A stretch of 64,000 bases of DNA from Rhynchonema sp. JSB1_4 (lineage: Eukaryota; Nematoda; Chromadorea; Monhysterida; Xyalidae): the NCBI GenBank assembly GCA_030248065.1, contig JASAMV010006906.1:41798-105797 (forward strand), in the 5' to 3' direction. The translations under genes were made by a program, and so were the position numbers. Each line of letters begins with the position of its first letter. Position 1 is the stretch's first letter. The notes beneath the pieces are model-generated. The model was not told the origin of the DNA and did not search any database. It worked only from the letters and a program-made list of their open reading frames with translations. This document shows positions 1 through 64,000 of the stretch, one piece after another.

Positions 1-1248
1 ACCATTACTACTCTGGCTCCGTTCATTATTCGGGCCATTTGTTTTCGAACCCTTTCGACCTTTTCCCCGACCACCTGACTTTTGGACATGAAAACTGCTG
101 GTGGTCACTGTGTCAGTAGTGCCCGTATTTGAAGACAAACTCGCCTCTTTTTTGCCCTTGCCTTCATTTGCAGTGTAGCTCCGAACCCGTTCCTCTTGCT
201 GTACGATGTCCCACAACTTCTCGCGCAGTGCGGTGATTGTCCAGCCACCGTCTGGTGCACATTTCTCGAGTTCACGATTGGCAAATGTCGGTAAACGGGA
301 TCTGATTATGGATTCGATCATGGATTCACTCAACACATCAAATTCGAGACCCATAGCGGCCAAATTACGAACGGCTGTGTCTGCCGCTTCAACAACAATC
401 TCGACCGCTTTGCCATCAGTTGAATGTGGCTTAGGCAGATTTTGCAGCTGATTGATAAACGCCAATTTCAAAGCCTTCTCATCACCATACCTTTTCACCA
501 ACAAACTCACGACTTGATCATAATTCTCATCAGTTGTTGCGAAGCCTTCAATCGTAACTGCCGCCTTGGCCACACACGAGCGTTTGAGCAGACCGAGTTT
601 CTCGGCCTTCGAGTACGATGGGTCGTCGTGCACATTCGATCGGAACTGTGTCCAAAATTCTGGCCAGTTTTTGATCTGCCCGTCAAACTGCAATGGCTTG
701 AGAGCCTCATATTTGACCGACCTCGGTGGTCGGGACTGAACCGTGGTTAGTGCACTGGTAAGCTGCTGCACCAACGCAGCCCCATCGGCACCAGAACCTG
801 TCTGCCGTTCAGCACTGGACGATCGACTTTTGCGACCGGCCATCTCAATGTTCTCGTCCAGCTCATGCAGTTTCGAAACCAAATAGCTTTTCAGGTCATT
901 CGCATCATCCAGCGCGGGCTGGTATTTCGAACCAAAAAAGTCATTATACAATTGCAACTCATCTGCGAAAGCCTTCGAGCTTTCGTCCAGGTCACCCAAC
1001 ATTTGCAGCCATTCCTCATTTCTGTCTGACACAGCAGCGATGCGATTTTTGAGATTGTCAACAAACGCAATAATCTCAATTTTTGCTGCGCGACATTTTG
1101 CAATAATCGTACCTGGCGGATCCTGGCGATCGAAAAACTCACACGACGGGTAGTCTTTGTCCTGCACACGTTTCATGAGAGCTGTCAGCGAGCTGTAACA
1201 TTGAGGCAATCCCATTCGAAGACGACCGCTGGGAGATTTGGTTGCCAT
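1..1248 (-). CDS. BEL/Pao-type retrotransposon gag region, partial
   Basis: One uninterrupted minus-strand frame runs from an ATG at 1248-1246 to the window edge, 416 codons with no stop. The N-terminal part is helical and charged. The middle, about residues 160-300, has the arrangement typical of BEL/Pao gag (DUF1759): a W-x-E-F-W-x-x-F core, then an E-K-L-x-x-L segment, a V-x-x-L-x-x-R-Y-G-D segment and an N-x-L-x-x-L-P segment. A Ser/Gly/Lys-rich tail follows where the nucleocapsid/protease linker is expected. Protease and polymerase would lie left of position 1. No frameshift is seen, so the copy may be young. I could not recognise an LTR or primer-binding site between 1249 and 1700. The BEL/Pao call is based on memory of the family, not on a search. 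Confidence 0.75.
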   Translation of the reverse strand, partial: MATKSPSGRLRMGLPQCYSSLTALMKRVQDKDYPSCEFFDRQDPPGTIIAKCRAAKIEIIAFVDNLKNRIAAVSDRNEEWLQMLGDLDESSKAFADELQLYNDFFGSKYQPALDDANDLKSYLVSKLHELDENIEMAGRKSRSSSAERQTGSGADGAALVQQLTSALTTVQSRPPRSVKYEALKPLQFDGQIKNWPEFWTQFRSNVHDDPSYSKAEKLGLLKRSCVAKAAVTIEGFATTDENYDQVVSLLVKRYGDEKALKLAFINQLQNLPKPHSTDGKAVEIVVEAADTAVRNLAAMGLEFDVLSESMIESIIRSRLPTFANRELEKCAPDGGWTITALREKLWDIVQQEERVRSYTANEGKGKKEASLSSNTGTTDTVTTSSFHVQKSGGRGKGRKGSKTNGPNNERSQSSNG

Positions 1249-1777
1249 GGTTGCACAATATTCGTCGAGTAATTCCGATTCCAAATTTGCGTTTTCCACA
1301 GGGATTCAGGATTGGGTTCACAGTGATTCAAATTTTGCTCACAGGGACGCAAACATTTTCCGCTTTGGGCCACAAAAACACAATTTTGGGGCGATTCACA
1401 TTATTCTGGATGCCACATTTAGTGACGAAGTCCAGACGGTGCAACGTTTACATTTTATTCCTCCGTTCCAATCCAATACATCCAAACAGTGAAGTTCACA
1501 AGCACAGAAACACAGAAAGTAAGCCAGCCGGTTATGTGCAGTCAAAACATCAATCAATATAATAGCGTGGGTAAAGTCAAGCACTGCTGCTAGCTGCACA
1601 CGCTGTAAACACGTGATACGCATTATTGGGGATTAGTCACCACAATAGCATACTTTTCTTTCTCTTCGCCCTTTGTGGGCTTATTCTTGCTCTTTGCGGG
1701 CGGCCTATAATGAAATGGCGAAATGAGGTGCGCATGGGAATGACAAGTAGAGTAAGAGGCACATAAACAGAAGTACA
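1249..1777. other. No recognised gene; possible leader of the retrotransposon and Polinton left margin
   Basis: The stretch holds only short overlapping ORFs. It should contain the leader and 5' LTR of the minus-strand BEL/Pao element and the left margin of the Polinton. I found no convincing LTR pair (the partner would be outside the window) and no inverted match to the right margin of the Polinton near 13.8-14.0 kb. Confidence 0.4.
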
Positions 1778-2014
1778 TTAAGCGGGTCTAACTTCTGTGT
1801 CGACATTTTTATGTACGCGTTTCACTTTCGCCTGTATGATGGGCTCTGGGCAATGATAAAATGACTCTATTATGGCGTTTTTGGACCAAAATCGAAGTGT
1901 TGCCGATACGTATACCCAAAGCTCGTGTGCAAGCACGTTTTGTTCTATTTCTATGCGTCTTTTATGATTTCGAAGCAACACAGATCGGTACAAAGCTTGA
2001 GACTTGCGTCGCAT
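1778..2014 (-). CDS. Small basic accessory ORF of the Polinton (78 aa)
   Basis: A 78-residue reading frame starting at the ATG at 2014-2012; the same frame extends upstream to 2212 but there overlaps the neighbouring 190-aa gene. The product is rich in Arg, Lys and aromatic residues and has no motif I recognise. It lies just downstream of the CxxC protein on the same strand, so both could be read from one transcript starting near 2700. Composition resembles the neighbouring Polinton ORFs rather than the flanking repeats. It could be a chance frame. Confidence 0.35.
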   Translation of the reverse strand: MRRKSQALYRSVLLRNHKRRIEIEQNVLAHELWVYVSATLRFWSKNAIIESFYHCPEPIIQAKVKRVHKNVDTEVRPA

Positions 2015-2112
2015 AGCTTCTGGCTTGGATGTCAAGCGTGACGTGGCAGGCGGGCCCCAATGGAGGGCCTCTTTTTTGTATTTTCTGTGTTTTTCGGAAC
2101 TGTATTGGATAT

Positions 2113-2685
2113 TTACAACTGATTCAGAGCCGTGGACGTGGCCAATTCGAGCTCGAAACACGACAAACACTGCGTGATGAAGAGTGTGAGAGTCCTTTTC
2201 TCGGGACACCACTGTTGGCTGCGTTTGCTCGTTTTCGTGTAGCAGACGTCACAGAAACTGGACGTGTGCACAGCAGCGCGAGCCTCCGTGAACTGTGAAT
2301 CGAGAAGCTTGTAACCGCGCTGTGTGACCGGTTTTTGCACGGACATGGGCGTTGAAAATGCGACACTGATGGCGTTGATCAATTTTGTGATATGTACACA
2401 ACGTTCACACAATGTTATGGCCGAGCTGACTTCGTCCGAATTGGAATAGTGCATCGGTTTCCTGTCAGCATTTTGTCTGCGGCAATAACGACACACGGCA
2501 AAGCTGTACGTGTGGCGTTTCACCGGTTTCACCATGGTTTTCTGACGCACACTGGTCAGTCTGCGTGGGTGGAATTTTCTGACTGATTTCGGTGTGCTGT
2601 GAATCGGGGTGCGATACATTTTGCGGCGTTTTGGGCTCGGAGAATGCTTCTCCGGCGTAATATCAGCATTCAATGTGATATCCAT
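2113..2685 (-). CDS. Polinton accessory protein with four CxxC pairs and a C-terminal LxCxE
   Basis: 190 aa. The first 60 residues are Lys/Arg/Ser/Pro-rich, resembling a nuclear localisation region. Four CxxC pairs follow at about residues 65-68, 93-96, 145-148 and 173-176, as expected of two zinc-binding modules. The last pair overlaps L174-S-C-F-E178, which matches the LxCxE retinoblastoma-binding consensus. Adintoviruses are known to encode small, diverse 'oncoid' proteins with LxCxE and CxxC motifs beside PolB, the position seen here. I infer, and cannot prove, that this is one of them. The ATG at 2685 faces the plus-strand ORF at 2827 across a 140-bp gap containing an inverted CCAAT (ATTGG) and a GC-box-like CCCCGCC. 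The LxCxE match could be a by-product of the zinc pair. Confidence 0.6.
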   Translation of the reverse strand: MDITLNADITPEKHSPSPKRRKMYRTPIHSTPKSVRKFHPRRLTSVRQKTMVKPVKRHTYSFAVCRYCRRQNADRKPMHYSNSDEVSSAITLCERCVHITKLINAISVAFSTPMSVQKPVTQRGYKLLDSQFTEARAAVHTSSFCDVCYTKTSKRSQQWCPEKRTLTLFITQCLSCFELELATSTALNQL

Positions 2686-2826
2686 CTTTTTGCGACACGC
2701 TTGTTCACAAATGAATGTCAGCTGTTGTTGGTACGCACGTCAGTACACGTGAGCCCTATGCTGATTGGCTAGCCCCGCCTCCCGCTACCGTCTCACAGCT
2801 GCTGGTCTGACGCTGTTTCATTCACG
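2686..2826. promoter_or_regulatory. Candidate divergent promoter in the Polinton accessory region
   Basis: The 141-bp gap between two divergent small ORFs contains an inverted CCAAT box (GATTGGC near 2763) and a GC-box-like CCCCGCC (about 2773), both usual in animal and viral early promoters. No TATA box is obvious. The promoter role is inferred from position and these two motifs only. Confidence 0.3.
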
Positions 2827-3018
2827 ATGAAACGCTTGTACTACACTTGGATTGTTCTGGAGCCGTGCCAAGGGGGTGTACCGAAAGTAGTTGGCACCGC
2901 GCCAAAATTGTTCGAAACGAAGCAAGCGGCGTTACAACACGCATATGTGCATGCAAGACCGAATGAAACACAAAGAGTTGATGTAATCAGCATGGAACTC
3001 GAGTTTAGCTTGTGGTAA
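2827..3018 (+). CDS. Small Polinton ORF of unknown function (63 aa)
   Basis: A 63-aa plus-strand frame that converges on PolB, its last 14 nt overlapping the 3' end of the polymerase gene. Sequence composition is protein-like, with a mixed beta/alpha pattern and no low complexity, signal peptide or membrane segment. I recognise no family. Its tight fit between the accessory gene and PolB argues for a real gene, but the short length leaves doubt. Confidence 0.4.
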   Translation: MKRLYYTWIVLEPCQGGVPKVVGTAPKLFETKQAALQHAYVHARPNETQRVDVISMELEFSLW

Positions 3019-6000
3019 AGCCATACGGAAGTGAATTGTGTGTATTTGGAATGTGCCGTCTTTTCGTGAAGTGATTTCTCATTTTCTTCACGATATATTT
3101 CGTGAAAACTTGTTGTTGTCTGTTTCGTGTGAAAACAAGCTGGCGTGATTCCGTTATTGTTTGTGACATGACCATTTGGTGCATTTGAATAAAACTGATT
3201 CCTGCATTCTCAGAAACCCTGAAACCTTTAGCTCTCACTTCATGCCGTTCTTCGTTGCTGGTTTTGCTGCGCAATCTGTACGAGTATGTTTTTGGGCTGC
3301 TAATTACAATCTCGGTCATTTCGTATCCATCCTGAATTTCATTCGTCATACTGCCCAGCATACCTATGGGTCGCGATACTGCAACAATTGGGTTCGGTTC
3401 ACCCCTTCTGTGGGTGAATATGACAGCATCTGTGTCAACATAAAGTAGCCGCGTACCCAATAACGACATGTGTTGATGCAAAAACATACGCGCCAAGGCA
3501 CACAGAGTGACCGCGTGCACCTTTGAGGCACTTACAAGTGGGGTTGCGAGGTGTTTATCTTTGCGGTAACTGACACACATTATATCTGACGAGACTGGGA
3601 CAACATTGGTGACTCTATTGGCGGGGCTGTGGATGGTCGTTAAATATTTGCCTGGATCACTGAAAAATAATGTCGCAATTCTGTCCCATGTTTCGGCAAG
3701 CTTACCATATTGAGCTACACAGCTGAGCTTGGCCGTGGCACGTTTGGCGGGATTATTTTCAATTTCGTCTGGCTGTAATTTTATTCCTTCGTGTTCCCAC
3801 AAAAGATCACAATAACGTTGTTTCTCCTCGCGTGTTTGCACATTTGCGGGATAAGGAGAACTTTTGACTTTCTCGGCAAAAAAGTGAGTTATGTAACTGG
3901 CAAATAAGCCACCCGTTTTTGTCTTTGTGTCGTACTGTAGTGTTTTGGGAAACGTCCATACTTCATAAACATCACGAATTTCATAACCCAATAGGACCGC
4001 ATATTGAAGCTCCTGTGTGGCAAATCCATATGGGCCAATAAGTTTTTCTTTTTCAGAATGCGTGCATTTGTCAGCCTGGTTTTTGGTCAATCCACAAGCT
4101 TTGCAGCACACGTATATGTTCCTGCCCTCATTGTCCCTCAGCGGCAGCAATGGGAGCAAGATATCGCTGGGAGCTTTCACTGTACAAAAAACAACCCCAT
4201 TATACTGGCTAATGTCTCCAAAATTTTCTGTCACCACTTTTGGACGTCCTATTGGGAACGGGTAGTACTTCTGAATGTATCCGTACAAGCTGACGGCGTC
4301 GTAATAACAAAGTTCCCAATCGTCATCAGCCTTGGCATACCTGCGGAAAACTTCAACTCTGCCTGCAAATAAACTTTTATCAATGTCCAGAGTCGGTGCA
4401 ACATTAACTGTTGGCTCCCACAATTTATAGGCATCTGTTTCGCGGATTGTCTGAAACTCGCACTCCCAAATTCTGACGTGGTGCGGAACCAACGAGCGAA
4501 TTTTGAGGTCGCGTTCCAACGTTTTCTGATAGAGTTCCGCAAATGTGTGCTTTCTGCCTTTCATTCTCTCATGAGAAGGCATACACAAATTGTGTCCGTG
4601 TATTGCACACCCGTGGAACGAGAAAGCAACTGAAACTTTGGTTCCGTTTAGTATCGCACCATCTAGTTTGAAAGATCCGACGGAAATTTCGCGATCATTT
4701 GACGCCATGTGAATTTTCTGGCCGCGTTTATGTTGCTCCCACATTAACCAAAGTTGGGATACCTTACTGTACATATCACCATGTCGCCACCCAGAAATGG
4801 GCATCAAAGCAATGCTGTTTTTTGGCATATATTTCATGCGGAAAGTTTTATCACAAATATTTGGCAAACTGACGGCCTCGGAAAACGGGCAAAGTCCTGT
4901 CAATGATAAAAAGTTTGTCCTGAACGCCGTGCATCCAAGTTGCAACAACTTGGCATCGGCCAGACAATAGGTGTGAAGCGTTGTTTGCATGCAAAACGGC
5001 TGCTTTTCAGCCTCGCTGTACCACTCCAAAAAAGCAGCTTTTCTCTTTGCTGTCATGTTTTCGGGCGAAAAATACTTCATTTCGGGGATTTTTCCTTTGT
5101 AATGTAACGTTTCACTTTTCAAGAAGTCGTATGGGAAAAATTGTTTGACCTCGCTCAGCCCCAACATTGAGGTAAATCGGTCAAGTGAAAAATTCAAATA
5201 ACTGAATGAATCTATAAACTTCAATGTTTTGTATGTCATGGCCAGCACCTTTGTGCCTCTCATGATGCATTTGGGTACGGTGCCCGTTTTCAGCATTTCA
5301 CGTAAGACGAACAGCATATCGAATGACTGAGCGTTATGGGCAATAAAAACTGCATTGCGTTGTGCCAAGACCCACTGCGTGAACTGCACAATCGATGTTT
5401 GACCTTGGAAAACCTTGATTTCGTTTCCGGCACAACCACAACTTTGTTTCAGACACTCGAAAATAGCCACAATGTACAAAACCGAATGTTCGTAAATATT
5501 GGGAACCGTTTGTGTAGCCGTTGTTTCGAAATCATAATAGATTATGTGCTCTTTTTTCTGGGCCAGACTTTTGTACTGTGGCATATAGCATGTGTGAGAT
5601 TGTTCTTGGTACGCGCGGCACAAAAAGCACCACTGTGTGTAACATTTGTGATCGTGTGAAGGTCTGATTTGGTAAATTTTGCCGCACTTCTTGCATCTTT
5701 GCAGCGTTTCGCATATAGATTGTCGTTTGCGGTTGTTTTTTGTGACTTTGATGGAATGGTTTATGAAGCAATCGTTAGGCATAGTTCTGTTACATTTTTG
5801 GCACGTTTTCATTGATCCTTGCTTTTTGCAGCGGGCTTCAAAACAATATTCACACTTTTCCTTCTCGCACAAGTGACGCCGTCGGTTTTGGAAACTTTTC
5901 TGGCATGAAAAGCAATACCCGTGACCGCCAAAAAAACTTTGAGCTGTGATCAGTTGATAGTGAGCGTTGCGAAATACTAAATTAATGCGCTTGTCTCTCC

Positions 6001-6922
6001 CTTTCAGACCAATAAAAATTGGCGCGTTTGCATTGTCACCATCAAATAAGTTTATTTGAAAATCACTGAAATATTCTTGTATTTGCATAATTTGTGTGCG
6101 GGTAACCATTGTTCCTTTTTCAAATCGCATAATGTCGCGAATTTTTTCGGCTTCTGCTTTTTGCTTCTTTTGGTTTCGCAACAAGTTTCTGAACTGTTTT
6201 CTGCCCTCCAAAAGAGCCATGCCAAGTGCCAAACTTTGAAATGCACACAAATTGTCTGTACAATTTGGGCTAACCGAAGTTCTTCCACCTGCCAGATTTT
6301 GCACTCTGACCAATCTGACACGCAAAATATCCGAAATAGAAACACTTTGTCTGCTTTCCAATACCCTACCAAGCATGGCGAGCAGCTTGTCGGCTTTTGC
6401 TTCTTTGTAATTCTCAAATTGTGCGATTATAGGCCTGTTGAAGTCTGGATGGTCAATTGTGAGACCTATTTTGTCGGTGGGCGTTGCATCAGAACAAACT
6501 TGTTTTATACTGGACCTTATTGCGTCGGTCAGCAATGTTTCCGGATTTTCTCCGCGGTTGGTTATTTTGAGCTCATATTGGGACGCAAAAGTGTGAAATT
6601 TTTTGACATAGACGTGGTCCAGCATTCGCAAAGTCCATCGTTTTGGTTGTGAGCCGCCGGGCATCATTTCGGGACTTTCTGGAGTTTGCGGGCGTCGTGC
6701 GACCATCTCTGGACTAGGGGGAGGAGTGGGAGTTTTTGCGCCTCCGGTTTGTTCATTACCAATTTCCATCATCTGTGAATCGGTAACGTACTGTTGTGTG
6801 TCATAATCTGGAGGTTGCGGTATCCATCCCGTTTCATTAACGATTGGTATCATTTCCGAGTCTTTGACGTAACCTTGGGAATCATATTCAGGTGCCTGAG
6901 GCACCCACCCGTCCGCTTCCAT
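3005..6922 (-). CDS. Protein-primed family B DNA polymerase (Polinton PolB), 1305 aa
   Basis: Replicates the element by protein priming. The first ATG is at 6922-6920; the frame extends 10 codons further without ATG. Residues 1-60 hold two tandem copies of an acidic ~28-residue unit, then a Pro/Ser-rich linker. Residues about 95-330 are the Polinton PolB N-terminal domain, including a D-N-L-C segment. A Cys/His-rich zinc region spans 335-450. Exonuclease motifs follow: Exo I D-F-E near 465, Exo II H-N-x-x-S-F-D near 530 and Exo III Y-x-x-x-D near 652. A VSR-like nuclease insertion lies near 750-825. Motif A (D-A-V-S-L-Y) is near 875, motif B near 1065-1073 and motif C D-T-D near 1163. In motif B the usual N-S pair is V-A, which is odd. 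The gene is divergent from the TBP-like gene with only 34 bp between start codons. All frames are open. Confidence 0.95.
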   Translation of the reverse strand: MEADGWVPQAPEYDSQGYVKDSEMIPIVNETGWIPQPPDYDTQQYVTDSQMMEIGNEQTGGAKTPTPPPSPEMVARRPQTPESPEMMPGGSQPKRWTLRMLDHVYVKKFHTFASQYELKITNRGENPETLLTDAIRSSIKQVCSDATPTDKIGLTIDHPDFNRPIIAQFENYKEAKADKLLAMLGRVLESRQSVSISDILRVRLVRVQNLAGGRTSVSPNCTDNLCAFQSLALGMALLEGRKQFRNLLRNQKKQKAEAEKIRDIMRFEKGTMVTRTQIMQIQEYFSDFQINLFDGDNANAPIFIGLKGRDKRINLVFRNAHYQLITAQSFFGGHGYCFSCQKSFQNRRRHLCEKEKCEYCFEARCKKQGSMKTCQKCNRTMPNDCFINHSIKVTKNNRKRQSICETLQRCKKCGKIYQIRPSHDHKCYTQWCFLCRAYQEQSHTCYMPQYKSLAQKKEHIIYYDFETTATQTVPNIYEHSVLYIVAIFECLKQSCGCAGNEIKVFQGQTSIVQFTQWVLAQRNAVFIAHNAQSFDMLFVLREMLKTGTVPKCIMRGTKVLAMTYKTLKFIDSFSYLNFSLDRFTSMLGLSEVKQFFPYDFLKSETLHYKGKIPEMKYFSPENMTAKRKAAFLEWYSEAEKQPFCMQTTLHTYCLADAKLLQLGCTAFRTNFLSLTGLCPFSEAVSLPNICDKTFRMKYMPKNSIALMPISGWRHGDMYSKVSQLWLMWEQHKRGQKIHMASNDREISVGSFKLDGAILNGTKVSVAFSFHGCAIHGHNLCMPSHERMKGRKHTFAELYQKTLERDLKIRSLVPHHVRIWECEFQTIRETDAYKLWEPTVNVAPTLDIDKSLFAGRVEVFRRYAKADDDWELCYYDAVSLYGYIQKYYPFPIGRPKVVTENFGDISQYNGVVFCTVKAPSDILLPLLPLRDNEGRNIYVCCKACGLTKNQADKCTHSEKEKLIGPYGFATQELQYAVLLGYEIRDVYEVWTFPKTLQYDTKTKTGGLFASYITHFFAEKVKSSPYPANVQTREEKQRYCDLLWEHEGIKLQPDEIENNPAKRATAKLSCVAQYGKLAETWDRIATLFFSDPGKYLTTIHSPANRVTNVVPVSSDIMCVSYRKDKHLATPLVSASKVHAVTLCALARMFLHQHMSLLGTRLLYVDTDAVIFTHRRGEPNPIVAVSRPIGMLGSMTNEIQDGYEMTEIVISSPKTYSYRLRSKTSNEERHEVRAKGFRVSENAGISFIQMHQMVMSQTITESRQLVFTRNRQQQVFTKYIVKKMRNHFTKRRHIPNTHNSLPYGFTTS

Positions 6923-6956
6923 TTTTACAAATGAAAATCGCGCACAGCGCACTTTA
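6923..6956. promoter_or_regulatory. 34-bp gap between divergent PolB and TBP-like start codons
   Basis: The ATG codons of the minus-strand polymerase and the plus-strand TBP-like gene are separated by only 34 bp. Core promoters must therefore overlap the coding regions or this gap. The gap holds a GCGC-rich palindromic centre (GCGCACAGCGC) and no TATA box. The regulatory role is inferred from the geometry. Confidence 0.35.
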
Positions 6957-7517
6957 ATGCTTTTTGTGACCTACTTTGCCGCAATGGTTGCACTGACCAA
7001 TGTGGTGGCCAAGGCTAAGCTGTCACGGTCTCTTGATCTGGCTGCTTGCGCCAAAAAGTTAGGAGGCAAGTACGAACCTCAAAAAATTCAAATGATGCGT
7101 TGGAGGGTTGCGCTACCTAAATGTACTTTCATGTTTTTTGCAAACGGTTCATTTATAGTTAACGGAGTGAGGTCAATCAGTGCGGCTCACACTGCGATAG
7201 AACACATGTTACAACAGCTGACCTCAAAATGTGGATTGAATGCACATTTGCAGCCCAATACATTCGCCGTTTGCAATATGATTTATTGCGGCTCATTGGG
7301 GTATTGCGTTGACCTTGTACATTTGAATAACAGTAGAGTGTTACAGTTTGAAGCAGAGTTACACAACGGGGGTTTGATGCGCATTGGGAACGTTACAGTA
7401 ATTTTATTTGCGAACGGTAAATTTCTTTTGAAAAACGTCAAGTGCGAGTCAGAAATGCTCAGTTGCGTGTCATACTTACAACGGGCATTAAAGTGCAACA
7501 TTTCAGCCGCAAAATAA
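6957..7517 (+). CDS. TATA-binding-protein-like protein encoded by the Polinton (186 aa)
   Basis: Two internal repeats match the fold of TBP. Repeat 1 (about residues 13-87) begins N-V-V-x-x-x-K-L, continues with L-D-L and K-Y-E-P, and ends in F-F-A-N-G-x-x-x-x-N-G-V. Repeat 2 (about 101-178) begins C-N-M, continues with E-A-E-L and ends in L-F-A-N-G-K. The two F-A-N-G signatures are 90 residues apart, the same register as the two F-x-S-G signatures in eukaryotic TBP cores, and the total length fits the ~180-residue TBP core. By alignment by eye, the two Phe residues of the F-x-x-G loops that intercalate DNA are kept, while the other two intercalating Phe positions appear as Ile and His. A role in directing host RNA polymerase to element promoters is inferred. 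A start at 6984 is also possible. Confidence 0.75.
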   Translation: MLFVTYFAAMVALTNVVAKAKLSRSLDLAACAKKLGGKYEPQKIQMMRWRVALPKCTFMFFANGSFIVNGVRSISAAHTAIEHMLQQLTSKCGLNAHLQPNTFAVCNMIYCGSLGYCVDLVHLNNSRVLQFEAELHNGGLMRIGNVTVILFANGKFLLKNVKCESEMLSCVSYLQRALKCNISAAK

Positions 7518-7518
7518 A

Positions 7519-7818
7519 ATGTCTCAACACTTGCTTCTCGTTTGGTGTTTTATGCTTGGGATTACGGTTGGTACATTATTATTTGCCCTCTCTCTTTACA
7601 TCCAACCGTGCTCCATTCCGCAAGATTACACAGACATTTTTTGCTCAAACGCACATGCAGTAGAACACACATTGAAGGACAATACTTTGCGCTTTCATTC
7701 TACAAACAAAGCAACCACTATCGGGTGCGCGGCCTATGTGCGAAACGTTGCGTTACAGCACAAGTGTAGTTTTGTGGGTATACACAATGACACATTGTAT
7801 GTTCAAACCTCTGGCTGA
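7519..7818 (+). CDS. Small membrane-anchored Polinton protein (99 aa)
   Basis: Starts 2 nt after the TBP-like stop codon and overlaps the start of the ATPase gene. Residues 5-30 form a strongly hydrophobic segment (L-L-L-V-W-C-F-M-L-G and on) followed by a Cys-containing soluble part with at least four cysteines, so it looks like a type II membrane or signal-anchored protein. I do not recognise its family. The position in the plus-strand cluster and tight spacing support it being real. Confidence 0.5.
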   Translation: MSQHLLLVWCFMLGITVGTLLFALSLYIQPCSIPQDYTDIFCSNAHAVEHTLKDNTLRFHSTNKATTIGCAAYVRNVALQHKCSFVGIHNDTLYVQTSG

Positions 7819-8434
7819 ACCGCTGGACCCTAGAATAAGAACACCAGCACGTATTATTGTCAGTGCGGCCAGTCAAGGCGGAAAAACACAAATTTGTAAA
7901 GAACTCATACGACGATGCGACACCATCTTCGACCGACCGCCAGGGTGTATTATGGTGTGTTATAAAGTTAACCCGCAACAGTACTATGATCTTCAAGATG
8001 ACCCTCGTGTTGTGTTGAAAGAAGGCTGGCCCGATCCTCAAGTTTTGGCCAATGTTCAAAATCCACCATCTCTGCTGCTCATCGATGATATGATAGACAA
8101 TTTAAAAAATGCTGTTGATTGGTTCGTCAGATTGTCGCATCACCTTGACACGTCAGTATTACTAACAACGCAAGAATTGTACCACAAAGATATGAGAATC
8201 TTGAGGCTGAATTGCACAGGGTTTCTGTTTTTGAAAAACCCCAGTGACGGGTCATCCATTAACACGATTTCCAGGCAGTTAAATTCACGACAGAGAAATA
8301 AAATGCTCAGCGCGTATGCTGATGCCACACGAGAGAACTATTCGCATTTGTTTGTGGATTGTAGTTTGAAGACCGACGACCGTTTTCGGTTACGAAGTTG
8401 CATAACCAGCGTGCCTCAAATTTATTATCTCTAA
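7799..8434 (+). CDS. FtsK/HerA-type genome packaging ATPase (211 aa)
   Basis: Packages the element's DNA into capsids. Using the ATG at 7799 (an alternative is 7787), Walker A is S-A-A-S-Q-G-G-K-T at about residues 22-30 and Walker B is L-L-L-I-D-D at about 92-97, followed by a conserved T-T-Q-E sensor-like segment and a Q-L-N-S-R-x-R-N region. Length and motif spacing match Polinton/adintovirus packaging ATPases. The stop codon abuts the ATG of the next gene. Confidence 0.92.
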   Translation: MFKPLAEPLDPRIRTPARIIVSAASQGGKTQICKELIRRCDTIFDRPPGCIMVCYKVNPQQYYDLQDDPRVVLKEGWPDPQVLANVQNPPSLLLIDDMIDNLKNAVDWFVRLSHHLDTSVLLTTQELYHKDMRILRLNCTGFLFLKNPSDGSSINTISRQLNSRQRNKMLSAYADATRENYSHLFVDCSLKTDDRFRLRSCITSVPQIYYL

Positions 8435-8746
8435 ATGAAACGTCTCAGAAAACACCGCCTTTTTCTTGAGTTTCTCTTGAAATCAGGCCGAAAACGCCGC
8501 CCCGCAATTAAAAGCGCCAGTGACGATCAGATAAAACTTATTTCTGATATTTCCATTAATATTCTCAGCAACATTCTTGACATTGACAAGTCAACGTTGA
8601 GAAAGCTCAAAAAATTCAAAAAAGTTGTCCGACTTTTGGCCGATACGTCCGTTTCCATAAAGCGCAAGCGCAATGCTCTCATTAAATCTGCACCCAGTCT
8701 CCTTTCCCTAATTATTCCGCCAGCTTTAAGATTATTGCAAAAATGA
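8435..8746 (+). CDS. Conserved small Polinton protein of unknown role (103 aa)
   Basis: Lys/Arg-rich N-terminus, then an amphipathic helical segment (I-x-x-I-S-I-N-I-L-x-N-I-L) and a K-L-K-K-F-K-K-x-V-R-x-L-A motif, ending in a hydrophobic tail. As I remember the family, a small basic gene with this pattern lies next to the ATPase in many Polintons, its function unknown. It starts directly after the ATPase stop and overlaps the next ATG by 4 nt. Confidence 0.7.
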   Translation: MKRLRKHRLFLEFLLKSGRKRRPAIKSASDDQIKLISDISINILSNILDIDKSTLRKLKKFKKVVRLLADTSVSIKRKRNALIKSAPSLLSLIIPPALRLLQK

Positions 8747-9348
8747 GCGACGTGCAGAAATGGTGGTTATACCCGCATGCTCTCGGACAATCACCGGCTC
8801 AACCAGTTTTAAATCAACTCGACTATGACATGCAAAACATTTTGAAAAAGAATATCCCAGCCGACCAGAAAATAAAACTTTTTCATCAAGTGTTGGGAAA
8901 ACATGTCACGGTCAATGAAGGTAATAAAATGTACAAGACCCCGCTGTTGGAACACTCTGAAAAGTTGAAATCTGATGAAAAGCCGTCTTATGGACTAATT
9001 CCCACAAAAAAGGGCAAAAAGGCCGCAGAAATAATAGAAACTTACATACCCGATCTGTTTGATTCAGATGACAAACTTTTAGTCAAAGGCGAGCCAGTAC
9101 CAGGAACAAACCGTTGGGACATATTAAATCATTTAGTTTCTGGGAGACAGAAACAAAAACCGCCCCCGACCGGAACAGGATATGTGCTAAACGAGCTTCA
9201 AGAACGTAACGTACCGGAAACAGTGCTTTTGAACCCGAATTTACGCACTCCAGTTCCAAAAACTCCAGTCCCGCTCACATCTCCCCGCGCGCCAAAAACC
9301 AGACGTCGGATGCCACGAACAAAGCGAAAATTTGATGAACAAGAATGA
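8743..9348 (+). CDS. Conserved Polinton protein, probably virion or core associated (201 aa)
   Basis: The N-terminal half contains a helical segment of the form L-D-x-x-M-x-x-I-L-x-x-x-I-P-x-x-x-K-I-K-L-F-x-Q-V-L, which I associate with a widely conserved Polinton gene of unknown role. The C-terminal 50 residues are Pro/Lys/Arg-rich with repeated P-V-P-K-T-P units and end in a basic patch, suggesting DNA or capsid contact. Overlaps both neighbours by 4 nt, as expected of a compact viral gene cluster. Confidence 0.65.
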   Translation: MSDVQKWWLYPHALGQSPAQPVLNQLDYDMQNILKKNIPADQKIKLFHQVLGKHVTVNEGNKMYKTPLLEHSEKLKSDEKPSYGLIPTKKGKKAAEIIETYIPDLFDSDDKLLVKGEPVPGTNRWDILNHLVSGRQKQKPPPTGTGYVLNELQERNVPETVLLNPNLRTPVPKTPVPLTSPRAPKTRRRMPRTKRKFDEQE

Positions 9349-10271
9349 ATAAAATTTTAACCAAACTTTATTATTCAGGCCCCACAAAGTATGCAGGTCA
9401 GTCGGCCATTTTACGTGCTGCCAAGCAGAAAAATAAGAAAGTAACACTTAAGAATGTACGAGACTTTTTGGAACGTCAATCCACATACACTCTTCACAAA
9501 CCTCTGCGCCACAAATTCAAAAGAAACAAGGTTTTTGCGTTTGGCATAGACCACACTTTGCATATGGACACAGCACACATGATACGCTTAGCCGAGTTCA
9601 ATGACAACGTGCGTTATTTGTTGTGCGTGGTTTGCTGTTTCAGCCGGTACTTATGGGTGGAACCTCTTGAGAACAAACGTCCGGAAACAATAGCCCCAAA
9701 ATTGCGGCACATACTCGATTCCACTCGCCAAACGGTCATGTTTTTGTATAGCGATAATTCAACAGAATGGGCTGGCGCTGTAAAGCAGCTTCTGAATGAA
9801 AGGGGCATTGAACATATTGTTTTGAGGACAAGTGCTTTCCATGCTTCAATAGTGGAGCGCAGGATATTAGATTTGAAACGAAAAATATACGCTCACATGA
9901 CTCACAGAAACACGCTGAGGTACATTGATAATTTACAGGCTATATGTCAGGCTCTGAATAACTCTTATCACCGGATCCTCAAACGAACACCGGCATCCAT
10001 TAACGCTTCGAACGAGAGTGAAGTTTTGAAAGAACGCACGAAACAAGACCAACCAAGCGGTCCGCCCAAATTTCATGTGGGTGACAAAGTCAGAATTCAG
10101 GTCGAGAAAACGGCATTTCAGAGAGGATACACAAAAAACTTCTCAGACGAAATTTTCACAATTCACAGAGTTCTGAAACACGAGCCATGTCTTTATGAGT
10201 TGAAAGATGTTTTCGGCGAAGTTTTGCAAGGCAAGTGGTACGCGTGGGAATTATCTCGGATACGCCAGTAA
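9345..10271 (+). CDS. Retroviral-type (rve) integrase of the Polinton (308 aa)
   Basis: Inserts the linear element into the genome. The catalytic triad reads D75 (H-M-D-T-A-H-M), D137 (Y-S-D-N-S-T-E-W) and E171 (I-V-E-R-R), with the D-E spacing of DDE integrases. An N-terminal K-Y-A-G-Q-S segment and a C-terminal V-G-D-K-V-R ... K-D-x-x-G-E-x-L-x-G-K-W-Y barrel are the usual Polinton integrase flanks. The frame is intact. Confidence 0.95.
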   Translation: MNKILTKLYYSGPTKYAGQSAILRAAKQKNKKVTLKNVRDFLERQSTYTLHKPLRHKFKRNKVFAFGIDHTLHMDTAHMIRLAEFNDNVRYLLCVVCCFSRYLWVEPLENKRPETIAPKLRHILDSTRQTVMFLYSDNSTEWAGAVKQLLNERGIEHIVLRTSAFHASIVERRILDLKRKIYAHMTHRNTLRYIDNLQAICQALNNSYHRILKRTPASINASNESEVLKERTKQDQPSGPPKFHVGDKVRIQVEKTAFQRGYTKNFSDEIFTIHRVLKHEPCLYELKDVFGEVLQGKWYAWELSRIRQ

Positions 10272-10338
10272 ACTTACGCTGAAGTGTGCTCCAATTCTTG
10301 GATTATTCGTATTATCGTTACTTCGCTTCATTACAAAA

Positions 10339-11667
10339 ATGGACCATTTTACAGTAACTCTAGTCAGCAATTCGTTTACAAACAAAACTGAAAGTCACTC
10401 AGATTTTCGCATTTTGTTGCCTCGTCCGCTTGATTTGTCTAGCGGTTTGTGGGATGTTGGATTGAGGGAGATAAGTTTTACAAAAAGCTGGAACAATGTT
10501 GGTGGACACATCTTTGTTCACACAAAAGATGGAGTTTTCTCTAAATTCATTCCGTTTGCGTACTATGACACCATTGAGCAAGTTTTGAATGCAATAAATA
10601 AAAGCAACATGACCAAAACGGACGAAATCCCGCTTAGTTTTCGCGCACGTTTGCCTCGCGCGACCAAGTCCCAGCCCTTAAAAAGTCCAACCTCTGACCC
10701 AACCAAAAGTCCGACCTCTGGCCCGGTTGTCGTCCGTTCAAAAAGTCCACCCAAAAGTCCAACCTCTGACCCAACCAAAAGTCCGATCTCTGGCCCGGTT
10801 GCCGTCCGTTCAAAAAGTCCACCCAAAACTCCAACCTCTGACCCAACCAAAAGTCCGACCTCGGGGCCGGTTGCCGTCCGTTCAAAAAGTCCACCCAAAA
10901 CTCCAACCTCTGACCCAACCAAAAGTCCGACCTCGGGGCCGGTTGCCGTCAGTTCAAAGGGTACAACCAAAAGTCCGGTGCCCGTCCGTTCAAAAAGTCC
11001 GACCTCTGGCCCGGTTGGCGTCAGTCAAAAGGGTCCGATCTCTGGCCCGGTCACCGTACGTTCAAAAAGTCCGACCTCGGTACCGGTTGCCGTCAGCTCA
11101 AAGGGTACAACCAAAAGTCCGGTCTCCGTGCGTACAAAAAGTCCGACCCCCGCTCGAGCAAAGTCTAATGCTCCAAGAGTGGTTGTCACTCCTCCGGTAC
11201 CGAAACGTCCTCGACAATCCCAAGATCCAGTCATAAAGTTTGAAATGAAAAACGGCAAAGTTCGCTTGGTCAGCGGATTCAAAGTTTTAGGTGTGTATCT
11301 TTCTCCCTCGATAAAGTACGCACTTGGATTTTCGGACCCTCTCATTCTCGGTACCGATATTGCGAAACATCAGCCAGATTTGAGCGGAGGAATCACGTCT
11401 CTTATGATTTACTCCGACCTAGTCACGCACAGCATCGTGTCGGACACTTACGCACCCCTTTTACGTGTGGTGGCCATTAAAGACGGCATCAAGTTTGGTC
11501 AACGTGTTACAGTCGGCTATGAAAACCCTTTGTTCGTCGGAGTGCTGAAACATTACTTTGATTCCATAGGATTGAAAATTCTTACAAGTGCTGGCGAACC
11601 AGTGCACTTATCCATTCCAGAAACAGTGGTGGTTCTTGAGTTCAGGAAAAGGTCCATGTTTGGCTAA
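10339..11667 (+). CDS. Penton-like minor capsid protein with a long Ser/Pro/Thr repeat insert (442 aa)
   Basis: The frame is open from 10207, but the ATG at 10339 gives the expected N-terminus and avoids a 65-nt overlap with integrase. Residues 1-100 have the Polinton minor capsid pattern: V-T-L-x-S-N-S, L-P-R-P-L-D-L, a W-x-V-G-L-x-E-I-like W-D-V-G-L-R-E-I, then S-W-x-N-V and Y-Y-D-T-I. Residues about 115-275 are a repeat insert rich in K-S-P-T-S units, built from a 72-bp tandem repeat. A globular C-terminal part of about 165 residues completes the jelly-roll-like protein. Single-jelly-roll penton role is known for the family. The insert is unusual and may form a flexible surface spike or phospho-acceptor region. 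Confidence 0.8.
   Translation: MDHFTVTLVSNSFTNKTESHSDFRILLPRPLDLSSGLWDVGLREISFTKSWNNVGGHIFVHTKDGVFSKFIPFAYYDTIEQVLNAINKSNMTKTDEIPLSFRARLPRATKSQPLKSPTSDPTKSPTSGPVVVRSKSPPKSPTSDPTKSPISGPVAVRSKSPPKTPTSDPTKSPTSGPVAVRSKSPPKTPTSDPTKSPTSGPVAVSSKGTTKSPVPVRSKSPTSGPVGVSQKGPISGPVTVRSKSPTSVPVAVSSKGTTKSPVSVRTKSPTPARAKSNAPRVVVTPPVPKRPRQSQDPVIKFEMKNGKVRLVSGFKVLGVYLSPSIKYALGFSDPLILGTDIAKHQPDLSGGITSLMIYSDLVTHSIVSDTYAPLLRVVAIKDGIKFGQRVTVGYENPLFVGVLKHYFDSIGLKILTSAGEPVHLSIPETVVVLEFRKRSMFG
10681..11165 (+). repeat. 72-bp tandem repeat inside the minor capsid gene
   Basis: Four near-identical 72-bp units start at 10681, 10753, 10825 and 10897 (24 residues each), followed by shorter degenerate copies to about 11165. 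The period is a multiple of three, so copy-number change keeps the frame open. Confidence 0.9.
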
Positions 11668-11853
11668 ATGCGTCACCCAGTATTCGTTGGTAGAAAGTTC
11701 CAGCGTGGTCGAGGATTTGGAAGCTCTTTTTTGCAAGGCTTCGTGGATGGTTTCTTTCCGCTAGCAGGCAGAGCAGCAAAACTTATAAAACCGCACTTCG
11801 TCAAAGCGAGCATTAAAGGGAATCGCAAACGACGTCGTGACGCGCTTTCATAA
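11668..11853 (+). CDS. Short amphipathic/basic virion peptide, pVI-like by position (61 aa)
   Basis: Starts at the base after the minor capsid stop. A Gly/Phe-rich helix (F-G-S-S-F-L-Q-G-F-V-D-G-F-F-P-L-A-G) is followed by a Lys/Arg-rich tail. In adenoviruses and adintoviruses a short amphipathic membrane-active peptide (pVI-like) and a basic core peptide (pX-like) occur among virion genes; this one has the amphipathic character. The assignment is by composition and position only. Its TAA overlaps the next ATG (TAATG). Confidence 0.55.
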   Translation: MRHPVFVGRKFQRGRGFGSSFLQGFVDGFFPLAGRAAKLIKPHFVKASIKGNRKRRRDALS

Positions 11854-11993
11854 TGCCAAAACGTATTCGCCGACGTAAACCAAGACGAAAACGCAGACAA
11901 GTTGGAGCAGGAAAACGTCGGGCCTTTGGTTTCACTCCATTTGTGAGACGCTTTCGCAAATATGGTCCAAAACGAGGCCGCAAGCGGCGCTAG
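11853..11993 (+). CDS. Protamine-like core peptide, pX-like (46 aa)
   Basis: Missed by length-filtered ORF calling. The ATG overlaps the previous stop (TAATG) and the stop at 11991-11993 lies inside the major capsid gene, whose start at 11962 overlaps it by 32 nt. Nearly half of the 46 residues are Arg or Lys, arranged as R-R-R-K-P-R-R-K-R-R blocks around a Gly/Phe segment. This matches the adenovirus mu/pX DNA-condensing peptides and analogous adintovirus genes. DNA condensation in the capsid is inferred from composition. Confidence 0.7.
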   Translation: MPKRIRRRKPRRKRRQVGAGKRRAFGFTPFVRRFRKYGPKRGRKRR

Positions 11994-13266
11994 TTTTGTG
12001 CCTCCTTGTCTTGACGTTTTCCAAACCTTACCACAGCAAGTTGCAATTCAACGCACTATTTGTCAACAAATACGGCCCACCAATGCTTTGACAAAAAACT
12101 CTTCCGTAGAGTTCCATGTTGCGGGCTCAAATTGGTGGATTAACACAGACCAGATTTATTTGCGCACCTTAGTTCGCTTGATAAAACATCCAAACAAGAA
12201 TATTGCTGAAACAGATGAATGCAGCGTTATTAACTATCCAGCCCTTTGTCTCTGGGGACAAATGCGCGTGTCGCTCAACAACACACTTGTTGAGAATCTC
12301 CAAGAATTTGCGTTTCACTCATATATATCGACTTTGTTGAACCACGACGTCAGTTTCAAAGATGGTATTTTGAAGGCTGGTTCCTTCATTTTGGACGACG
12401 ACAAGCATTTTGACACAAAAAACAGCAAATCGTACAAAGCACAAAAACAGTTCTTCAAAGCAAGCAAAACCAGGGAACTAGTGGCACGATTATCAACAGG
12501 GGGTGTATTCAACTTGGGACGTCGGATCCCTCCGTTTGTGAGTCTAAAAATTGAACTCTGGCCAAACCCAGACTCAGTGAACACAATTACTTATGACCCA
12601 AACACCATCAACAGTTTCGGTTTGGAAATAGTTGATTGCAGTCTTTTTGTGGAAAAGAATTTGGTTCTAGACTCAGTCAATGTAGCGATGGAGACCAAAT
12701 TGCGCTCTCGACCCATGGTGTTTCCAATGAATAAAACCGTGCTGCGGTCAATTTTAATACCCGAAGGTGTGAGCGAGTCACCAAATAACACTATTTTCCG
12801 TGGTCCGCAACCCAATCGCATTTTAGTAGCAGTAATGGAAGATGATGTTTTCCGTGGCTTGAACAGCAAAAATCGATTTGTTTTTGGAAACCACGATTGT
12901 TCATTTGTCTCGGTGAGAGTAGGTTCAGAGGTATATCCTTTCGAATGTGAATCTACACCAGCCGATTACGATAACGACCGATACGCTCTAAACTTTTTAC
13001 GCTTGTGGAGAAGTTTGTGCTTGGACAATGAAGCTTGGGGTGAACTAGATTTTCACAGTTTCAAGAACAATTTTTGCTTCCACATAATCGATCTATCACA
13101 ATCACAGTTGCCGGTCTGGGAATTGTCACGTTACTCAGATTGCTCCGTAACAATAAAGTTCTCCAAAAATACTTCCAAGTCATTGCGGGCCTTAATTTTG
13201 GCAGAAACCCAATGCGAAATGCTCATTAACGCCGAGAGAAACGTGATGTTTCAACCAGAGATATGA
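11962..13266 (+). CDS. Major capsid protein (double jelly roll, hexon-like), 434 aa
   Basis: Length and order of features fit Polinton MCPs: an N-terminal segment with V-E-F-x-V-x-G-S-x-W-W-I, then L-R-x-L-V-R-L-I, a Q-M-x-V-S-L-N-N segment and H-S-Y-I-S-T-L-L-N-H before a helix-loop, followed by two beta-rich halves. It precedes the protease, as in most Polintons. Forms the icosahedral shell. The frame is intact. Confidence 0.85.
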   Translation: MVQNEAASGASFVPPCLDVFQTLPQQVAIQRTICQQIRPTNALTKNSSVEFHVAGSNWWINTDQIYLRTLVRLIKHPNKNIAETDECSVINYPALCLWGQMRVSLNNTLVENLQEFAFHSYISTLLNHDVSFKDGILKAGSFILDDDKHFDTKNSKSYKAQKQFFKASKTRELVARLSTGGVFNLGRRIPPFVSLKIELWPNPDSVNTITYDPNTINSFGLEIVDCSLFVEKNLVLDSVNVAMETKLRSRPMVFPMNKTVLRSILIPEGVSESPNNTIFRGPQPNRILVAVMEDDVFRGLNSKNRFVFGNHDCSFVSVRVGSEVYPFECESTPADYDNDRYALNFLRLWRSLCLDNEAWGELDFHSFKNNFCFHIIDLSQSQLPVWELSRYSDCSVTIKFSKNTSKSLRALILAETQCEMLINAERNVMFQPEI

Positions 13267-13769
13267 ACACACGGGATCTAAAAACGTTCATTAACCTTCA
13301 CACACGGCTTCGGGCTCGTGTGTCCGTTTCGGCCAGAAATTGCATGCCAAAATTGCGACCCGGTTTCGCAGTTATAGCAAACACGGACATCAGTGGAAAT
13401 CCAGGCAAACATTGGGTGGTATTGACGTCAACAAAACGTGGCAGGTACTTTTTTGATTCGTTTGGTAGACCGCCGTTTCATAAAGAATTCAAAGCCCGAT
13501 TTCATAACACGAAATGTGTTCAGTCGCGCTCCAGAAACACATGCGGTCAACATTGTTTGTTCTTTTTGTACAATTTTTATGTGTTAGGACTTTTACCGTC
13601 ATCGATCATGAAATTGTATTCTAATGATTTGTTAATTAATGATTATAATGTCGTGACATTTGTGAAGAATAAAAAAAACTCCTGTCGTGGTGCAAGCAGC
13701 ACACAGTCTTACACCGCACCTGTTGTCTCGCTTGACTGCACACAGCAAGCTGCTCTCTTGCAGACCTGA
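13263..13769 (+). CDS. Adenain-like cysteine protease (virion maturation), 168 aa
   Basis: Catalytic residues of the adenain fold can be read in order: His50 in G-K-H-W-V-V-L, Asp65 in F-F-D-S-F-G, Gln87 in V-Q-S-R-S and Cys94 in N-T-C-G-Q-H-C. Cleaves capsid precursors. It overlaps the major capsid stop by 4 nt and is the last gene of the plus-strand cluster. Downstream, an AATAAA at 13986 can serve as poly(A) signal for the cluster. Confidence 0.93.
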   Translation: MNTRDLKTFINLHTRLRARVSVSARNCMPKLRPGFAVIANTDISGNPGKHWVVLTSTKRGRYFFDSFGRPPFHKEFKARFHNTKCVQSRSRNTCGQHCLFFLYNFYVLGLLPSSIMKLYSNDLLINDYNVVTFVKNKKNSCRGASSTQSYTAPVVSLDCTQQAALLQT

Positions 13770-13802
13770 TAATTCAGGCAACTTTTGCCTTCAATCTGGC
13801 AC

Positions 13803-13846
13803 CTTGGATGTGTAATCTTCAAAAAATGTCACAATACACATCCAAG
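13803..13846. terminator. 12-bp stem hairpin downstream of the protease gene
   Basis: CTTGGATGTGTA at 13803-13814 and TACACATCCAAG near 13835-13846 form a perfect 12-bp stem with a ~20-nt loop containing an A-run. It lies 35 nt after the protease stop. It may act in 3'-end formation or be the remnant of an inverted terminal structure; the sequence alone does not decide. Confidence 0.5.
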
Positions 13847-13899
13847 TACTACCGCCGTTCCAGCCCACCACAACCTACGCGACAGCAGGCCCCGGAAAG

Positions 13900-13996
13900 C
13901 CGCGAAAAAAAAAAAAAAAACGGCAAAAGGGCCGGAGCCCCCCCCCGCCCACCCCCCCCAACCCCCCCCGCCACCCCCCCGAAACAATAAAAAGTA
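13900..13996. repeat. A-tract, C-rich low-complexity run and AATAAA at the Polinton right margin
   Basis: A 16-nt A-run (13905-13920) is followed by C-rich sequence (13935-13980) and AATAAA (13986-13991). Frames crossing it are low-complexity and not genes. The run separates the protease unit from the end of the spliced minus-strand gene at 14004. Confidence 0.7.
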
Positions 13997-14003
13997 ACAC
14001 ATA

Positions 14004-16282
14004 CTAGTATTTCGAGTTCAGGAATCGTGGAATCGATGTGACGACATTGAAATGACGATTGGTCAGCGAGATGTTCAGCAACGGAATGGTCGAATCGGTC
14101 TTGTCGCCGCATCGTTTGATAATGTTGCCGTTGTCTGGCACCGAGAATAAGCGAACGCGATACCGACCGAGCGCAGTGCACAACGCGTCCATGTGCTCAA
14201 CGCCCAATGGACCGTCATGATCGGCGAGATTGGCCCTCTGCAAAAGTTGAGATCATTCTTTGAGACCTCTTCTTTTTTTGTACAGACACGCTGCTATACA
14301 GACAGATTCGACCCTGATGTTATTGGATCGGTAGGCAGACGCCGTAGCCACTTGACCACGGACGCCCGATGACAAAACAAGTTGAAATGTTATATAAAGA
14401 TAAGAAAAATTGAGATCAGACTATCGTGAGATCTCATATTTTAAAGGTTCCAAATATTCAGGTCTGAGACAGGGCTCGATCCCTGTGGCATAAGATCGAT
14501 AGCCAGCGGAGAAACCACTGCGCTACTAAGGCCCCCGAACACAAACGTACAAAAGTTGCAAATATACCTGCATCAGTTCTTGTGCCAGTTCTTTTTGTCG
14601 TGTGTATCTGTGTTGGTCACCTCTGCGCACTTTCTCCCATTCAGCCATCGTTTCGTCGGACTCGTTTCTATGGAATCGTGCTCTTGCTGTGACAAGTGCC
14701 CTTGGCAGACACAGTTTGTCGGCATTCACAATATGATGTTGACCGTCACCTGAATTTTATTTCCATGTACGAACGATAATACAGAATGATAATAACAGTG
14801 AAATCACTAACGATTCAGTTCCTTATCAATGTTGCCCCTTGGTTGCTTGCCCGAGCCCACTGGTGGCTGCAGAATGGTCACTTGCCACGTCATTCGGCTA
14901 TCAAGACCGAACCCGGCGTTGGACTGGATGACCTGTAGTGTTTATACCGTTTTTTTTCGTAGGTTCAAAAATAAAAAATAATAATGAAAGAAATGATGTA
15001 CCTGTTCAATGAATCGCATCACAGTATCGGCATTCATGTCTGGACGAGTACGGAACGGGATCAGAATTGGCTTGTCCAGATTGGGATGTTTGATGGTCAG
15101 TCCGACTTTGCTGATGTTGTCTGTGCCTGCGAACGCCTTGTCGATCGCTTCACCCATAGCCTTGTGTGCGGATTCCTCGGCATCATCAGCGGTATCAAGA
15201 CCACGGAATTCCACACTGAATGCACGACCGGTTGTGTTGAGACGACGCACGTGCTGTTCGTACTCACGCGAGTCATGTGTACTGCTGCAAAAGCATTAAC
15301 TTTAGAATAGTTTATGCGTGTCTTAACTATTCTAAAGTTAGTGCCTACTAAAAAGTGAAGCCCCGAGTGGGATTCGAACCCACACACCCACAGTCTCTTT
15401 AGTGCCGTGATACGGTGCGCCCTAGACCACTAGTCTATCGAGGCTTACGAAAATAACACAATAAAACGATATACATACATGGTTGTTGTGCGCCAGTGCC
15501 TTGTTGCTGTGTGCCTTGCTGGGTGCCATTGCCGCGTCTACCAAGAACGTCGGGTGTCGTGTCAGGCACGACGTCATCATCATCTGACTGCGAAGCGCGT
15601 TGCGGTGTGTTGGGTGCATCATGTGGTGTGGTGAGTGTGTCGTGCTGTGATGTGCTGTGTGTGTTGTGTGTGTCATGCTGTGTGGTGCGTGTGTTGTGTG
15701 TGTCGTGTTGTGTGATGTGTGTGTCATGCGGTGTAGTGTGGCCCTGAAGAGGACCGTTGGGTTTGGGTAAGTGGTCGGAGCCGGACTCACGACCGATGGT
15801 GCCACCGGCAGCGTCTTCTGGTGCGGAGCAACCTGCTGGACCGGTCGGGAATAGATCTACAGTAAATGCAAACATTATAGCAAGTGTGAGAATTTAGAAG
15901 CGATTAAACGCAACAACCTTTGGATGTGGATGGATGTGCATCGTCGCAGCCAGGATCGAGATCGACTGAGCTGGACGGCGGAGGGTCGGCATTGGATGGA
16001 ACGGCGCCTGACTCGTCTCCGTCTTCGGGCACTGTAATTATGGTTTATATCTGTTGTATAAAAAACGTTAATTAAACACCCAAAAATACTAGAGACAGCT
16101 GGATTGTTGATGTTGTACCATCCGAACTGAAACAGCCAGCGATCACGATGCCAATTGACAGGATCAACCAGCTCATTCAGGCGGAGGAACAGCGCCCATC
16201 GGTATTCGGGACCATTCAACCAGGCAGCAGCGTCCCGAATGAGCGCATGCAGCTGGGAGTACGTGAGATGCGCGAGACTCAT
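14004..16282 (-). CDS. Spliced 7-exon gene carrying a Polinton PolB N-terminal domain (502 aa)
   Basis: Exons by splice sites and phase: 16090-16282, 15918-16031, 15475-15856, 15002-15284, 14812-14932, 14568-14749 and 14004-14237 (stop TAG). The lengths sum to 1509 nt, 503 codons, with consistent phases at all six GT-AG junctions. The first ~230 residues are a novel Trp-rich N-terminus, then an acidic, Ser/Pro and Thr-His-Asp-repeat linker. Residues about 230-502 match the N-terminal domain of Polinton PolB: E-F-R-G-L-D, V-G-L-T-I-K-H-P, D-K-L-C-L-P-R-A-L-V-T, Q-K-E-L-A-Q-E-L, and a final N-R-H-F-N-V-V-T-S. The protein ends exactly where the polymerase zinc region and exonuclease should begin. 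It is either a domesticated PolB fragment or a gene cut short by the neighbouring Polinton. Spliced structure is unlike the intronless Polinton next to it. Confidence 0.75.
14265..14535 (-). other. Two tRNA-like (A-box/B-box) sequences in an intron
   Basis: On the minus strand, around 14535-14455 there is an A-box-like TAGCGCAGTGGTT and a B-box-like GGATCGAGCCC, and around 14395-14290 an A-box-like TGGTCAAGTGG and B-box-like GGGTCGAATCTG. Neither folds into a clean cloverleaf by eye, so these are probably tRNA pseudogenes or heads of a SINE. They lie in the intron between the last two exons of the spliced PolB-N gene. Confidence 0.4.
15360..15445 (-). tRNA. tRNA-like gene, probably pseudogene
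   Basis: Read on the minus strand, a 7-bp acceptor stem (GCCTCGA with TCGGGGC, one G-T pair) and a perfect T-arm (GTGGG TTCGAAT CCCAC) flank a region with an A-box (TAGACTAGTGG). The anticodon stem is poor: the best 7-nt loop GTATCAC (anticodon ATC) sits on a stem with two mismatches. Length is about 85 nt. I cannot name the isotype. A tRNA scanner would decide. Confidence 0.45.
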
Positions 16283-16482
16283 TAGCAAATTGCAGCGATG
16301 AGATGATAATGGCTGAATTGCTAGAATGACGAAAAAAGATTTGAATGTTTCTTATATGTAGTCTTATTTGCTGCTTACATCAATTTGTAATGGTTTACGG
16401 TACCTGGCGGGAAATTTAAAACAATCGGAAAAATACATAAGCAGCAGATTTATAGTTATCCTGTCATTCTTTGCTTTGCACG
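16283..16482. promoter_or_regulatory. 200-bp divergent promoter between the spliced PolB-N gene and a small gene
   Basis: The two start codons (16282 minus and 16483 plus) are 200 bp apart in divergent orientation. A TATA-like TTTATAG lies at about 16448, 30-40 bp upstream of the plus-strand ATG. No other gene intervenes, so co-regulation is possible. This is inferred from spacing. Confidence 0.4.
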
Positions 16483-16883
16483 ATGGATATCCGTCCGGAC
16501 GAAATAGCTGAAGTGCAGCATTTCCTTAGAATGCAGTCGGTTGAAGGCGAGAAACAGCTTGAGGAAATGTTGTTCGCGCTCGTGTCTGGCCCAATCAACA
16601 CCGAAGTCTGGCAGAATCTTGACCTGTACTGCCCAGGCTGTCTCCGTGATCGTACCCACCCCTATTCGCCTGAAGTCCCGTCCCATTTCTGTGGCAAAGA
16701 CATTGGGACAATCCTCCCCCAATGCATGAGTCAAGTGGTGAAAAAATTAGACGACACACTATTGAACGATTGTTGGAAGGAGTTTTGTCGGAAAGTTAGT
16801 GGCAGCTTTAAAATGTACTCTAAAGGATTCATATTCTATTTATTCTGCAGGCCGACAAGTCCGACATCAGTCGTCGCGTGTAG
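16483..16883 (+). CDS. Two-exon small gene of unknown function (114 aa)
   Basis: Exon 1 is 16483-16794 and exon 2 starts at 16851 after a 56-nt GT-AG intron (donor AAA|GTTAGT, acceptor TTCTGCAG). The product is acidic at the N-terminus and contains Y-C-P-G-C-L-R-D-R ... H-F-C-G-K-D-I-G and C-W-K-E-F-C-R-K, five or more cysteines that could bind zinc. The TAG at 16881 is followed in the same frame by 41 further codons to a TGA at 17006-17008, directly before AATAAA. The downstream segment also looks protein-like. So the TAG may be a premature stop, a readthrough site, or the segment may be chance. I recognise no family. Confidence 0.5.
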
Positions 16884-17008
16884 ATGGAATGGTTTGCTGA
16901 ATTCAAGGGTATGAAGAATATTCTGATGATGAAAAAACACGATCTAGCTGTGATGATGTCCTTCAAGTTCCCTGGTCCTATTGGTTTCCCTGTTGATTTG
17001 TTTGATTG

Positions 17009-17602
17009 AATAAAAATTGTTATTGTGTACATTATCTTTGCCATACAAGGCTTATTTCTTATGAAAATAATTTTCACACACCCTGTAGTGTCCACCCTGT
17101 AGTGTTACGGTAGGTTACGCTAACTATCCTACATCCATTCCACACATTATCTTTGCCATATAAGGCTTATTTCTTTTGAAAGGGCTGCAACAAAATAAAA
17201 GTTGGTTTTTTTGTGTGTGTGAGAGAAAGAGAGAAGAATAAGACGGTTATATAAAATCTTGACACAGGTATTGCGCAAACAACGATGACAAGCATTATCT
17301 ACAGCGGTATTTGATAGGTAGGACACTTTATTTGTGAGTGAGAAATATAGTACTCACAAATAATTTGTACTACAGGTATCGCCACACTTTCGACCAATCT
17401 TGAGCAATAATCTCAATCCGATAGTAAATGGACCCGGTTTTTAAGCGCGATTAAGAGGTTGTTTAAACTCGCTCCCTTTACAGATTCGACTCACAACAAC
17501 AGCTTAATGGAAAAAACCTGATGATCATTTTTATAAATTATGACAGTGGCTAATTGTAACATTAATGATATGTAATTGTTTTAAAATAAAGTTTCAGACA
17601 AA
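17009..17602. other. Non-coding gap with a short duplication, a hairpin and a TATA-like site
   Basis: A ~36-nt segment (ATTATCTTTGCCATA and on, at about 17030) recurs at about 17143 with few changes, a local duplication in the 3' flank of the small gene. A GA-rich microsatellite lies near 17215-17235 and TTATATAAAA near 17247. A hairpin with arms ATTTGTGAGT and ACTCACAAAT lies near 17329-17362. The sequence just before the next start codon, GTTTCAGACAAAATGG, reads like a 3' splice site, so that gene may have a 5' non-coding or trans-spliced leader. Confidence 0.5.
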
Positions 17603-20600
17603 ATGGATTATGAATCAGATACTCAGCTGATAAATTCTGATGACGAAAGAAGCATATTATGTAGTAATTATGATGACAGCGAAGAGTCAGAAACAGAATC
17701 AACATCAAAAGCAACGACAGCTCAACTGACCACCACAAGTCGCAAACCGTACAAGAACTTAGTAACTCAACTGGCAACTCGGTTATATACCAGGATTTTC
17801 GAGAAAAAAGGAGATATGTGTTAAACTATCAACCAGTTTTAGGATTGGGCTTGGACACCTTTCCACACGATTGTCATTGTGCAGGCAGCTCTGGACACCA
17901 TAGGATTCACACAGTACAACGCGTACCAAGTTGTGGAATCACAGGTAACAGGACTGAGAAAGATCAACTCACGACTGAAACATCTCAGGAAAACTTCATG
18001 CAGGAGTTCAACGACCAGATTTCACTCATACAACAACAGCAAATGGATGTGCTACGAGACATTGCTGAAACAACCGTTGATGGGAATACAGAGAGCATTA
18101 GCGACGTACTGGAACGAAGACAAGTGTCAAAGAAAGAAAAAAGGACGCAAGAAGCCTGCTGTGGTGGGACATGGTCAGCCATTTGAGGATTATAAAAGCG
18201 AGGTCAAGCTACAACATTTTATGGAAGATTATCCTCACATCAGGGAGAGATCAACTTGGACGAGCAAGTATAAGCGACTCATAGTCTACAACCTGCCTAC
18301 GTTATTCCAAAGAGTCACAGGAAAATTGAACATTGACACGATATGGTATTTGTATGAGCTGCATCCCGAAATAGATAGAATATCACCAAGGGCTGGCTTG
18401 ATGTGGGCTAATGAACTCACAAATACATACGAATACTACTATCCGAGCTCATCTACAGTCTTATCAACTGGGGAAGATATAAAGTACTTCTATACGTTGA
18501 GCAGGAGCAGACCAAGACAAAGTCATGAAGAATTAATAGCCAGCTTCAAGGATTTCGACGAGAGTGATTTTCTTGCAAGATTGATTAATAGAATTGTTAG
18601 GCACGGATCAACACCAGGACTTAGTGTGATTAGCAACATCGAGTTCTATTGCTGTTGTTTGATATAACTTTAGGAAAACGGTTTGATAAAAACATTCACC
18701 CGTGAAATCAGTCGAAGGAGAGTACCAGACAAGCGCAGGGCTGTGTTCACATTCTGCTCATGTCTAGCACATCAGCTCCAAATCGACGTGAAACGTGTTT
18801 TGAAAGAAGCTGATCAGAATGAGAACCCAACACCGGAACAATGCAGAGAACTGTGTAACAAATTCAATCTTGAGCTGCAAATGAAAGACACAAAAGTTGT
18901 CGATTTGGTTGCGCCTAAACCTGGAACCACTCGCGAATATATACACATTCGATTGAACAACAAGAACTGCGATCTGGTTCAACGACCGGAGTTACGGACC
19001 AACGAATGCAAGTCGTGTTGCAAGCAGTACCACAGCAAGGCCAATTTAACAAGGTACATAAGCCTCATTTAAAGCTAAAGAAAAAGAGCTTGAAAAAAAA
19101 ACACTGAATTGCAGACATCAGAAAGTCTGTCTCAAAATGCAACGAGGCCCCGTAATCAAGGAGCGTGCTGGACTGTGGAAGGAACGAAAAGACATTTGGA
19201 GTCAGTTACAAAGCGTTGGCATTCGAATTGAGGACGGCGACATTGGAAAATATGGTAGAGACAGGTTAGATGAAATGTACATAACCTATGGGATGACAAA
19301 AAAGCACCAAGATATTGTAGGATCATTGTGTTCGATTCGGAAAGTTTCTTGGAATCACTGGGATCTGAATGTGATCTCAATACCGAACGATCGTACTTCC
19401 TGGAACATCACGAGATGTGCCTGATAGATGCAGCCGACAGGATACATCAGGACAGTGTTCAATCGAGATTTTTTATCCAAAATCCCAGTCCGACAAGACC
19501 TACATAACAGACTTTGTGACATATCTGCTAGAATCAGCGAAAATGGCCAGGAAATACTACTGCGAACGAGCTAAGAACATTCTCAACCAACTGGACGACA
19601 AGATAAAACACAGTAAGAAGAAAGCATGGAGACAGCGAGTGCAACATGTGCGAGATCAACTGCTCATCTATTTTTCAACACAATTGGTCTACTGTTACAA
19701 TTTCTCAAGTTAAGTTGATCTTGTGATAGAAATGAGAGATCCTTAATGGAAAATACAGAACGCTTTTAGATACGACGGCAACCTGTCAAGAAACAGTAGG
19801 CTGTTTTCGGCACTGAACCAACTTGACGGACCACTAAACGTCCTCAAACGGAGTTCAAATGCGTATATATTGGTGGGCAGTCGACACATAGGTATGATGG
19901 ACACCATGTAATGTTCTCATAAATGCATAACAACAGTATTGAAATGGGACACTAATTGCAGGTTAATCTTGGGAGTTCGAATGACGTACAGTAAGGTGCT
20001 CGAAAAGTACGGGCAGTGTGCTGAGGACTTGAAACTGCAGTTTCCATACAGGTAAGATATAACGGTATTTTGGTGAGATAGCAAGACAATGTAAAAACTA
20101 CTCAGGTTGCTGCGAAACATCCACAGTTTTACAACCAATATCCCAACATTTGATCAATACAATCAAATCGATAATTTGGTTGGAACCAGCCCTCTGGGAC
20201 TCGAGCACGCAAGGTACCAAAGAGTGTTCAGTGAAGTCAGAGATTCAGACATGGCATTGCAAATCTGTGGATATGGAAAAGTACCATCAACGGCAGAAGA
20301 CAACTACAACAAGATAATAGAATCGTGGCGCAAACACGGATGTGAAAGTCTGCTGGATGCCCTGATACTGTATGCAAAGGTAAACAGATAATGATGGTCA
20401 ACACATATTACGTACGCTTAACTACCTAAACTACAGCACGACGTTGAACCACAGCTACGGCTTATGGAAAGCATGATTCGGAATTTTGCGTCACTGAATT
20501 CAGACATCACCACCAGCGTGACGGTTAGTGGCATGTATTGTCGTTGGAAGGCTTAGGAGACAACATATTTTTGCAGATCAGCAGTGCGATGTTTCAATTG

Positions 20601-22406
20601 TGCTGCAGGCAAGCAACAAAACAAAACAAAAGGTTCTACCTGCTAACAGGTCAAGCCAGGGAGGACTTTGAAAGCAGCAAAGTCGGTACGTACATGAGAG
20701 AAAAAACAAAAAAAGGAGAAAGGAGAAAGAGAACCTCAACCTACAGGAGGAGCCTCAGTCGTTCTGAAACGTTTGTGTGTCAAGGACGTGACCAAAATCA
20801 GAGAACCAGAATTTGGAGAACATTCTAATGTAGTCAAAACCATACACACTTAAAAACATCAGCGCGTGAGTTGTTTTTTTGTAAACCTATCCATAAAAGA
20901 AACAGTCTGGAGCGTCGACAACATTTTGCAGCTTGTATGGATATTGTGCGACGTTAAGTCAGGCTACGGGCTCGTACTACGTCCGAGAAAAGAAAACCCA
21001 GTATGAACCTGTGTTGTTTGGAAATCAAAGATTAACATTGGCAGTCATATGGTTAGAATACCTAATGAGCGATCAAAACAGCGAGTTTGAGCCTGACATC
21101 CGACACGCGAGAAATGGGGGTGAGGTGGTGCTTAACGTTGGAGGTCAGTACTTCAGACCTGATGGATATGGAAAAAGAAAGCGCGATGGTAAACCAGTCT
21201 TATTTGAATGGAACTATTGCGACGCCGGAGCATCTCATTCACCAATGGCCAATCACGGTGCGTGCGACAAACACATTCGAACAAAGGAACAACAAATGAC
21301 CAGGAATAGATCTGATGAGAGAGTTGGACTGCTACGAAGGGAAGGGTATGAGGTGAGAAACTCGTTAGGAAAATGCCAACAACACATGAAAGAAAATATA
21401 CAGGTGATCGAAATGTGGAGCTGTGACTGGAACAACATTCGGAAGAATAACGCTAAATTAGCTGCGTTAGAACTAAACCTGTCGTGTGCTCCACCTATCA
21501 AAGGAAAGCAACTGACGTTGAGCCAAGTGGTGGAGCAGATACTAGCAGGAGACATAGAAGGTTTGTCAGTACTGGGCGGTAACGACAGAGGGAAATTTAC
21601 ACGCTTACAGGGTTCTGCATCACGTCAGCACACCTACCGTACGAAAAGAGAAAGCGAACAGAATGGGGAGCAATATATAAACGGACCAAAATCCCGGAGG
21701 CAGTCGTTCCCAAACACATGCGACAATACTGCAGGAAGCATGAGATAACAATACCTAAGTCTGAGCAGTTGGTCAACAGCTTTTTCTGCGACAAGCAAAT
21801 GTTATCCACGAGGTGAGGGTAATACGTGTCTAATCTTGAAACCTTCAGAATGAGTCTTTTAATGTGCAGATACATTCAATTCCTGGACGAGCTGGGCTAC
21901 AAAATTGACGACATCACAAGAATATATCAATTCAAAATGGAAGAGGCCTTTAGACCATTTATAACAAACATGGCCGAACGTCGGGAACAAGCGGAAACAC
22001 AAGGACAAGCACTTCTAGGAGCTATGTATAAATTAGCTGTAAATAGTTCGGTGTTTGGGTCTTCAATAATCGTTCAGGAAAGGTTTAAGACAACAAGAAT
22101 AGTTGGAGCAGATGACTACAACTCAAAATACCTGCTTGAGCCACATCTAATAGATAGTCTTGAAGTCGAGCCAGTTGACGGATCCTCAAAGTGTCTCATG
22201 GAGGTGACATTCAAGCCGAAACAAGTGACGAAGGACACCCCGATCCGAATAGGTAAATGCTCTCAGCACCTCCCATACAGACCAAATACAGAACCAATTT
22301 ACAGAATGTAACATACTGCAAGATGCGAAAATCGAAATCAGCAGAATGGCACTCCAAATCCTACCCACGTACCTGGATCGAAGCAAATATGAGCTTTTGA
22401 ATACAG
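17603..22406 (+). pseudogene. Spliced ~18-exon Polinton-type PolB gene, decayed and cut before motif C
   Basis: Exons I can place by phase include 17603-17761, 17885-17944, 17989-18123, 18179-18625, 18674-19053, 19115-19264, 19321 onward, 19976-20051, 20106-20379, 20437-20523, 20577-20685, 20747-20865, 20932-21560, 21611-21812, 21870-22252 and 22305-22406. Most introns are 50-65 nt. In order: acidic N-terminus, a C-x-x-C ... H zinc motif near 19010-19120, Exo I-like D-S-E near 19336, Exo II-like N-F-S and R-Y-D, Exo III-like H-D-V-E-P near 20440, a motif A region ending A-L-Y-G-Y-C at 20932 whose aspartate position reads Asn, a VSR-like nuclease insertion (F-R-P-D-G-Y, W-S-C-D-W), motif B near 22030 (K-L-A-V-N-S-S-V-F-G) and the pre-motif-C helix. 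A frameshift precedes motif A and one donor (about 19712) appears mutated. Motif C is absent: a minisatellite begins there. Confidence 0.7.
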
Positions 22407-22424
22407 GTGGACCTGTTTTTTTCA

Positions 22425-23325
22425 ATTATAGAACCTTGTTTTGACCAACTACAGCTTGCTTTCCCCTATTATATCACCAAAACACCTGTTTTTTTCAATT
22501 ATAGAACCTTGTTTTGACCAACTACAGCTTGCTTTCCCCTATTATATCACCAAAACACCTGTTTTTCCCAATTATACCGCCGGGGCACCTTGCTTTCCCC
22601 TATTATATCACCAAAACCACCTGTTTTCCCAATTATACCATCGAGACAGCTTGCTTTCCCCTATTATACCATCATAAACACCTGGTTTTCCCAATTATAC
22701 CAGCGAGACAGCTTGCTTTCCCCTATTATATCATCATAAACCCCTGTTGTTCCCAATTATACCATCGAGACAGCTTGCTTTCCCCTATTAAATCATCAAA
22801 ACCATCTGTTTTTTTCCAATTATACCATCGAGACAGCTTGCTTCCCCTATTATATCATCATAAACACCTGTTTTTACCAATTATGCCATCGAGACAGCTT
22901 GCTTTCCCCTATTATATCACCAAAACCACCTGTTTTTCCCAATTATACTATCGGGGCAGCTTGCTTTCCCCTACTATATCACAAAAACACCTGTTTTCCC
23001 AATTATACCATCGAGACAGCTTGATTTCCCCTATTATATCATCATAAACACCTGTTTTTCCCAATTATATCATCGGGGCACCTTGCTTTTCCCTATTAAA
23101 TCATCAAAACCACCTGTTTTTCCCAATTATACCATCGGGGCAGGTTGCTTTCCTTTATTATGTCATCACAAACACCTGTTTTTCCCAATTATACCATCGG
23201 GGCAGCTTGCTTTCCCCTATTATATCATCATAAACCACCTGTTTTTCCCAATAATGCCATCGGGGCACCTTGCTTTCCCCAAAAACACCTGTTTTTCCCA
23301 ATTATACCATCGACAAGCCCCGTTT
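22425..23325 (+). repeat. Minisatellite with ~62-bp unit
   Basis: About 14 tandem copies of a unit combining CACCTGTTTTTCCCAATTAT, CATCGGGGCAGCTTGC and TTTCCCCTATTATATCATCA. Early units are ~74 bp and later ones ~60-63 bp. The open frames across it are repeats in three phases and are not genes. The array begins at the exon end of the truncated polymerase gene. Confidence 0.92.
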
Positions 23326-23999
23326 TCTGCTGTTTTCTATGTGTATCATGTGTTTTCGTGCTTAAATCTTGTTCCTCCGCTAGGTTTTTATTCTCTTTCT
23401 TTCCGTTTTTCGGGTTTTCAGAGTTGTTCGTGTCTGCTCGTTAGCGCCCGTTGCGCTTTGTGTTCAACTACTATTCGTTCAACCATCATTTATTTGCGTA
23501 AAACTAACAAGTAACGTCGTCGCCGGAGTGATATTCGTTCAAGTGAAAAAGGGAAAATCCAGCTGTCAGCTTGTCCGACAGCTCCCTACGTCGGGTTATC
23601 GATATCATCGTTAATATATCTTATATTTCATCGGTATTTCGTGTGTGAGTGGAGTTCAGGAACCGCGTACAACCCGCTGGTTCACATGTGGTGAGCCTCG
23701 ACAACGACTGGACAACTTGCAGCGCGACAGACGACGAAGGAGTGGTGTTTTGTAGAGTGTGGGGGTGATTTTTGGGGGAATTTTTCGAATTTTTCATCGC
23801 ATCTGACATCTTCTCTTTCATTGAGGCTTCGTCGCCGACTTCGCGCACGACATCTACAACATCTACGACAACGACAGCAGCGACTACAACCGTCGCCCCG
23901 ACCTCAGCGGTCCAGATGTGTACTCGTTCAGTTACATATATCCGAAATATTTGAAAAAAGCGTGGGTTTTCACAAAAAACCGTTTTTTCGTAAGGATTT
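23326..23999. other. No recognised gene between minisatellite and palindrome
   Basis: Only short, low-complexity frames are present (a Thr-rich or Val-rich frame around 23820-23930 is produced by ACGACA-type repeats). I see no splice-consistent gene, LTR pair or RNA. Confidence 0.5.
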
Positions 24000-26900
24000 G
24001 GCACCAGAGGTGGGAATCGGGCCGGCCCGGTCCGGCCCGACGTTCGGGCCGGGCCGGGGTGGCCCCCCGAAAAGGCCCGACATCATCGAATTTCAATAAA
24101 AAATCGTGATTTTTTAGGCCAAATTTCCCAAAAATTTCTCGCGATTCTGCAAATTAGTACCGACTTCCATGATTATTCAGGTATTTTTAAACCAAAAAAC
24201 AGTAATTTTTACACGAAAAATTGCTTCAAAATTATGGTCAGAAAAAGTGGGGTCAAAAAAATCGGGCCGGGCCGGGCCGCAACTCTAGCACACAACTCCA
24301 AATAGTACCTCTCACAAGCAATTTTATACCTTTTTTTAAGGCAAAAATCGGTGTTTTTCGACCTTGTTTCCCCAAACATCGCGCGCTCGGCGCGCAAACC
24401 CACCCATAGTGCCTTTATTTTTATGCGACTTTCGGCGAAAATTTGGAAAAAGTACTATTTTTACCTCATTTTTTGGCCAAAATTGTATCACAAAAACGGT
24501 GTTTTTTCGCGTTTTTGGGTGACCAAAATCATACCTCTCACGCTTCCGGTCCCAACCCCGCATCATACTTACCTCCCACGCATGGGCCTGCCACTACACT
24601 GATTCGAAGTATCGGGTATCGTCTTTTTTCATGAACTATCGGCCGGGTATCGGCATTTGCCAGGCATCGGCCATCGCGTACCGGCATACCCCCGATACCG
24701 ATCCCTAAATCAGTGTAGTGGCAGGCAGATGGTTGCAAGGTACCTTTGGGGGGGATGGGTCCAGATGGTTGTAAGGTCCCCCCTCCCCAGCCTCCGGAAG
24801 GTGGCAAGGTACCCCTGAGGGCCGCAAAAAGGGTGTTTTTTGCATGCTTTTTTCCAACAAAGCCGGAAAAAGGAAGGTTTTTTTATTTATGCTGAAAAAA
24901 AACAAACCAAAAATAACTATATATGGAGGTTTGCGCGCGGAGCGCGCGATTTTTGGGGTTTTGAGGTCGAAAAACACCAGTTTTGCATATAAAAACCGTA
25001 AATTTATGATTTGCGAGGTCCCCTCCGGGGCATAGTTTTTTTAGACATTTTTTACGATAAATTTGCACCTAAAAAATCAGAATTGCACCTAAAAACTTAG
25101 GGTTAGGTGCAAGGTTGCACCTAAAATTTTGGGCCCTTATTTGCTGAATTTGGCATTTATACAGCATCCTTTAAGGTTGGAAAGCTTAGAAACAAAAAAA
25201 TGCGCTGCGCGGCTTTTCATTCCTTCCAATAAATTCCATGGGAGCATTTGGTCAACATCGACAAAAAATATTGATCTGATTGATTGATTTCGTACACAGT
25301 TAGTACCTGGTGTGCTGGTGATAAGATTCAAAACAAATACATGCTGTACTAGGATCAGTGTAGTTCCTGGTCCGGCGAGGCGGTTAGTGAACCTACACAC
25401 TATGTCGGTGCGGCGGTTAGTGTACCTCCCCTGTGGGGGTAAGGAGGGGGGAAGACCAAAATTCAGGAAAAAGTCCTTCTTTGAGATAAAAAATTTGACC
25501 TATTTTTGCCCTTTTTTGGAAAAGATTCTCCATAAATAGGGTATTTTGGCGACTTTTGACAACATTGACCTGAAAATTACCCATTTTAGGCCTAAAATGC
25601 CCATCTTGGGCTAAAAATGCCTATTTTAGGCAAAAATTGCGGCGGTTAGTGTACCTGGTGCGGCGGTTAGTGTACTAGTGTACCTTGGTCGCGGCGGTTA
25701 GTGTACCTTAGGAGGGGACCCCCCTCCCCCCAAGAACTACACTGACTAGAACTAGAGCAGAGCATGACAACAGTATTAGATACCCACACACTAAATGAAC
25801 AGCGAAAGTAATTGATTCGTACGTGACCACCAAATGTGGATATGGTGACATGAAAATTTTACTGTTTCGTTTTCTTCTCAATCGGTTCTCAATAATGAAA
25901 CTGGTACAAAATGTGCTACAAAATGTTGAACTTTCCCTGAAAAGTTTGCTTTTGCTAAAGGAAAAGGCATTCATTGCGTTACAACTTTATTGAACTTATA
26001 AAAGCACGCAAATAGCATTGAACACACAACCTGGCAAAAAAAGCCTAAAATTGGCGTTTTTTGTCCAAAATAGGGGTTGCACCCACTTTGGCCAGCTTGC
26101 ACCTAAAAATTGGGGGGTTGCACCTAAGTTGCACCTCGTGAATTTTGAAAAAAAAACCCCTGTTGCGGGGTGGTTGCGGGGTACCTCCCCTTCCCCCACC
26201 CCCCCAAGGGGTGGTTGCAAAAGGCCCGACATTCATCGAATTTCGATAGAAAAATACGTTAGTTTTTAGGCCGAATTTCCCGAAAAATTTTCCTCGCGAT
26301 TCTGCAAATTAGTACCGACTTCCATGATTATCAGGTATTTTTGAAAAAAAAAAAAGAAAAATTTTCGCCACAAAAAATCTCTAAAGAACAATCAAAAAAA
26401 GGTGGGCCGGGATCAGAGCCACGGGCCACAACTCTCACAACTCCAAATCATACCTCTCACAGGCAATTTTATACCTTTTAAGGCAAAAATCGGTGTTTTT
26501 CGACCTTATTTTTCCCAAAAATCGCGCGCTCGGCGCGCAAACCCACCCATAATACCTATTTTTATGCGACTTTCGGCGAAAATTTGGAAAAAGTACTATT
26601 TTTACCTCATTTTTGGCCAAAAATTGTATCACAAAAACGGTGTTTTTTCGCCTTTTTGGGTGACCAAAATCATACCTCTCACGCTTCCGGTCCCAACCCC
26701 GCATCATACTTACCTCCAACACATGGGCCTGCCACTACACTGGTTGCACCTAAGTTGCACCTGGTGAATTTTGAAAAAAAAAACCCTGCCCCTATGGTCC
26801 GTCAAAAGGCGAAAAAAGGCCGTTTTTTGCTTGCTATTTTACTGATAATTTGGCCTAAAATCGGGTATTTTTCATTTTTCCAAATTGGCCTAACATGAAC

Positions 26901-29900
26901 TATCGGCCGTGTTATCACGCGGAGCGCGCGATTTTTGGGGGTCCCGAGGTCGAAAAACAAAACACCTATTTTGGCCTTTGACCATAAATCTACTGCGAGA
27001 TACCCGTTGGGCTGGCCGTCGGTGTACCCTTCCCCCCTCCCCCCCCACGGCATGCCCCCAGATACCGATCCCCTAAGGGGGATCAGTGTAGTGGCAGGCA
27101 GATGGTTGCAAGGTACCCTTGGGGGGGATGGATCCAGATGGTTGTGCAAGGTCCCCCCCTACCCAGCCTCTAGAAGGTTGCAAGGTACCCTTGGGGTCAG
27201 AAAAAGGGGTGTTTTTTGCATGTTTTTTTTCTGCAAAATTGGCCTAAAAAATGGTACTCTTTTGCATTTTGGCCGAAAATTTGCCCATAATTGCTTTTAT
27301 ATGGAGGTTTGCGCGCGGAGCGCGCGATTTTTGGGGTTTTGAGGTCAAAAAACACCCATTTTTGCCTATAAAAACCATAAATTTATGGTTGCAAGGTACC
27401 CCTCCGGGGCATAGTTTTTTTTAGACACTTTTTATGTGCAATTTGCACCAAAAAAATGAGAATTGCACCTAAAAATTCAGGGTTAGGTTCAAGGTTGCAC
27501 ATAAAATTTTGGGCGCTTATTTGCTGAATTTAGCATTTATTCAGCATCTTTTTAGGTTGGAAAGCTTAGAAACAAAAAAATGCGCTGCGCGGCTTTTCAT
27601 TCCTTCCAATAAATTCCATCGAATCATCAACAGAAAAAATATTGATCTGATTGATTGATTTCGTACACAATTAGTACCTGGTGTGCTGGTGATAAGATTC
27701 AAAACAAATACATGCTGTTCTAGGATCAGTGTAGTTCCTGGTCCGGCGAGGCGGTTAGTGAACCTACCCACTTTGTCGGTGCGGCGATTAGTGTTCCTCC
27801 CTGTGGGGGTAAGGAGGGGGGAAGACCAAAATTCAGGAAAAAGTGCTTCTTTGAGATAAAAAATTTGACCTATTTTTGCCCTTTTTTGGAAAAAATTCTC
27901 CATAAATAGGGTATTTTGGCAACTTTTGACAACATTGACCTGAAAATTACTCATTTTAGGCCTACAATGCTCATCTTGGGCTAAAGGTGCAAATTTCAGC
28001 AAAAACTGCGGCGGTTAGTGTGACCTCGTATTAAGCGGTTAGTGTACTAAAATCATAGCGGTTCGTGTCCCTTAGGAGGGGACCCCCCTCCCCCAAGAAC
28101 TACACTGACTAGAACTAGAGCAGAGCATGACAACAGTTAGATACCACACACTAAATGAACAGCGAAAGTAATTGATTCGTACGTGACCACCAAATGTGGA
28201 TATCGTAGCATGGAAATTTTTACTGTTTCGTTTACTTCTCCAATCGGTTCTCAATAATGAAACTGGTACAAAATGTGCAATGTTGAACTTTATGAAAAGT
28301 TTTTATATGTCTAATCGAAAATGGCGTTGGTTGTTTACAACTTTTATTGAACTATAAAAGCACGCAAATAGCATTGAACACCACAACCTGGCAAAAAAAG
28401 CCTAAATTAGCGTTTTTTTTGCCAGGTATATGTCAATGCTATTTGCGTGTTTATAAGTTCATAAAGTTTAACGCAATGTGAATGCCTTTCATTAGCAAAA
28501 GCAAACTTTTCGCGGAAATTTCCGACATTTTGTAGTACATTTTGTCCACTTTAGTTATAAAACCGATTGAGAAGAAAACGAAACAGTAAAATTTTTCATG
28601 TCTCACCTATCCACATTTGTGGTCACCGTACAATCGATTCCTTCCGCTTTTTCATGTGTGGTGTGACTGTTGTCATGCTCGCTATAGTTTAACTAATAGT
28701 TCTGGGGAAGGGGTCCCCTCTAGGTACACTAACCGCTCGACCGAGGCATTGCGTACACTAACCGCCGCACCAGGCTGCGCTCCAGCGCGGATCTGAATTT
28801 TGCCTAGAAAATAGGCATTAGCCCAAGATGGGCATTTTAGGCCTAAAATGGTAATTTCAGGTCAATGTTTCAAAAGTCGCCAAAATACCCCTATTATGGG
28901 AAAAATTTTCCAAAAAAGGGCAAAAATAGGCAAATTATCAGAAGGACTTTTTACGCAAAATCTTCCCCCTCCCTTACCCCCACAGGGGGCACACTAACCG
29001 CACAGCCGACAAAGTGGGTAGGTTCACTAACCGCCGGGAACCAGGAACACACTATCCTAGGTCGCGTTATTTGTTTTGAATCTATCACCAGCACACCAGG
29101 TACTAACTAACTGTGTACGAAATCAATCAATCAGATCAATATTTCGGCTGCTCGATGGAATTATTGGAAGAAAAATGAAGGCCCGCGCACTCACATTTCT
29201 TTTTCCAACCTTAAAAGATGCTTATAAAATATTAAATTCAGCAAATAAGGGCCCAAAATTCAGTGCAACCTGCACCTAACCCTAATAGTGCAATCTAATA
29301 GGTGCAAAAAAGCCTAAAAGTTCTAAAAAAACTATGCCCCGAAAGTACCCTCGACAAATTGTTTAAAATGTCCAACCCAAAAATCCGCCCCCGCGCTCCG
29401 CGCGCAAACCTCCATATAATAGCTATTTTGGGCAAATTTTCGGCCAAAATGGAAGGAAAAATAGCATTTTTTTGGCCAATTTTGGCCAGAAAAAAAGCAT
29501 GCAAAAAACACCTCTATTTGTTTTTCAGACCCCCACGGGTACCTTGCAACCTTCTAGAGGCTGGGTAGGGGGGTACCTTTTGATTTTTTTTGGGGATGGA
29601 TCGAGATATTTATTTTTTCCCCCCCAAGGGTACCTTGCAACCATTAAAAAAAATATCTCCTGCCAGTTACTACACTGAATTTAGGGATCAATCGCGGTAT
29701 GGGCCGCGGGTATGCCTCGGGCCGTACCGCGATGGCCGATGCTTGGCAAATGCCGATACCCGGCCGATAGTTCAGTTTATGAAAAAAGACGATACCCGAT
29801 ACTTCGAATCAGTGTAGTGGCAGGCCCATGCGTGGGAGGTAAGTATTAGTGCGGGGTTGGGACCGGAAGCATGAGAGGTTGGGGTTTTTTTAGGTCACCC

Positions 29901-32240
29901 AAAAACGCGAAAAAACACCCTTTTTGTGATACAATTTTGGCCAAAAAATGAGGTAAAAATAATACTTTTTCCAAATTTTCGCCGAAAGTCGCATAAAAAT
30001 AGGTATTATGGGTGGGTTTGCGCGCCGAGCGCGCGATTTTTGGGAAAATAAGGTCGAAAAACACCGATTACTGCCTTTAAAAAGGTATAAAATTGCTTGT
30101 GAGAGGTATGATTTGGAGTTGTGAGAGTTGTGGCCCGGCCCGGCCCGCACCGTTTTCGGCCCGACTTAAATCTTTTTCTGATGATCTTGCAAATTGAAGC
30201 CAATTTTTAGTCAAAAAACTACTGTTTTTTGGTTTAAAAATACCTGGTAAGCATGGAAGTCGGTAGGGTACTAAATTTGCAGAATCGCGAGAAATTTTGG
30301 CAAATTTGGCCTAAAAAATCACGATTTTTTATTGAAATTCGATGATGTCGGGCCCCTTGCAACCACCCCCTTGGGGGGGTGGGGGGGGGAAGGGTAGGTA
30401 CCTTGCAACCACCCCGAAACAGGGGTTTTTTTTCAAAATTCACTAGGTGCCAGTTTGGTGCAACCCCCCAATTTTTAGGTCCGCAAGCTGGCCAAAGTGG
30501 GTGCAACCCCTATTTTGGACAAAAAACGCCAAATTTAGGCTTTTTTTGCCAGGTTGTGTGTTCAATGCTATATCCGTGCTTTTATAAGTTCAATAAAGTT
30601 GTAATCACAATGAATGCCTTTTCCTTTAGCAAAAGCAAACTTTTCCGGGAAAGTTCAACATTTTGTAGCACATTTTGTACCAGTTTCATTATTGAGAACC
30701 GATTTGAGAAAAAAAACGAAACAGAAAAATTTTCATGTCCACCATATCCACATTTGGTGGTCACGTACGAATCGATTACTTTCGCTGTTCATTTTGTGTG
30801 TGGGTATCTAATACTGTTGTCATGCTCTGCTCTAGTTCTAAGTACAGTGTAGTTCTTTGGGGGGGGGGGGGTCCCCTCCTAAGGTTACACTGAGCCGCTG
30901 CGAGCCAAGGTACACTAGTACACTAACCGCCGCACCAGGTCCCCTAACCGCCGCAATTTTTGCCTAAAATAGGCATTTTTAGCCCAAGATGGGCAATTTA
31001 GGCCTAAAATGGGTAGTTTTCAGGTCAATGTTGTCAAAAGTCGCCAAAATCCCCTATTTATGGAGAAATCTTTTCCAAAAAAGGGCAAAAATAGTCAAAT
31101 TTTTTCCTCAAAGAAGGATTTTTTCCTGAATTTTTCTCCCCCCTCCTACCCCCCGGAGTACCAACCGCCGCACACAAAGAGCAACACCCGCCAACCACCC
31201 ACATTTGTTTTGAATCTTATCACCAGCACACCAGGTACTAACTGTGTACGAAATCAATCAATCAGATCAATATTTTTTTGTCGATGCTTCGATGGAATTT
31301 ATTGGAAGGAATGAAAAGCCGCGCAGCGCATTTTTTTGTTTCTAAGCTTTCCAACCTTAAAAGATGCTGTATAAATGCTAAATTCAGCAAATAAGGGCAC
31401 CAAAAATTTTCAGTGAGTTTCTACAGTAACCCTGAATTTTTAGGTGCAATTCTGATTTTTTAGGTGCAAATTGCACCTAAAAAATGTCTAAATACGGAGG
31501 GTACCTTGCAACCATAAATTTACGGTTTTTATATGCAAAAATGGGTGTTTTTCGACCTCAAAACCCCAAAAATCGCGCGCTCACACCAAACCTCCATATA
31601 ATCCTTTTTTGGGCAAATTTTCGGCCAAAATCCGAAAAAGTACGAACTTCGGCCAATTTTGCAGAAAAAAAAGCATGCAAAAAACACCCTTTTTTTCGGA
31701 CCCCAGTCTGCAACCTTCTAGAGGCTGGGTAGGGGGTACCTTGCAACCATCTGGATCCATCCCCCCAAGGGTACCTTGTAGCCATCTGCCTGCTACTACA
31801 CTGATTTAGGGATCGGTATCGGGGGGTATGCCGGTACGCGATGGCCGATGCTTGGCAAATGCCAATACCCAGCCGATAGTTCATGAAAAAAGACAATCCG
31901 ATACTTCGAATCAGTGTAGTGGCAGGCCCATGCGTGGGAGGTAAGTATGATGCGGGGTTGGGACCGGAAGCGTGAGAGGTATGATTTTGGTCACCCAAAA
32001 AGGCGAAAAAACACATTTTTGTGATTCGATTTTTGGCCAAAAAATGAGGTAAAAATAGTACTTTTTCCAAATTTTCGCCGAAAGTCGCATAAAAATAGGT
32101 ATTATGGGTGGGTTTGCGCGCCGAGCGCGCGATTTTTGGGAAAATAAGGTCGAAAAACACAATTTTTGCCTTAAAGGGTATAAAATTGCTTGTGAGAGGT
32201 ATGATTTGGAGTTGTGTGTGAGAGTTGTGGCCCGAGCAAT
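24000..32240. repeat. 8.2-kb palindrome of four copies of a ~2.1-kb repeat (two direct, two inverted)
   Basis: Copy 1 (about 24000-26220) and copy 2 (26220-28415) are head-to-tail. Copy 3 (28425-30365) and copy 4 (about 30540-32240) are inverted relative to them. Markers that recur in the right order and orientation include TCGCGCGCTCGGCGCGCAAA, CCTGGTGTGCTGGTGATAAG, CAGTGTAGTGGCAGGC, GCGGCGGTTAGTGTACCT and AGCACGCAAATAGCATTGAA. The centre is near 28,415, where AACCTGGCAAAAAAAGCC meets its inverse. Copies differ by many small indels and substitutions, and no frame is conserved between them, so it is non-coding. It may be a non-autonomous transposon array or an inverted amplification. Confidence 0.88.
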
Positions 32241-34352
32241 TGGTTACTACTGGTTCCCTGTTGTCATGCTCCTTTTTGCTCGCTTTATTGTGACGTTGCT
32301 TTTTGGTTCCCGACAGTCCAACGGCTTTATTGATCTTCTTTTTCGGCATGACAATTGCTATTATGTTGGATAACAACGCGTCAATTTATTACGATTCAGG
32401 ATAATTGAAAGCGTGAATCTGAAAAACTGGTTCATAGTAGATTATGTTTAAATTGGCGTTATTGCCTAAGCTGTGCTTAGGCTTGGGCTTTTACTGAATT
32501 CAACGGGTTTCAACTTGCAATCAACTCGCTGCGGTTTCTCCCAAAAACAAGGCCAACTAAAGAAAAAGAAACCACGCGTAAAGAAACACACACGCGTGCG
32601 CGCCAACAACAGCCAATCAGCAGCCGACTCCGCCCCCTTTGCGCGGGAAACGTCGGCCATTTTCTCACGCAAGTTTGTGGCGGGTTTTCTCGCGATAGAA
32701 GTGATGTTTCAAAAATCGGGCTCTGTCTAGACCTGCACCACGACTGGACGAGTCGATTGATATACAACTTGCCTGACTTCATTCAGTTTCCTAGGAGGAG
32801 TTAACTTAAAACTAAAATGACCAGAAATTTGGGAACGCGGACATCACGATTTCGCGGGCGTGTGAAAAACCACCCCCTCCGGCACGAATCGGGCAGATTT
32901 TTGGGGCGTCTTGTGTGCGGGGGTACAACACAATTACAAAAAAAAAAAAAAAACAAAACCCCCACACACCCCCCCACCCCACCACCCCCGACCTTAAAAA
33001 CACAAAAAAAAAAAAACCACCCACAACCACACCCGCTTCTTTTTCCTTCCCGCTTCCCTATTTCCTCCCCCAACACAAAACAAAACGAAAGCGATAACTA
33101 CATAGTAAATACGCCAACAAAAACCCACCCCGTTTCTTTTTTTGTTTTGCTGTTGCCTAATTCCGTGCTATACTGACGTATAGACAAGGATGTGGTGTAC
33201 GATGACAAGCTCAGTGTACGACACCTATCGGTTCGGTTCCAGTTCTCTTTCTGAACTCCTAACAGTGCGCGAACTTGAACTAATAGAAAACCGTCAAAAG
33301 TGCCCAACATACCATCTTGTTCACATTGTGCATGCGCACGCACAGTCAAATCTTGTATGCATTGATCTTGCGGATTGCGTGACGTTACGCAGGGGTACCA
33401 AAAGCATACATATAGGACAAACTTTCTTTTTCACCACAGTCTGCCCTTGAAAACTCAGGGTTCAACCTGAGACAGGATCAAGGGCATGTTGTCCTAATCT
33501 TGCACATTTATCAGCAGTGCAAGCAGCCATATCATGGCGTTCCCAACTTGATTGCAGTTTTCTTTTGCCAGACAGAGACATTTAAGGTGGATGAGTGTGT
33601 TTTGGCTGATTTGGTACAAGTATGTATATATGTAGTTGTGGGTTTACATGCGGAAACGTGGGAAATTAGGGCACAACTGCCTACCGAGACGTGCGTAATT
33701 GTGTTTGACTTAAAACATCAAAATTACACTCGGCGGCGCAGTAAAATGTGGAGATTTTGAATTTATATCTAATTCACGGCTGCACAGGTCCAATCAAAAG
33801 TGCTCCAAATTTGACAAGAACGGAAAATCTTATCTTTTACCGCCGACAAGAACAGCCATACAGCGTTTCAATTTTATATAATTTGCAGCCATTGCCAAAA
33901 TAATAACCTATACGCAATAACAGAATATTGAACGAAATAGACTGCAATATTTGAACAAGACATTTCACGTCTCTACATCCCCAAGTTAAAGAAATCGCAA
34001 TGTTTTGCATCAACGGGCATGGCATGGTGCGAAGAAGTCTTCCGGTCTGGTTATTCAGCCGGAACAAGAATAACCTGCCGATCTTCCGTGTGAGGCAATC
34101 ACTCGACCACATTCAAAATACTTCTGCATATTGTTGCTCTAACTTTGCTTATGATTTACGGGTCACCAAAACCTTTCTGACACACACTGCAAGTTTAGGG
34201 GTTGGTCGGCCGTGGTCTTGTCTGAAGTTCTGGTTTAACATGATTCATACTGCGACTTGTGGTGACACCACAATTATTTTGAATGAAGACCTCAAACAGA
34301 CGAACGTTAAATTCACACCATTAAGGTGTCGATAGTTGTTGGATGTGTACTG
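32241..34352. other. No confident gene between the palindrome and the secreted-peptide gene
   Basis: A short minus-strand Lys-rich frame (about 32348-32230, starting M-P-K-K-K) runs into the palindrome and looks like the broken start of a transposase or nuclear protein. CCAAT and GC-rich sequence near 32610-32640 may be an old promoter. Poly-A/C runs lie at 32938-33060. Frames at 33190-33450 and 33500-33760 (plus) look weakly protein-like, but I see no family and no splice support. Confidence 0.35.
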
Positions 34353-34714
34353 ATGAGTGCAATAATGCTGGTCTGTTTCGCCCTGGTTTCGCGGACAGGC
34401 CGAGGCGACAGGGCTCGTCAGTGCGAACGCCTAGGGCAGATTTGCCAAAATGCTTGTGCTGTTTTAGTTAATGGTAAGCAGCTCAAATATGCACATATAC
34501 ACTTTTCAATTGATCACTTTATTGATTTGTAAACTACTATTGGATCAACTGACGCAAATGAAACATTCAACGGCAGTATTGGAAATTGTAACAGAATATA
34601 ATGCTTCTGGTCTAAATCGTTCTAGAAAAGCACAACGATGTCAAAAATAACGCTCAAAATATGAAAGATGACGCTGATATGTATGTACAAAAGCTCGACC
34701 TCATATGCCGTTAA
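34353..34714 (+). CDS. Small secreted cysteine-containing protein, two exons (~70 aa)
   Basis: Exon 1 runs 34353-34473 and exon 2 34626-34714, joined by a GTAAGC...TTCTAG intron with consistent phase. The N-terminus M-S-A-I-M-L-V-C-F-A-L-V is a short signal peptide followed by a basic stretch. The mature part has cysteines in the pattern C-x6-C-x3-C and a last one two residues before the stop, with an amphipathic helix between (N-N-A-Q-N-M-K-D-D-A). Such proteins are often neuropeptide-like, antimicrobial or secreted effectors; the family is unknown to me. It is the first gene upstream of the latrophilin-like gene's 3' end, on the opposite strand. Confidence 0.5.
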
Positions 34715-35146
34715 TGTTCTCTGTGATCTGTCGAAAAACACATAAAGAGGATTAAAAGCCGGAAATCAACGTTTGCACAGGCCCGTTTTACAAATATTCA
34801 ACAAAAATACACTTTTATAAATTTCACAAGATCACACATCAGTGCACATGTAGAATCCGCCAAAGAACATTACTTTTTGAGCAGAAGTACAGGTTTCGGA
34901 ACAAAGGTGTTCATCACCGGTGGTAGCAGTATGTGAGTCGAAGCAAGCTGCAATGTTGGAGATTTGGAATGTTGATGCCGTGTGTGCCTGTGTATGACAA
35001 AACTTTATGATCCCAATCCAGTTTTGTGGTGGAAGCCACAAAGATTAAAAATATGAAAAAAACACAAGGCAGAAAAGCGCACATCGACTCACCATGAGGC
35101 GAAAGCAGTGACTGACTGTATGCAGAACAAAAAGCACAATGAAACA
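34715..35146. other. 3' flanks of two convergent genes
   Basis: Between the stop codons of the secreted-peptide gene (plus) and the adhesion GPCR (minus). It should hold both 3' UTRs. No other gene is seen. A TGAAACATCA motif lies directly at the GPCR stop (35140-35149). Confidence 0.5.
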
Positions 35147-37211
35147 TCACGTTCGTCTTTGCACCGGCGTGGTAGTGGAATTGGTGAATTGAGGATTCGA
35201 ATATCCACCGGAGGTCAAATTGTACTCGGTGCCTCGATCTCGATTGAACATGGCAACCGGTGGGGTGAGCATTTCGTACACTGCAACACACAGACACATT
35301 CAATATAGACACATTGTGACATGAAACATCAGTACTGCGACGCTCATTGCACATCCACAGCAATTGCATTCACATCATGTAAGGAAAGCGCAGGAAAGCA
35401 TGGTTGTGATCGCAGGTTTTAGCTTCGAGGCTAAGCTCAAAAACATAAAGTACATAACGGGTCGAAGTACCAGAACACCAAGCAACGACTTGCGCATACT
35501 CTGCTAATCCTGATGGGGCGTAATTATTGACACGAACTATTGGACTGAAGCAGCTCACTTTGCTTGGATTCGTTTTACAACATCACAATCAACAAAAAGT
35601 CAGCGCAGAACAGTGATATACTGTTCGGGTCAAGCACGTTCCACAGCAAACTACAATGAAACATCATCCAGTCCAGCCCACTCACTCGGTGCCCTGTCAT
35701 TGTACAGCCGCATCTGTGTCTGTTCGATGAGTTTCTGTTCACGTCGCTGATTTTCCTCGTTATCTTCTGCCTCCAACGGCCATTCAGGCAGCATATAGAC
35801 CGGGGACAGACCGTTGGCCGTGATGTCTGCAAGAGAGAACGGGGGTGTTCATGGGGATCACGTGGCTCGGTGCCTTCGTACTGACGATGAACAACCCTTC
35901 CGCCTGTGAAAACACGCAGGGAATAAAAAACGTCTCAAAATTCAAAGTTCACCAAAATTCAACTTCAAGCCAACGCTTCCTTATACATACCTGTACTAGC
36001 CGTCGACTGTGAGTTGTACGCATCCGGACTGCTGTTACCCCGTCGGACATGGCCTGGCTTGTCCGTTGGATACAGGCTTGGTGGTGAGCGTTTCTGAAAC
36101 ACCAGAGGATATACACCTTTCAAATTTGTAAATGTCAAATACAGTAAGTCTACACACATACCCTTGTGGTATTCGAGTTGTCGCTTGAATTGTACCCGCT
36201 CGAATCATACGCAACGCCACGACAGCATTTGCAATAATGCCGCGCACATTTGGACAGCGCCAGACGCACTTTGTCGTTGAACAACACGTGGAAGATGAAG
36301 ATGAACATACCCTGCATGTATCGCGTTTGAAACATCAACTCTTTTGAAATCGTATGGTGCATTTGCAGTGACGACAACCTGGTGCACCGCCAGACTGCAA
36401 AAACAGGACCAAAAGGGCAACTAAAAAGCACATTGCTATACATTACAGTTTACAAAGGCGCGAAAGAGTATCCACAGAGACCACTGTGCAGGGCTCATGC
36501 GCATCGTAAAAATACGAGAAATTCTTCAGACCAACCTGTAAGCAATTGCACACGGTGAAAGCGTATGCGAACACAACTTTGACAATATTGGGTCCAATGA
36601 GCAGGCCAAACCCGAGCACCCAAGTAAGACCCAACAAACACAACAGCATTGTTGAGCCTTTGAGCCAGCCCCTGACCCGTTGATAGTTGGATGGTTTGGT
36701 ATTGCTGCCCGCACGCACACTGAACACGACGCGGAATGCCACTGCCAGGAATGTGGTGTTGACCTGAACCAGAATGGAAAGCTTTGGAAAGATGAGCAAG
36801 ATTGGAATGTTAATGCCGTGCGTGTGAGCAAGTACCTACACAGGCAGGTGCGGCTTTCAGCTCAGAAACCGAATTGCACCTCATTGCGAGTTTACGCTGC
36901 GGGTCAAAAGGTAAAAAACGCTTTAAAATAAATGTAATGCTTGCATTGTACACACGGTATAAATGTTTACCACAAATTTGAACAATAAAAGGGCACCAAC
37001 AATCATCACAAGCACAATCGGCCCGATGAATGCCCAGATAGCGTATGTCCGTGTGCGTGTCCAGCAGCTGCAATGTGACGTTTCACATCGATATACGTTT
37101 CAATTTGTGAACAAGAAAAAGTCGACCTCATTAACCGAACGCACTATGTTTCTGTGCCATATTCATCCAGCCACAGCGATGCGCTGACCGCCACGACGAT
37201 TGCTGGCAGAC
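35147..37211 (-). CDS. TM4-TM7 and cytoplasmic tail exons of the adhesion GPCR
   Basis: Exon 37145-37211 is TM4 (L-P-A-I-V-V-A-V-S-A-S-L-W-L), 36971-37067 TM5 (W-A-F-I-G-P-I-V-L), 36536-36763 TM6 and most of TM7 (L-K-G-S-T-M-L-L-C-L-L-G-L-T-W-V-L-G), and 36162-36311 the TM7 end. The tail exons are 35991-36093, 35686-35826 and 35147-35280, rich in Ser/Asn/Pro, with stop TGA at 35149-35147. The last residues (P-V-Q-R-R-T) are not a PDZ ligand of the usual mammalian latrophilin type. Confidence 0.85.
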
Positions 37212-40200
37212 CTGAAATTGAAAGGGTAGTGGGTTGCATAGCAGTTGAAGGAATTGGTTCTTTGGGATGGAAATTGGGCACTCCCACAGCTTGCTCCGGC
37301 CCGTGGCTTAAGCCCTGAGTTTAGGCATTGACTTACGCCTACATGCTGAGGTTTATCCAAGACAACCACATGCCTGAGCCTGAGCATAATAAGGAACCCA
37401 ACCCTAAACCGCCGCTTGGCGCTAGCCATGGGAGTACCGAAAACTGCGGCAATTTGGGCAAGATGAGACCATGGTGACGGCCGGGCGATTGAACAAAAGT
37501 TGGTTGGAGCAAGACCACTTTGAGCAAGAAAAAAGTGCAGACCCGAAAGAGCAGAGCTCTTATATTGTTCCAATACCTATGGCTTAGGCTGCTTTTGGTG
37601 TCAGCCCGCCCTAGGCTCACGCTTACACTTAGGCTTAGTTTGGTGTTTGGGCTTAGCTCTTTTTCTTACTCAAAGTGGTATTGCTAACCGATCTTGCTCA
37701 ATTGCCCGTGCGCCACTGCGGTCAAATTTTATCAGCACCAATTTCCAAAATTGAAATCACCCCAACGTGCGACCATTCAGACCAATGTGGTACCCATGAG
37801 ATTACGTCCATGCTTCTAATGTGTCCCATAATTTATCTCCATAAACCCTCCCCGCAACCACATTATGCCCAAAAGTGAGAAGCTTGCCACACAACCAAGT
37901 TTGTGTGTTGTGCATGACTTGACTTTGCAGCGCAACAAGCCCGTAAATCACGACAATCCCAAAGCTCTCGTTTCTGGTCGAGAGGAGCTTTTCGACGGAC
38001 TTCCTTATTCTTATCATGTGCACTCGAGTTTGGCTTGTTTTTATGACCCTGGTCTCTTCGCGCTTTAGCGCTCCTTTTTAGAGCCAAGATTAGCATGCAT
38101 ACAGTACCTACTGTAGTTTCCTTGCTATACAGTATGTTATAGCAACGGTCCCAAGCTGTTTCTCTGGATTTATTTTGCTCCGTTGGTTTTGAATTCAGTT
38201 TTTTAGTTCCTTTTATCCCCTGTTTGCATGCTTTGCAAAACATGGGACCGAAAGATTTGATCTGAACAGTCAAACGTTACATTTTTTCCCCCGGTTACCC
38301 AAGTGTCTGTCACAGCAAGCAAGTCGACAGTTTGTGAAATTGGTGTACGTACTTTTTGGCTCGTTCTTATCTCTCTGGGAGATCGAAGATTGTGCATGTA
38401 TTATACCACGAGTGAACGAGCTGTGAAACTGACATTCCAAAAAAGTGCCCAATTTCCAAGATCCGCTGCACAATAGGCTGATCTACATACCAAGTTTGCG
38501 TTCCACAGTGTTTCGTACCCTGGGTACATCTTTGGAACCAGTTACCTCCTGGTGGCCGGACAGTGCCTCAATTTTTAGGGCCCAAATAGCCACATATCAG
38601 AGCCACTCTGTCATGCACAGAGCATCACAATTTTTCAATTTTGGCTCCATACGTGCGTGTGTGCGTATCGCGTTCCCATTTTAGCTCCAGCCCGTATGAC
38701 GTCAGAGCAAGGTGCACACGCACGCAGGAACTGTCTATCTATGTATGTATTTTCTGCTCTCCAAGCATGCCCAACCGTCTCACGAAAAGCGGCCGACACG
38801 GAAATTTGGCTTTTAGGCTTACAGTGCTCTTTGTACCGTGTGTGGGGTGACTTCAGGTTGGAACCGGCTATATCAGTTTCATTCCGGTCAATTTTTCGTG
38901 TTTTTTTGTCTGCTGCTTTCAATTTCGAACAAGTTGGACAATATTTATATTATGGTGCAAATTTTTGTGCTGGCGGTGCAGCTTTTTGGCCCGTCTTCCA
39001 CTTTTCACACTTCGTAAGAAATTGCATTTTGGACATGTCCGCATCGGAACCTTTTAGTAATGTACAGATGAGAACTTTCCCAAACAATCAGACAAATTTG
39101 AAATTGAAAAACTACTGCATGTTGCATGACAAAACCCATCCATGTATGTACATATATCCGCATGTACGTAACATATACTGTAACTTGCCTTAGCAAAAAA
39201 GAGCCTTCGGGTGGTCCCAAAACTCATGTTTTAGTTTGCCACATAACAAATCAACTTATCGCTCACCCACCGCTATTCGGGCGGTTTGAAGCCTGTCAGT
39301 CAGCTTTGTGACTGGATGCGGAACATTTAGCTCGGTTCCTTGCACAATATTGCAGCTTACTCCTTTCTTCAAAACATTGCGTTGTCTTTGTCAGAAATTA
39401 TCATGTTAGTCTGTTTTGTTAGTCTGTTTTGTTAGTCTGTCGTTTTCTGTAACGTTACAGCATAGGAGAAAAAAAACAGACTGACATCGACAGACTAACA
39501 TGAGCACGATCCTATCTTCAACACTGTGTTTTGTTTTTCAAAGAAAATGGCTTCCAGCATGCGATCACAGCAAATCAGTTTGCACGCGGCAGTGTGTAAA
39601 AATGGAAAATACGCCTCGTGATGTTTCTGAACTGGTTGCAATTTGTGTCATTTACATAGGGAGCCATTAACTTGTTGTTTTGTGGTGCAATCACATTAAA
39701 ACGTGTTGAATGCGTGAATTCAAATAGTTTTATTTATTGCATCACATTTTCCACACTATTTTTGCAATCACGGTGTCTGTTCACATAGGTATAATGAGAA
39801 AAACCAGCAAAAAGTGTTTAGCATGTGACCGGCCGAGCTTTGAACCTCCGAGTGCGCGACACGTGCGATCACAAAGCCAAGCCTTTGACCACTAGGACAT
39901 ACGGGCGTGTGCTGACGGTTGCTTAATGCTTTATATAAACACAAGCAGTGCGACCGAGTGTGTGTGTGTGTTGCTGCTGTGCTGCAGCAGTGTGTTGTGT
40001 GTTTGTGTGTTGTGTGTGTGTGTTTGCATGTGCTGCGCTGAGTTTAAATCTGCAAGGTGGCTGCTGGGAAATAGCTTGGGTAGGATTGGATCTCAAGTCA
40101 ACATTTTCGCTCTATTATTTTGCTCATGTCGCAGAGAAAGTTTTTGCACAAAAACACAGGAGTTACTCAAAGCAGTACCACGACCACTGTCGACGCAGTC

Positions 40201-43200
40201 AGATCGTGTTTTCAGCTTTGTTCTGCGTTACCTGCTCTGCGTTTCCCCCAAAATGGGTGATAACAGTGAATAAAGCTTATCGTTTCGTTGTGCCTAAAGG
40301 CAAAGCCTAGGCGTTTCGTTGTGCCCAAGGCAAAGCCTAAAAACTAAGTAGGATATGGACAATAAATTGAGGGGGTCCACAAATTTCACTGCCAAAACAG
40401 CGCCAGATCGAGGCAGAATTCGTTTCGTGTGCCTAAGGCAAAGCCTAAAAATAAGTAGGATATGGACAATAAATTGAGGGGGTCCACAAATTTTACTGCC
40501 AAAACAGCGGTAGATCGAGGCAGAATTCGTTTCGTGTGCCTAAGGCAAAGCCTAAAAAATAAGTAGGATATGGACTGTAAAATGCGGGGGGATCCACAAA
40601 TTTCACTGCCAAACCAGCGCCAAATAGAGCCAGAATTCGGTTCGTAAGCCTAAGGCAAAGCCTAAAAAATAAGTAGGATATGGACAGTAAATTGCGGGGG
40701 CATCCACAAATTTCACGCCAAAACAGCGCCAGATCCAGGCGCAATTCGTGTCCGCCAAACACACAATACATTCAGCGGGTAAGCAAAAGTTTCACAGGTA
40801 AGAAACACCAATAGCGAAACATAATAGTGCGCATTTTCCATTTTTACACACTGCTGCGTGCAAAATGAGTTGCCGTTATCGGATGCTGGAACCAATTTAC
40901 TTTCAAATCGCATAATGAAAGCCATTTTCTTTGAACAACGAAACACAGTGTTAAAGATAGGATCGTGCTCATGTTAGTCTGTCGATGTCAGTCTGTTATT
41001 TTTCCTATGCTGTAGTGTTGAAATCCTTAAGTACTGAGGCAGACAGACTAACAAAACAGACTAACAAAACAGACTAACATGATCATTAGTGGTCTTTGTG
41101 CGCCTTACGTCATCACCCGTGACAACTGTTGTCCCGGTCGTATTCTCTCTCAATCGCTGATGTTGCAATTTAAATGTTGAATGCAGACTGTCTGACTATC
41201 AGCACGGCCTTGTGATTCGGAACATTAAAAGATATTTTGCCGTTGTTTCTGCTAGTTACGTACATACCTACAAGACAATACCGAGATTTTGATCTTCCCA
41301 ATTTTGACTTGGGGTTCCTGCTCATGCAGTATTCTGTCTGGCCTTCACAACTCATTTCAATGGAGCCAGGTTGTTACCCCTGTATTGCTCTACGCATAAG
41401 AAATGAGACTGACACTAATTTTAGAAAGCTAATAGGTTTTCATTTACTAGAAAACGAGCCGTTCGCAATTATGTTCGAGCTTGGAAAAGGTTTCCCGCAT
41501 TGAGATCTCTTACTCACGATGGGTCCTTTCGAGATTCTCAAATTTACCCAATCCAGAACATCTTCTCGCTAACTTTCATTGCTTTGCTCTGTTTCCAGGT
41601 TTATGTTGTGCCAATCAAATGCCCCTCAAAACCATCAACTCCGAAAGCAGCTAAAAGCGCAGTTATGGAGCCTCTTGCTCATATTCAAGCTGACGCGGAC
41701 GCTAAAGCATTATAATATGTATGTAGGTAGCGATGGCAGGCAAGGCGAAGGAGATATAAAATCAGACACAGACGAACATTGTTTGAAGCTTGAAAGGCAC
41801 ACAATGGTGCACACCTTCCTATGGGGCTAGCCAGCCAGTTACCCACAACAATTGTGCAGCAGTGTGAGTGTGCCACGCAAACAAACAACCACGATATACT
41901 ATGGCCGGCATATGTTAGCTGTAGCGGCTTACAACTCTTCTACGTTCTTATGGCAGCCGCGCACTCACATTACGATGCGGTGGTATTCTATGGTCGGTTA
42001 GGTCAGCTTGGTCTGGTACTAGCCGAACTCACAATACTCCAGCTTGGAACTGGAACTGCTTAGCGCCAACGTAAGGTCTCCAGAGTATAATGCTCACAAT
42101 TTCCTTCCTGTCTGTTCTTATATGCGAACCAAATATACAGTGGCGGCCAAAAGTGTTCGAACTCTTATGCTGATGTAATGTAAATGCCTGTAATTACAAG
42201 CAGACAGCAACGAGTGTGCTGAGCTTTGGCTGCAGGCTAGGTATGACGTCACTAATTAACAATACGACAGAACAAGCCATTTGCTTGCATTGCTTGCGTG
42301 TGAGCCATATTTGTTTATGCCTGGTCGAGATTTGGCCCGGCCAAAAGTGTTCGAACTTTTTCAGTTGGTCGTGTGTTTGGTGGTCTTGATGATTTTTGGT
42401 CATAGATATGGTGCCTACTGAGCAAATCGAGGTCCCCTAATCATTTGAGGAAGGTTTTGAGACTTTCAGATAAGTCATTGTGGAGGAGTGGTTGATTGGC
42501 GGAGGAGCAACACTCAAAGTGCCGGTGAACTTTCTAATGGGTCATAAAACGATAGTAGAGCGTCATATCAGTGCGGATTGTGCTTTATTTCCAGTTCAAA
42601 CCACGTGAGATGACACAAATAAACAATATTTGCGAGCTTCAGAGGATTAGTGAGCAATGACGGAGTTCTCGATTGCACACCGCCACCGACAGATTTGTCG
42701 GTCGGTTGTATATTTGGTGGTAGCTGAACGGAGTTGTTAGCCCAATGACTCCAACTTGACTGAAAGTACAGGTAAACATGTCTAAATGTTTCTAAACAGA
42801 CAACAACCGGCATTGGGTCCCTGCCACAAAAAATGAAGAGGACCCAAATTCAGCGGTCGGTCTTAACTACTGGAAAATGTCCAAAAATCAACGATAGTTT
42901 TTAACCCCGCTGGTATTTTTTGATAGAGCAGTTTCACGGGGCTACTGTCGTTTGACAAACTTGAGCTGGTGCGGTTATCAGTCTAACTACAGGGTTGCGT
43001 ACCCACCCCCACCTATGCACTCCCGACCTGGAGACAATAACAAGATCCACCGGTGTCCCCGCACCGACCGTGTGAATCCACGAACAGGGGAAATGTAACC
43101 CAACGGATACCAAACTTTCTGAATGTAACGCGCACGTGTATTTAGCACTTTCCAGACAAGAATAGATGACGATGTGGACATTCGTTGGTTTACCACCGGT

Positions 43201-46200
43201 TTATGATCCACAAAGAAGTTCACCGGCACTTTGACTGTTGCTCCTCCGCCAATCAACCACTCCTCCACCATGACTTATCTGAAAGTCTCGAAACCTTTCT
43301 CAAATGATTAGGGGACCTCGATTTGCTCATTAGGCACCATATCTATGACCAAAAATCATCAAAACCACCAAACACACGACCAACTGAAAAAGTTCGAACA
43401 CTTTTGGCCGGGCCAAATCTCGACCAGGCATAAACAAATATGGCTCACACGCAAGCAATGCAAGCAAATGGCTTGTTCTGTTGTATTGCTAATTAGTGAC
43501 GTCATACCTAGCCTGCAGCCAAAGCTCAGCGCACTCGTTGCTGTCTGCTTGTAATTATAGGCATTTACATTACAGCAGCATAAGAGTTCGAACACTTTTG
43601 GCCGCCACTGTACAAAAGAAACCCGCTCGCATATTGCCGAAGGCTCGCTTGCTAATATCTTGCAAATCTCTCCGGTTCTACCTGAGATTTCATAGCGTCT
43701 TCATAGCTAATTTTTCCTCCGTTCTCTAGCTTTATTGTGTGATTTAGCACATGTGTAGGGTGCAAGTACTAAACCCAGCTTACAAGTAACATCCAGTTGT
43801 CCACATAGTACCAATGTGTTTGACTCAAGCGACAATTGTGAACCAATATACAATGTAGTAGTTCGCATTTCAGCTGAACGCGAAACATCAGCCAGCTAGC
43901 CACAGGGGCAATATGGAGACAGCAGACGTATTCATGTTGGGTGTGATCATGCTGCTGTTTTGGGCGGCTGTCATTCTCTTATTCGCTCGACCATCGTTAT
44001 TCAAGAATTTAATTCAACGATTTATTTGTTGTCGAAAAACAATTGATGATGAACCGGCAACGCCAGCGGATATTGAGTCGACGCACGCTCATCCCACTGA
44101 CTACACTGGTGAGTGAAACATTTGAGCGAGTAGTGTGAATATACACTACATGGCCACGCCATCCCAAAGCATTTGCTGCACCTATTCGCACGACACCAAT
44201 TTACTAAAGTCTAGGTATACCAAGTGCTAAATCGGTCGAAATCGTTTCCAGTTCCGACCCGTTCCAACTCGGTCCGTCGCTCGTCGTCGATGCGCGTGAG
44301 CAGTCTAACAGCCAAACATTCGATGTCGGGCGGCAACGGTGGCAAACGGTTCAAATCAAATTCGTTCAGATCAATCAGGTTCGTACCGAACAGTTTTCAT
44401 TAGCTATTTTTCTTTTTCATCATCGCAGAAAGTGCGTATTGTCCACCGTTCGATTTTGTCGACTCACAGACGGGTGGTGCATCAGGACATCATCAATGCA
44501 CGTAACTGATGAAAAGACGAGCATTCCCAATGCCAACATCGATCGATTTTCAGCGTCGATCAATCAACGCATCCAATAGTGCCGACAGTGATGAGCATGG
44601 GCCCACCAAGTGCTGCAGGCATCCTCATGGCCAGTGACGCACCAGGGCATCATCAGCCGCAATATTACGCAATCGATCCGGGTCAATCTCCTACCCCATT
44701 GTACTATTATTGCCATTCCGGGGAGCTACAGTGCCAACTCGAAGAACTCGGTCGACTACAGTCACAACAGCAACGACAACGAATCACCATATCGGCGGAA
44801 CGGGACCCGAATTTGATTCCGCTACCCGAGGAATCGGAATCTGAACTGACCCCCATGCACGGCCACAGTGCTGATGATGAGGAAAGCTCGCATGGCGCAG
44901 GAGGGACGTCGAGGAAATGCTCGCAGGACAGCGGTACACCGCGGTCGTGATGATGGATACTTGGTGGACGGACTGTAGACCGTTACGACTGTTTGTTTGG
45001 GTAACTCAAGTGCCATTCATGTATAGAATATTTGTTTACTTTGTTTTTGATTTCTTCTTATTTCTTTCATAAGAATGATAAAGTTTCCATGTGGCCTGTG
45101 CAAGTTTTGTGGCAACCTGTTTGAAGAACAGGGGAATGCTGTACACGGTACTTGTGAGTGCGGTACTAAGATTCAAACTGATACACTTCATTGGTTTGAA
45201 ATAAGCGCCCAAAATCCTCAAATAGGCCATTCGACCAACCGTAGGCGAGCAAATGGTACCAGATCTTGCGCGACGTGGCCCTTTCGAACACTTGCACCAA
45301 CATTTGATACAATTGATATCCCTCCAACGCCATCCACATGAAGGAGCACAGGAAGAAGTAGTGCAACGCGATGGCGATACCCGTGCAAACGTACTGGAAC
45401 ACAATAATTGGGATATTTGGACACTTACTGCGTGATTGTTAGTCGGTGCTGCGGGTGAAAGCATAGAGCGAGTTTTCTATTTGTCAACTCCGAAGCCAAA
45501 CGTCCGCGACGCTTGTGTGCAAAGTCCTTTGTCTGCACGGCATGCTTATGCGCTCGGCACTAATATCCAGAAGAGAAGAAAACACACGATTACCTTGTGT
45601 TCAATGGCATCAATGCCAAACAAGAATAACAGTTCGGCCACCAGTAACGTGATGCAAAGGTTACGATGGATCGTGTTGCGCGTGCACCATAGTTGTCTAA
45701 GCAGTTGGAACATTTTAGCAAAAATAATACCATGGAAAATTAAAAAAAATTCTCCAAAGCTGAATAAAACCAACCGAATAAACGTGAACACGATTATCGA
45801 GACGAACAAACAGCCGGCCGAGATGGCGCATCCAATTTTTGTGATGAATTCGAGAATGATTTTGTGTGTTTTCGGCACAGTCTCCGTGGTGAAATCGGTC
45901 AAATCCATCAGAACGGTGAAACTGGTCAAATGCGAGCACACGCATGTCGTGCGATTGTAGCCGCTCTTGCCCGGTAGCACTGCACAGCCGTCCATGCGCC
46001 AGTCGCTGGAATGGTGGGCTGGTTGATGTTTCACAAGTCAGACACCGAAAGTGACCCCACACACTTACAGTGAAGAGCGTACAATGCTTGTGCCCAAGCC
46101 AAGTCCATGCCAATGGACTTAGTACCTTCAAAGTTGATGCAGCCCTAATACGTGAACTCACCGCACGTGCGTATCCCACCAAACACAACGTGCGTTGTTC

Positions 46201-49200
46201 ACTTCTTGCCTGCGAATGTGCTCAAATGTGAACAAAGCCGGTTGATCGTTCGGTAGACGTACGCTGTATGAAACATCATTGATTGTGGCCGACACAACCT
46301 GTGCATTGACGATTGTGCGATTTCTGGCTGCAAACAGGATTTTTGTGAGTTTAGCTGTTTTGTTGGATTTCAGTTCTCAAATAAGGTTTGGGGCACGTGA
46401 CCATGTGATGCATTCGCACTGATGGTGATCTGATTCACCGTCGTCTGCGGATGCGTGCCAAACAAATTGGTTCAATATTCAGATTTCGATGTTGACTGTG
46501 AATTGCATACCAATCATCCTGTTTTCACCAAACCAACGGCGCATCAGATAGCCGCGTGCACCGCAACATAAGTATGCAACATGTGCCAAAAGTAAAACTT
46601 AAAAACACATCACCCACTTTTCCAATAATTGGCCGGACTCAACAACGAGATCAGATTCTTGTAGGTCACATATCCAACTCTGGTGGCCGTGCGACCAATG
46701 GGGTCATCCTGCGGTCCACTGCCGTGCAGTCGAGTCGGAGTGTGCTGTGGCGCGGACGAGATCAAAGCATCACCTGGAGTCAAAATCATGAATCAGCAAA
46801 CCAGTTATATGCACACGGGACTGTAATACGTACATATAAAGTCCACCCTCCTTATAGTGACATGATCAGAATCAACATGTGCTAGTACTTCATATAAAAG
46901 GTGGGATATGATTCAAAATGTCAGGTATTCAAAAACTTTCATTTTAGAATTTCACTGTCTGGATGAGAGGATCACCATAAAGAGAGAGGACTGTGGCATC
47001 AAACATCACTTACGCAGCACTCCCACATTGGGCAGCATCATGCTCAATCCAGGTGAGTCGAACATGACCTCCCTATCATCAGGTGGTTGCGTGTAGGCAT
47101 TCAGGGGTGTCCTATACGTCGTGGTGTTGTTGTCATCGTCAGGGGTGGGCCTTGGCGAATCGTCGATTTTGTGTGGCGGTTGTTTGTACACTTGCACTTG
47201 CATCGCTGTCAAACATCAATCGGATGGGTTATTGGTGTGACTCTAACCTCGTTGTACGCACAATTTTGAATGTGATGGGAAATAGGGCCCTATTGGTACA
47301 TATGTACTATGTATGTATACATATGTACCCATAGCAGCTAACAGTGTTGTGTTGTGGTGACCCTTTTGAGGCGCTGATCTGTAGCCATTACGAACAATAA
47401 ATCCACTGCTCGCGTTTCAGCAGATTTTACAAACTCACATATACCATACATATCAAGAACGAACCCAAATTCTCGAACGCGAATTGCTTGGTATCCTCAG
47501 GCCGCGTCTGTGTTGCCGCCATGAACTTCGACAACAACTGTGCGCCACTATCCAATTGTCCGATCAAATTGGTCACGGCGACTTTACGTGTCTCCGATGG
47601 TATGTCAGTCCAGGCAGCGTTGTACTGGTCACCCAAAAGGATGTCAGACGCGTTGCCGACAAGCTGAAATATTAGCCAGCAGGCCGTGTGGATAATTTTT
47701 AACACCCCCGCCCGATTTGTCAAGGCAACTCACGGCAGTCATTGTAATCACAGTGTTGGTGCGTTGGTCAAGTTGTTGTGGCGTGCTCTCTGATGAGGGC
47801 GTTTTCTGCTTGAGCGGCTCGAGCAACCCATTTGTGATTCTGGAATTTATGAATAATATCAGACAATATTTTGGACCTTCTTTTTGATCGGAACCCGCAC
47901 TTTAGGTCACTATTATTTTAGAGCGCTGATCAAAAGGCCAGGAAGCAAAATGTCGCAAAAAATATTCACAATGTGGAAGAGGTCATAACTCATAGGTCAC
48001 CAGAAGGCACACTGTCCTGTACGTACAGTGGTAAGTGCGATTTCTGGCATCGTGGCCAACACCAGTGTAACAGATCGAAGGCCTATTCCGCTGGGCTAAC
48101 TCTGACGGCTGTGTCGTTATACTTGTTGTCACGACCATCTTGCTGGTGACTTGATCTAGCGATCTTGATCGCAGAAGAAACCAGGAAACAGAAACCCAGT
48201 GCCGTTGACTAACTGCAATGTTCCGAGCACATCTCCCCCATATGCCCCGGCCTTGTCGTTGTCGTATTTGTGCAACAATTCAACCAATTCCTTGGCGACA
48301 TGCAAGTTCGTGGTTTGATTGTCCCTGGTCACTTCATTGCTGAGAACATCAATGAATTCGTGATGACATTCGGACAGGTCCGGGCCTGAGTCGTCAAACA
48401 CGGCCCGTTGCCGAGATGGATCGTACACGCACGACCAGTACGCGTAGCCTGGGTGATGTTTCAAGGTTCAATTATCTAGATTTAGCAGTGCATGCGGTAT
48501 TTTCTAATTGGAGGCGAATGGTGTGACTCATGCATGCGCAAGAAATTGCTTTGCCAATCGATAAAAGGACGAACTAACCTACTGACATGTTTGCTTGCGC
48601 ACCATTTCATATTCATAGCACCGTAACGAAAACAACTGTCGAAACAAACCAAAAAATCTTTCTATTTCAATAAAATCGCAGACGTTTCACGTCATTATGT
48701 AAAAAACCAACAAATAACTTTACAATCAACAACAAAAACATTCACCTTTGGTCGGTTTCGGACACGACTCCTTGGTCCTGGTGCCAACCCTGGTTCTCAG
48801 CCATCTGATGTTTCGCTTGGTTGTCGCTGCGCACCACAGTTCGTCGTTCGTTTTCGCCGTGGTGATGGATGGCCTGATGATTGGATGGTAGGGGGTGACA
48901 CTGGGTCGCGGTCTCGGCCCGGAATAGTCAGGGGTCGTGGTCTGCTCAGAGGTGTAGGCAGGTTGAGGGGTGGTGTTAGGCAGAACAGGTATAGGAGGAG
49001 TTGGAGGATTGGTGTAGTGGAATAGTGAAGTGTCGGTTGGATGCAGTTCAGTGGTGGTTGCTTGAGGCCAGGAGTCAGGCCATGTGAATACATTCGGTGT
49101 TGAAACATCACCAGCACCAGTGAAATCGCTGAAAATGAAAGCAGACCAATTTTGCAAGAAGCTACAAGGAGAAAAAGAGATACCATTTCGGAAAAAATTC

Positions 49201-52200
49201 AAGAACTTTGTTCAGATTTGCTGGTTTACATTAAAATAGAACAAACGTCACAACATCGATAAAGCAGAAAATATAGATGCGCTCCAAATATGATGCACAT
49301 AAGCAAAATGGGGAAGACAAAGGACGGAGCAAAAGAATGCCCAAAAAGCACCCGAGTTCTTTTCTTTGTGTCGGCAACCTTTCGTTTGTCGTATTCTTCG
49401 TCTCAAAATCCACTTCAGTTGCATTTTGTAACTGATCAGTTGTCGTTTCAAGAGGCATCGACGCAAAAACGTGTTTTTCGACAATTTGAAAATCTCCCGA
49501 AGAACGGTTGTTGTCTCCACCCAGTGAGAAGGTTTTGAGAATTCGGCTATAAACAAAATGGCAAGCAAGTTGGGAAAGAAATCAGTCAGTCACACCATGG
49601 GAAGAATGTGCATGCGGGAAAGAATGGGGAAGAAAACAAATGTGGGGATGGAAAAATACAATATGTGGGAAAGAAAAGCAAAAAATGCATGCGAAAGCTG
49701 GGATGCACAGACATAAGCTGATGAAAACGGAACGATAATTTTTACAAAACTTACGGAGGCCATGTGAATGGATTGGATTGAATCGTTGGACCTTGGCCTT
49801 GCTCAGTTGGCGGCGGAACAGTTTCGGGCAAACCATCTGCACCAAGTACGAGTCTGTTTGTCTTTTTTTATGCATCAGCTTGCTCAAAATATTCAAAATC
49901 TTCCAACACCACCAACCGAGGAGCGTGTATTCACAGGCGAACGGCAGTCGTTGTTGACAGTCAGTGTTCATCCAAGCACTTTGTGGTTGCGTGTCGGTTC
50001 GATTCACGTACCGTCGATTGGCGACACATCGATGTGGTTCGGGCACTGCTGACACACCCGGCTGACGCACGCCCGTCGTACTTGGCGTGAAGGAACTCAG
50101 TTGCGAATTGCCGGGACTGAAATGTGCCATATGGGGGGAGGGTTGATATCTTAAAGACACATTGCACCCAGATTCATGCTTTGAAACTGGTATGGAACTG
50201 GTTAATAAGCGACTGCTACTGTTCTTAGTGAAAATATTAGTGTATCAACGGTGTTGAGACGACTGACGTGAATTTCAGCGGCGAGCCATCGGGCCATTCG
50301 AAACCGCCATCGCGTTTGGCACGCAGACCGATCCAGAACGCTGGCTGAAATTTTCACGCAAATTTTTTTAGACAACATGAACAAAGTTGACAATTTTGAG
50401 CAACAAACCACGCCCGGCACGGCAATTGATTCCACCATCACCGAATAATGGCCAATGTTGTCGAACGGCCCAGCCAGCTCACCACCCTTCAGATTGCATT
50501 GCATTCGGGCTTGTTCGTGTGTCCGCGCTGGAAATGGAGCACTGAGATGGAGTTTGTCGTCGTCTTTATGGCAACGTTGAAATTAAGTAATCCTGGCCAA
50601 CCGTTTTTACCCCCCACTCTCCCGCTAAAGCCCTATCCGTACTGGCCATGTCACGCAAAGTTTGTTTTGACAGGTAATAGTAGAAAAACTACAGTATTTC
50701 GTTGGTCAAAATTAGTGACACCAGAAATACCCTTCAGCGCAAAAGACACGTGACCAAGTCAGAGCAGGAAGAATGCCCGTCGAACTTACCGGACAATAGA
50801 AATTACCCCACAACATAGTCGTACCAAACCAACACCTCACCATTGACATCCAATTCATAACATCGATTCCTGACCCTTGTGCCCCGTTCACAGCCCAACT
50901 TTCGTCCATCCACACATCTGACGCGATATCGCAAATAGTTGAGTGTGCCGGGACGACACGGATTGGTGGGGAAGAGGGTGGACAGCGGGGGAAGACGACA
51001 AGCGGTACGACCTTGGCACCTGAAAAGACAACAATTTGAAGATGGCACCTGAAGGCGGGCATTTTCGTTTCTCTTTATGAAACAGGCAAAACGATGGTCT
51101 GCGTGATTCGAGCTCACATGTGCATGTATGCCTTTGGCTGACGGCAAATGTGACTGATATATAGTTTCAACACGTTGGTTTTGTATTGGTCGCACAATGA
51201 CTATATGAGAATCCATCCAAAATTTTTCCTTATTCCCAAGCCCAAAATTCAATTCCTCGCCCCCCTTCTCCCCTCATTTTTAAAATTTTTTTTTTTCTAA
51301 TTTTTTTTTAAAAAAAAAAAAGTTCTTTTTTTTTTCTAATTTTTTTTTTGTGTTTTTTATCCAAAAATGGTATGTGGCAAAACGTGAAACATCAGCAGGT
51401 CAACTCAGTCTAAGCTTTCCGTTATTATGCGTCGTGGTATCGACAGTGCTAACTGGATTTATCCCTACCTACTGTACATAACTACTGATGAATGCACCAA
51501 TGCTGGTGATGAGCCACCAATTCGACTTCGAAACATCACATTTCGTTATAGTGCACCACGATTCCGTTATTCTGCGTGCACCCACCTTTGTCTAATCACA
51601 TTGAGCGCATTGTCAGTGACACAGTCCAATTCATTCGGTTGTAGTCCATCGGCACATTCCAGGGGCACAGGTTGACTTGGCATGCCATACAGTGCCATAT
51701 CGACCAGGATTACCGGGGTGCCAGTCTGACCGGGCAGTTTGGGCGAACATTCGTGACTGATTGTGTCGGATGAACAGGCTATGAACTCCGTTTGCTCGGC
51801 TGAAACATTTGAATGGTTGGGGCATTGTGGGACATAGCGAAATCTGAATAGTGCCGTGCACATGATCACAATGTGCACTTCCATTTTTGCAGCAACCACT
51901 CTTCAAACGACTGCTTTGATACGCCCAGGGCGGCAACATCAGTGCATAACAGGGGGCATAATGCACACCCGGCGGCACTGCACAAAACAGTCGCAACAAG
52001 GTTATATGAACTGCACCAATGTTCGGAATCTATTTCATTTCATGAGTGAAACATCAGCTTACGTGGCACACTGGGATCGGGCGCAAATTCACAATTGAAC
52101 CCTGCGTATCCTTTCGGACATTGACATTGATAGTCGAATAAGGGAGGTTTCGTGTCTGCGGCGAGCTCTGCAAATTGTTTATTTACAGATGGTGTGTCCT

Positions 52201-53490
52201 CTTTTTGGTGAGCCCCAATGTTGGGGATAGTGCGACACTGTGAACATCTTCAACTATATATTTTTGCCACTGCCGTTTAGCCAGTGAGTGGCTGATTAGA
52301 CCGCAATTGGCTGGTCTCAATGAAGTCACTACCATGTGAAGAAGAAAAACTGTACCTGGTACCATCTGATGTTTCACCCACCTGGTGGCACACGTTCATC
52401 CATTTCACACATGTACATGTTCTGTTCGCTGTCACAATTGCGTGCGTGCCATTGACTGAAGTTTGAGGCAGAGCTCAGCGCGATGCACGCCTCTGTAACG
52501 TGGACCATACATTGAGGAATTGAGAGGCGCATCGGAAACTTACACCACCAGTTACGGGAGCGAGAACACGCCAGGTTTTATGTAAAACTGAGTTATCGGT
52601 CCAGTACGATTCAGTCTCGCTAGACCGATCCGTCGATCGGTTCGCGGTCCAAATGGCCTGATCACCAAGTTTGACAACAATCGATGTTTCTGCCGCTACA
52701 ACGTCTTTCGCCGTTGAATTCGGGGTGCATAAATTCATAAAAAAGAACCCAACTATGTACATATACATACTGTATGTATGTAATACACTTAGTATAATAC
52801 CTGAGAATAGCACATTTGATGCGGGCTCGGCCGGACCCCAGAAATACGTTTCGATAATGTCATTGGTGGTGTTGTGTTTCCAAATCCAAGTGACCGCATT
52901 TCGTCGACCAACCGCGCGACCCGCTGTCCACACACGGCGATCGGACGGGAACGGCACTGGAATAATGGACTCGTTGTTGCACTGATATTGACTCTGTGAA
53001 ACGTCAGCCAACCGCTTGCCTGCTGGCTGATGTTTCACAAATGGGCGGGGTGCACAAAGCATTTCTTGCAGTGACTGATACCTGGTCGCAAATTATAGCA
53101 GCAAATCTAGTAAATAGCGTTTAACAAGACAGTTACGTGATCAAGGCAAAGTCGATCCGATGCCGATTGATCCCCAAGTTTGATATTGGTCAAGCACAAA
53201 TCCAAATGCCACTCATTTCTCACCTTTCCCAAATTTCGCCACCAACAGCGTCTGTATGAATTCCCGTTCAAACTGTGAGCCGATATCCACCAAATCAGCT
53301 CCCAGTGTGGCACAATGCGTGTTGGCCGGCAGCCATTGTACAGGGTTGTCGAAAAGTCGATAGCACCGTTGATTGTAGGACGTGAACTCGTTTGGACAGA
53401 GCGAGTCGGCGACATTCTGGGACACCCTGTAGCATGTGCCACCATTCTCACATGGCGTGTCGTCACACGGTACTACGGCACTCGATAGGA
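35147..53490 (-). CDS. Latrophilin-like adhesion GPCR, multi-exon
   Basis: More than 20 minus-strand exons can be followed through 18 kb. N- to C-terminal: EGF-like C-x4-C-x-N-G-G-T-C segment and C-type lectin domain (from 53490), second lectin exons, EGF-like exon, SUEL/galactose-binding lectin, third C-type lectin, Thr/Pro-rich stalk, hormone-receptor domain, GAIN domain with GPS, seven transmembrane helices of the adhesion class, and a cytoplasmic tail ending at 35147. In the 7TM part R-N-T-I-H-R-N-L-C and the G-M-F-I-F-I-F-H motif are typical of latrophilins. Known latrophilins bind teneurins/FLRTs and act in neural and developmental signalling. The lectin/EGF additions resemble nematode LAT-2-type receptors, as I remember them. 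The first exon and signal peptide are not located; a possible upstream exon lies near 53540-53720. Confidence 0.85.
39400..41083. mobile_element. 1.7-kb long-TIR non-autonomous DNA transposon
   Basis: The ends are inverted repeats of about 200-250 bp (39400-39615 and 40835-41083), starting ATCATGTTAGTCTG, with the outer part itself containing tandem TTAGTCTGTTTTG units. Conserved inner blocks are ATGAGCACGATCCTATCTT and CACACTGC(T)GCGTGCAAA in inverse orientation. The interior carries a tRNA-like sequence and a ~110-bp tandem repeat but no transposase. It lies in the large receptor intron. Confidence 0.85.
40305..40755 (+). repeat. ~110-bp tandem repeat, four copies
   Basis: Copies begin near 40311, 40420, 40527 and 40639 with CGTTTCGT followed by GGCAAAGCCTAAAAA, TAGGATATGGAC, GGTCCACAAATTT and GCCAAAACAGCG. 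Copies are about 90 percent alike by eye. The array is inside the long-TIR element. Confidence 0.88.
42138..43610. mobile_element. Tc1/mariner-type fold-back element with ~400-bp inverted arms and TA duplication
   Basis: Begins CAGTGGCGGCCAAAAGTG and ends with its inverse, flanked on both sides by TA (42136-42137 and 43611-43612). The inverted arms reach to about 42545 and 43180. A second copy of the terminal motif (GGCCAAAAGTGTTCGAAC) lies ~200 bp inside each end, an IR/DR-like arrangement seen in Tc1 elements. The ~640-bp centre has no transposase frame, so it is non-autonomous. Confidence 0.92.
43913..44950 (+). CDS. Nested gene in the receptor intron: single-pass membrane protein, exon ends partly uncertain
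   Basis: Exon 1 (43913-44111) starts M-E-T-A-D-V and has one transmembrane helix (residues ~6-28: F-M-L-G-V-I-M-L-L-F-W-A-A-V-I-L-L-F), then a C-C membrane-proximal pair and an acidic/Pro tail, ending at donor ACTG|GTGAGT. Exon 2 (44252-44380) follows TTTCCAG with matching phase and is Ser/Arg-rich. A further exon follows a CATCGCAG acceptor at 44429. Downstream to 44950 an acidic Ser/Glu-rich frame (P-L-P-E-E-S-E-S-E-L) is plausible as the C-terminus, but I could not connect it in phase with certainty. Transcribed opposite to the receptor. Family unknown. Confidence 0.55.
45240..46773 (-). CDS. GAIN-B, GPS cleavage site and TM1-TM3 exons
   Basis: Exon 46618-46773 is GAIN subdomain B. Exon 46162-46327 ends C-V-W-W-D-T, and exon 45775-46005 gives the GPS: D-G-C ... 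C-V-C-S-H-L-T-S-F, with the autocleavage bond between L and T. TM1 follows. Exon 45594-45696 holds R-N-T-I-H-R-N-L-C and TM2. Exon 45240-45393 holds TM3 with M-A-L-E-G-Y-Q-L-Y. All GPS cysteines, both Trp and the H-L-T tripeptide are kept, so the receptor should self-cleave. Confidence 0.85.
47014..49128 (-). CDS. Stalk, hormone-receptor domain and GAIN subdomain A exons
   Basis: Exon 48746-49128 is a Thr/Pro-rich stalk ending in the first half of a HormR domain. Exon 48214-48448 supplies Y-A-Y-W-S-C ... D-L-S-E-C and the first GAIN helices. Exons 47734-47839, 47450-47663 and 47014-47206 continue the GAIN domain; N-A-S-D-I-L-L ... A-A-W-T-D-I-P matches the latrophilin GAIN A helices. Phases join cleanly at 48214/47839. 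Confidence 0.75.
49917..50527 (-). CDS. Third C-type lectin domain exons
   Basis: Exon 50412-50527 reads T-H-E-Q-A-R-M-Q-C-N-L-K-G-G-E-L-A, exon 50268-50344 reads F-W-I-G-L-R ... F-E-W-P-D-G-S-P-L, and the exon ending at 49917 reads W-M-N-T-D-C-Q-Q-R-L-P-F-A-C-E-Y. These are the WIGL, W-DG and C-terminal cysteine motifs of a C-type lectin fold in the right order. The start of the last exon (near 50150) is approximate. Confidence 0.75.
50807..51799 (-). CDS. SUEL-type (galactose-binding) lectin exons of the adhesion GPCR
   Basis: Two exons (51586-51799 and 50807-51019) join as N-V-I-R-Q-R-C-Q-G-R-T-A-C-R-L, the signature core of the rhamnose/galactose-binding lectin domain of latrophilins. 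Upstream are I-L-V-D-M-A-L-Y-G and C-V-T-D-N-A-L, downstream Y-L-R-Y-R-V-R-C-V-D-G. The second exon then begins the third C-type lectin domain (C-E-R-G-T-R-V-R-N-R-C-Y-E-L). Confidence 0.8.
52063..52167 (-). CDS. EGF-like exon of the adhesion GPCR
   Basis: The exon encodes an EGF-like ending: Y-Q-C-Q-C-P-K-G-Y-A-G-F-N-C-E. It is bounded by acceptor TTTGCAG and donor GTAAG; the donor is followed at once by CTGATGTTTCAC, the recurrent intron motif of this locus. Confidence 0.7.
52382..53490 (-). CDS. N-terminal EGF/C-type lectin exons of the adhesion GPCR
   Basis: Exon 53224-53490 has C-D-D-T-P-C-E-N-G-G-T-C followed by the start of a C-type lectin domain (L-C-P ... C-Y-R-L-F-D, C-A-T-L-G-A-D-L-V-D-I). 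Exon 52801-52993 continues with W-x-A-G-R ... W-I-W-K, and exon 52382-52492 has the lectin-type ending W-H-A-R-N-C-D-S-E-Q-N-M-Y-M-C-E. A K-L-G-D-Q segment occurs in two neighbouring exons (near 53170 and 52670), suggesting a duplicated module. Which exons combine into one or two lectin domains is not certain. Calcium-site residues (E-P-N/W-N-D) are not clearly kept. Confidence 0.65.
52994..53038 (-). other. 45-nt intron (or in-frame insert) bounded by 16-bp inverted repeats
   Basis: On the minus strand the segment starts GTGAAACATCAGCCA and ends TGGCTGACGTTTCACAG. Counting the preceding T, the arms TGTGAAACATCAGCCA and its counterpart match at 15 of 16 positions. GT and AG lie at its ends, but its length is divisible by three and contains no stop, so it could also be translated. 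It looks like a small hairpin insertion that serves as an intron. Confidence 0.6.
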
Positions 53491-53539
53491 CTGAAACATC
53501 AGCTGGGTGGTTGTTGGTGTTTTGCACACCTATTGCTTA

Positions 53540-56500
53540 GAAAAAGGTCCGAGCTCATGGTTGGGTAGATCATGAGTTGTGCAGCGTGCGTTTTTGCGGC
53601 CCGTTCCTGCTATTTTTTCAAAGACGGGCGGTGCATCAGACAACCGACAGTGCGACCGCACCAATGGTCCCTTGACCACAAAACGCGTGAAGCACGAGAT
53701 TTCTGTGCCAAATAGTCTACGCTGGCTTCATATGCGAGCGAAACGCTGAATAAAACACACGTAAGAGACCACACGTACCTTCAGCAATTTGAAAAAATAT
53801 GACGATGGGTTTGAGAAGTTTTGGGTAATATTTCATATTAGTCAAAAGTATAGATTTGTCCAATAAAATCGCACTGATTACATTATTGATGTCATGCTGA
53901 AAGAAAAATTTTGGCTGAGGTTAAAATTGCGTATAATACACATTTGTTTATTTATTCGCGTGCTAAAATGTCAAGTTTGCTCTCAACCGTTGTGAGCGTG
54001 CGCAAAGCAAAAACTTTGATGGTCACGGCAAAAGTAGGTAAACCTTAGAATATTACATACTGATATTTGACATATTTGGCCGAGTGCTGAGTGCCCTGGG
54101 CGTATCTGTTCAGCAATATTTGGAGATCATTAGAAAATAACTTTCTTGCTTTTTCGCCCTCGCACCACACGTTCTCGAAACCGAAAGTGAGATACTGCGC
54201 GAGACAAAAAAGTGTCAATGACTTGACTATTGCCCGCGGCTTGAGTATGTATTGAATTTTTTCAATGGGGATCAATGGGATATTAGTGACTGCTATCAAA
54301 CCTGCGGATCGGTTCGGTGTTGCAACGTGACGAATCGAAGGATACTTTGGGAATAAATTGATGACACCGTGGGCACACTTTCTGATCTCAGCCTTATACT
54401 GAGTAGAAAAACGAGCAATAAATCGGGATAACAGTGGAGAACTATTTCGTTCCAGACAATTGTCATATGGCGCTGATTGAGAGCTGACCAATTATAACAG
54501 CAAAAAAGATTTCTTTGTGGTTTTTTGCAACAATACATACTGCTCATCAAAACTAAAACAAGGAGTCAAAGTCGCGCGGCCAATACGCGCTCGAACAAAT
54601 ATCGTAATCGTAAATAAACACAACACCGCCTGATTTATGCAAACAGAAAAACGTAAGAATTGGAAGCAAATGTTTTTGTTGATGAAAGCGGTTTCCCTCC
54701 AGCAACAATAAGTACGTCAATCTGTAAAAGGTGAAAGATTGATCGCAACAATAACCCAAGTACAGATGAGATCCGCCGAGAGGGCAGGTTGGTATGAGCG
54801 AGCAGCCAAAAAACATCACAAGTTGCCGAAAAAACGCAGTATTTACACGACAAGAATAGCGTGATTTCGAAACACAGCGCCTGACGCCCACCGACATTTT
54901 GATGGTGACGACACAATAGTATACGTACATCACCGCGTATTACAGGACCGGATAAATACAATACTCTGTGATCTTAATGCGCACTAATAGATTATGGTTC
55001 GCGTACTGATCTATTTTTCAGCACATTGAACCAGAACCTCGACCTTGGAGAGCTTGTATCTTGCGACGCCAAGAGCGCCCGGGCCTGTAACGTGTCAAAA
55101 GCAAACGAACTGCGGAAAACCAGATTGTCAGTGCAGATAGATATTGTAGATGAAAGATGACTTTTGAAAAAAAGAGTACACATAGACAGAGAGAAACAAA
55201 ATGTGCAACATATACACATGCAGACAGACAGACAACACGCGAAATGGGGTACACGCAAGGATGCGTTACAGCTTACAGCAAGAATCAGTGTACAATTGTA
55301 AACACACCCGTTCAACATTTGGATGACAGGTGGTTTACATGCCAAATCGATGCGCTATGCTGTTCTGGGATCAGTTTAGATTTCAAGTGAAAAAGTTTGA
55401 ACTCAACAGTGTCAAACTGAAACAAGGCTCACTATAGGTATGGAGGCGAGATTTTTTTTTGTGAAATATCAAAACAAAAAAAGCCCTATGAGCATTTTTT
55501 GGCATAGCACTTGATTGAAAAGCTGCAACAGGAAAGCAAGACCCCGTGCTTGAACCATGGGTTTCACTCAAGAAGGAACGCTTCAGTGGCCACAGGGTAT
55601 TGAAGAAAAGTTAACTGGTTGGTGTAAATCAACCACGTTGGAAATGGAAACCGATGAAAAATCAACAATTATGCTTCAGTTCTTCAACAATTCTGCACAG
55701 TTCTGACACCACGCGGGGGATGGGATTTGGTTTTGTACTCTTAATGCCTCGCGTTATAAATAGGAACTCGTGTACAATCGTCCATTTGAAGGGATGGCAA
55801 CAATATCCTTTCCATTGTGAATAAAAAGAACAGGCGCGTTCAAAAACCTGTAAAACCACTTTTAGTGAAAAGTTACGCTGGATATTGCATTGTGGGCACA
55901 TGAGAGAAAAAAGTATTTGTTGTATCGCACACACACAACGATGCAACACGCCCAAAGCCAAAGCCAAACCATGTTTGTTTGCAGTGGCGTTTTTGTTCGG
56001 TTTTCCCCATCGCGCACCACCAGGCACTAACGTTGGAATGTTGCTTTGAATTGGGGGAAGTGGTAGAGCTTTCACCAGCCTATAAACAGGCTTAGCAACA
56101 CGCAACAAAGCACAAAACTGACGAAAAACGGATTTTTGCGGTTGACAGACAAATTAAGGCGAATAAAAACAAAAACAACTAATTTTCCGATTCGAAAGAT
56201 CACCGCAGTTCATCCATTTGGAGTGGCGCGAAAAATTTACGTTTGAAAAACTACTATGATGTCTACCACCATTGCGTTTATTCCGCCAAATTTCACATAA
56301 CCGACAGACGCTGGCAGTGGGAGTGACTCATTTTCCGAGCCGCGCATAACAACAAAGTCAAAAATGTGCAGTGCACACTTCACAACCGGGGCACTGTGCA
56401 ACCCTGTACAATACTGCTGGTGTGGTGACACAAGCCAAAGGGGTGACGAAGAAAAGTATTTTCCTTGCAATATAGATGGGAAATAAAAATCATCGCGAGA

Positions 56501-58426
56501 AAATTACTGTCCAAGAAAATGGGGCTCACTGACTGACTACCACAACACAAACCTTCTGCACAAAATTGCGTGTTGTGAATTTCATTGTGGAGGAATCATC
56601 TCTCACGGACAAAACAGCGGGGACAAAACAGCGGAAGCCAAAAACAGCTTTTGAAAAAATGCAGCTATACGTAAATAGATATTTGTTGGGGACAGAGCCT
56701 GATGGCCAAGTTATATGTAGGTGCCTTCAGCACCCGCTGTTTTATCCGTACCCCGAATCATCATGACCATGCGTGCCTTAACTGGGTGCGCATGGGCATG
56801 CGTCATCGGACCAGACCCAACCTATGATGTGATCAACTCACGCGAGAAGCATGACCCTGGGGCAATTTTCTGACGCGTCGTTCAATTTTTCAGTAATTTT
56901 TTTTGAAAATATCAAACACTGAGAAATTTGGCGGCTTGCCCGTCGAAACAAATAAATGCACAGGTTTTGAATTAGAGAAATAACTAATTTGAAGTATGGA
57001 ACAGTGCAGCATGAATTGCGAAATCAGACGAAAATGACATGTGTCACATCAAAGTGTAATCTCTCTCTCTGTAGGGAACGCCCTGCGTGACAGCTTGTTT
57101 CGTGGTGTAATGAATCATGAGATCCTGGTGGACATGTAAACTTTGGTCAATTTAGTATATGACGTTCACACTGACACGACCAACTGTTGTAAGTACACAT
57201 GTGCTGTGTACTGATATTTCTATTCTGCTTCCCCGTCGCCTTTTGTACACTTCCTTCAATGGATGGATGTGTGCCACTGTTGTAAATCTATGTTGATTGT
57301 ACAGTATGTAGATGTCATGCGCGAGTTTATACAATGATAATAAACATGTGATGTGACAGTGCATTAGTGCGTGTGGAATGGAAATATTCGAACTTTCGTG
57401 AGATGTCCTTTGCCTTGACTTCTGTCACTTTGCACCCCGCGTGTGGATGGTGCGAAAAGCACGGAATGAAGAGCTACCACAGAGAAGTGAACCTTGAAGT
57501 TTTACGATTAGTTGCGCTGCGTTTGTATGATCAATCGAACGTGAGTATTATTTTGCTGCTCTGACGTGCGTGTGTGTGATGGATGCGTGATACAACATTC
57601 ACACACATATGAACACGTTTGGCATTCATTTATTCAAATATAGCCCCAGAAGATATTATGCACGTGAAACATCATGGAATTATAGCACTGAATATACATA
57701 CTGTAGAGGCAGAGAGAGCTCTACAAAAAAGAATGAGTAAACGCTAGAATACATACAAGAAAAAAGCACATGCACGGTTTCAGTACCCGAAGATGGGCTG
57801 ACACTACAGTCGTCAACCCAAGTGGTTCACTCTCGTTGTTGAGCGCGAGAAATTACACATTTGAGTTGACGACAGCACTTTAGGCCGAAAAATGTGTTGG
57901 TTAGAATGAGATTCAATTGGTGATTCGGTAGCGCCTACAGCATTGCTGTGCCTAAAAGTTGTAATAAACTGTTACCAGCACGTTTAAAAGCTCGTGGTCT
58001 AAATTGGCCGAGTGAGATCAAAGACAATAACGTTTGGACCATCCATCATACCATAAAAGCACAAGGGACACGCGTATCCCAAGGGTCACCATTGCAGTCA
58101 TGATTAGGACAACACGCGCACGCACCACGACATTTCCATGATAGGGTATGCGGCATGGCCAGCCGCATCAACCAGCAGATTTTGTTTGATCTGAACCCAA
58201 CCTTGCTGATAGGTACACCAGGCTGCACGATCCATAATGGCTGCCATTTAGGCTACCCACAAGAGTCTGCCCTCTTTATAGTGACTGGCAGTCCGGCACC
58301 CATCTACTGTCAACACCGTATGTATACTAACTCTGGAGTGGGTCTTGTTGAAAGTGTCGCAAAATGCCGATTTCCGATCTCGTCACTATAAGGAGGGCAC
58401 AACGAATGCACGCATAAACATTAAGC
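53540..58426. other. Intergenic region between the two receptor genes
   Basis: A minus-strand open stretch at about 53540-53720 with two cysteine pairs, preceded by an AG, may be an upstream receptor exon. On the plus strand, 57367-57540 is protein-like and ends at a good donor (CGAAC|GTGAGT), possibly one exon of an unknown gene. Otherwise I see scattered short frames, a CTCTCTCT run near 57060, and no RNA gene. Confidence 0.35.
58269..58398. mobile_element. 130-bp MITE with 17-bp terminal inverted repeats
   Basis: Left end GCCCTCTTTATAGTGAC (58269-58285) and right end GTCACTATAAGGAGGGC (58382-58398) are inverse with one mismatch. No coding capacity. Similar one-sided ends (CCCTCCTTATAGTGAC near 46846 and ATCTTTATAGTGG near 61042) suggest a small family in this locus. 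Confidence 0.85.
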
Positions 58427-61400
58427 CTATGTGCTGAATGTGACCTCCTTGATCATCACATCGGATGTATTTGTACTCGAAGAAGAGGGATGCACATCTA
58501 CTTCGACCGCGTTGTTGGAACCGTTTGGTGAATCCAGCATATGTACCGACACATCAGATTCATCAATTGATGTCAGGGCTAGACCCATTGACGGTGGTCG
58601 TACGGGACTGACACATCTGCCCCCATCGGTCACTGTCAAATACACATGTCTCGGCGCCGATGTATTAACACCGTTCTGATTATTAGGTGATGTTTCATCG
58701 ACGGATTGTTGTTTCGACATTTTCAGAATCGATCGCTTGCCGGCCAGGGTGCTGTTTATTGACGGTGATCTGGCAGAGTGACTGTCGTGGCTGCTGCGAT
58801 TGCTGATTTTATACTCGTTGTGCAACATCGCCGACGAGTGACGACCCATTGTCATCGTTTGCGTGGACGGGTGTGGGTGGTCGGGGTGGCCGCCGAAACG
58901 ATACCGACAATGCAGAATGTCGATGAAGGAACGTCTGTAATTTTTTTATTTCCTTTCACTTTTGGTTGAGCTGCGGTCATTTTGGCAGACTTGGTGACTG
59001 GACTGACTCAAATCTCGTCTTTGGTCAAGTACATAAATTTTTGTTCTGACGACATTATGTAATAGAAAAAGCGATTTGCCACTAATTTTGACTACAAGTG
59101 TGAAAATCCTACATCAGCTGTCTTAAGATCCGAGTCTAAATGTACATCAGTCAAATTATTAGTGAAACATTCACACAAAACTGCTGTGTGATCAGATCTA
59201 CAGATCAAAGTAATCAAAGCCCAAGGTCAGCCCATCGCCCCCCCCAAGATCCCTTGCCTGAACTGAGCACTGAAGTACGCGTAGACAAAGAATCCAGTGG
59301 CACTGTTTAGCACAACCAACATATTGCTAATGTGCACCATTGTGGACATGAATTGGCTGCTGTTGAACTGGTTGGCATCGATTTTCTCCAGAATGTCCAA
59401 GGCAACCGGCAGGGATCGCGATACGATGAATTTGATGATCACAGCTGCGTGCATTGTGTTGCTGAAACATCAGTTGGTATATGTATGTATGCATTACAAC
59501 CATAAAATATTAGTACCATGCGTGGTATATACGGAACGGAGTTCGTGGCAGTCATGGGCGCCAATGACATTTTCACCTCACTCTGATGTACATTTGGGCC
59601 AGCTTGAAGGGTTTTTGGGGGAATTTAGGGTGTTGGGGTTTTGGGGCGTTTTTTGAGTCGGCGGATCTAAATGAGGTGATCGCGTGACCCCCTGAAGCGT
59701 TTAGGAGAAACCATATCAGTTTAAGTTACGTCTCCGATTTTGCTCAAAGTGTGCATTCGGTGGTTTGTTTAGGGGCTGAATCAAAATTTCGGGTTGCGAG
59801 TCTTCCCATCGCCCACATTGAGCTCGTGTGGGCATATTTAACCGCTGAAGGGCGATAACTGTGATTGTAAACATTGACAACTGATATCCCAAATCCGCCG
59901 TACCTGTCAGTATTCGACGGTTTTCGTGACATATCGACACCCCGTTTGCGTTTGCGTGTCATGGCGGTGAGCTTGCGTTTGACACTGACAGCAAAATTGC
60001 CAGCCTCTGGGCTCTGAATGTGTGAAACATTGAATCTTTCGGCCATATGGTGACTAAACTCATTTTTGTATGATTAAATTCTGAGCAAATACATCCTCAT
60101 CCAATAGGGCCAAATTCACACGACGCAGACGGGCTGGCAGGTCACTTGCTGAAGCGCTTGACCCCGATCCGATAACGCCCTAATCCGCCCCGCCCGCCTT
60201 GTGAATTCCATGTAGAAATTCAATCGGAATTACAACGAAAATAAACAAAGAAAACAAATAAAAAACATCAAAAATTCAAAGACTCACCGGGCTCAACATG
60301 CTGTTCATTGAGTCCCGATCCACCACCACTCTGGCTGTTGTGGTTGCGTGATGTCTGAGACCAGCCGCCATGGTCATGCGACGTTTTCGTGCTTTGTGCA
60401 GCCCGAGTGTGATTCGAATGGTTAATAGCACCAACACGCAGTATGGGACCACCTGCGGATTTGGGATAGATTGATGCGATTCGCTAAGGCGAGTGCCAAA
60501 CTCGGTTGGCCATGTGAATTGTGAGCCAATGGCGGTTGTATCTGATCTGTGGATCAGATTCCGCAGACAAGTGGCGCACCCGGTCATCGTCGGTGTGAAT
60601 GCACCAGATGATCACGTCCTGACCCCACCGGCTTTGTCACCCGTGCTTTCAGAATGTCAATTACCACACAAACAACTCATATCGAACTTCGCACAACGAA
60701 GAGCTTCTTACCGAGTAAGTGACCAATTGTCCAACGATTCTGTACCAGACCGAATACCACTCAGCGCGACCCACCGGTCCTACGGCGATATAGGGGTACT
60801 CAACCTGGCTCAACAAGGAGGTTTTGAATTTACGGCTGTCAGAATACTCCCAAATTGAAACATCAGCTAACCGTGGCCATGCAAGTATCCATCGATAGGT
60901 CCAAACAGTGCTCAACGCTCAATTTGAAGAATTCGGGCAAACAATAGACGAAAGCACCGACACTGATGGACAGCAGGCCAACGGGCACCAGTTGTACGTT
61001 AGTCATTTGTTTGTGTCTGGAATGAAAGGTACAGTCTACCATCTTTATAGTGGCGCACTAGTATGACCCACCATTTAAGGGTCATTGCACTAATGATGGC
61101 ACACCGCATAATAAAGCAACCAAACAGTGTGTGTCTTACTTGAGCGGATGTATGGTGGCGAAGTATCTGTCAATCGATAATGCCAACATCACCCACACAG
61201 TGCCGATTAGCGAGGTGTTCGAAATGTAGTAGGCGTACGGCAGCACGTACGTGTATTGACCTGCGGAATGATATCATTTTCAATCATTTCCATTTCATAA
61301 AAATGACATTTCATCATGACCCCATCCCGAACCGGTATAAGTAGTCAGATGGCCAAAGTAGAGCGTGGGCAGACTGTACATCATGAAGGCACCGGGAAGA

Positions 61401-62004
61401 ATCAGGATACAGTCCCAGATGCATATAGCGAGCAGATAGTGATTGATCATGGGTAAATGCTGGTGTCGTGCCAAAGGACGGAGGAACACCAACAGAGTGA
61501 ATACGTTCAGCACCACACCACAGCACACAAGCGTGGCGGTGACGTAGCCATTCAGCACTCGACCGAACTCCTCCTGAATTTGAAAGGAATTTTTCAAAAA
61601 AGTTGATGATTTGCCTGACTTGGTTGCCTGCAACATGCTGTAGGTGCTGGCAAATCTCATCCGAAGTGGTGGTGTCGGATTTTGGCTGGGACTTGTGCCA
61701 AGGCCTCAGCCAAACTCAGCGTCGTCAACTATTCCCTCATTTTTCAACATGTGACCACATTTCGTATTCTCACGTGTCGAGCTGGACGAGCATCAAGAAA
61801 TAAGTAGATATGATTATTTGGGCCAACCTGAAAGCTCCTCAGCCACTCCTCAAAAGTGAAGTCAGTGGTCTGTTTCGGTGCACTGGTCGCCCCCGGTGCC
61901 GAATAATTGCAATGCATCATGGCTGCGTAGTTCATGATACAGACAGCGGGACCGGTTGGTACCGCCAAAGTGCTGTTATTGAATAAAGGGCTATTTGAGG
62001 TCAT
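58427..62004 (-). CDS. FMRFamide-type neuropeptide receptor (rhodopsin-class GPCR), 9 exons, 601 aa
   Basis: Exons: 61828-62004, 61333-61573, 61140-61260, 60872-61016, 60712-60846, 60288-60452, 59904-60013, 59258-59461 and 58427-58934. The total is 1806 nt, 602 codons, with every phase matching. The extracellular N-terminus has several N-x-S/T sites. TM1 is V-C-C-G-V-V-L-N-V-F-T-L-L-V, TM2 follows in the same exon, TM3 ends S-I-D-R-Y-F-A-T-I-H-P-L, TM7 has N-S-A-T-G-F-F-V-Y in place of NPxxY, and helix 8 is F-R-R-S-F-I-D-I-L. The long Ser-rich tail has likely phosphorylation and arrestin sites. Pattern is that of invertebrate FMRFamide/myosuppressin-like receptors; the ligand is unknown. The intron 59257-58935 uses a GC donor (AG|GCAAGG). 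The intron 60871-60847 is only 25 nt. Confidence 0.85.
58935..59257 (-). other. GC-AG intron in the peptide receptor gene
   Basis: The exon encoding TM7 ends TTCAG followed by GCAAGG, the usual GC-donor context, and the next exon follows ACAG at 58935. Using it restores a typical helix 8 and a long tail. Without it the protein would end nine residues later. The two outcomes could be alternative isoforms. Confidence 0.65.
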
Positions 62005-62718
62005 TTTGGCAGCTATTTTGGCCACAATTTGACATAAAGGCGTCGTTTTGCTGGAAATAGTACAGGTTGTTTTGGTGGTGACGTAAAGATAGGAGAATTT
62101 CTTCAAACGTGCTGGTTGATCGGCAAAGCCCACGCAGGATGTAGCCCAGCTTGCAATCACATGACCCTTGTATATTACTAAAACGCTCGCATCATGCCCT
62201 TTGCGGATTAGGCGCTGCGTTTGAAAAATTCTTCCAAAAGTAGTCAGCGCATGTATGAAAGCGTGGGTCAAAAATGGCTTCACTTGGCAAGTGGGCTTTA
62301 CCAGCTCAAGGTTCATGAAACGTTAGCTTAGTACAGCTAGCTGTTCCAGAGACACCATTCAAATGAGTCAAGAAAAATCTGTACCGCACAATCATTACGA
62401 AATTATTATCAACTAACAAAATACGACAACCAAACTAAAAACCAAACAAAAACCAAATTGCCTGCGGGCGTTTGCATTCACCTGGCACTGGAAGTCAAAC
62501 TTAAATAAAATAAATAAAAGCTGTTGTGACCCACTCTGTACATACAGGCACCCGAATCTACCTAGCAGCCAAGCAATGGGACCGCGTGCGGGTTTGTTTG
62601 TGCTGAACGGATTTGTTAGAGCAAATTTATCCATGTATGTATACGCTCACTATGACATCATGCTGTTATGTCTGGATAATAAAGAAACCTAAAAACAGGA
62701 CTTGTATGTCGATATAAA

Positions 62719-62854
62719 GGCCACTTTATACTTTGTCTCGTTGCGATACACGCAACAATTTCTGACGCGCTGATTGGGTGTTGGTCGCGCATGAGCCAAT
62801 CAATGCGCGAGAAAATGTAGCATGTATCGCAACGAGACACAGTATAGAGAGGCC
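62719..62854. mobile_element. 136-bp MITE with ~30-bp inverted ends
   Basis: Left end GGCCACTTTATACTTTGTCT and on to CGATACACG, right end the inverse TGTATCGCAACGAGACACAG and on to GAGAGGCC. Arms match with a few changes. No coding capacity. Confidence 0.82.
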
Positions 62855-63547
62855 GTCCTCCGTCTGCGGAGAGCAGATGATATGAACTCGTACAAAACAT
62901 GTCTGTGGTCGCGGGCGCAGCTATAAAGGGAGCCAAACACATGTTTTGGCCCGGACACTGCGGAATGTGTCTGCACCTCCAGATTTGATTGGTCTAATTG
63001 TGGTTTGAGTAGAACTGCAGATCAATAAGAATAACAATGACAATTAGGACAGTGAACACACACACACACACACACAGAGTGTTGATGACACATGATCCAT
63101 GCATGATACCGGCTTCATTTGGCTGCTCGTTTCTGGACAGCCTGAAAGTGCGACAAATGAGCTTCACATGACACACATGCATTCCAGTTACTGGACTTCA
63201 ATGTCGAACCTGTTCACTTCAACTCAGGACAGGGGATCAAGTGATGTTTCTGCTCTGACCAGCTCATGAGATCAGCTTTCCATCTCGTGTTTTTCAGATC
63301 AGGGAAATCAGGAAAGGCTTTGTGAGAGGGCTTAGGTATACTGCAACCAGTGTTCGAACGGGATCCCGAACCCGGATCCCGGGATCCCGGTCCTTCTTCA
63401 AAAAGACCCATCCCGATCCCGATCCCGTCATTTTGAAAAAGTCAATCCCGATCCCGATCCCGCCCAAAAAAGTACCGGGATCGGGATTAAGTTTTGAGAA
63501 CAAAAAGTAAAAAAATATGCTATCATAAAATCGCCAAGCTGTTGTAA

Positions 63548-63896
63548 GGGCGCGGTCATGCAAACGCGGGCGCGGGTCAGAAAAATATGCTATGTCCAAT
63601 AACCGCCCCCCCCGTGTTTGCATGGCCGCACCTGCGGGTCGCAGTTTGCGGGTCACTTTAAACATTTATTTGGCTGGAACACACAAAAATTAACCCATCA
63701 ACGTCCAGCCAACGTCGCAGACGTGCCGTAGCACACCGCTGATTGATTCATTTTTGTGTGTGAGGGCTGAATAAATGTTTCGAGTGACCCGCAAACCGCG
63801 ACCGCAAGTGCGGCCATGCAAACGCGCGGCCGTCATTAGACAGAATTCTTGCTGACCCGCGGTCCACTACCATGTTTGCATGGCCGCGCGCGTCCC
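63548..63896. mobile_element. ~350-bp GC-rich element of nested inverted repeats
   Basis: The motif TTTGCATGGCCGC or its inverse occurs four times. The outer arms pair GGGCGCGGTCATGCAAACGC with its counterpart near 63875-63896, and the inner arms pair GCGGGTCACTTTAAACATTT with AAATGTTTCGAGTGACCCGC. The structure would fold into a long hairpin. MITE-like; family unknown. Confidence 0.7.
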
Positions 63897-64000
63897 TAAG
63901 AGGTGCTCGACGGTTGATTCCGAGCGTGATGAAACCGCAAAGTACCATCAATCGCGAACAAGTCGCGCTCGAACTGAACGGTAACACAAAGTTGCTTCAA

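Follow-up and report, generated by a model that had tools for sequence, protein, structure and literature searches.

A Polinton-type element in the genome of the nematode Rhynchonema sp. JSB1_4 encodes its own two-lobe TATA-binding protein (TBP), and elements of the same lineage (lineage A) carry a recurrent, strand-specific word, GCATTAA, upstream of their polymerase gene and of two operons, those of orf99 and of the capsid. From comparisons of these elements we hypothesize, with a probability of roughly 0.7, that the lineage-A TBP is the element's own core-promoter factor, one that would read CATTAA together with host TFIIB and RNA polymerase II. TBP is among the most conserved of transcription proteins, and its recognition word has hardly changed; because both are so conserved, it is rare to find a natural TBP with a changed word that can serve as a test case. 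The general view of Polintons, for their part, is that they rely on the host for transcription. The element lies in a stretch of 64,000 nucleotides (hereafter the window), in which the sequence-only reading had proposed a Polinton-like element with a TBP-like gene; that proposal is borne out, and the gene is no lone capture, there being 32 such loci in the same genome.

The open reading frame at 6957-7517 (+) is present as described, with a stop-free translation of 186 amino acids, and its two F-A-N-G signatures do lie 90 residues apart, at F61 and F151. It matches the Pfam TBP family (PF00352) in two stretches at E=2.8e-23, with a score of 82 bits and two TBP lobes above the curated cut-off of 22.9 bits, and also matches solved TBPs by sequence (1mp9 at E=7e-14, 1tbp at 2.5e-9 and 1cdw at 2.6e-8). 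An AlphaFold (AF2) model of this reading, built from the frame aligned with eight homologues, has a pLDDT of 86.4 and a pTM of 0.76; judged from its secondary structure, the predicted strand-helix order (E-H-E-E-E-E-H) occurs twice over, as expected of the TBP saddle, one strand in the second copy being too short to be listed. In an alignment of paralogues, the latter begin at a methionine equivalent to residue 10, so the gene probably occupies 6984-7517 (+; 177 aa, PF00352 E=2.3e-23), a longer reading from 6957 being possible. The product is a two-lobe TBP: chance or a translation artefact as the source of the frame is ruled out by the Pfam score, by the purifying selection described below, and by matches to PF00352 in all 21 copies scanned. 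The 34-bp divergent promoter described earlier needs correction: that figure measures from 6922 to 6957, whereas the spacer between the start codons, with the neighbouring polymerase probably starting at the ATG at 6922, is 61 bp.

The set of genes around TBP is Polinton-type. A family B DNA polymerase (DNA_pol_B_2, PolB; 3005-6922, -; PF03175 E=4.9e-28) is divergent from TBP, and beyond TBP on the plus strand lie orf99 (7519-7818), which is kept in lineage A (found by tblastn in L009-L016) and has no Pfam match; a packaging-ATPase-like protein (7787-8434) with a Walker-A-like GGKT seen by eye, kept in L009-L016 and weakly in L025, for which an FtsK/A32-type family was sought without a convincing family match; orf103 (8435-8746) and orf201 (8743-9348), both conserved by tblastn; and an rve-type integrase (9345-10271), whose matches to PF00665 (E=4e-5, under the curated cut-off) and, by profile, to PFV integrase structures (E=2e-4) modestly support its place as the rve integrase of a Polinton. 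The following orf486 (10207-11667, +) has similar counterparts in L009-L013 and L015 and partial ones in L021, L022 and L025; it has no Pfam match, and we take it to be a putative minor capsid or penton. Its K-S-P-T type repeats lie at 10563-11236, a region open in several frames, and words such as AAAAAGTCCG are repeats within the orf486 region in the window and in L009.

Next come two short basic frames: one of 61 aa (11668-11853, +), which contains the candidate promoter word of the capsid operon, and a very basic one of 46 aa (11853-11993, +), which belongs to that operon, overlaps the capsid start and in our view resembles the adenovirus core peptide pX/mu, by composition only; similar basic frames occupy the equivalent place in several lineage-B elements. 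The putative major capsid protein (11962-13266, +), in Polintons a double-jelly-roll protein, is recognized from its position and its conservation in both lineages, with no convincing match in Pfam, PHROGs or PDB. Adjoining it is a putative viral cysteine protease of the adenain/S273R-like type (13263-13769, +; PF00770 E=0.0046, under the cut-off), whose profile (A9) best matches S273R (6lj9, E=0.00098) and then adenain (1avp, E=0.0013); PF00770 is reached at E<=0.05 by two of nine members of the protease family, and one member matches an ElaD/SseL-like family instead. On the other side of PolB, the Cys-pair-rich orf190 (2113-2685, -) is conserved in L011 and L012, with weak Pfam matches only. 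The presence of PolB, rve integrase, putative cysteine protease, ATPase-like protein and putative capsid in one element is shared with Polintons/Mavericks and adintoviruses. Terminal inverted repeats of at least 25 bases were not found within positions 1-20000 of the window, and a comparison of flank to flank gave short matches at chance level only, without revealing the element ends; this copy may therefore be truncated, and for lack of the repeats we call it Polinton-type rather than a complete Polinton. Among the 11 element proteins of the window that were scanned (a set outside which the 61- and 46-aa frames fall), none matches TFIIB or RNA polymerase. Nearby, a 102-aa frame at 14945-15250 (-) resembles the N-terminal part of PolB (24% identity over 75 aa, pairwise E=1e-7) and is perhaps what is left of another Polinton next to this one; at 22505-23514 there are open frames of a repetitive kind, FPIIPSGQLAFPYYI.

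The host genome (204 Mb, 5747 contigs) contains at least 62 TBP-lobe matches, which group into 34 loci. One is the host TBP on C798, whose frame is divided among exons, one is an exon on C409 that we take to be TRF2-like, and 32 are others, near-identical duplicates included. A near-full-length two-lobe open frame is found in 25 of these 32 loci, the remainder comprising three shortened frames (C3532), the frame-broken L014, L025 cut by a contig end, the partial L017, and one frame with an internal stop. Further Polinton genes are present in 18 of 20 stretches around the other TBP loci (L017 and L027 are without them). Two arrangements recur: in lineage A (the window and L009-L016) all nine loci have TBP divergent from PolB, with orf99 coming after TBP, and in lineage B the TBP gene is found past the protease, eight of the nine stretches that show both TBP and the capsid gene having these two on opposite strands (the exception is L021). 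Orthologues next to PolB, which the sequence-only reading had suggested looking for in other Polintons, did not emerge from other species in the collections searched, which apparently hold few eukaryote genomes. Downstream of TBP and on its strand, six lineage-B elements (L019, L020, L025-L028) have a Thr-rich frame of 235-297 aa, with no Pfam family above cut-off in five of the six as scanned.

The TBP copies are mostly under purifying selection, with dN/dS between 0.06 and 0.22 in nine of the ten pairs with finite dS (17 pairs were tried and the other seven were saturated), although five of these, with dS values exceeding 2, are rough estimates; the tenth, the very close pair L020/L026, gives 0.64 from few changes. 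A 27-row tree places all of lineage A in a single group (100/99), gives lineage B a fork at 92/92 and the cellular TBPs one at 87/78, and separates the three by long branches. TBP paralogues are common in animals, and this host has a TBP of its own plus the TRF2-like exon, as would suit the idea that the copies are host paralogues lying by chance beside Polintons. That idea, already disfavoured and in our estimate extremely improbable, was rejected on the uninterrupted frames within a conserved Polinton gene order, the many diverged copies, and their grouping apart from host TBP. The constant divergence of TBP from PolB in lineage A would also fit a role in steering integration, say towards polymerase III promoters, or in replication, say by bending origin DNA, and a tRNA-like Rfam match (36 bits, 15359-15444, -) does lie near the element; but this is a single match near one copy, and the word described next stands before genes, so such a role seems very improbable.

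The proposal of a dedicated promoter factor draws on the upstream regions of lineage A, examined in eight elements (the window, L009-L013, L015 and L016; L014, a near-copy of L010 with broken frames, was left out). The regions were the 100 nt upstream of the script-chosen PolB and orf99 starts and the gap before the basic frame or capsid gene, 23 in all without the L016 capsid gap. GCATTAA is the commonest of all 7-mers in them: 18 of 23 regions have it where 0.41 would be expected, and no 7-mer exceeded 8 in 300 first-order Markov resamplings. Broken down by gene, the word precedes PolB in 5/8, orf99 in 6/8 and the capsid in 7/7 gaps, and CATTAA alone in 6, 8 and 7, respectively. Control regions upstream of the ATPase, orf103, orf201, integrase and TBP genes have GCATTAA in 1 of 39; with the wordless L016 capsid gap added, the contrast is 18/24 versus 1/39 (Fisher P=9e-10). 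The background in the window (22001-64000) is 0.048 per kb per strand.

Three copies in the window are candidate core promoters: 6954-6960 (-), upstream of PolB; 7485-7491 (+), within the 3'-terminal part of the TBP gene and 34 nt before the orf99 start; and 11810-11816 (+), 43 nt before the 46-aa basic frame of the capsid operon. In the orf99 and capsid regions together, the word lies 33-43 nt ahead of the start codon in 10 of 15, that is, at -33 to -35 before orf99 in 5/8 and at -36 to -43 before the basic frame in 5/7 (L010 has it at -96 and L011 at -76); the orf99 word of L009 is merely 8 nt from the ATG. PolB is without GCATTAA in three of the eight elements, that of L009 having CCATTAA. 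The word falls in different reading frames of the capsid gap (as ALK or SIK), and protein conservation therefore does not explain it. The base two positions after CATTAA is G in 18 of the 19 sites tabulated (of 21; the orf99 sites of L009 and L016 were left out as too near the ATG). Another sequence enriched in lineage A, ATGTTTCA, was dropped as a promoter word, being scattered over both strands. This candidate promoter word of lineage A is new here, as are the lineage-B boxes and the residue contrast described below.

In lineage B the corresponding place is taken by TATAAA. It occurs in 11 of 13 regions upstream of the basic frame and capsid gene, against 0.77 expected and a best of 9 for any 6-mer in 500 resamplings; with two elements added, 8 of the 9 lineage-B elements examined show it in the promoter of the basic frame, at -34 to -43 (L021 is without it). 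None of the 13 regions contains CATTAA, and among the lineage-A capsid gaps TATAAA is present in 1/8, namely the window's own. The contrast between lineages has Fisher P values of 0.0004 for CATTAA and 0.003 for TATAAA, which overstate the evidence because the elements share ancestry. A TATA-type box is likewise found within 150 nt upstream of 8 of 13 lineage-B TBP genes (three of the stretches being slightly or clearly shorter) and upstream of none of the eight in lineage A; four lineage-B TBP genes without the box (L020, L022, L038, L039) have TGATGTTTCA in common upstream of the start. Host TBP alone could read the lineage-B TATAAA boxes.

These positions and orientations bear on the possibility that GCATTAA is bound by a host factor, with the Polinton-type TBP working at other places or at TATA boxes in general. 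GCATTAA contains ATTA, which we take to be a homeodomain- or POU-like core; the TBP gene itself has no sense copy upstream (0/8; the antisense copies in 4/8 are the PolB word read from the other side); and L016, the most divergent lineage-A element, has the A-type changes at residues P191 and T215 of its TBP despite having no word at PolB and neither CATTAA nor TATAAA in its capsid gap. Against a host factor stand the strand preference, with the reverse word in 1 and the sense word in 18 of the 23 promoter regions, the TATA-like spacing seen before orf99 and shared with the lineage-B boxes, and the fact that the word occupies the place of TATAAA in lineage B; on balance we consider it unlikely. 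By eye, L016/L046 (C2279) has CTAATA at -31 before orf99 and at -41 before the basic frame, and CTAATA might be a third promoter word in L016.

Residues of the TBPs that face DNA or TFIIB were compared in 25 copies (8 of lineage A and 17 of lineage B, near-copies included; 12 of lineage B without near-copies), with positions assigned by us in yeast TBP numbering, the intercalating phenylalanines being F99, F116, F190 and F207. As the sequence-only reading had stated, two of these four are kept in the window's protein (F116 and F207), with I and H at the other two. N69, N159, E188 and F207 are kept in all 25 copies and E186 in 18; F190 is kept in 5/8 of lineage A and 17/17 of lineage B, F99 is I in 17/17 of lineage B and 5/8 of lineage A, and F116 is F or Y in lineage A and W in lineage B. 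The lineages part at P191, which is N or C in lineage A (0/8 kept) and proline throughout lineage B (17/17; 12/12 without near-copies), and at T215, which is K, Q or M in lineage A (0/8) and kept in lineage B (17/17; 12/12), while T124 is N in seven of eight A copies (T in L015) and L or V in lineage B. The point at which lineage A has T in place of A is the centre of the box, presumably the contact site of T215 and T124. The altered DNA specificity proposed earlier gains from the lineage-specific promoter word and from these contact changes, and we infer it rather than observe it; the A/B difference is one split, so that the covariation of residues and word counts as one event. A proline at P191 is reported, in a passage of PMC12529657, to favour T at TATA position 1, where lineage A has C. 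Passages in two papers name two glutamates facing TFIIB (C.L3.2 and C.L3.4 in PMC7221094, E184 and E188 in PMC12529657), and we equated C.L3.2 and C.L3.4 with E186 and E188 by spacing.

The conservation of these glutamates (E188 above all) would also suit a decoy that ties up host TFIIB or TFIIA and shuts down host transcription, but such a decoy is not obviously in need of the invariant DNA-facing N69, N159 and F207, and the promoter words differ between the lineages; we regard it as quite improbable. A tentative extension of the dedicated promoter factor, to which we give slightly less than an even chance, is that the two lineages run separate TBP/TATA pairs, lineage B reading TATAAA and lineage A reading GCATTAA. 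The two words would then share a register and differ at two bases (T1 to C and A4 to T), and P191 and T215, with T124, sit where the two changed base pairs would be contacted. L016 is a counter-example to a lineage-A TBP that reads the word.

The closest working analogue of the proposed lineage-A system is the late system of herpesviruses, whose TBP mimics (KSHV ORF24, EBV BcRF1) likewise combine a TBP-like domain of a DNA virus, a variant TATA word and host RNA polymerase II. According to portions of PMC12529657 and PMC4893493, the beta- and gammaherpesvirus mimics act at TATTWAA, which like CATTAA has T at position 4, and the EBV capsid gene BcLF1 has TATTAAA. The analogy has limits: the same portions of PMC12529657 describe ORF24 as having an extra C-terminal DNA-binding part, acting alongside five other viral proteins, and keeping the four Phe and the Pro while missing the TFIIB glutamates, whereas the lineage-A protein is a bare 177-aa TBP that has lost the Pro and kept E188. 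BcRF1, moreover, binds TATA and TATT alike in vitro (a section of PMC4893493), so selectivity in herpesviruses does not reside in TBP alone, which calls for caution in our reading of lineage A.

TBPs are also carried by other large dsDNA viruses. Excerpts from the literature report a TBP-containing gene cluster in 59% of mirusvirus genomes (PMC10132985), a TBP in a megavirus together with RNA polymerase subunits and TFIIB (PMC11464507), and a TFIIB-like protein in nearly all surveyed TBP-bearing viruses, C.L3.2 being kept in about 40% of the other viral TBPs (PMC7221094); these viruses differ in their large genomes, and the megavirus in having its own polymerase subunits and TFIIB. The sole matches in phage collections at E<=1 (3 records) are the virus-encoded TBPs of two haloarchaeal tailed viruses, HRTV-9 and HJTV-2, which differ in their archaeal hosts, their 75-77 kb genomes and an identity of 24-34% over the matched part. 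A phmmer search for TBP relatives elsewhere gave none at E<=0.001, a 21-sequence TBP profile found eight TBPs (one named archaeal, two named merely TBP and five unnamed), and IMG/VR gave no relative of PolB, the ATPase, the integrase or either TBP group; as these searches need shared short words, they do not show that relatives are absent. PolB has three database relatives, of which the one organism-named is a sea-urchin protein (29% identity).

Full-text literature searches, with subscription papers and supplements outside their scope, found no report of a Polinton TBP. No TATA or TBP term occurs in the main texts of papers on Mavericks, integrating DNA viruses, double-jelly-roll viruses and animal-virus gene transfer (PMC11071308, PMC11071296, PMC8097293, PMC10120064) or on virophages and Polinton-like viruses (PMC9952930); PMC7786948 mentions TBP in another context, and PMC10675990 mentions TATA-binding proteins once, apparently in mirusvirus-derived elements.

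In the mechanism that we propose, the lineage-A TBP would bind GCATTAA in place of TATAAA, the loss of the P191 proline and of T215 would make T at position 1 and A at position 4 less strictly required, and the retained TFIIB-facing glutamates would recruit host TFIIB and RNA polymerase II. Because the TBP gene is without the sense word, it might be expressed first and then activate the genes for replication and the capsid. How an element whose gene block spans about 12 kb might keep early and late genes apart would be explained by a TBP of its own and a promoter word to match. Separate TBP/TATA pairs, if true, would amount to a natural orthogonal re-coding of the TATA box in one nucleus, atop host TBP, and this one genome offers paired TBPs and promoters suited to direct binding tests. 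Within the host nucleus, the element may thus operate gene switches of its own.
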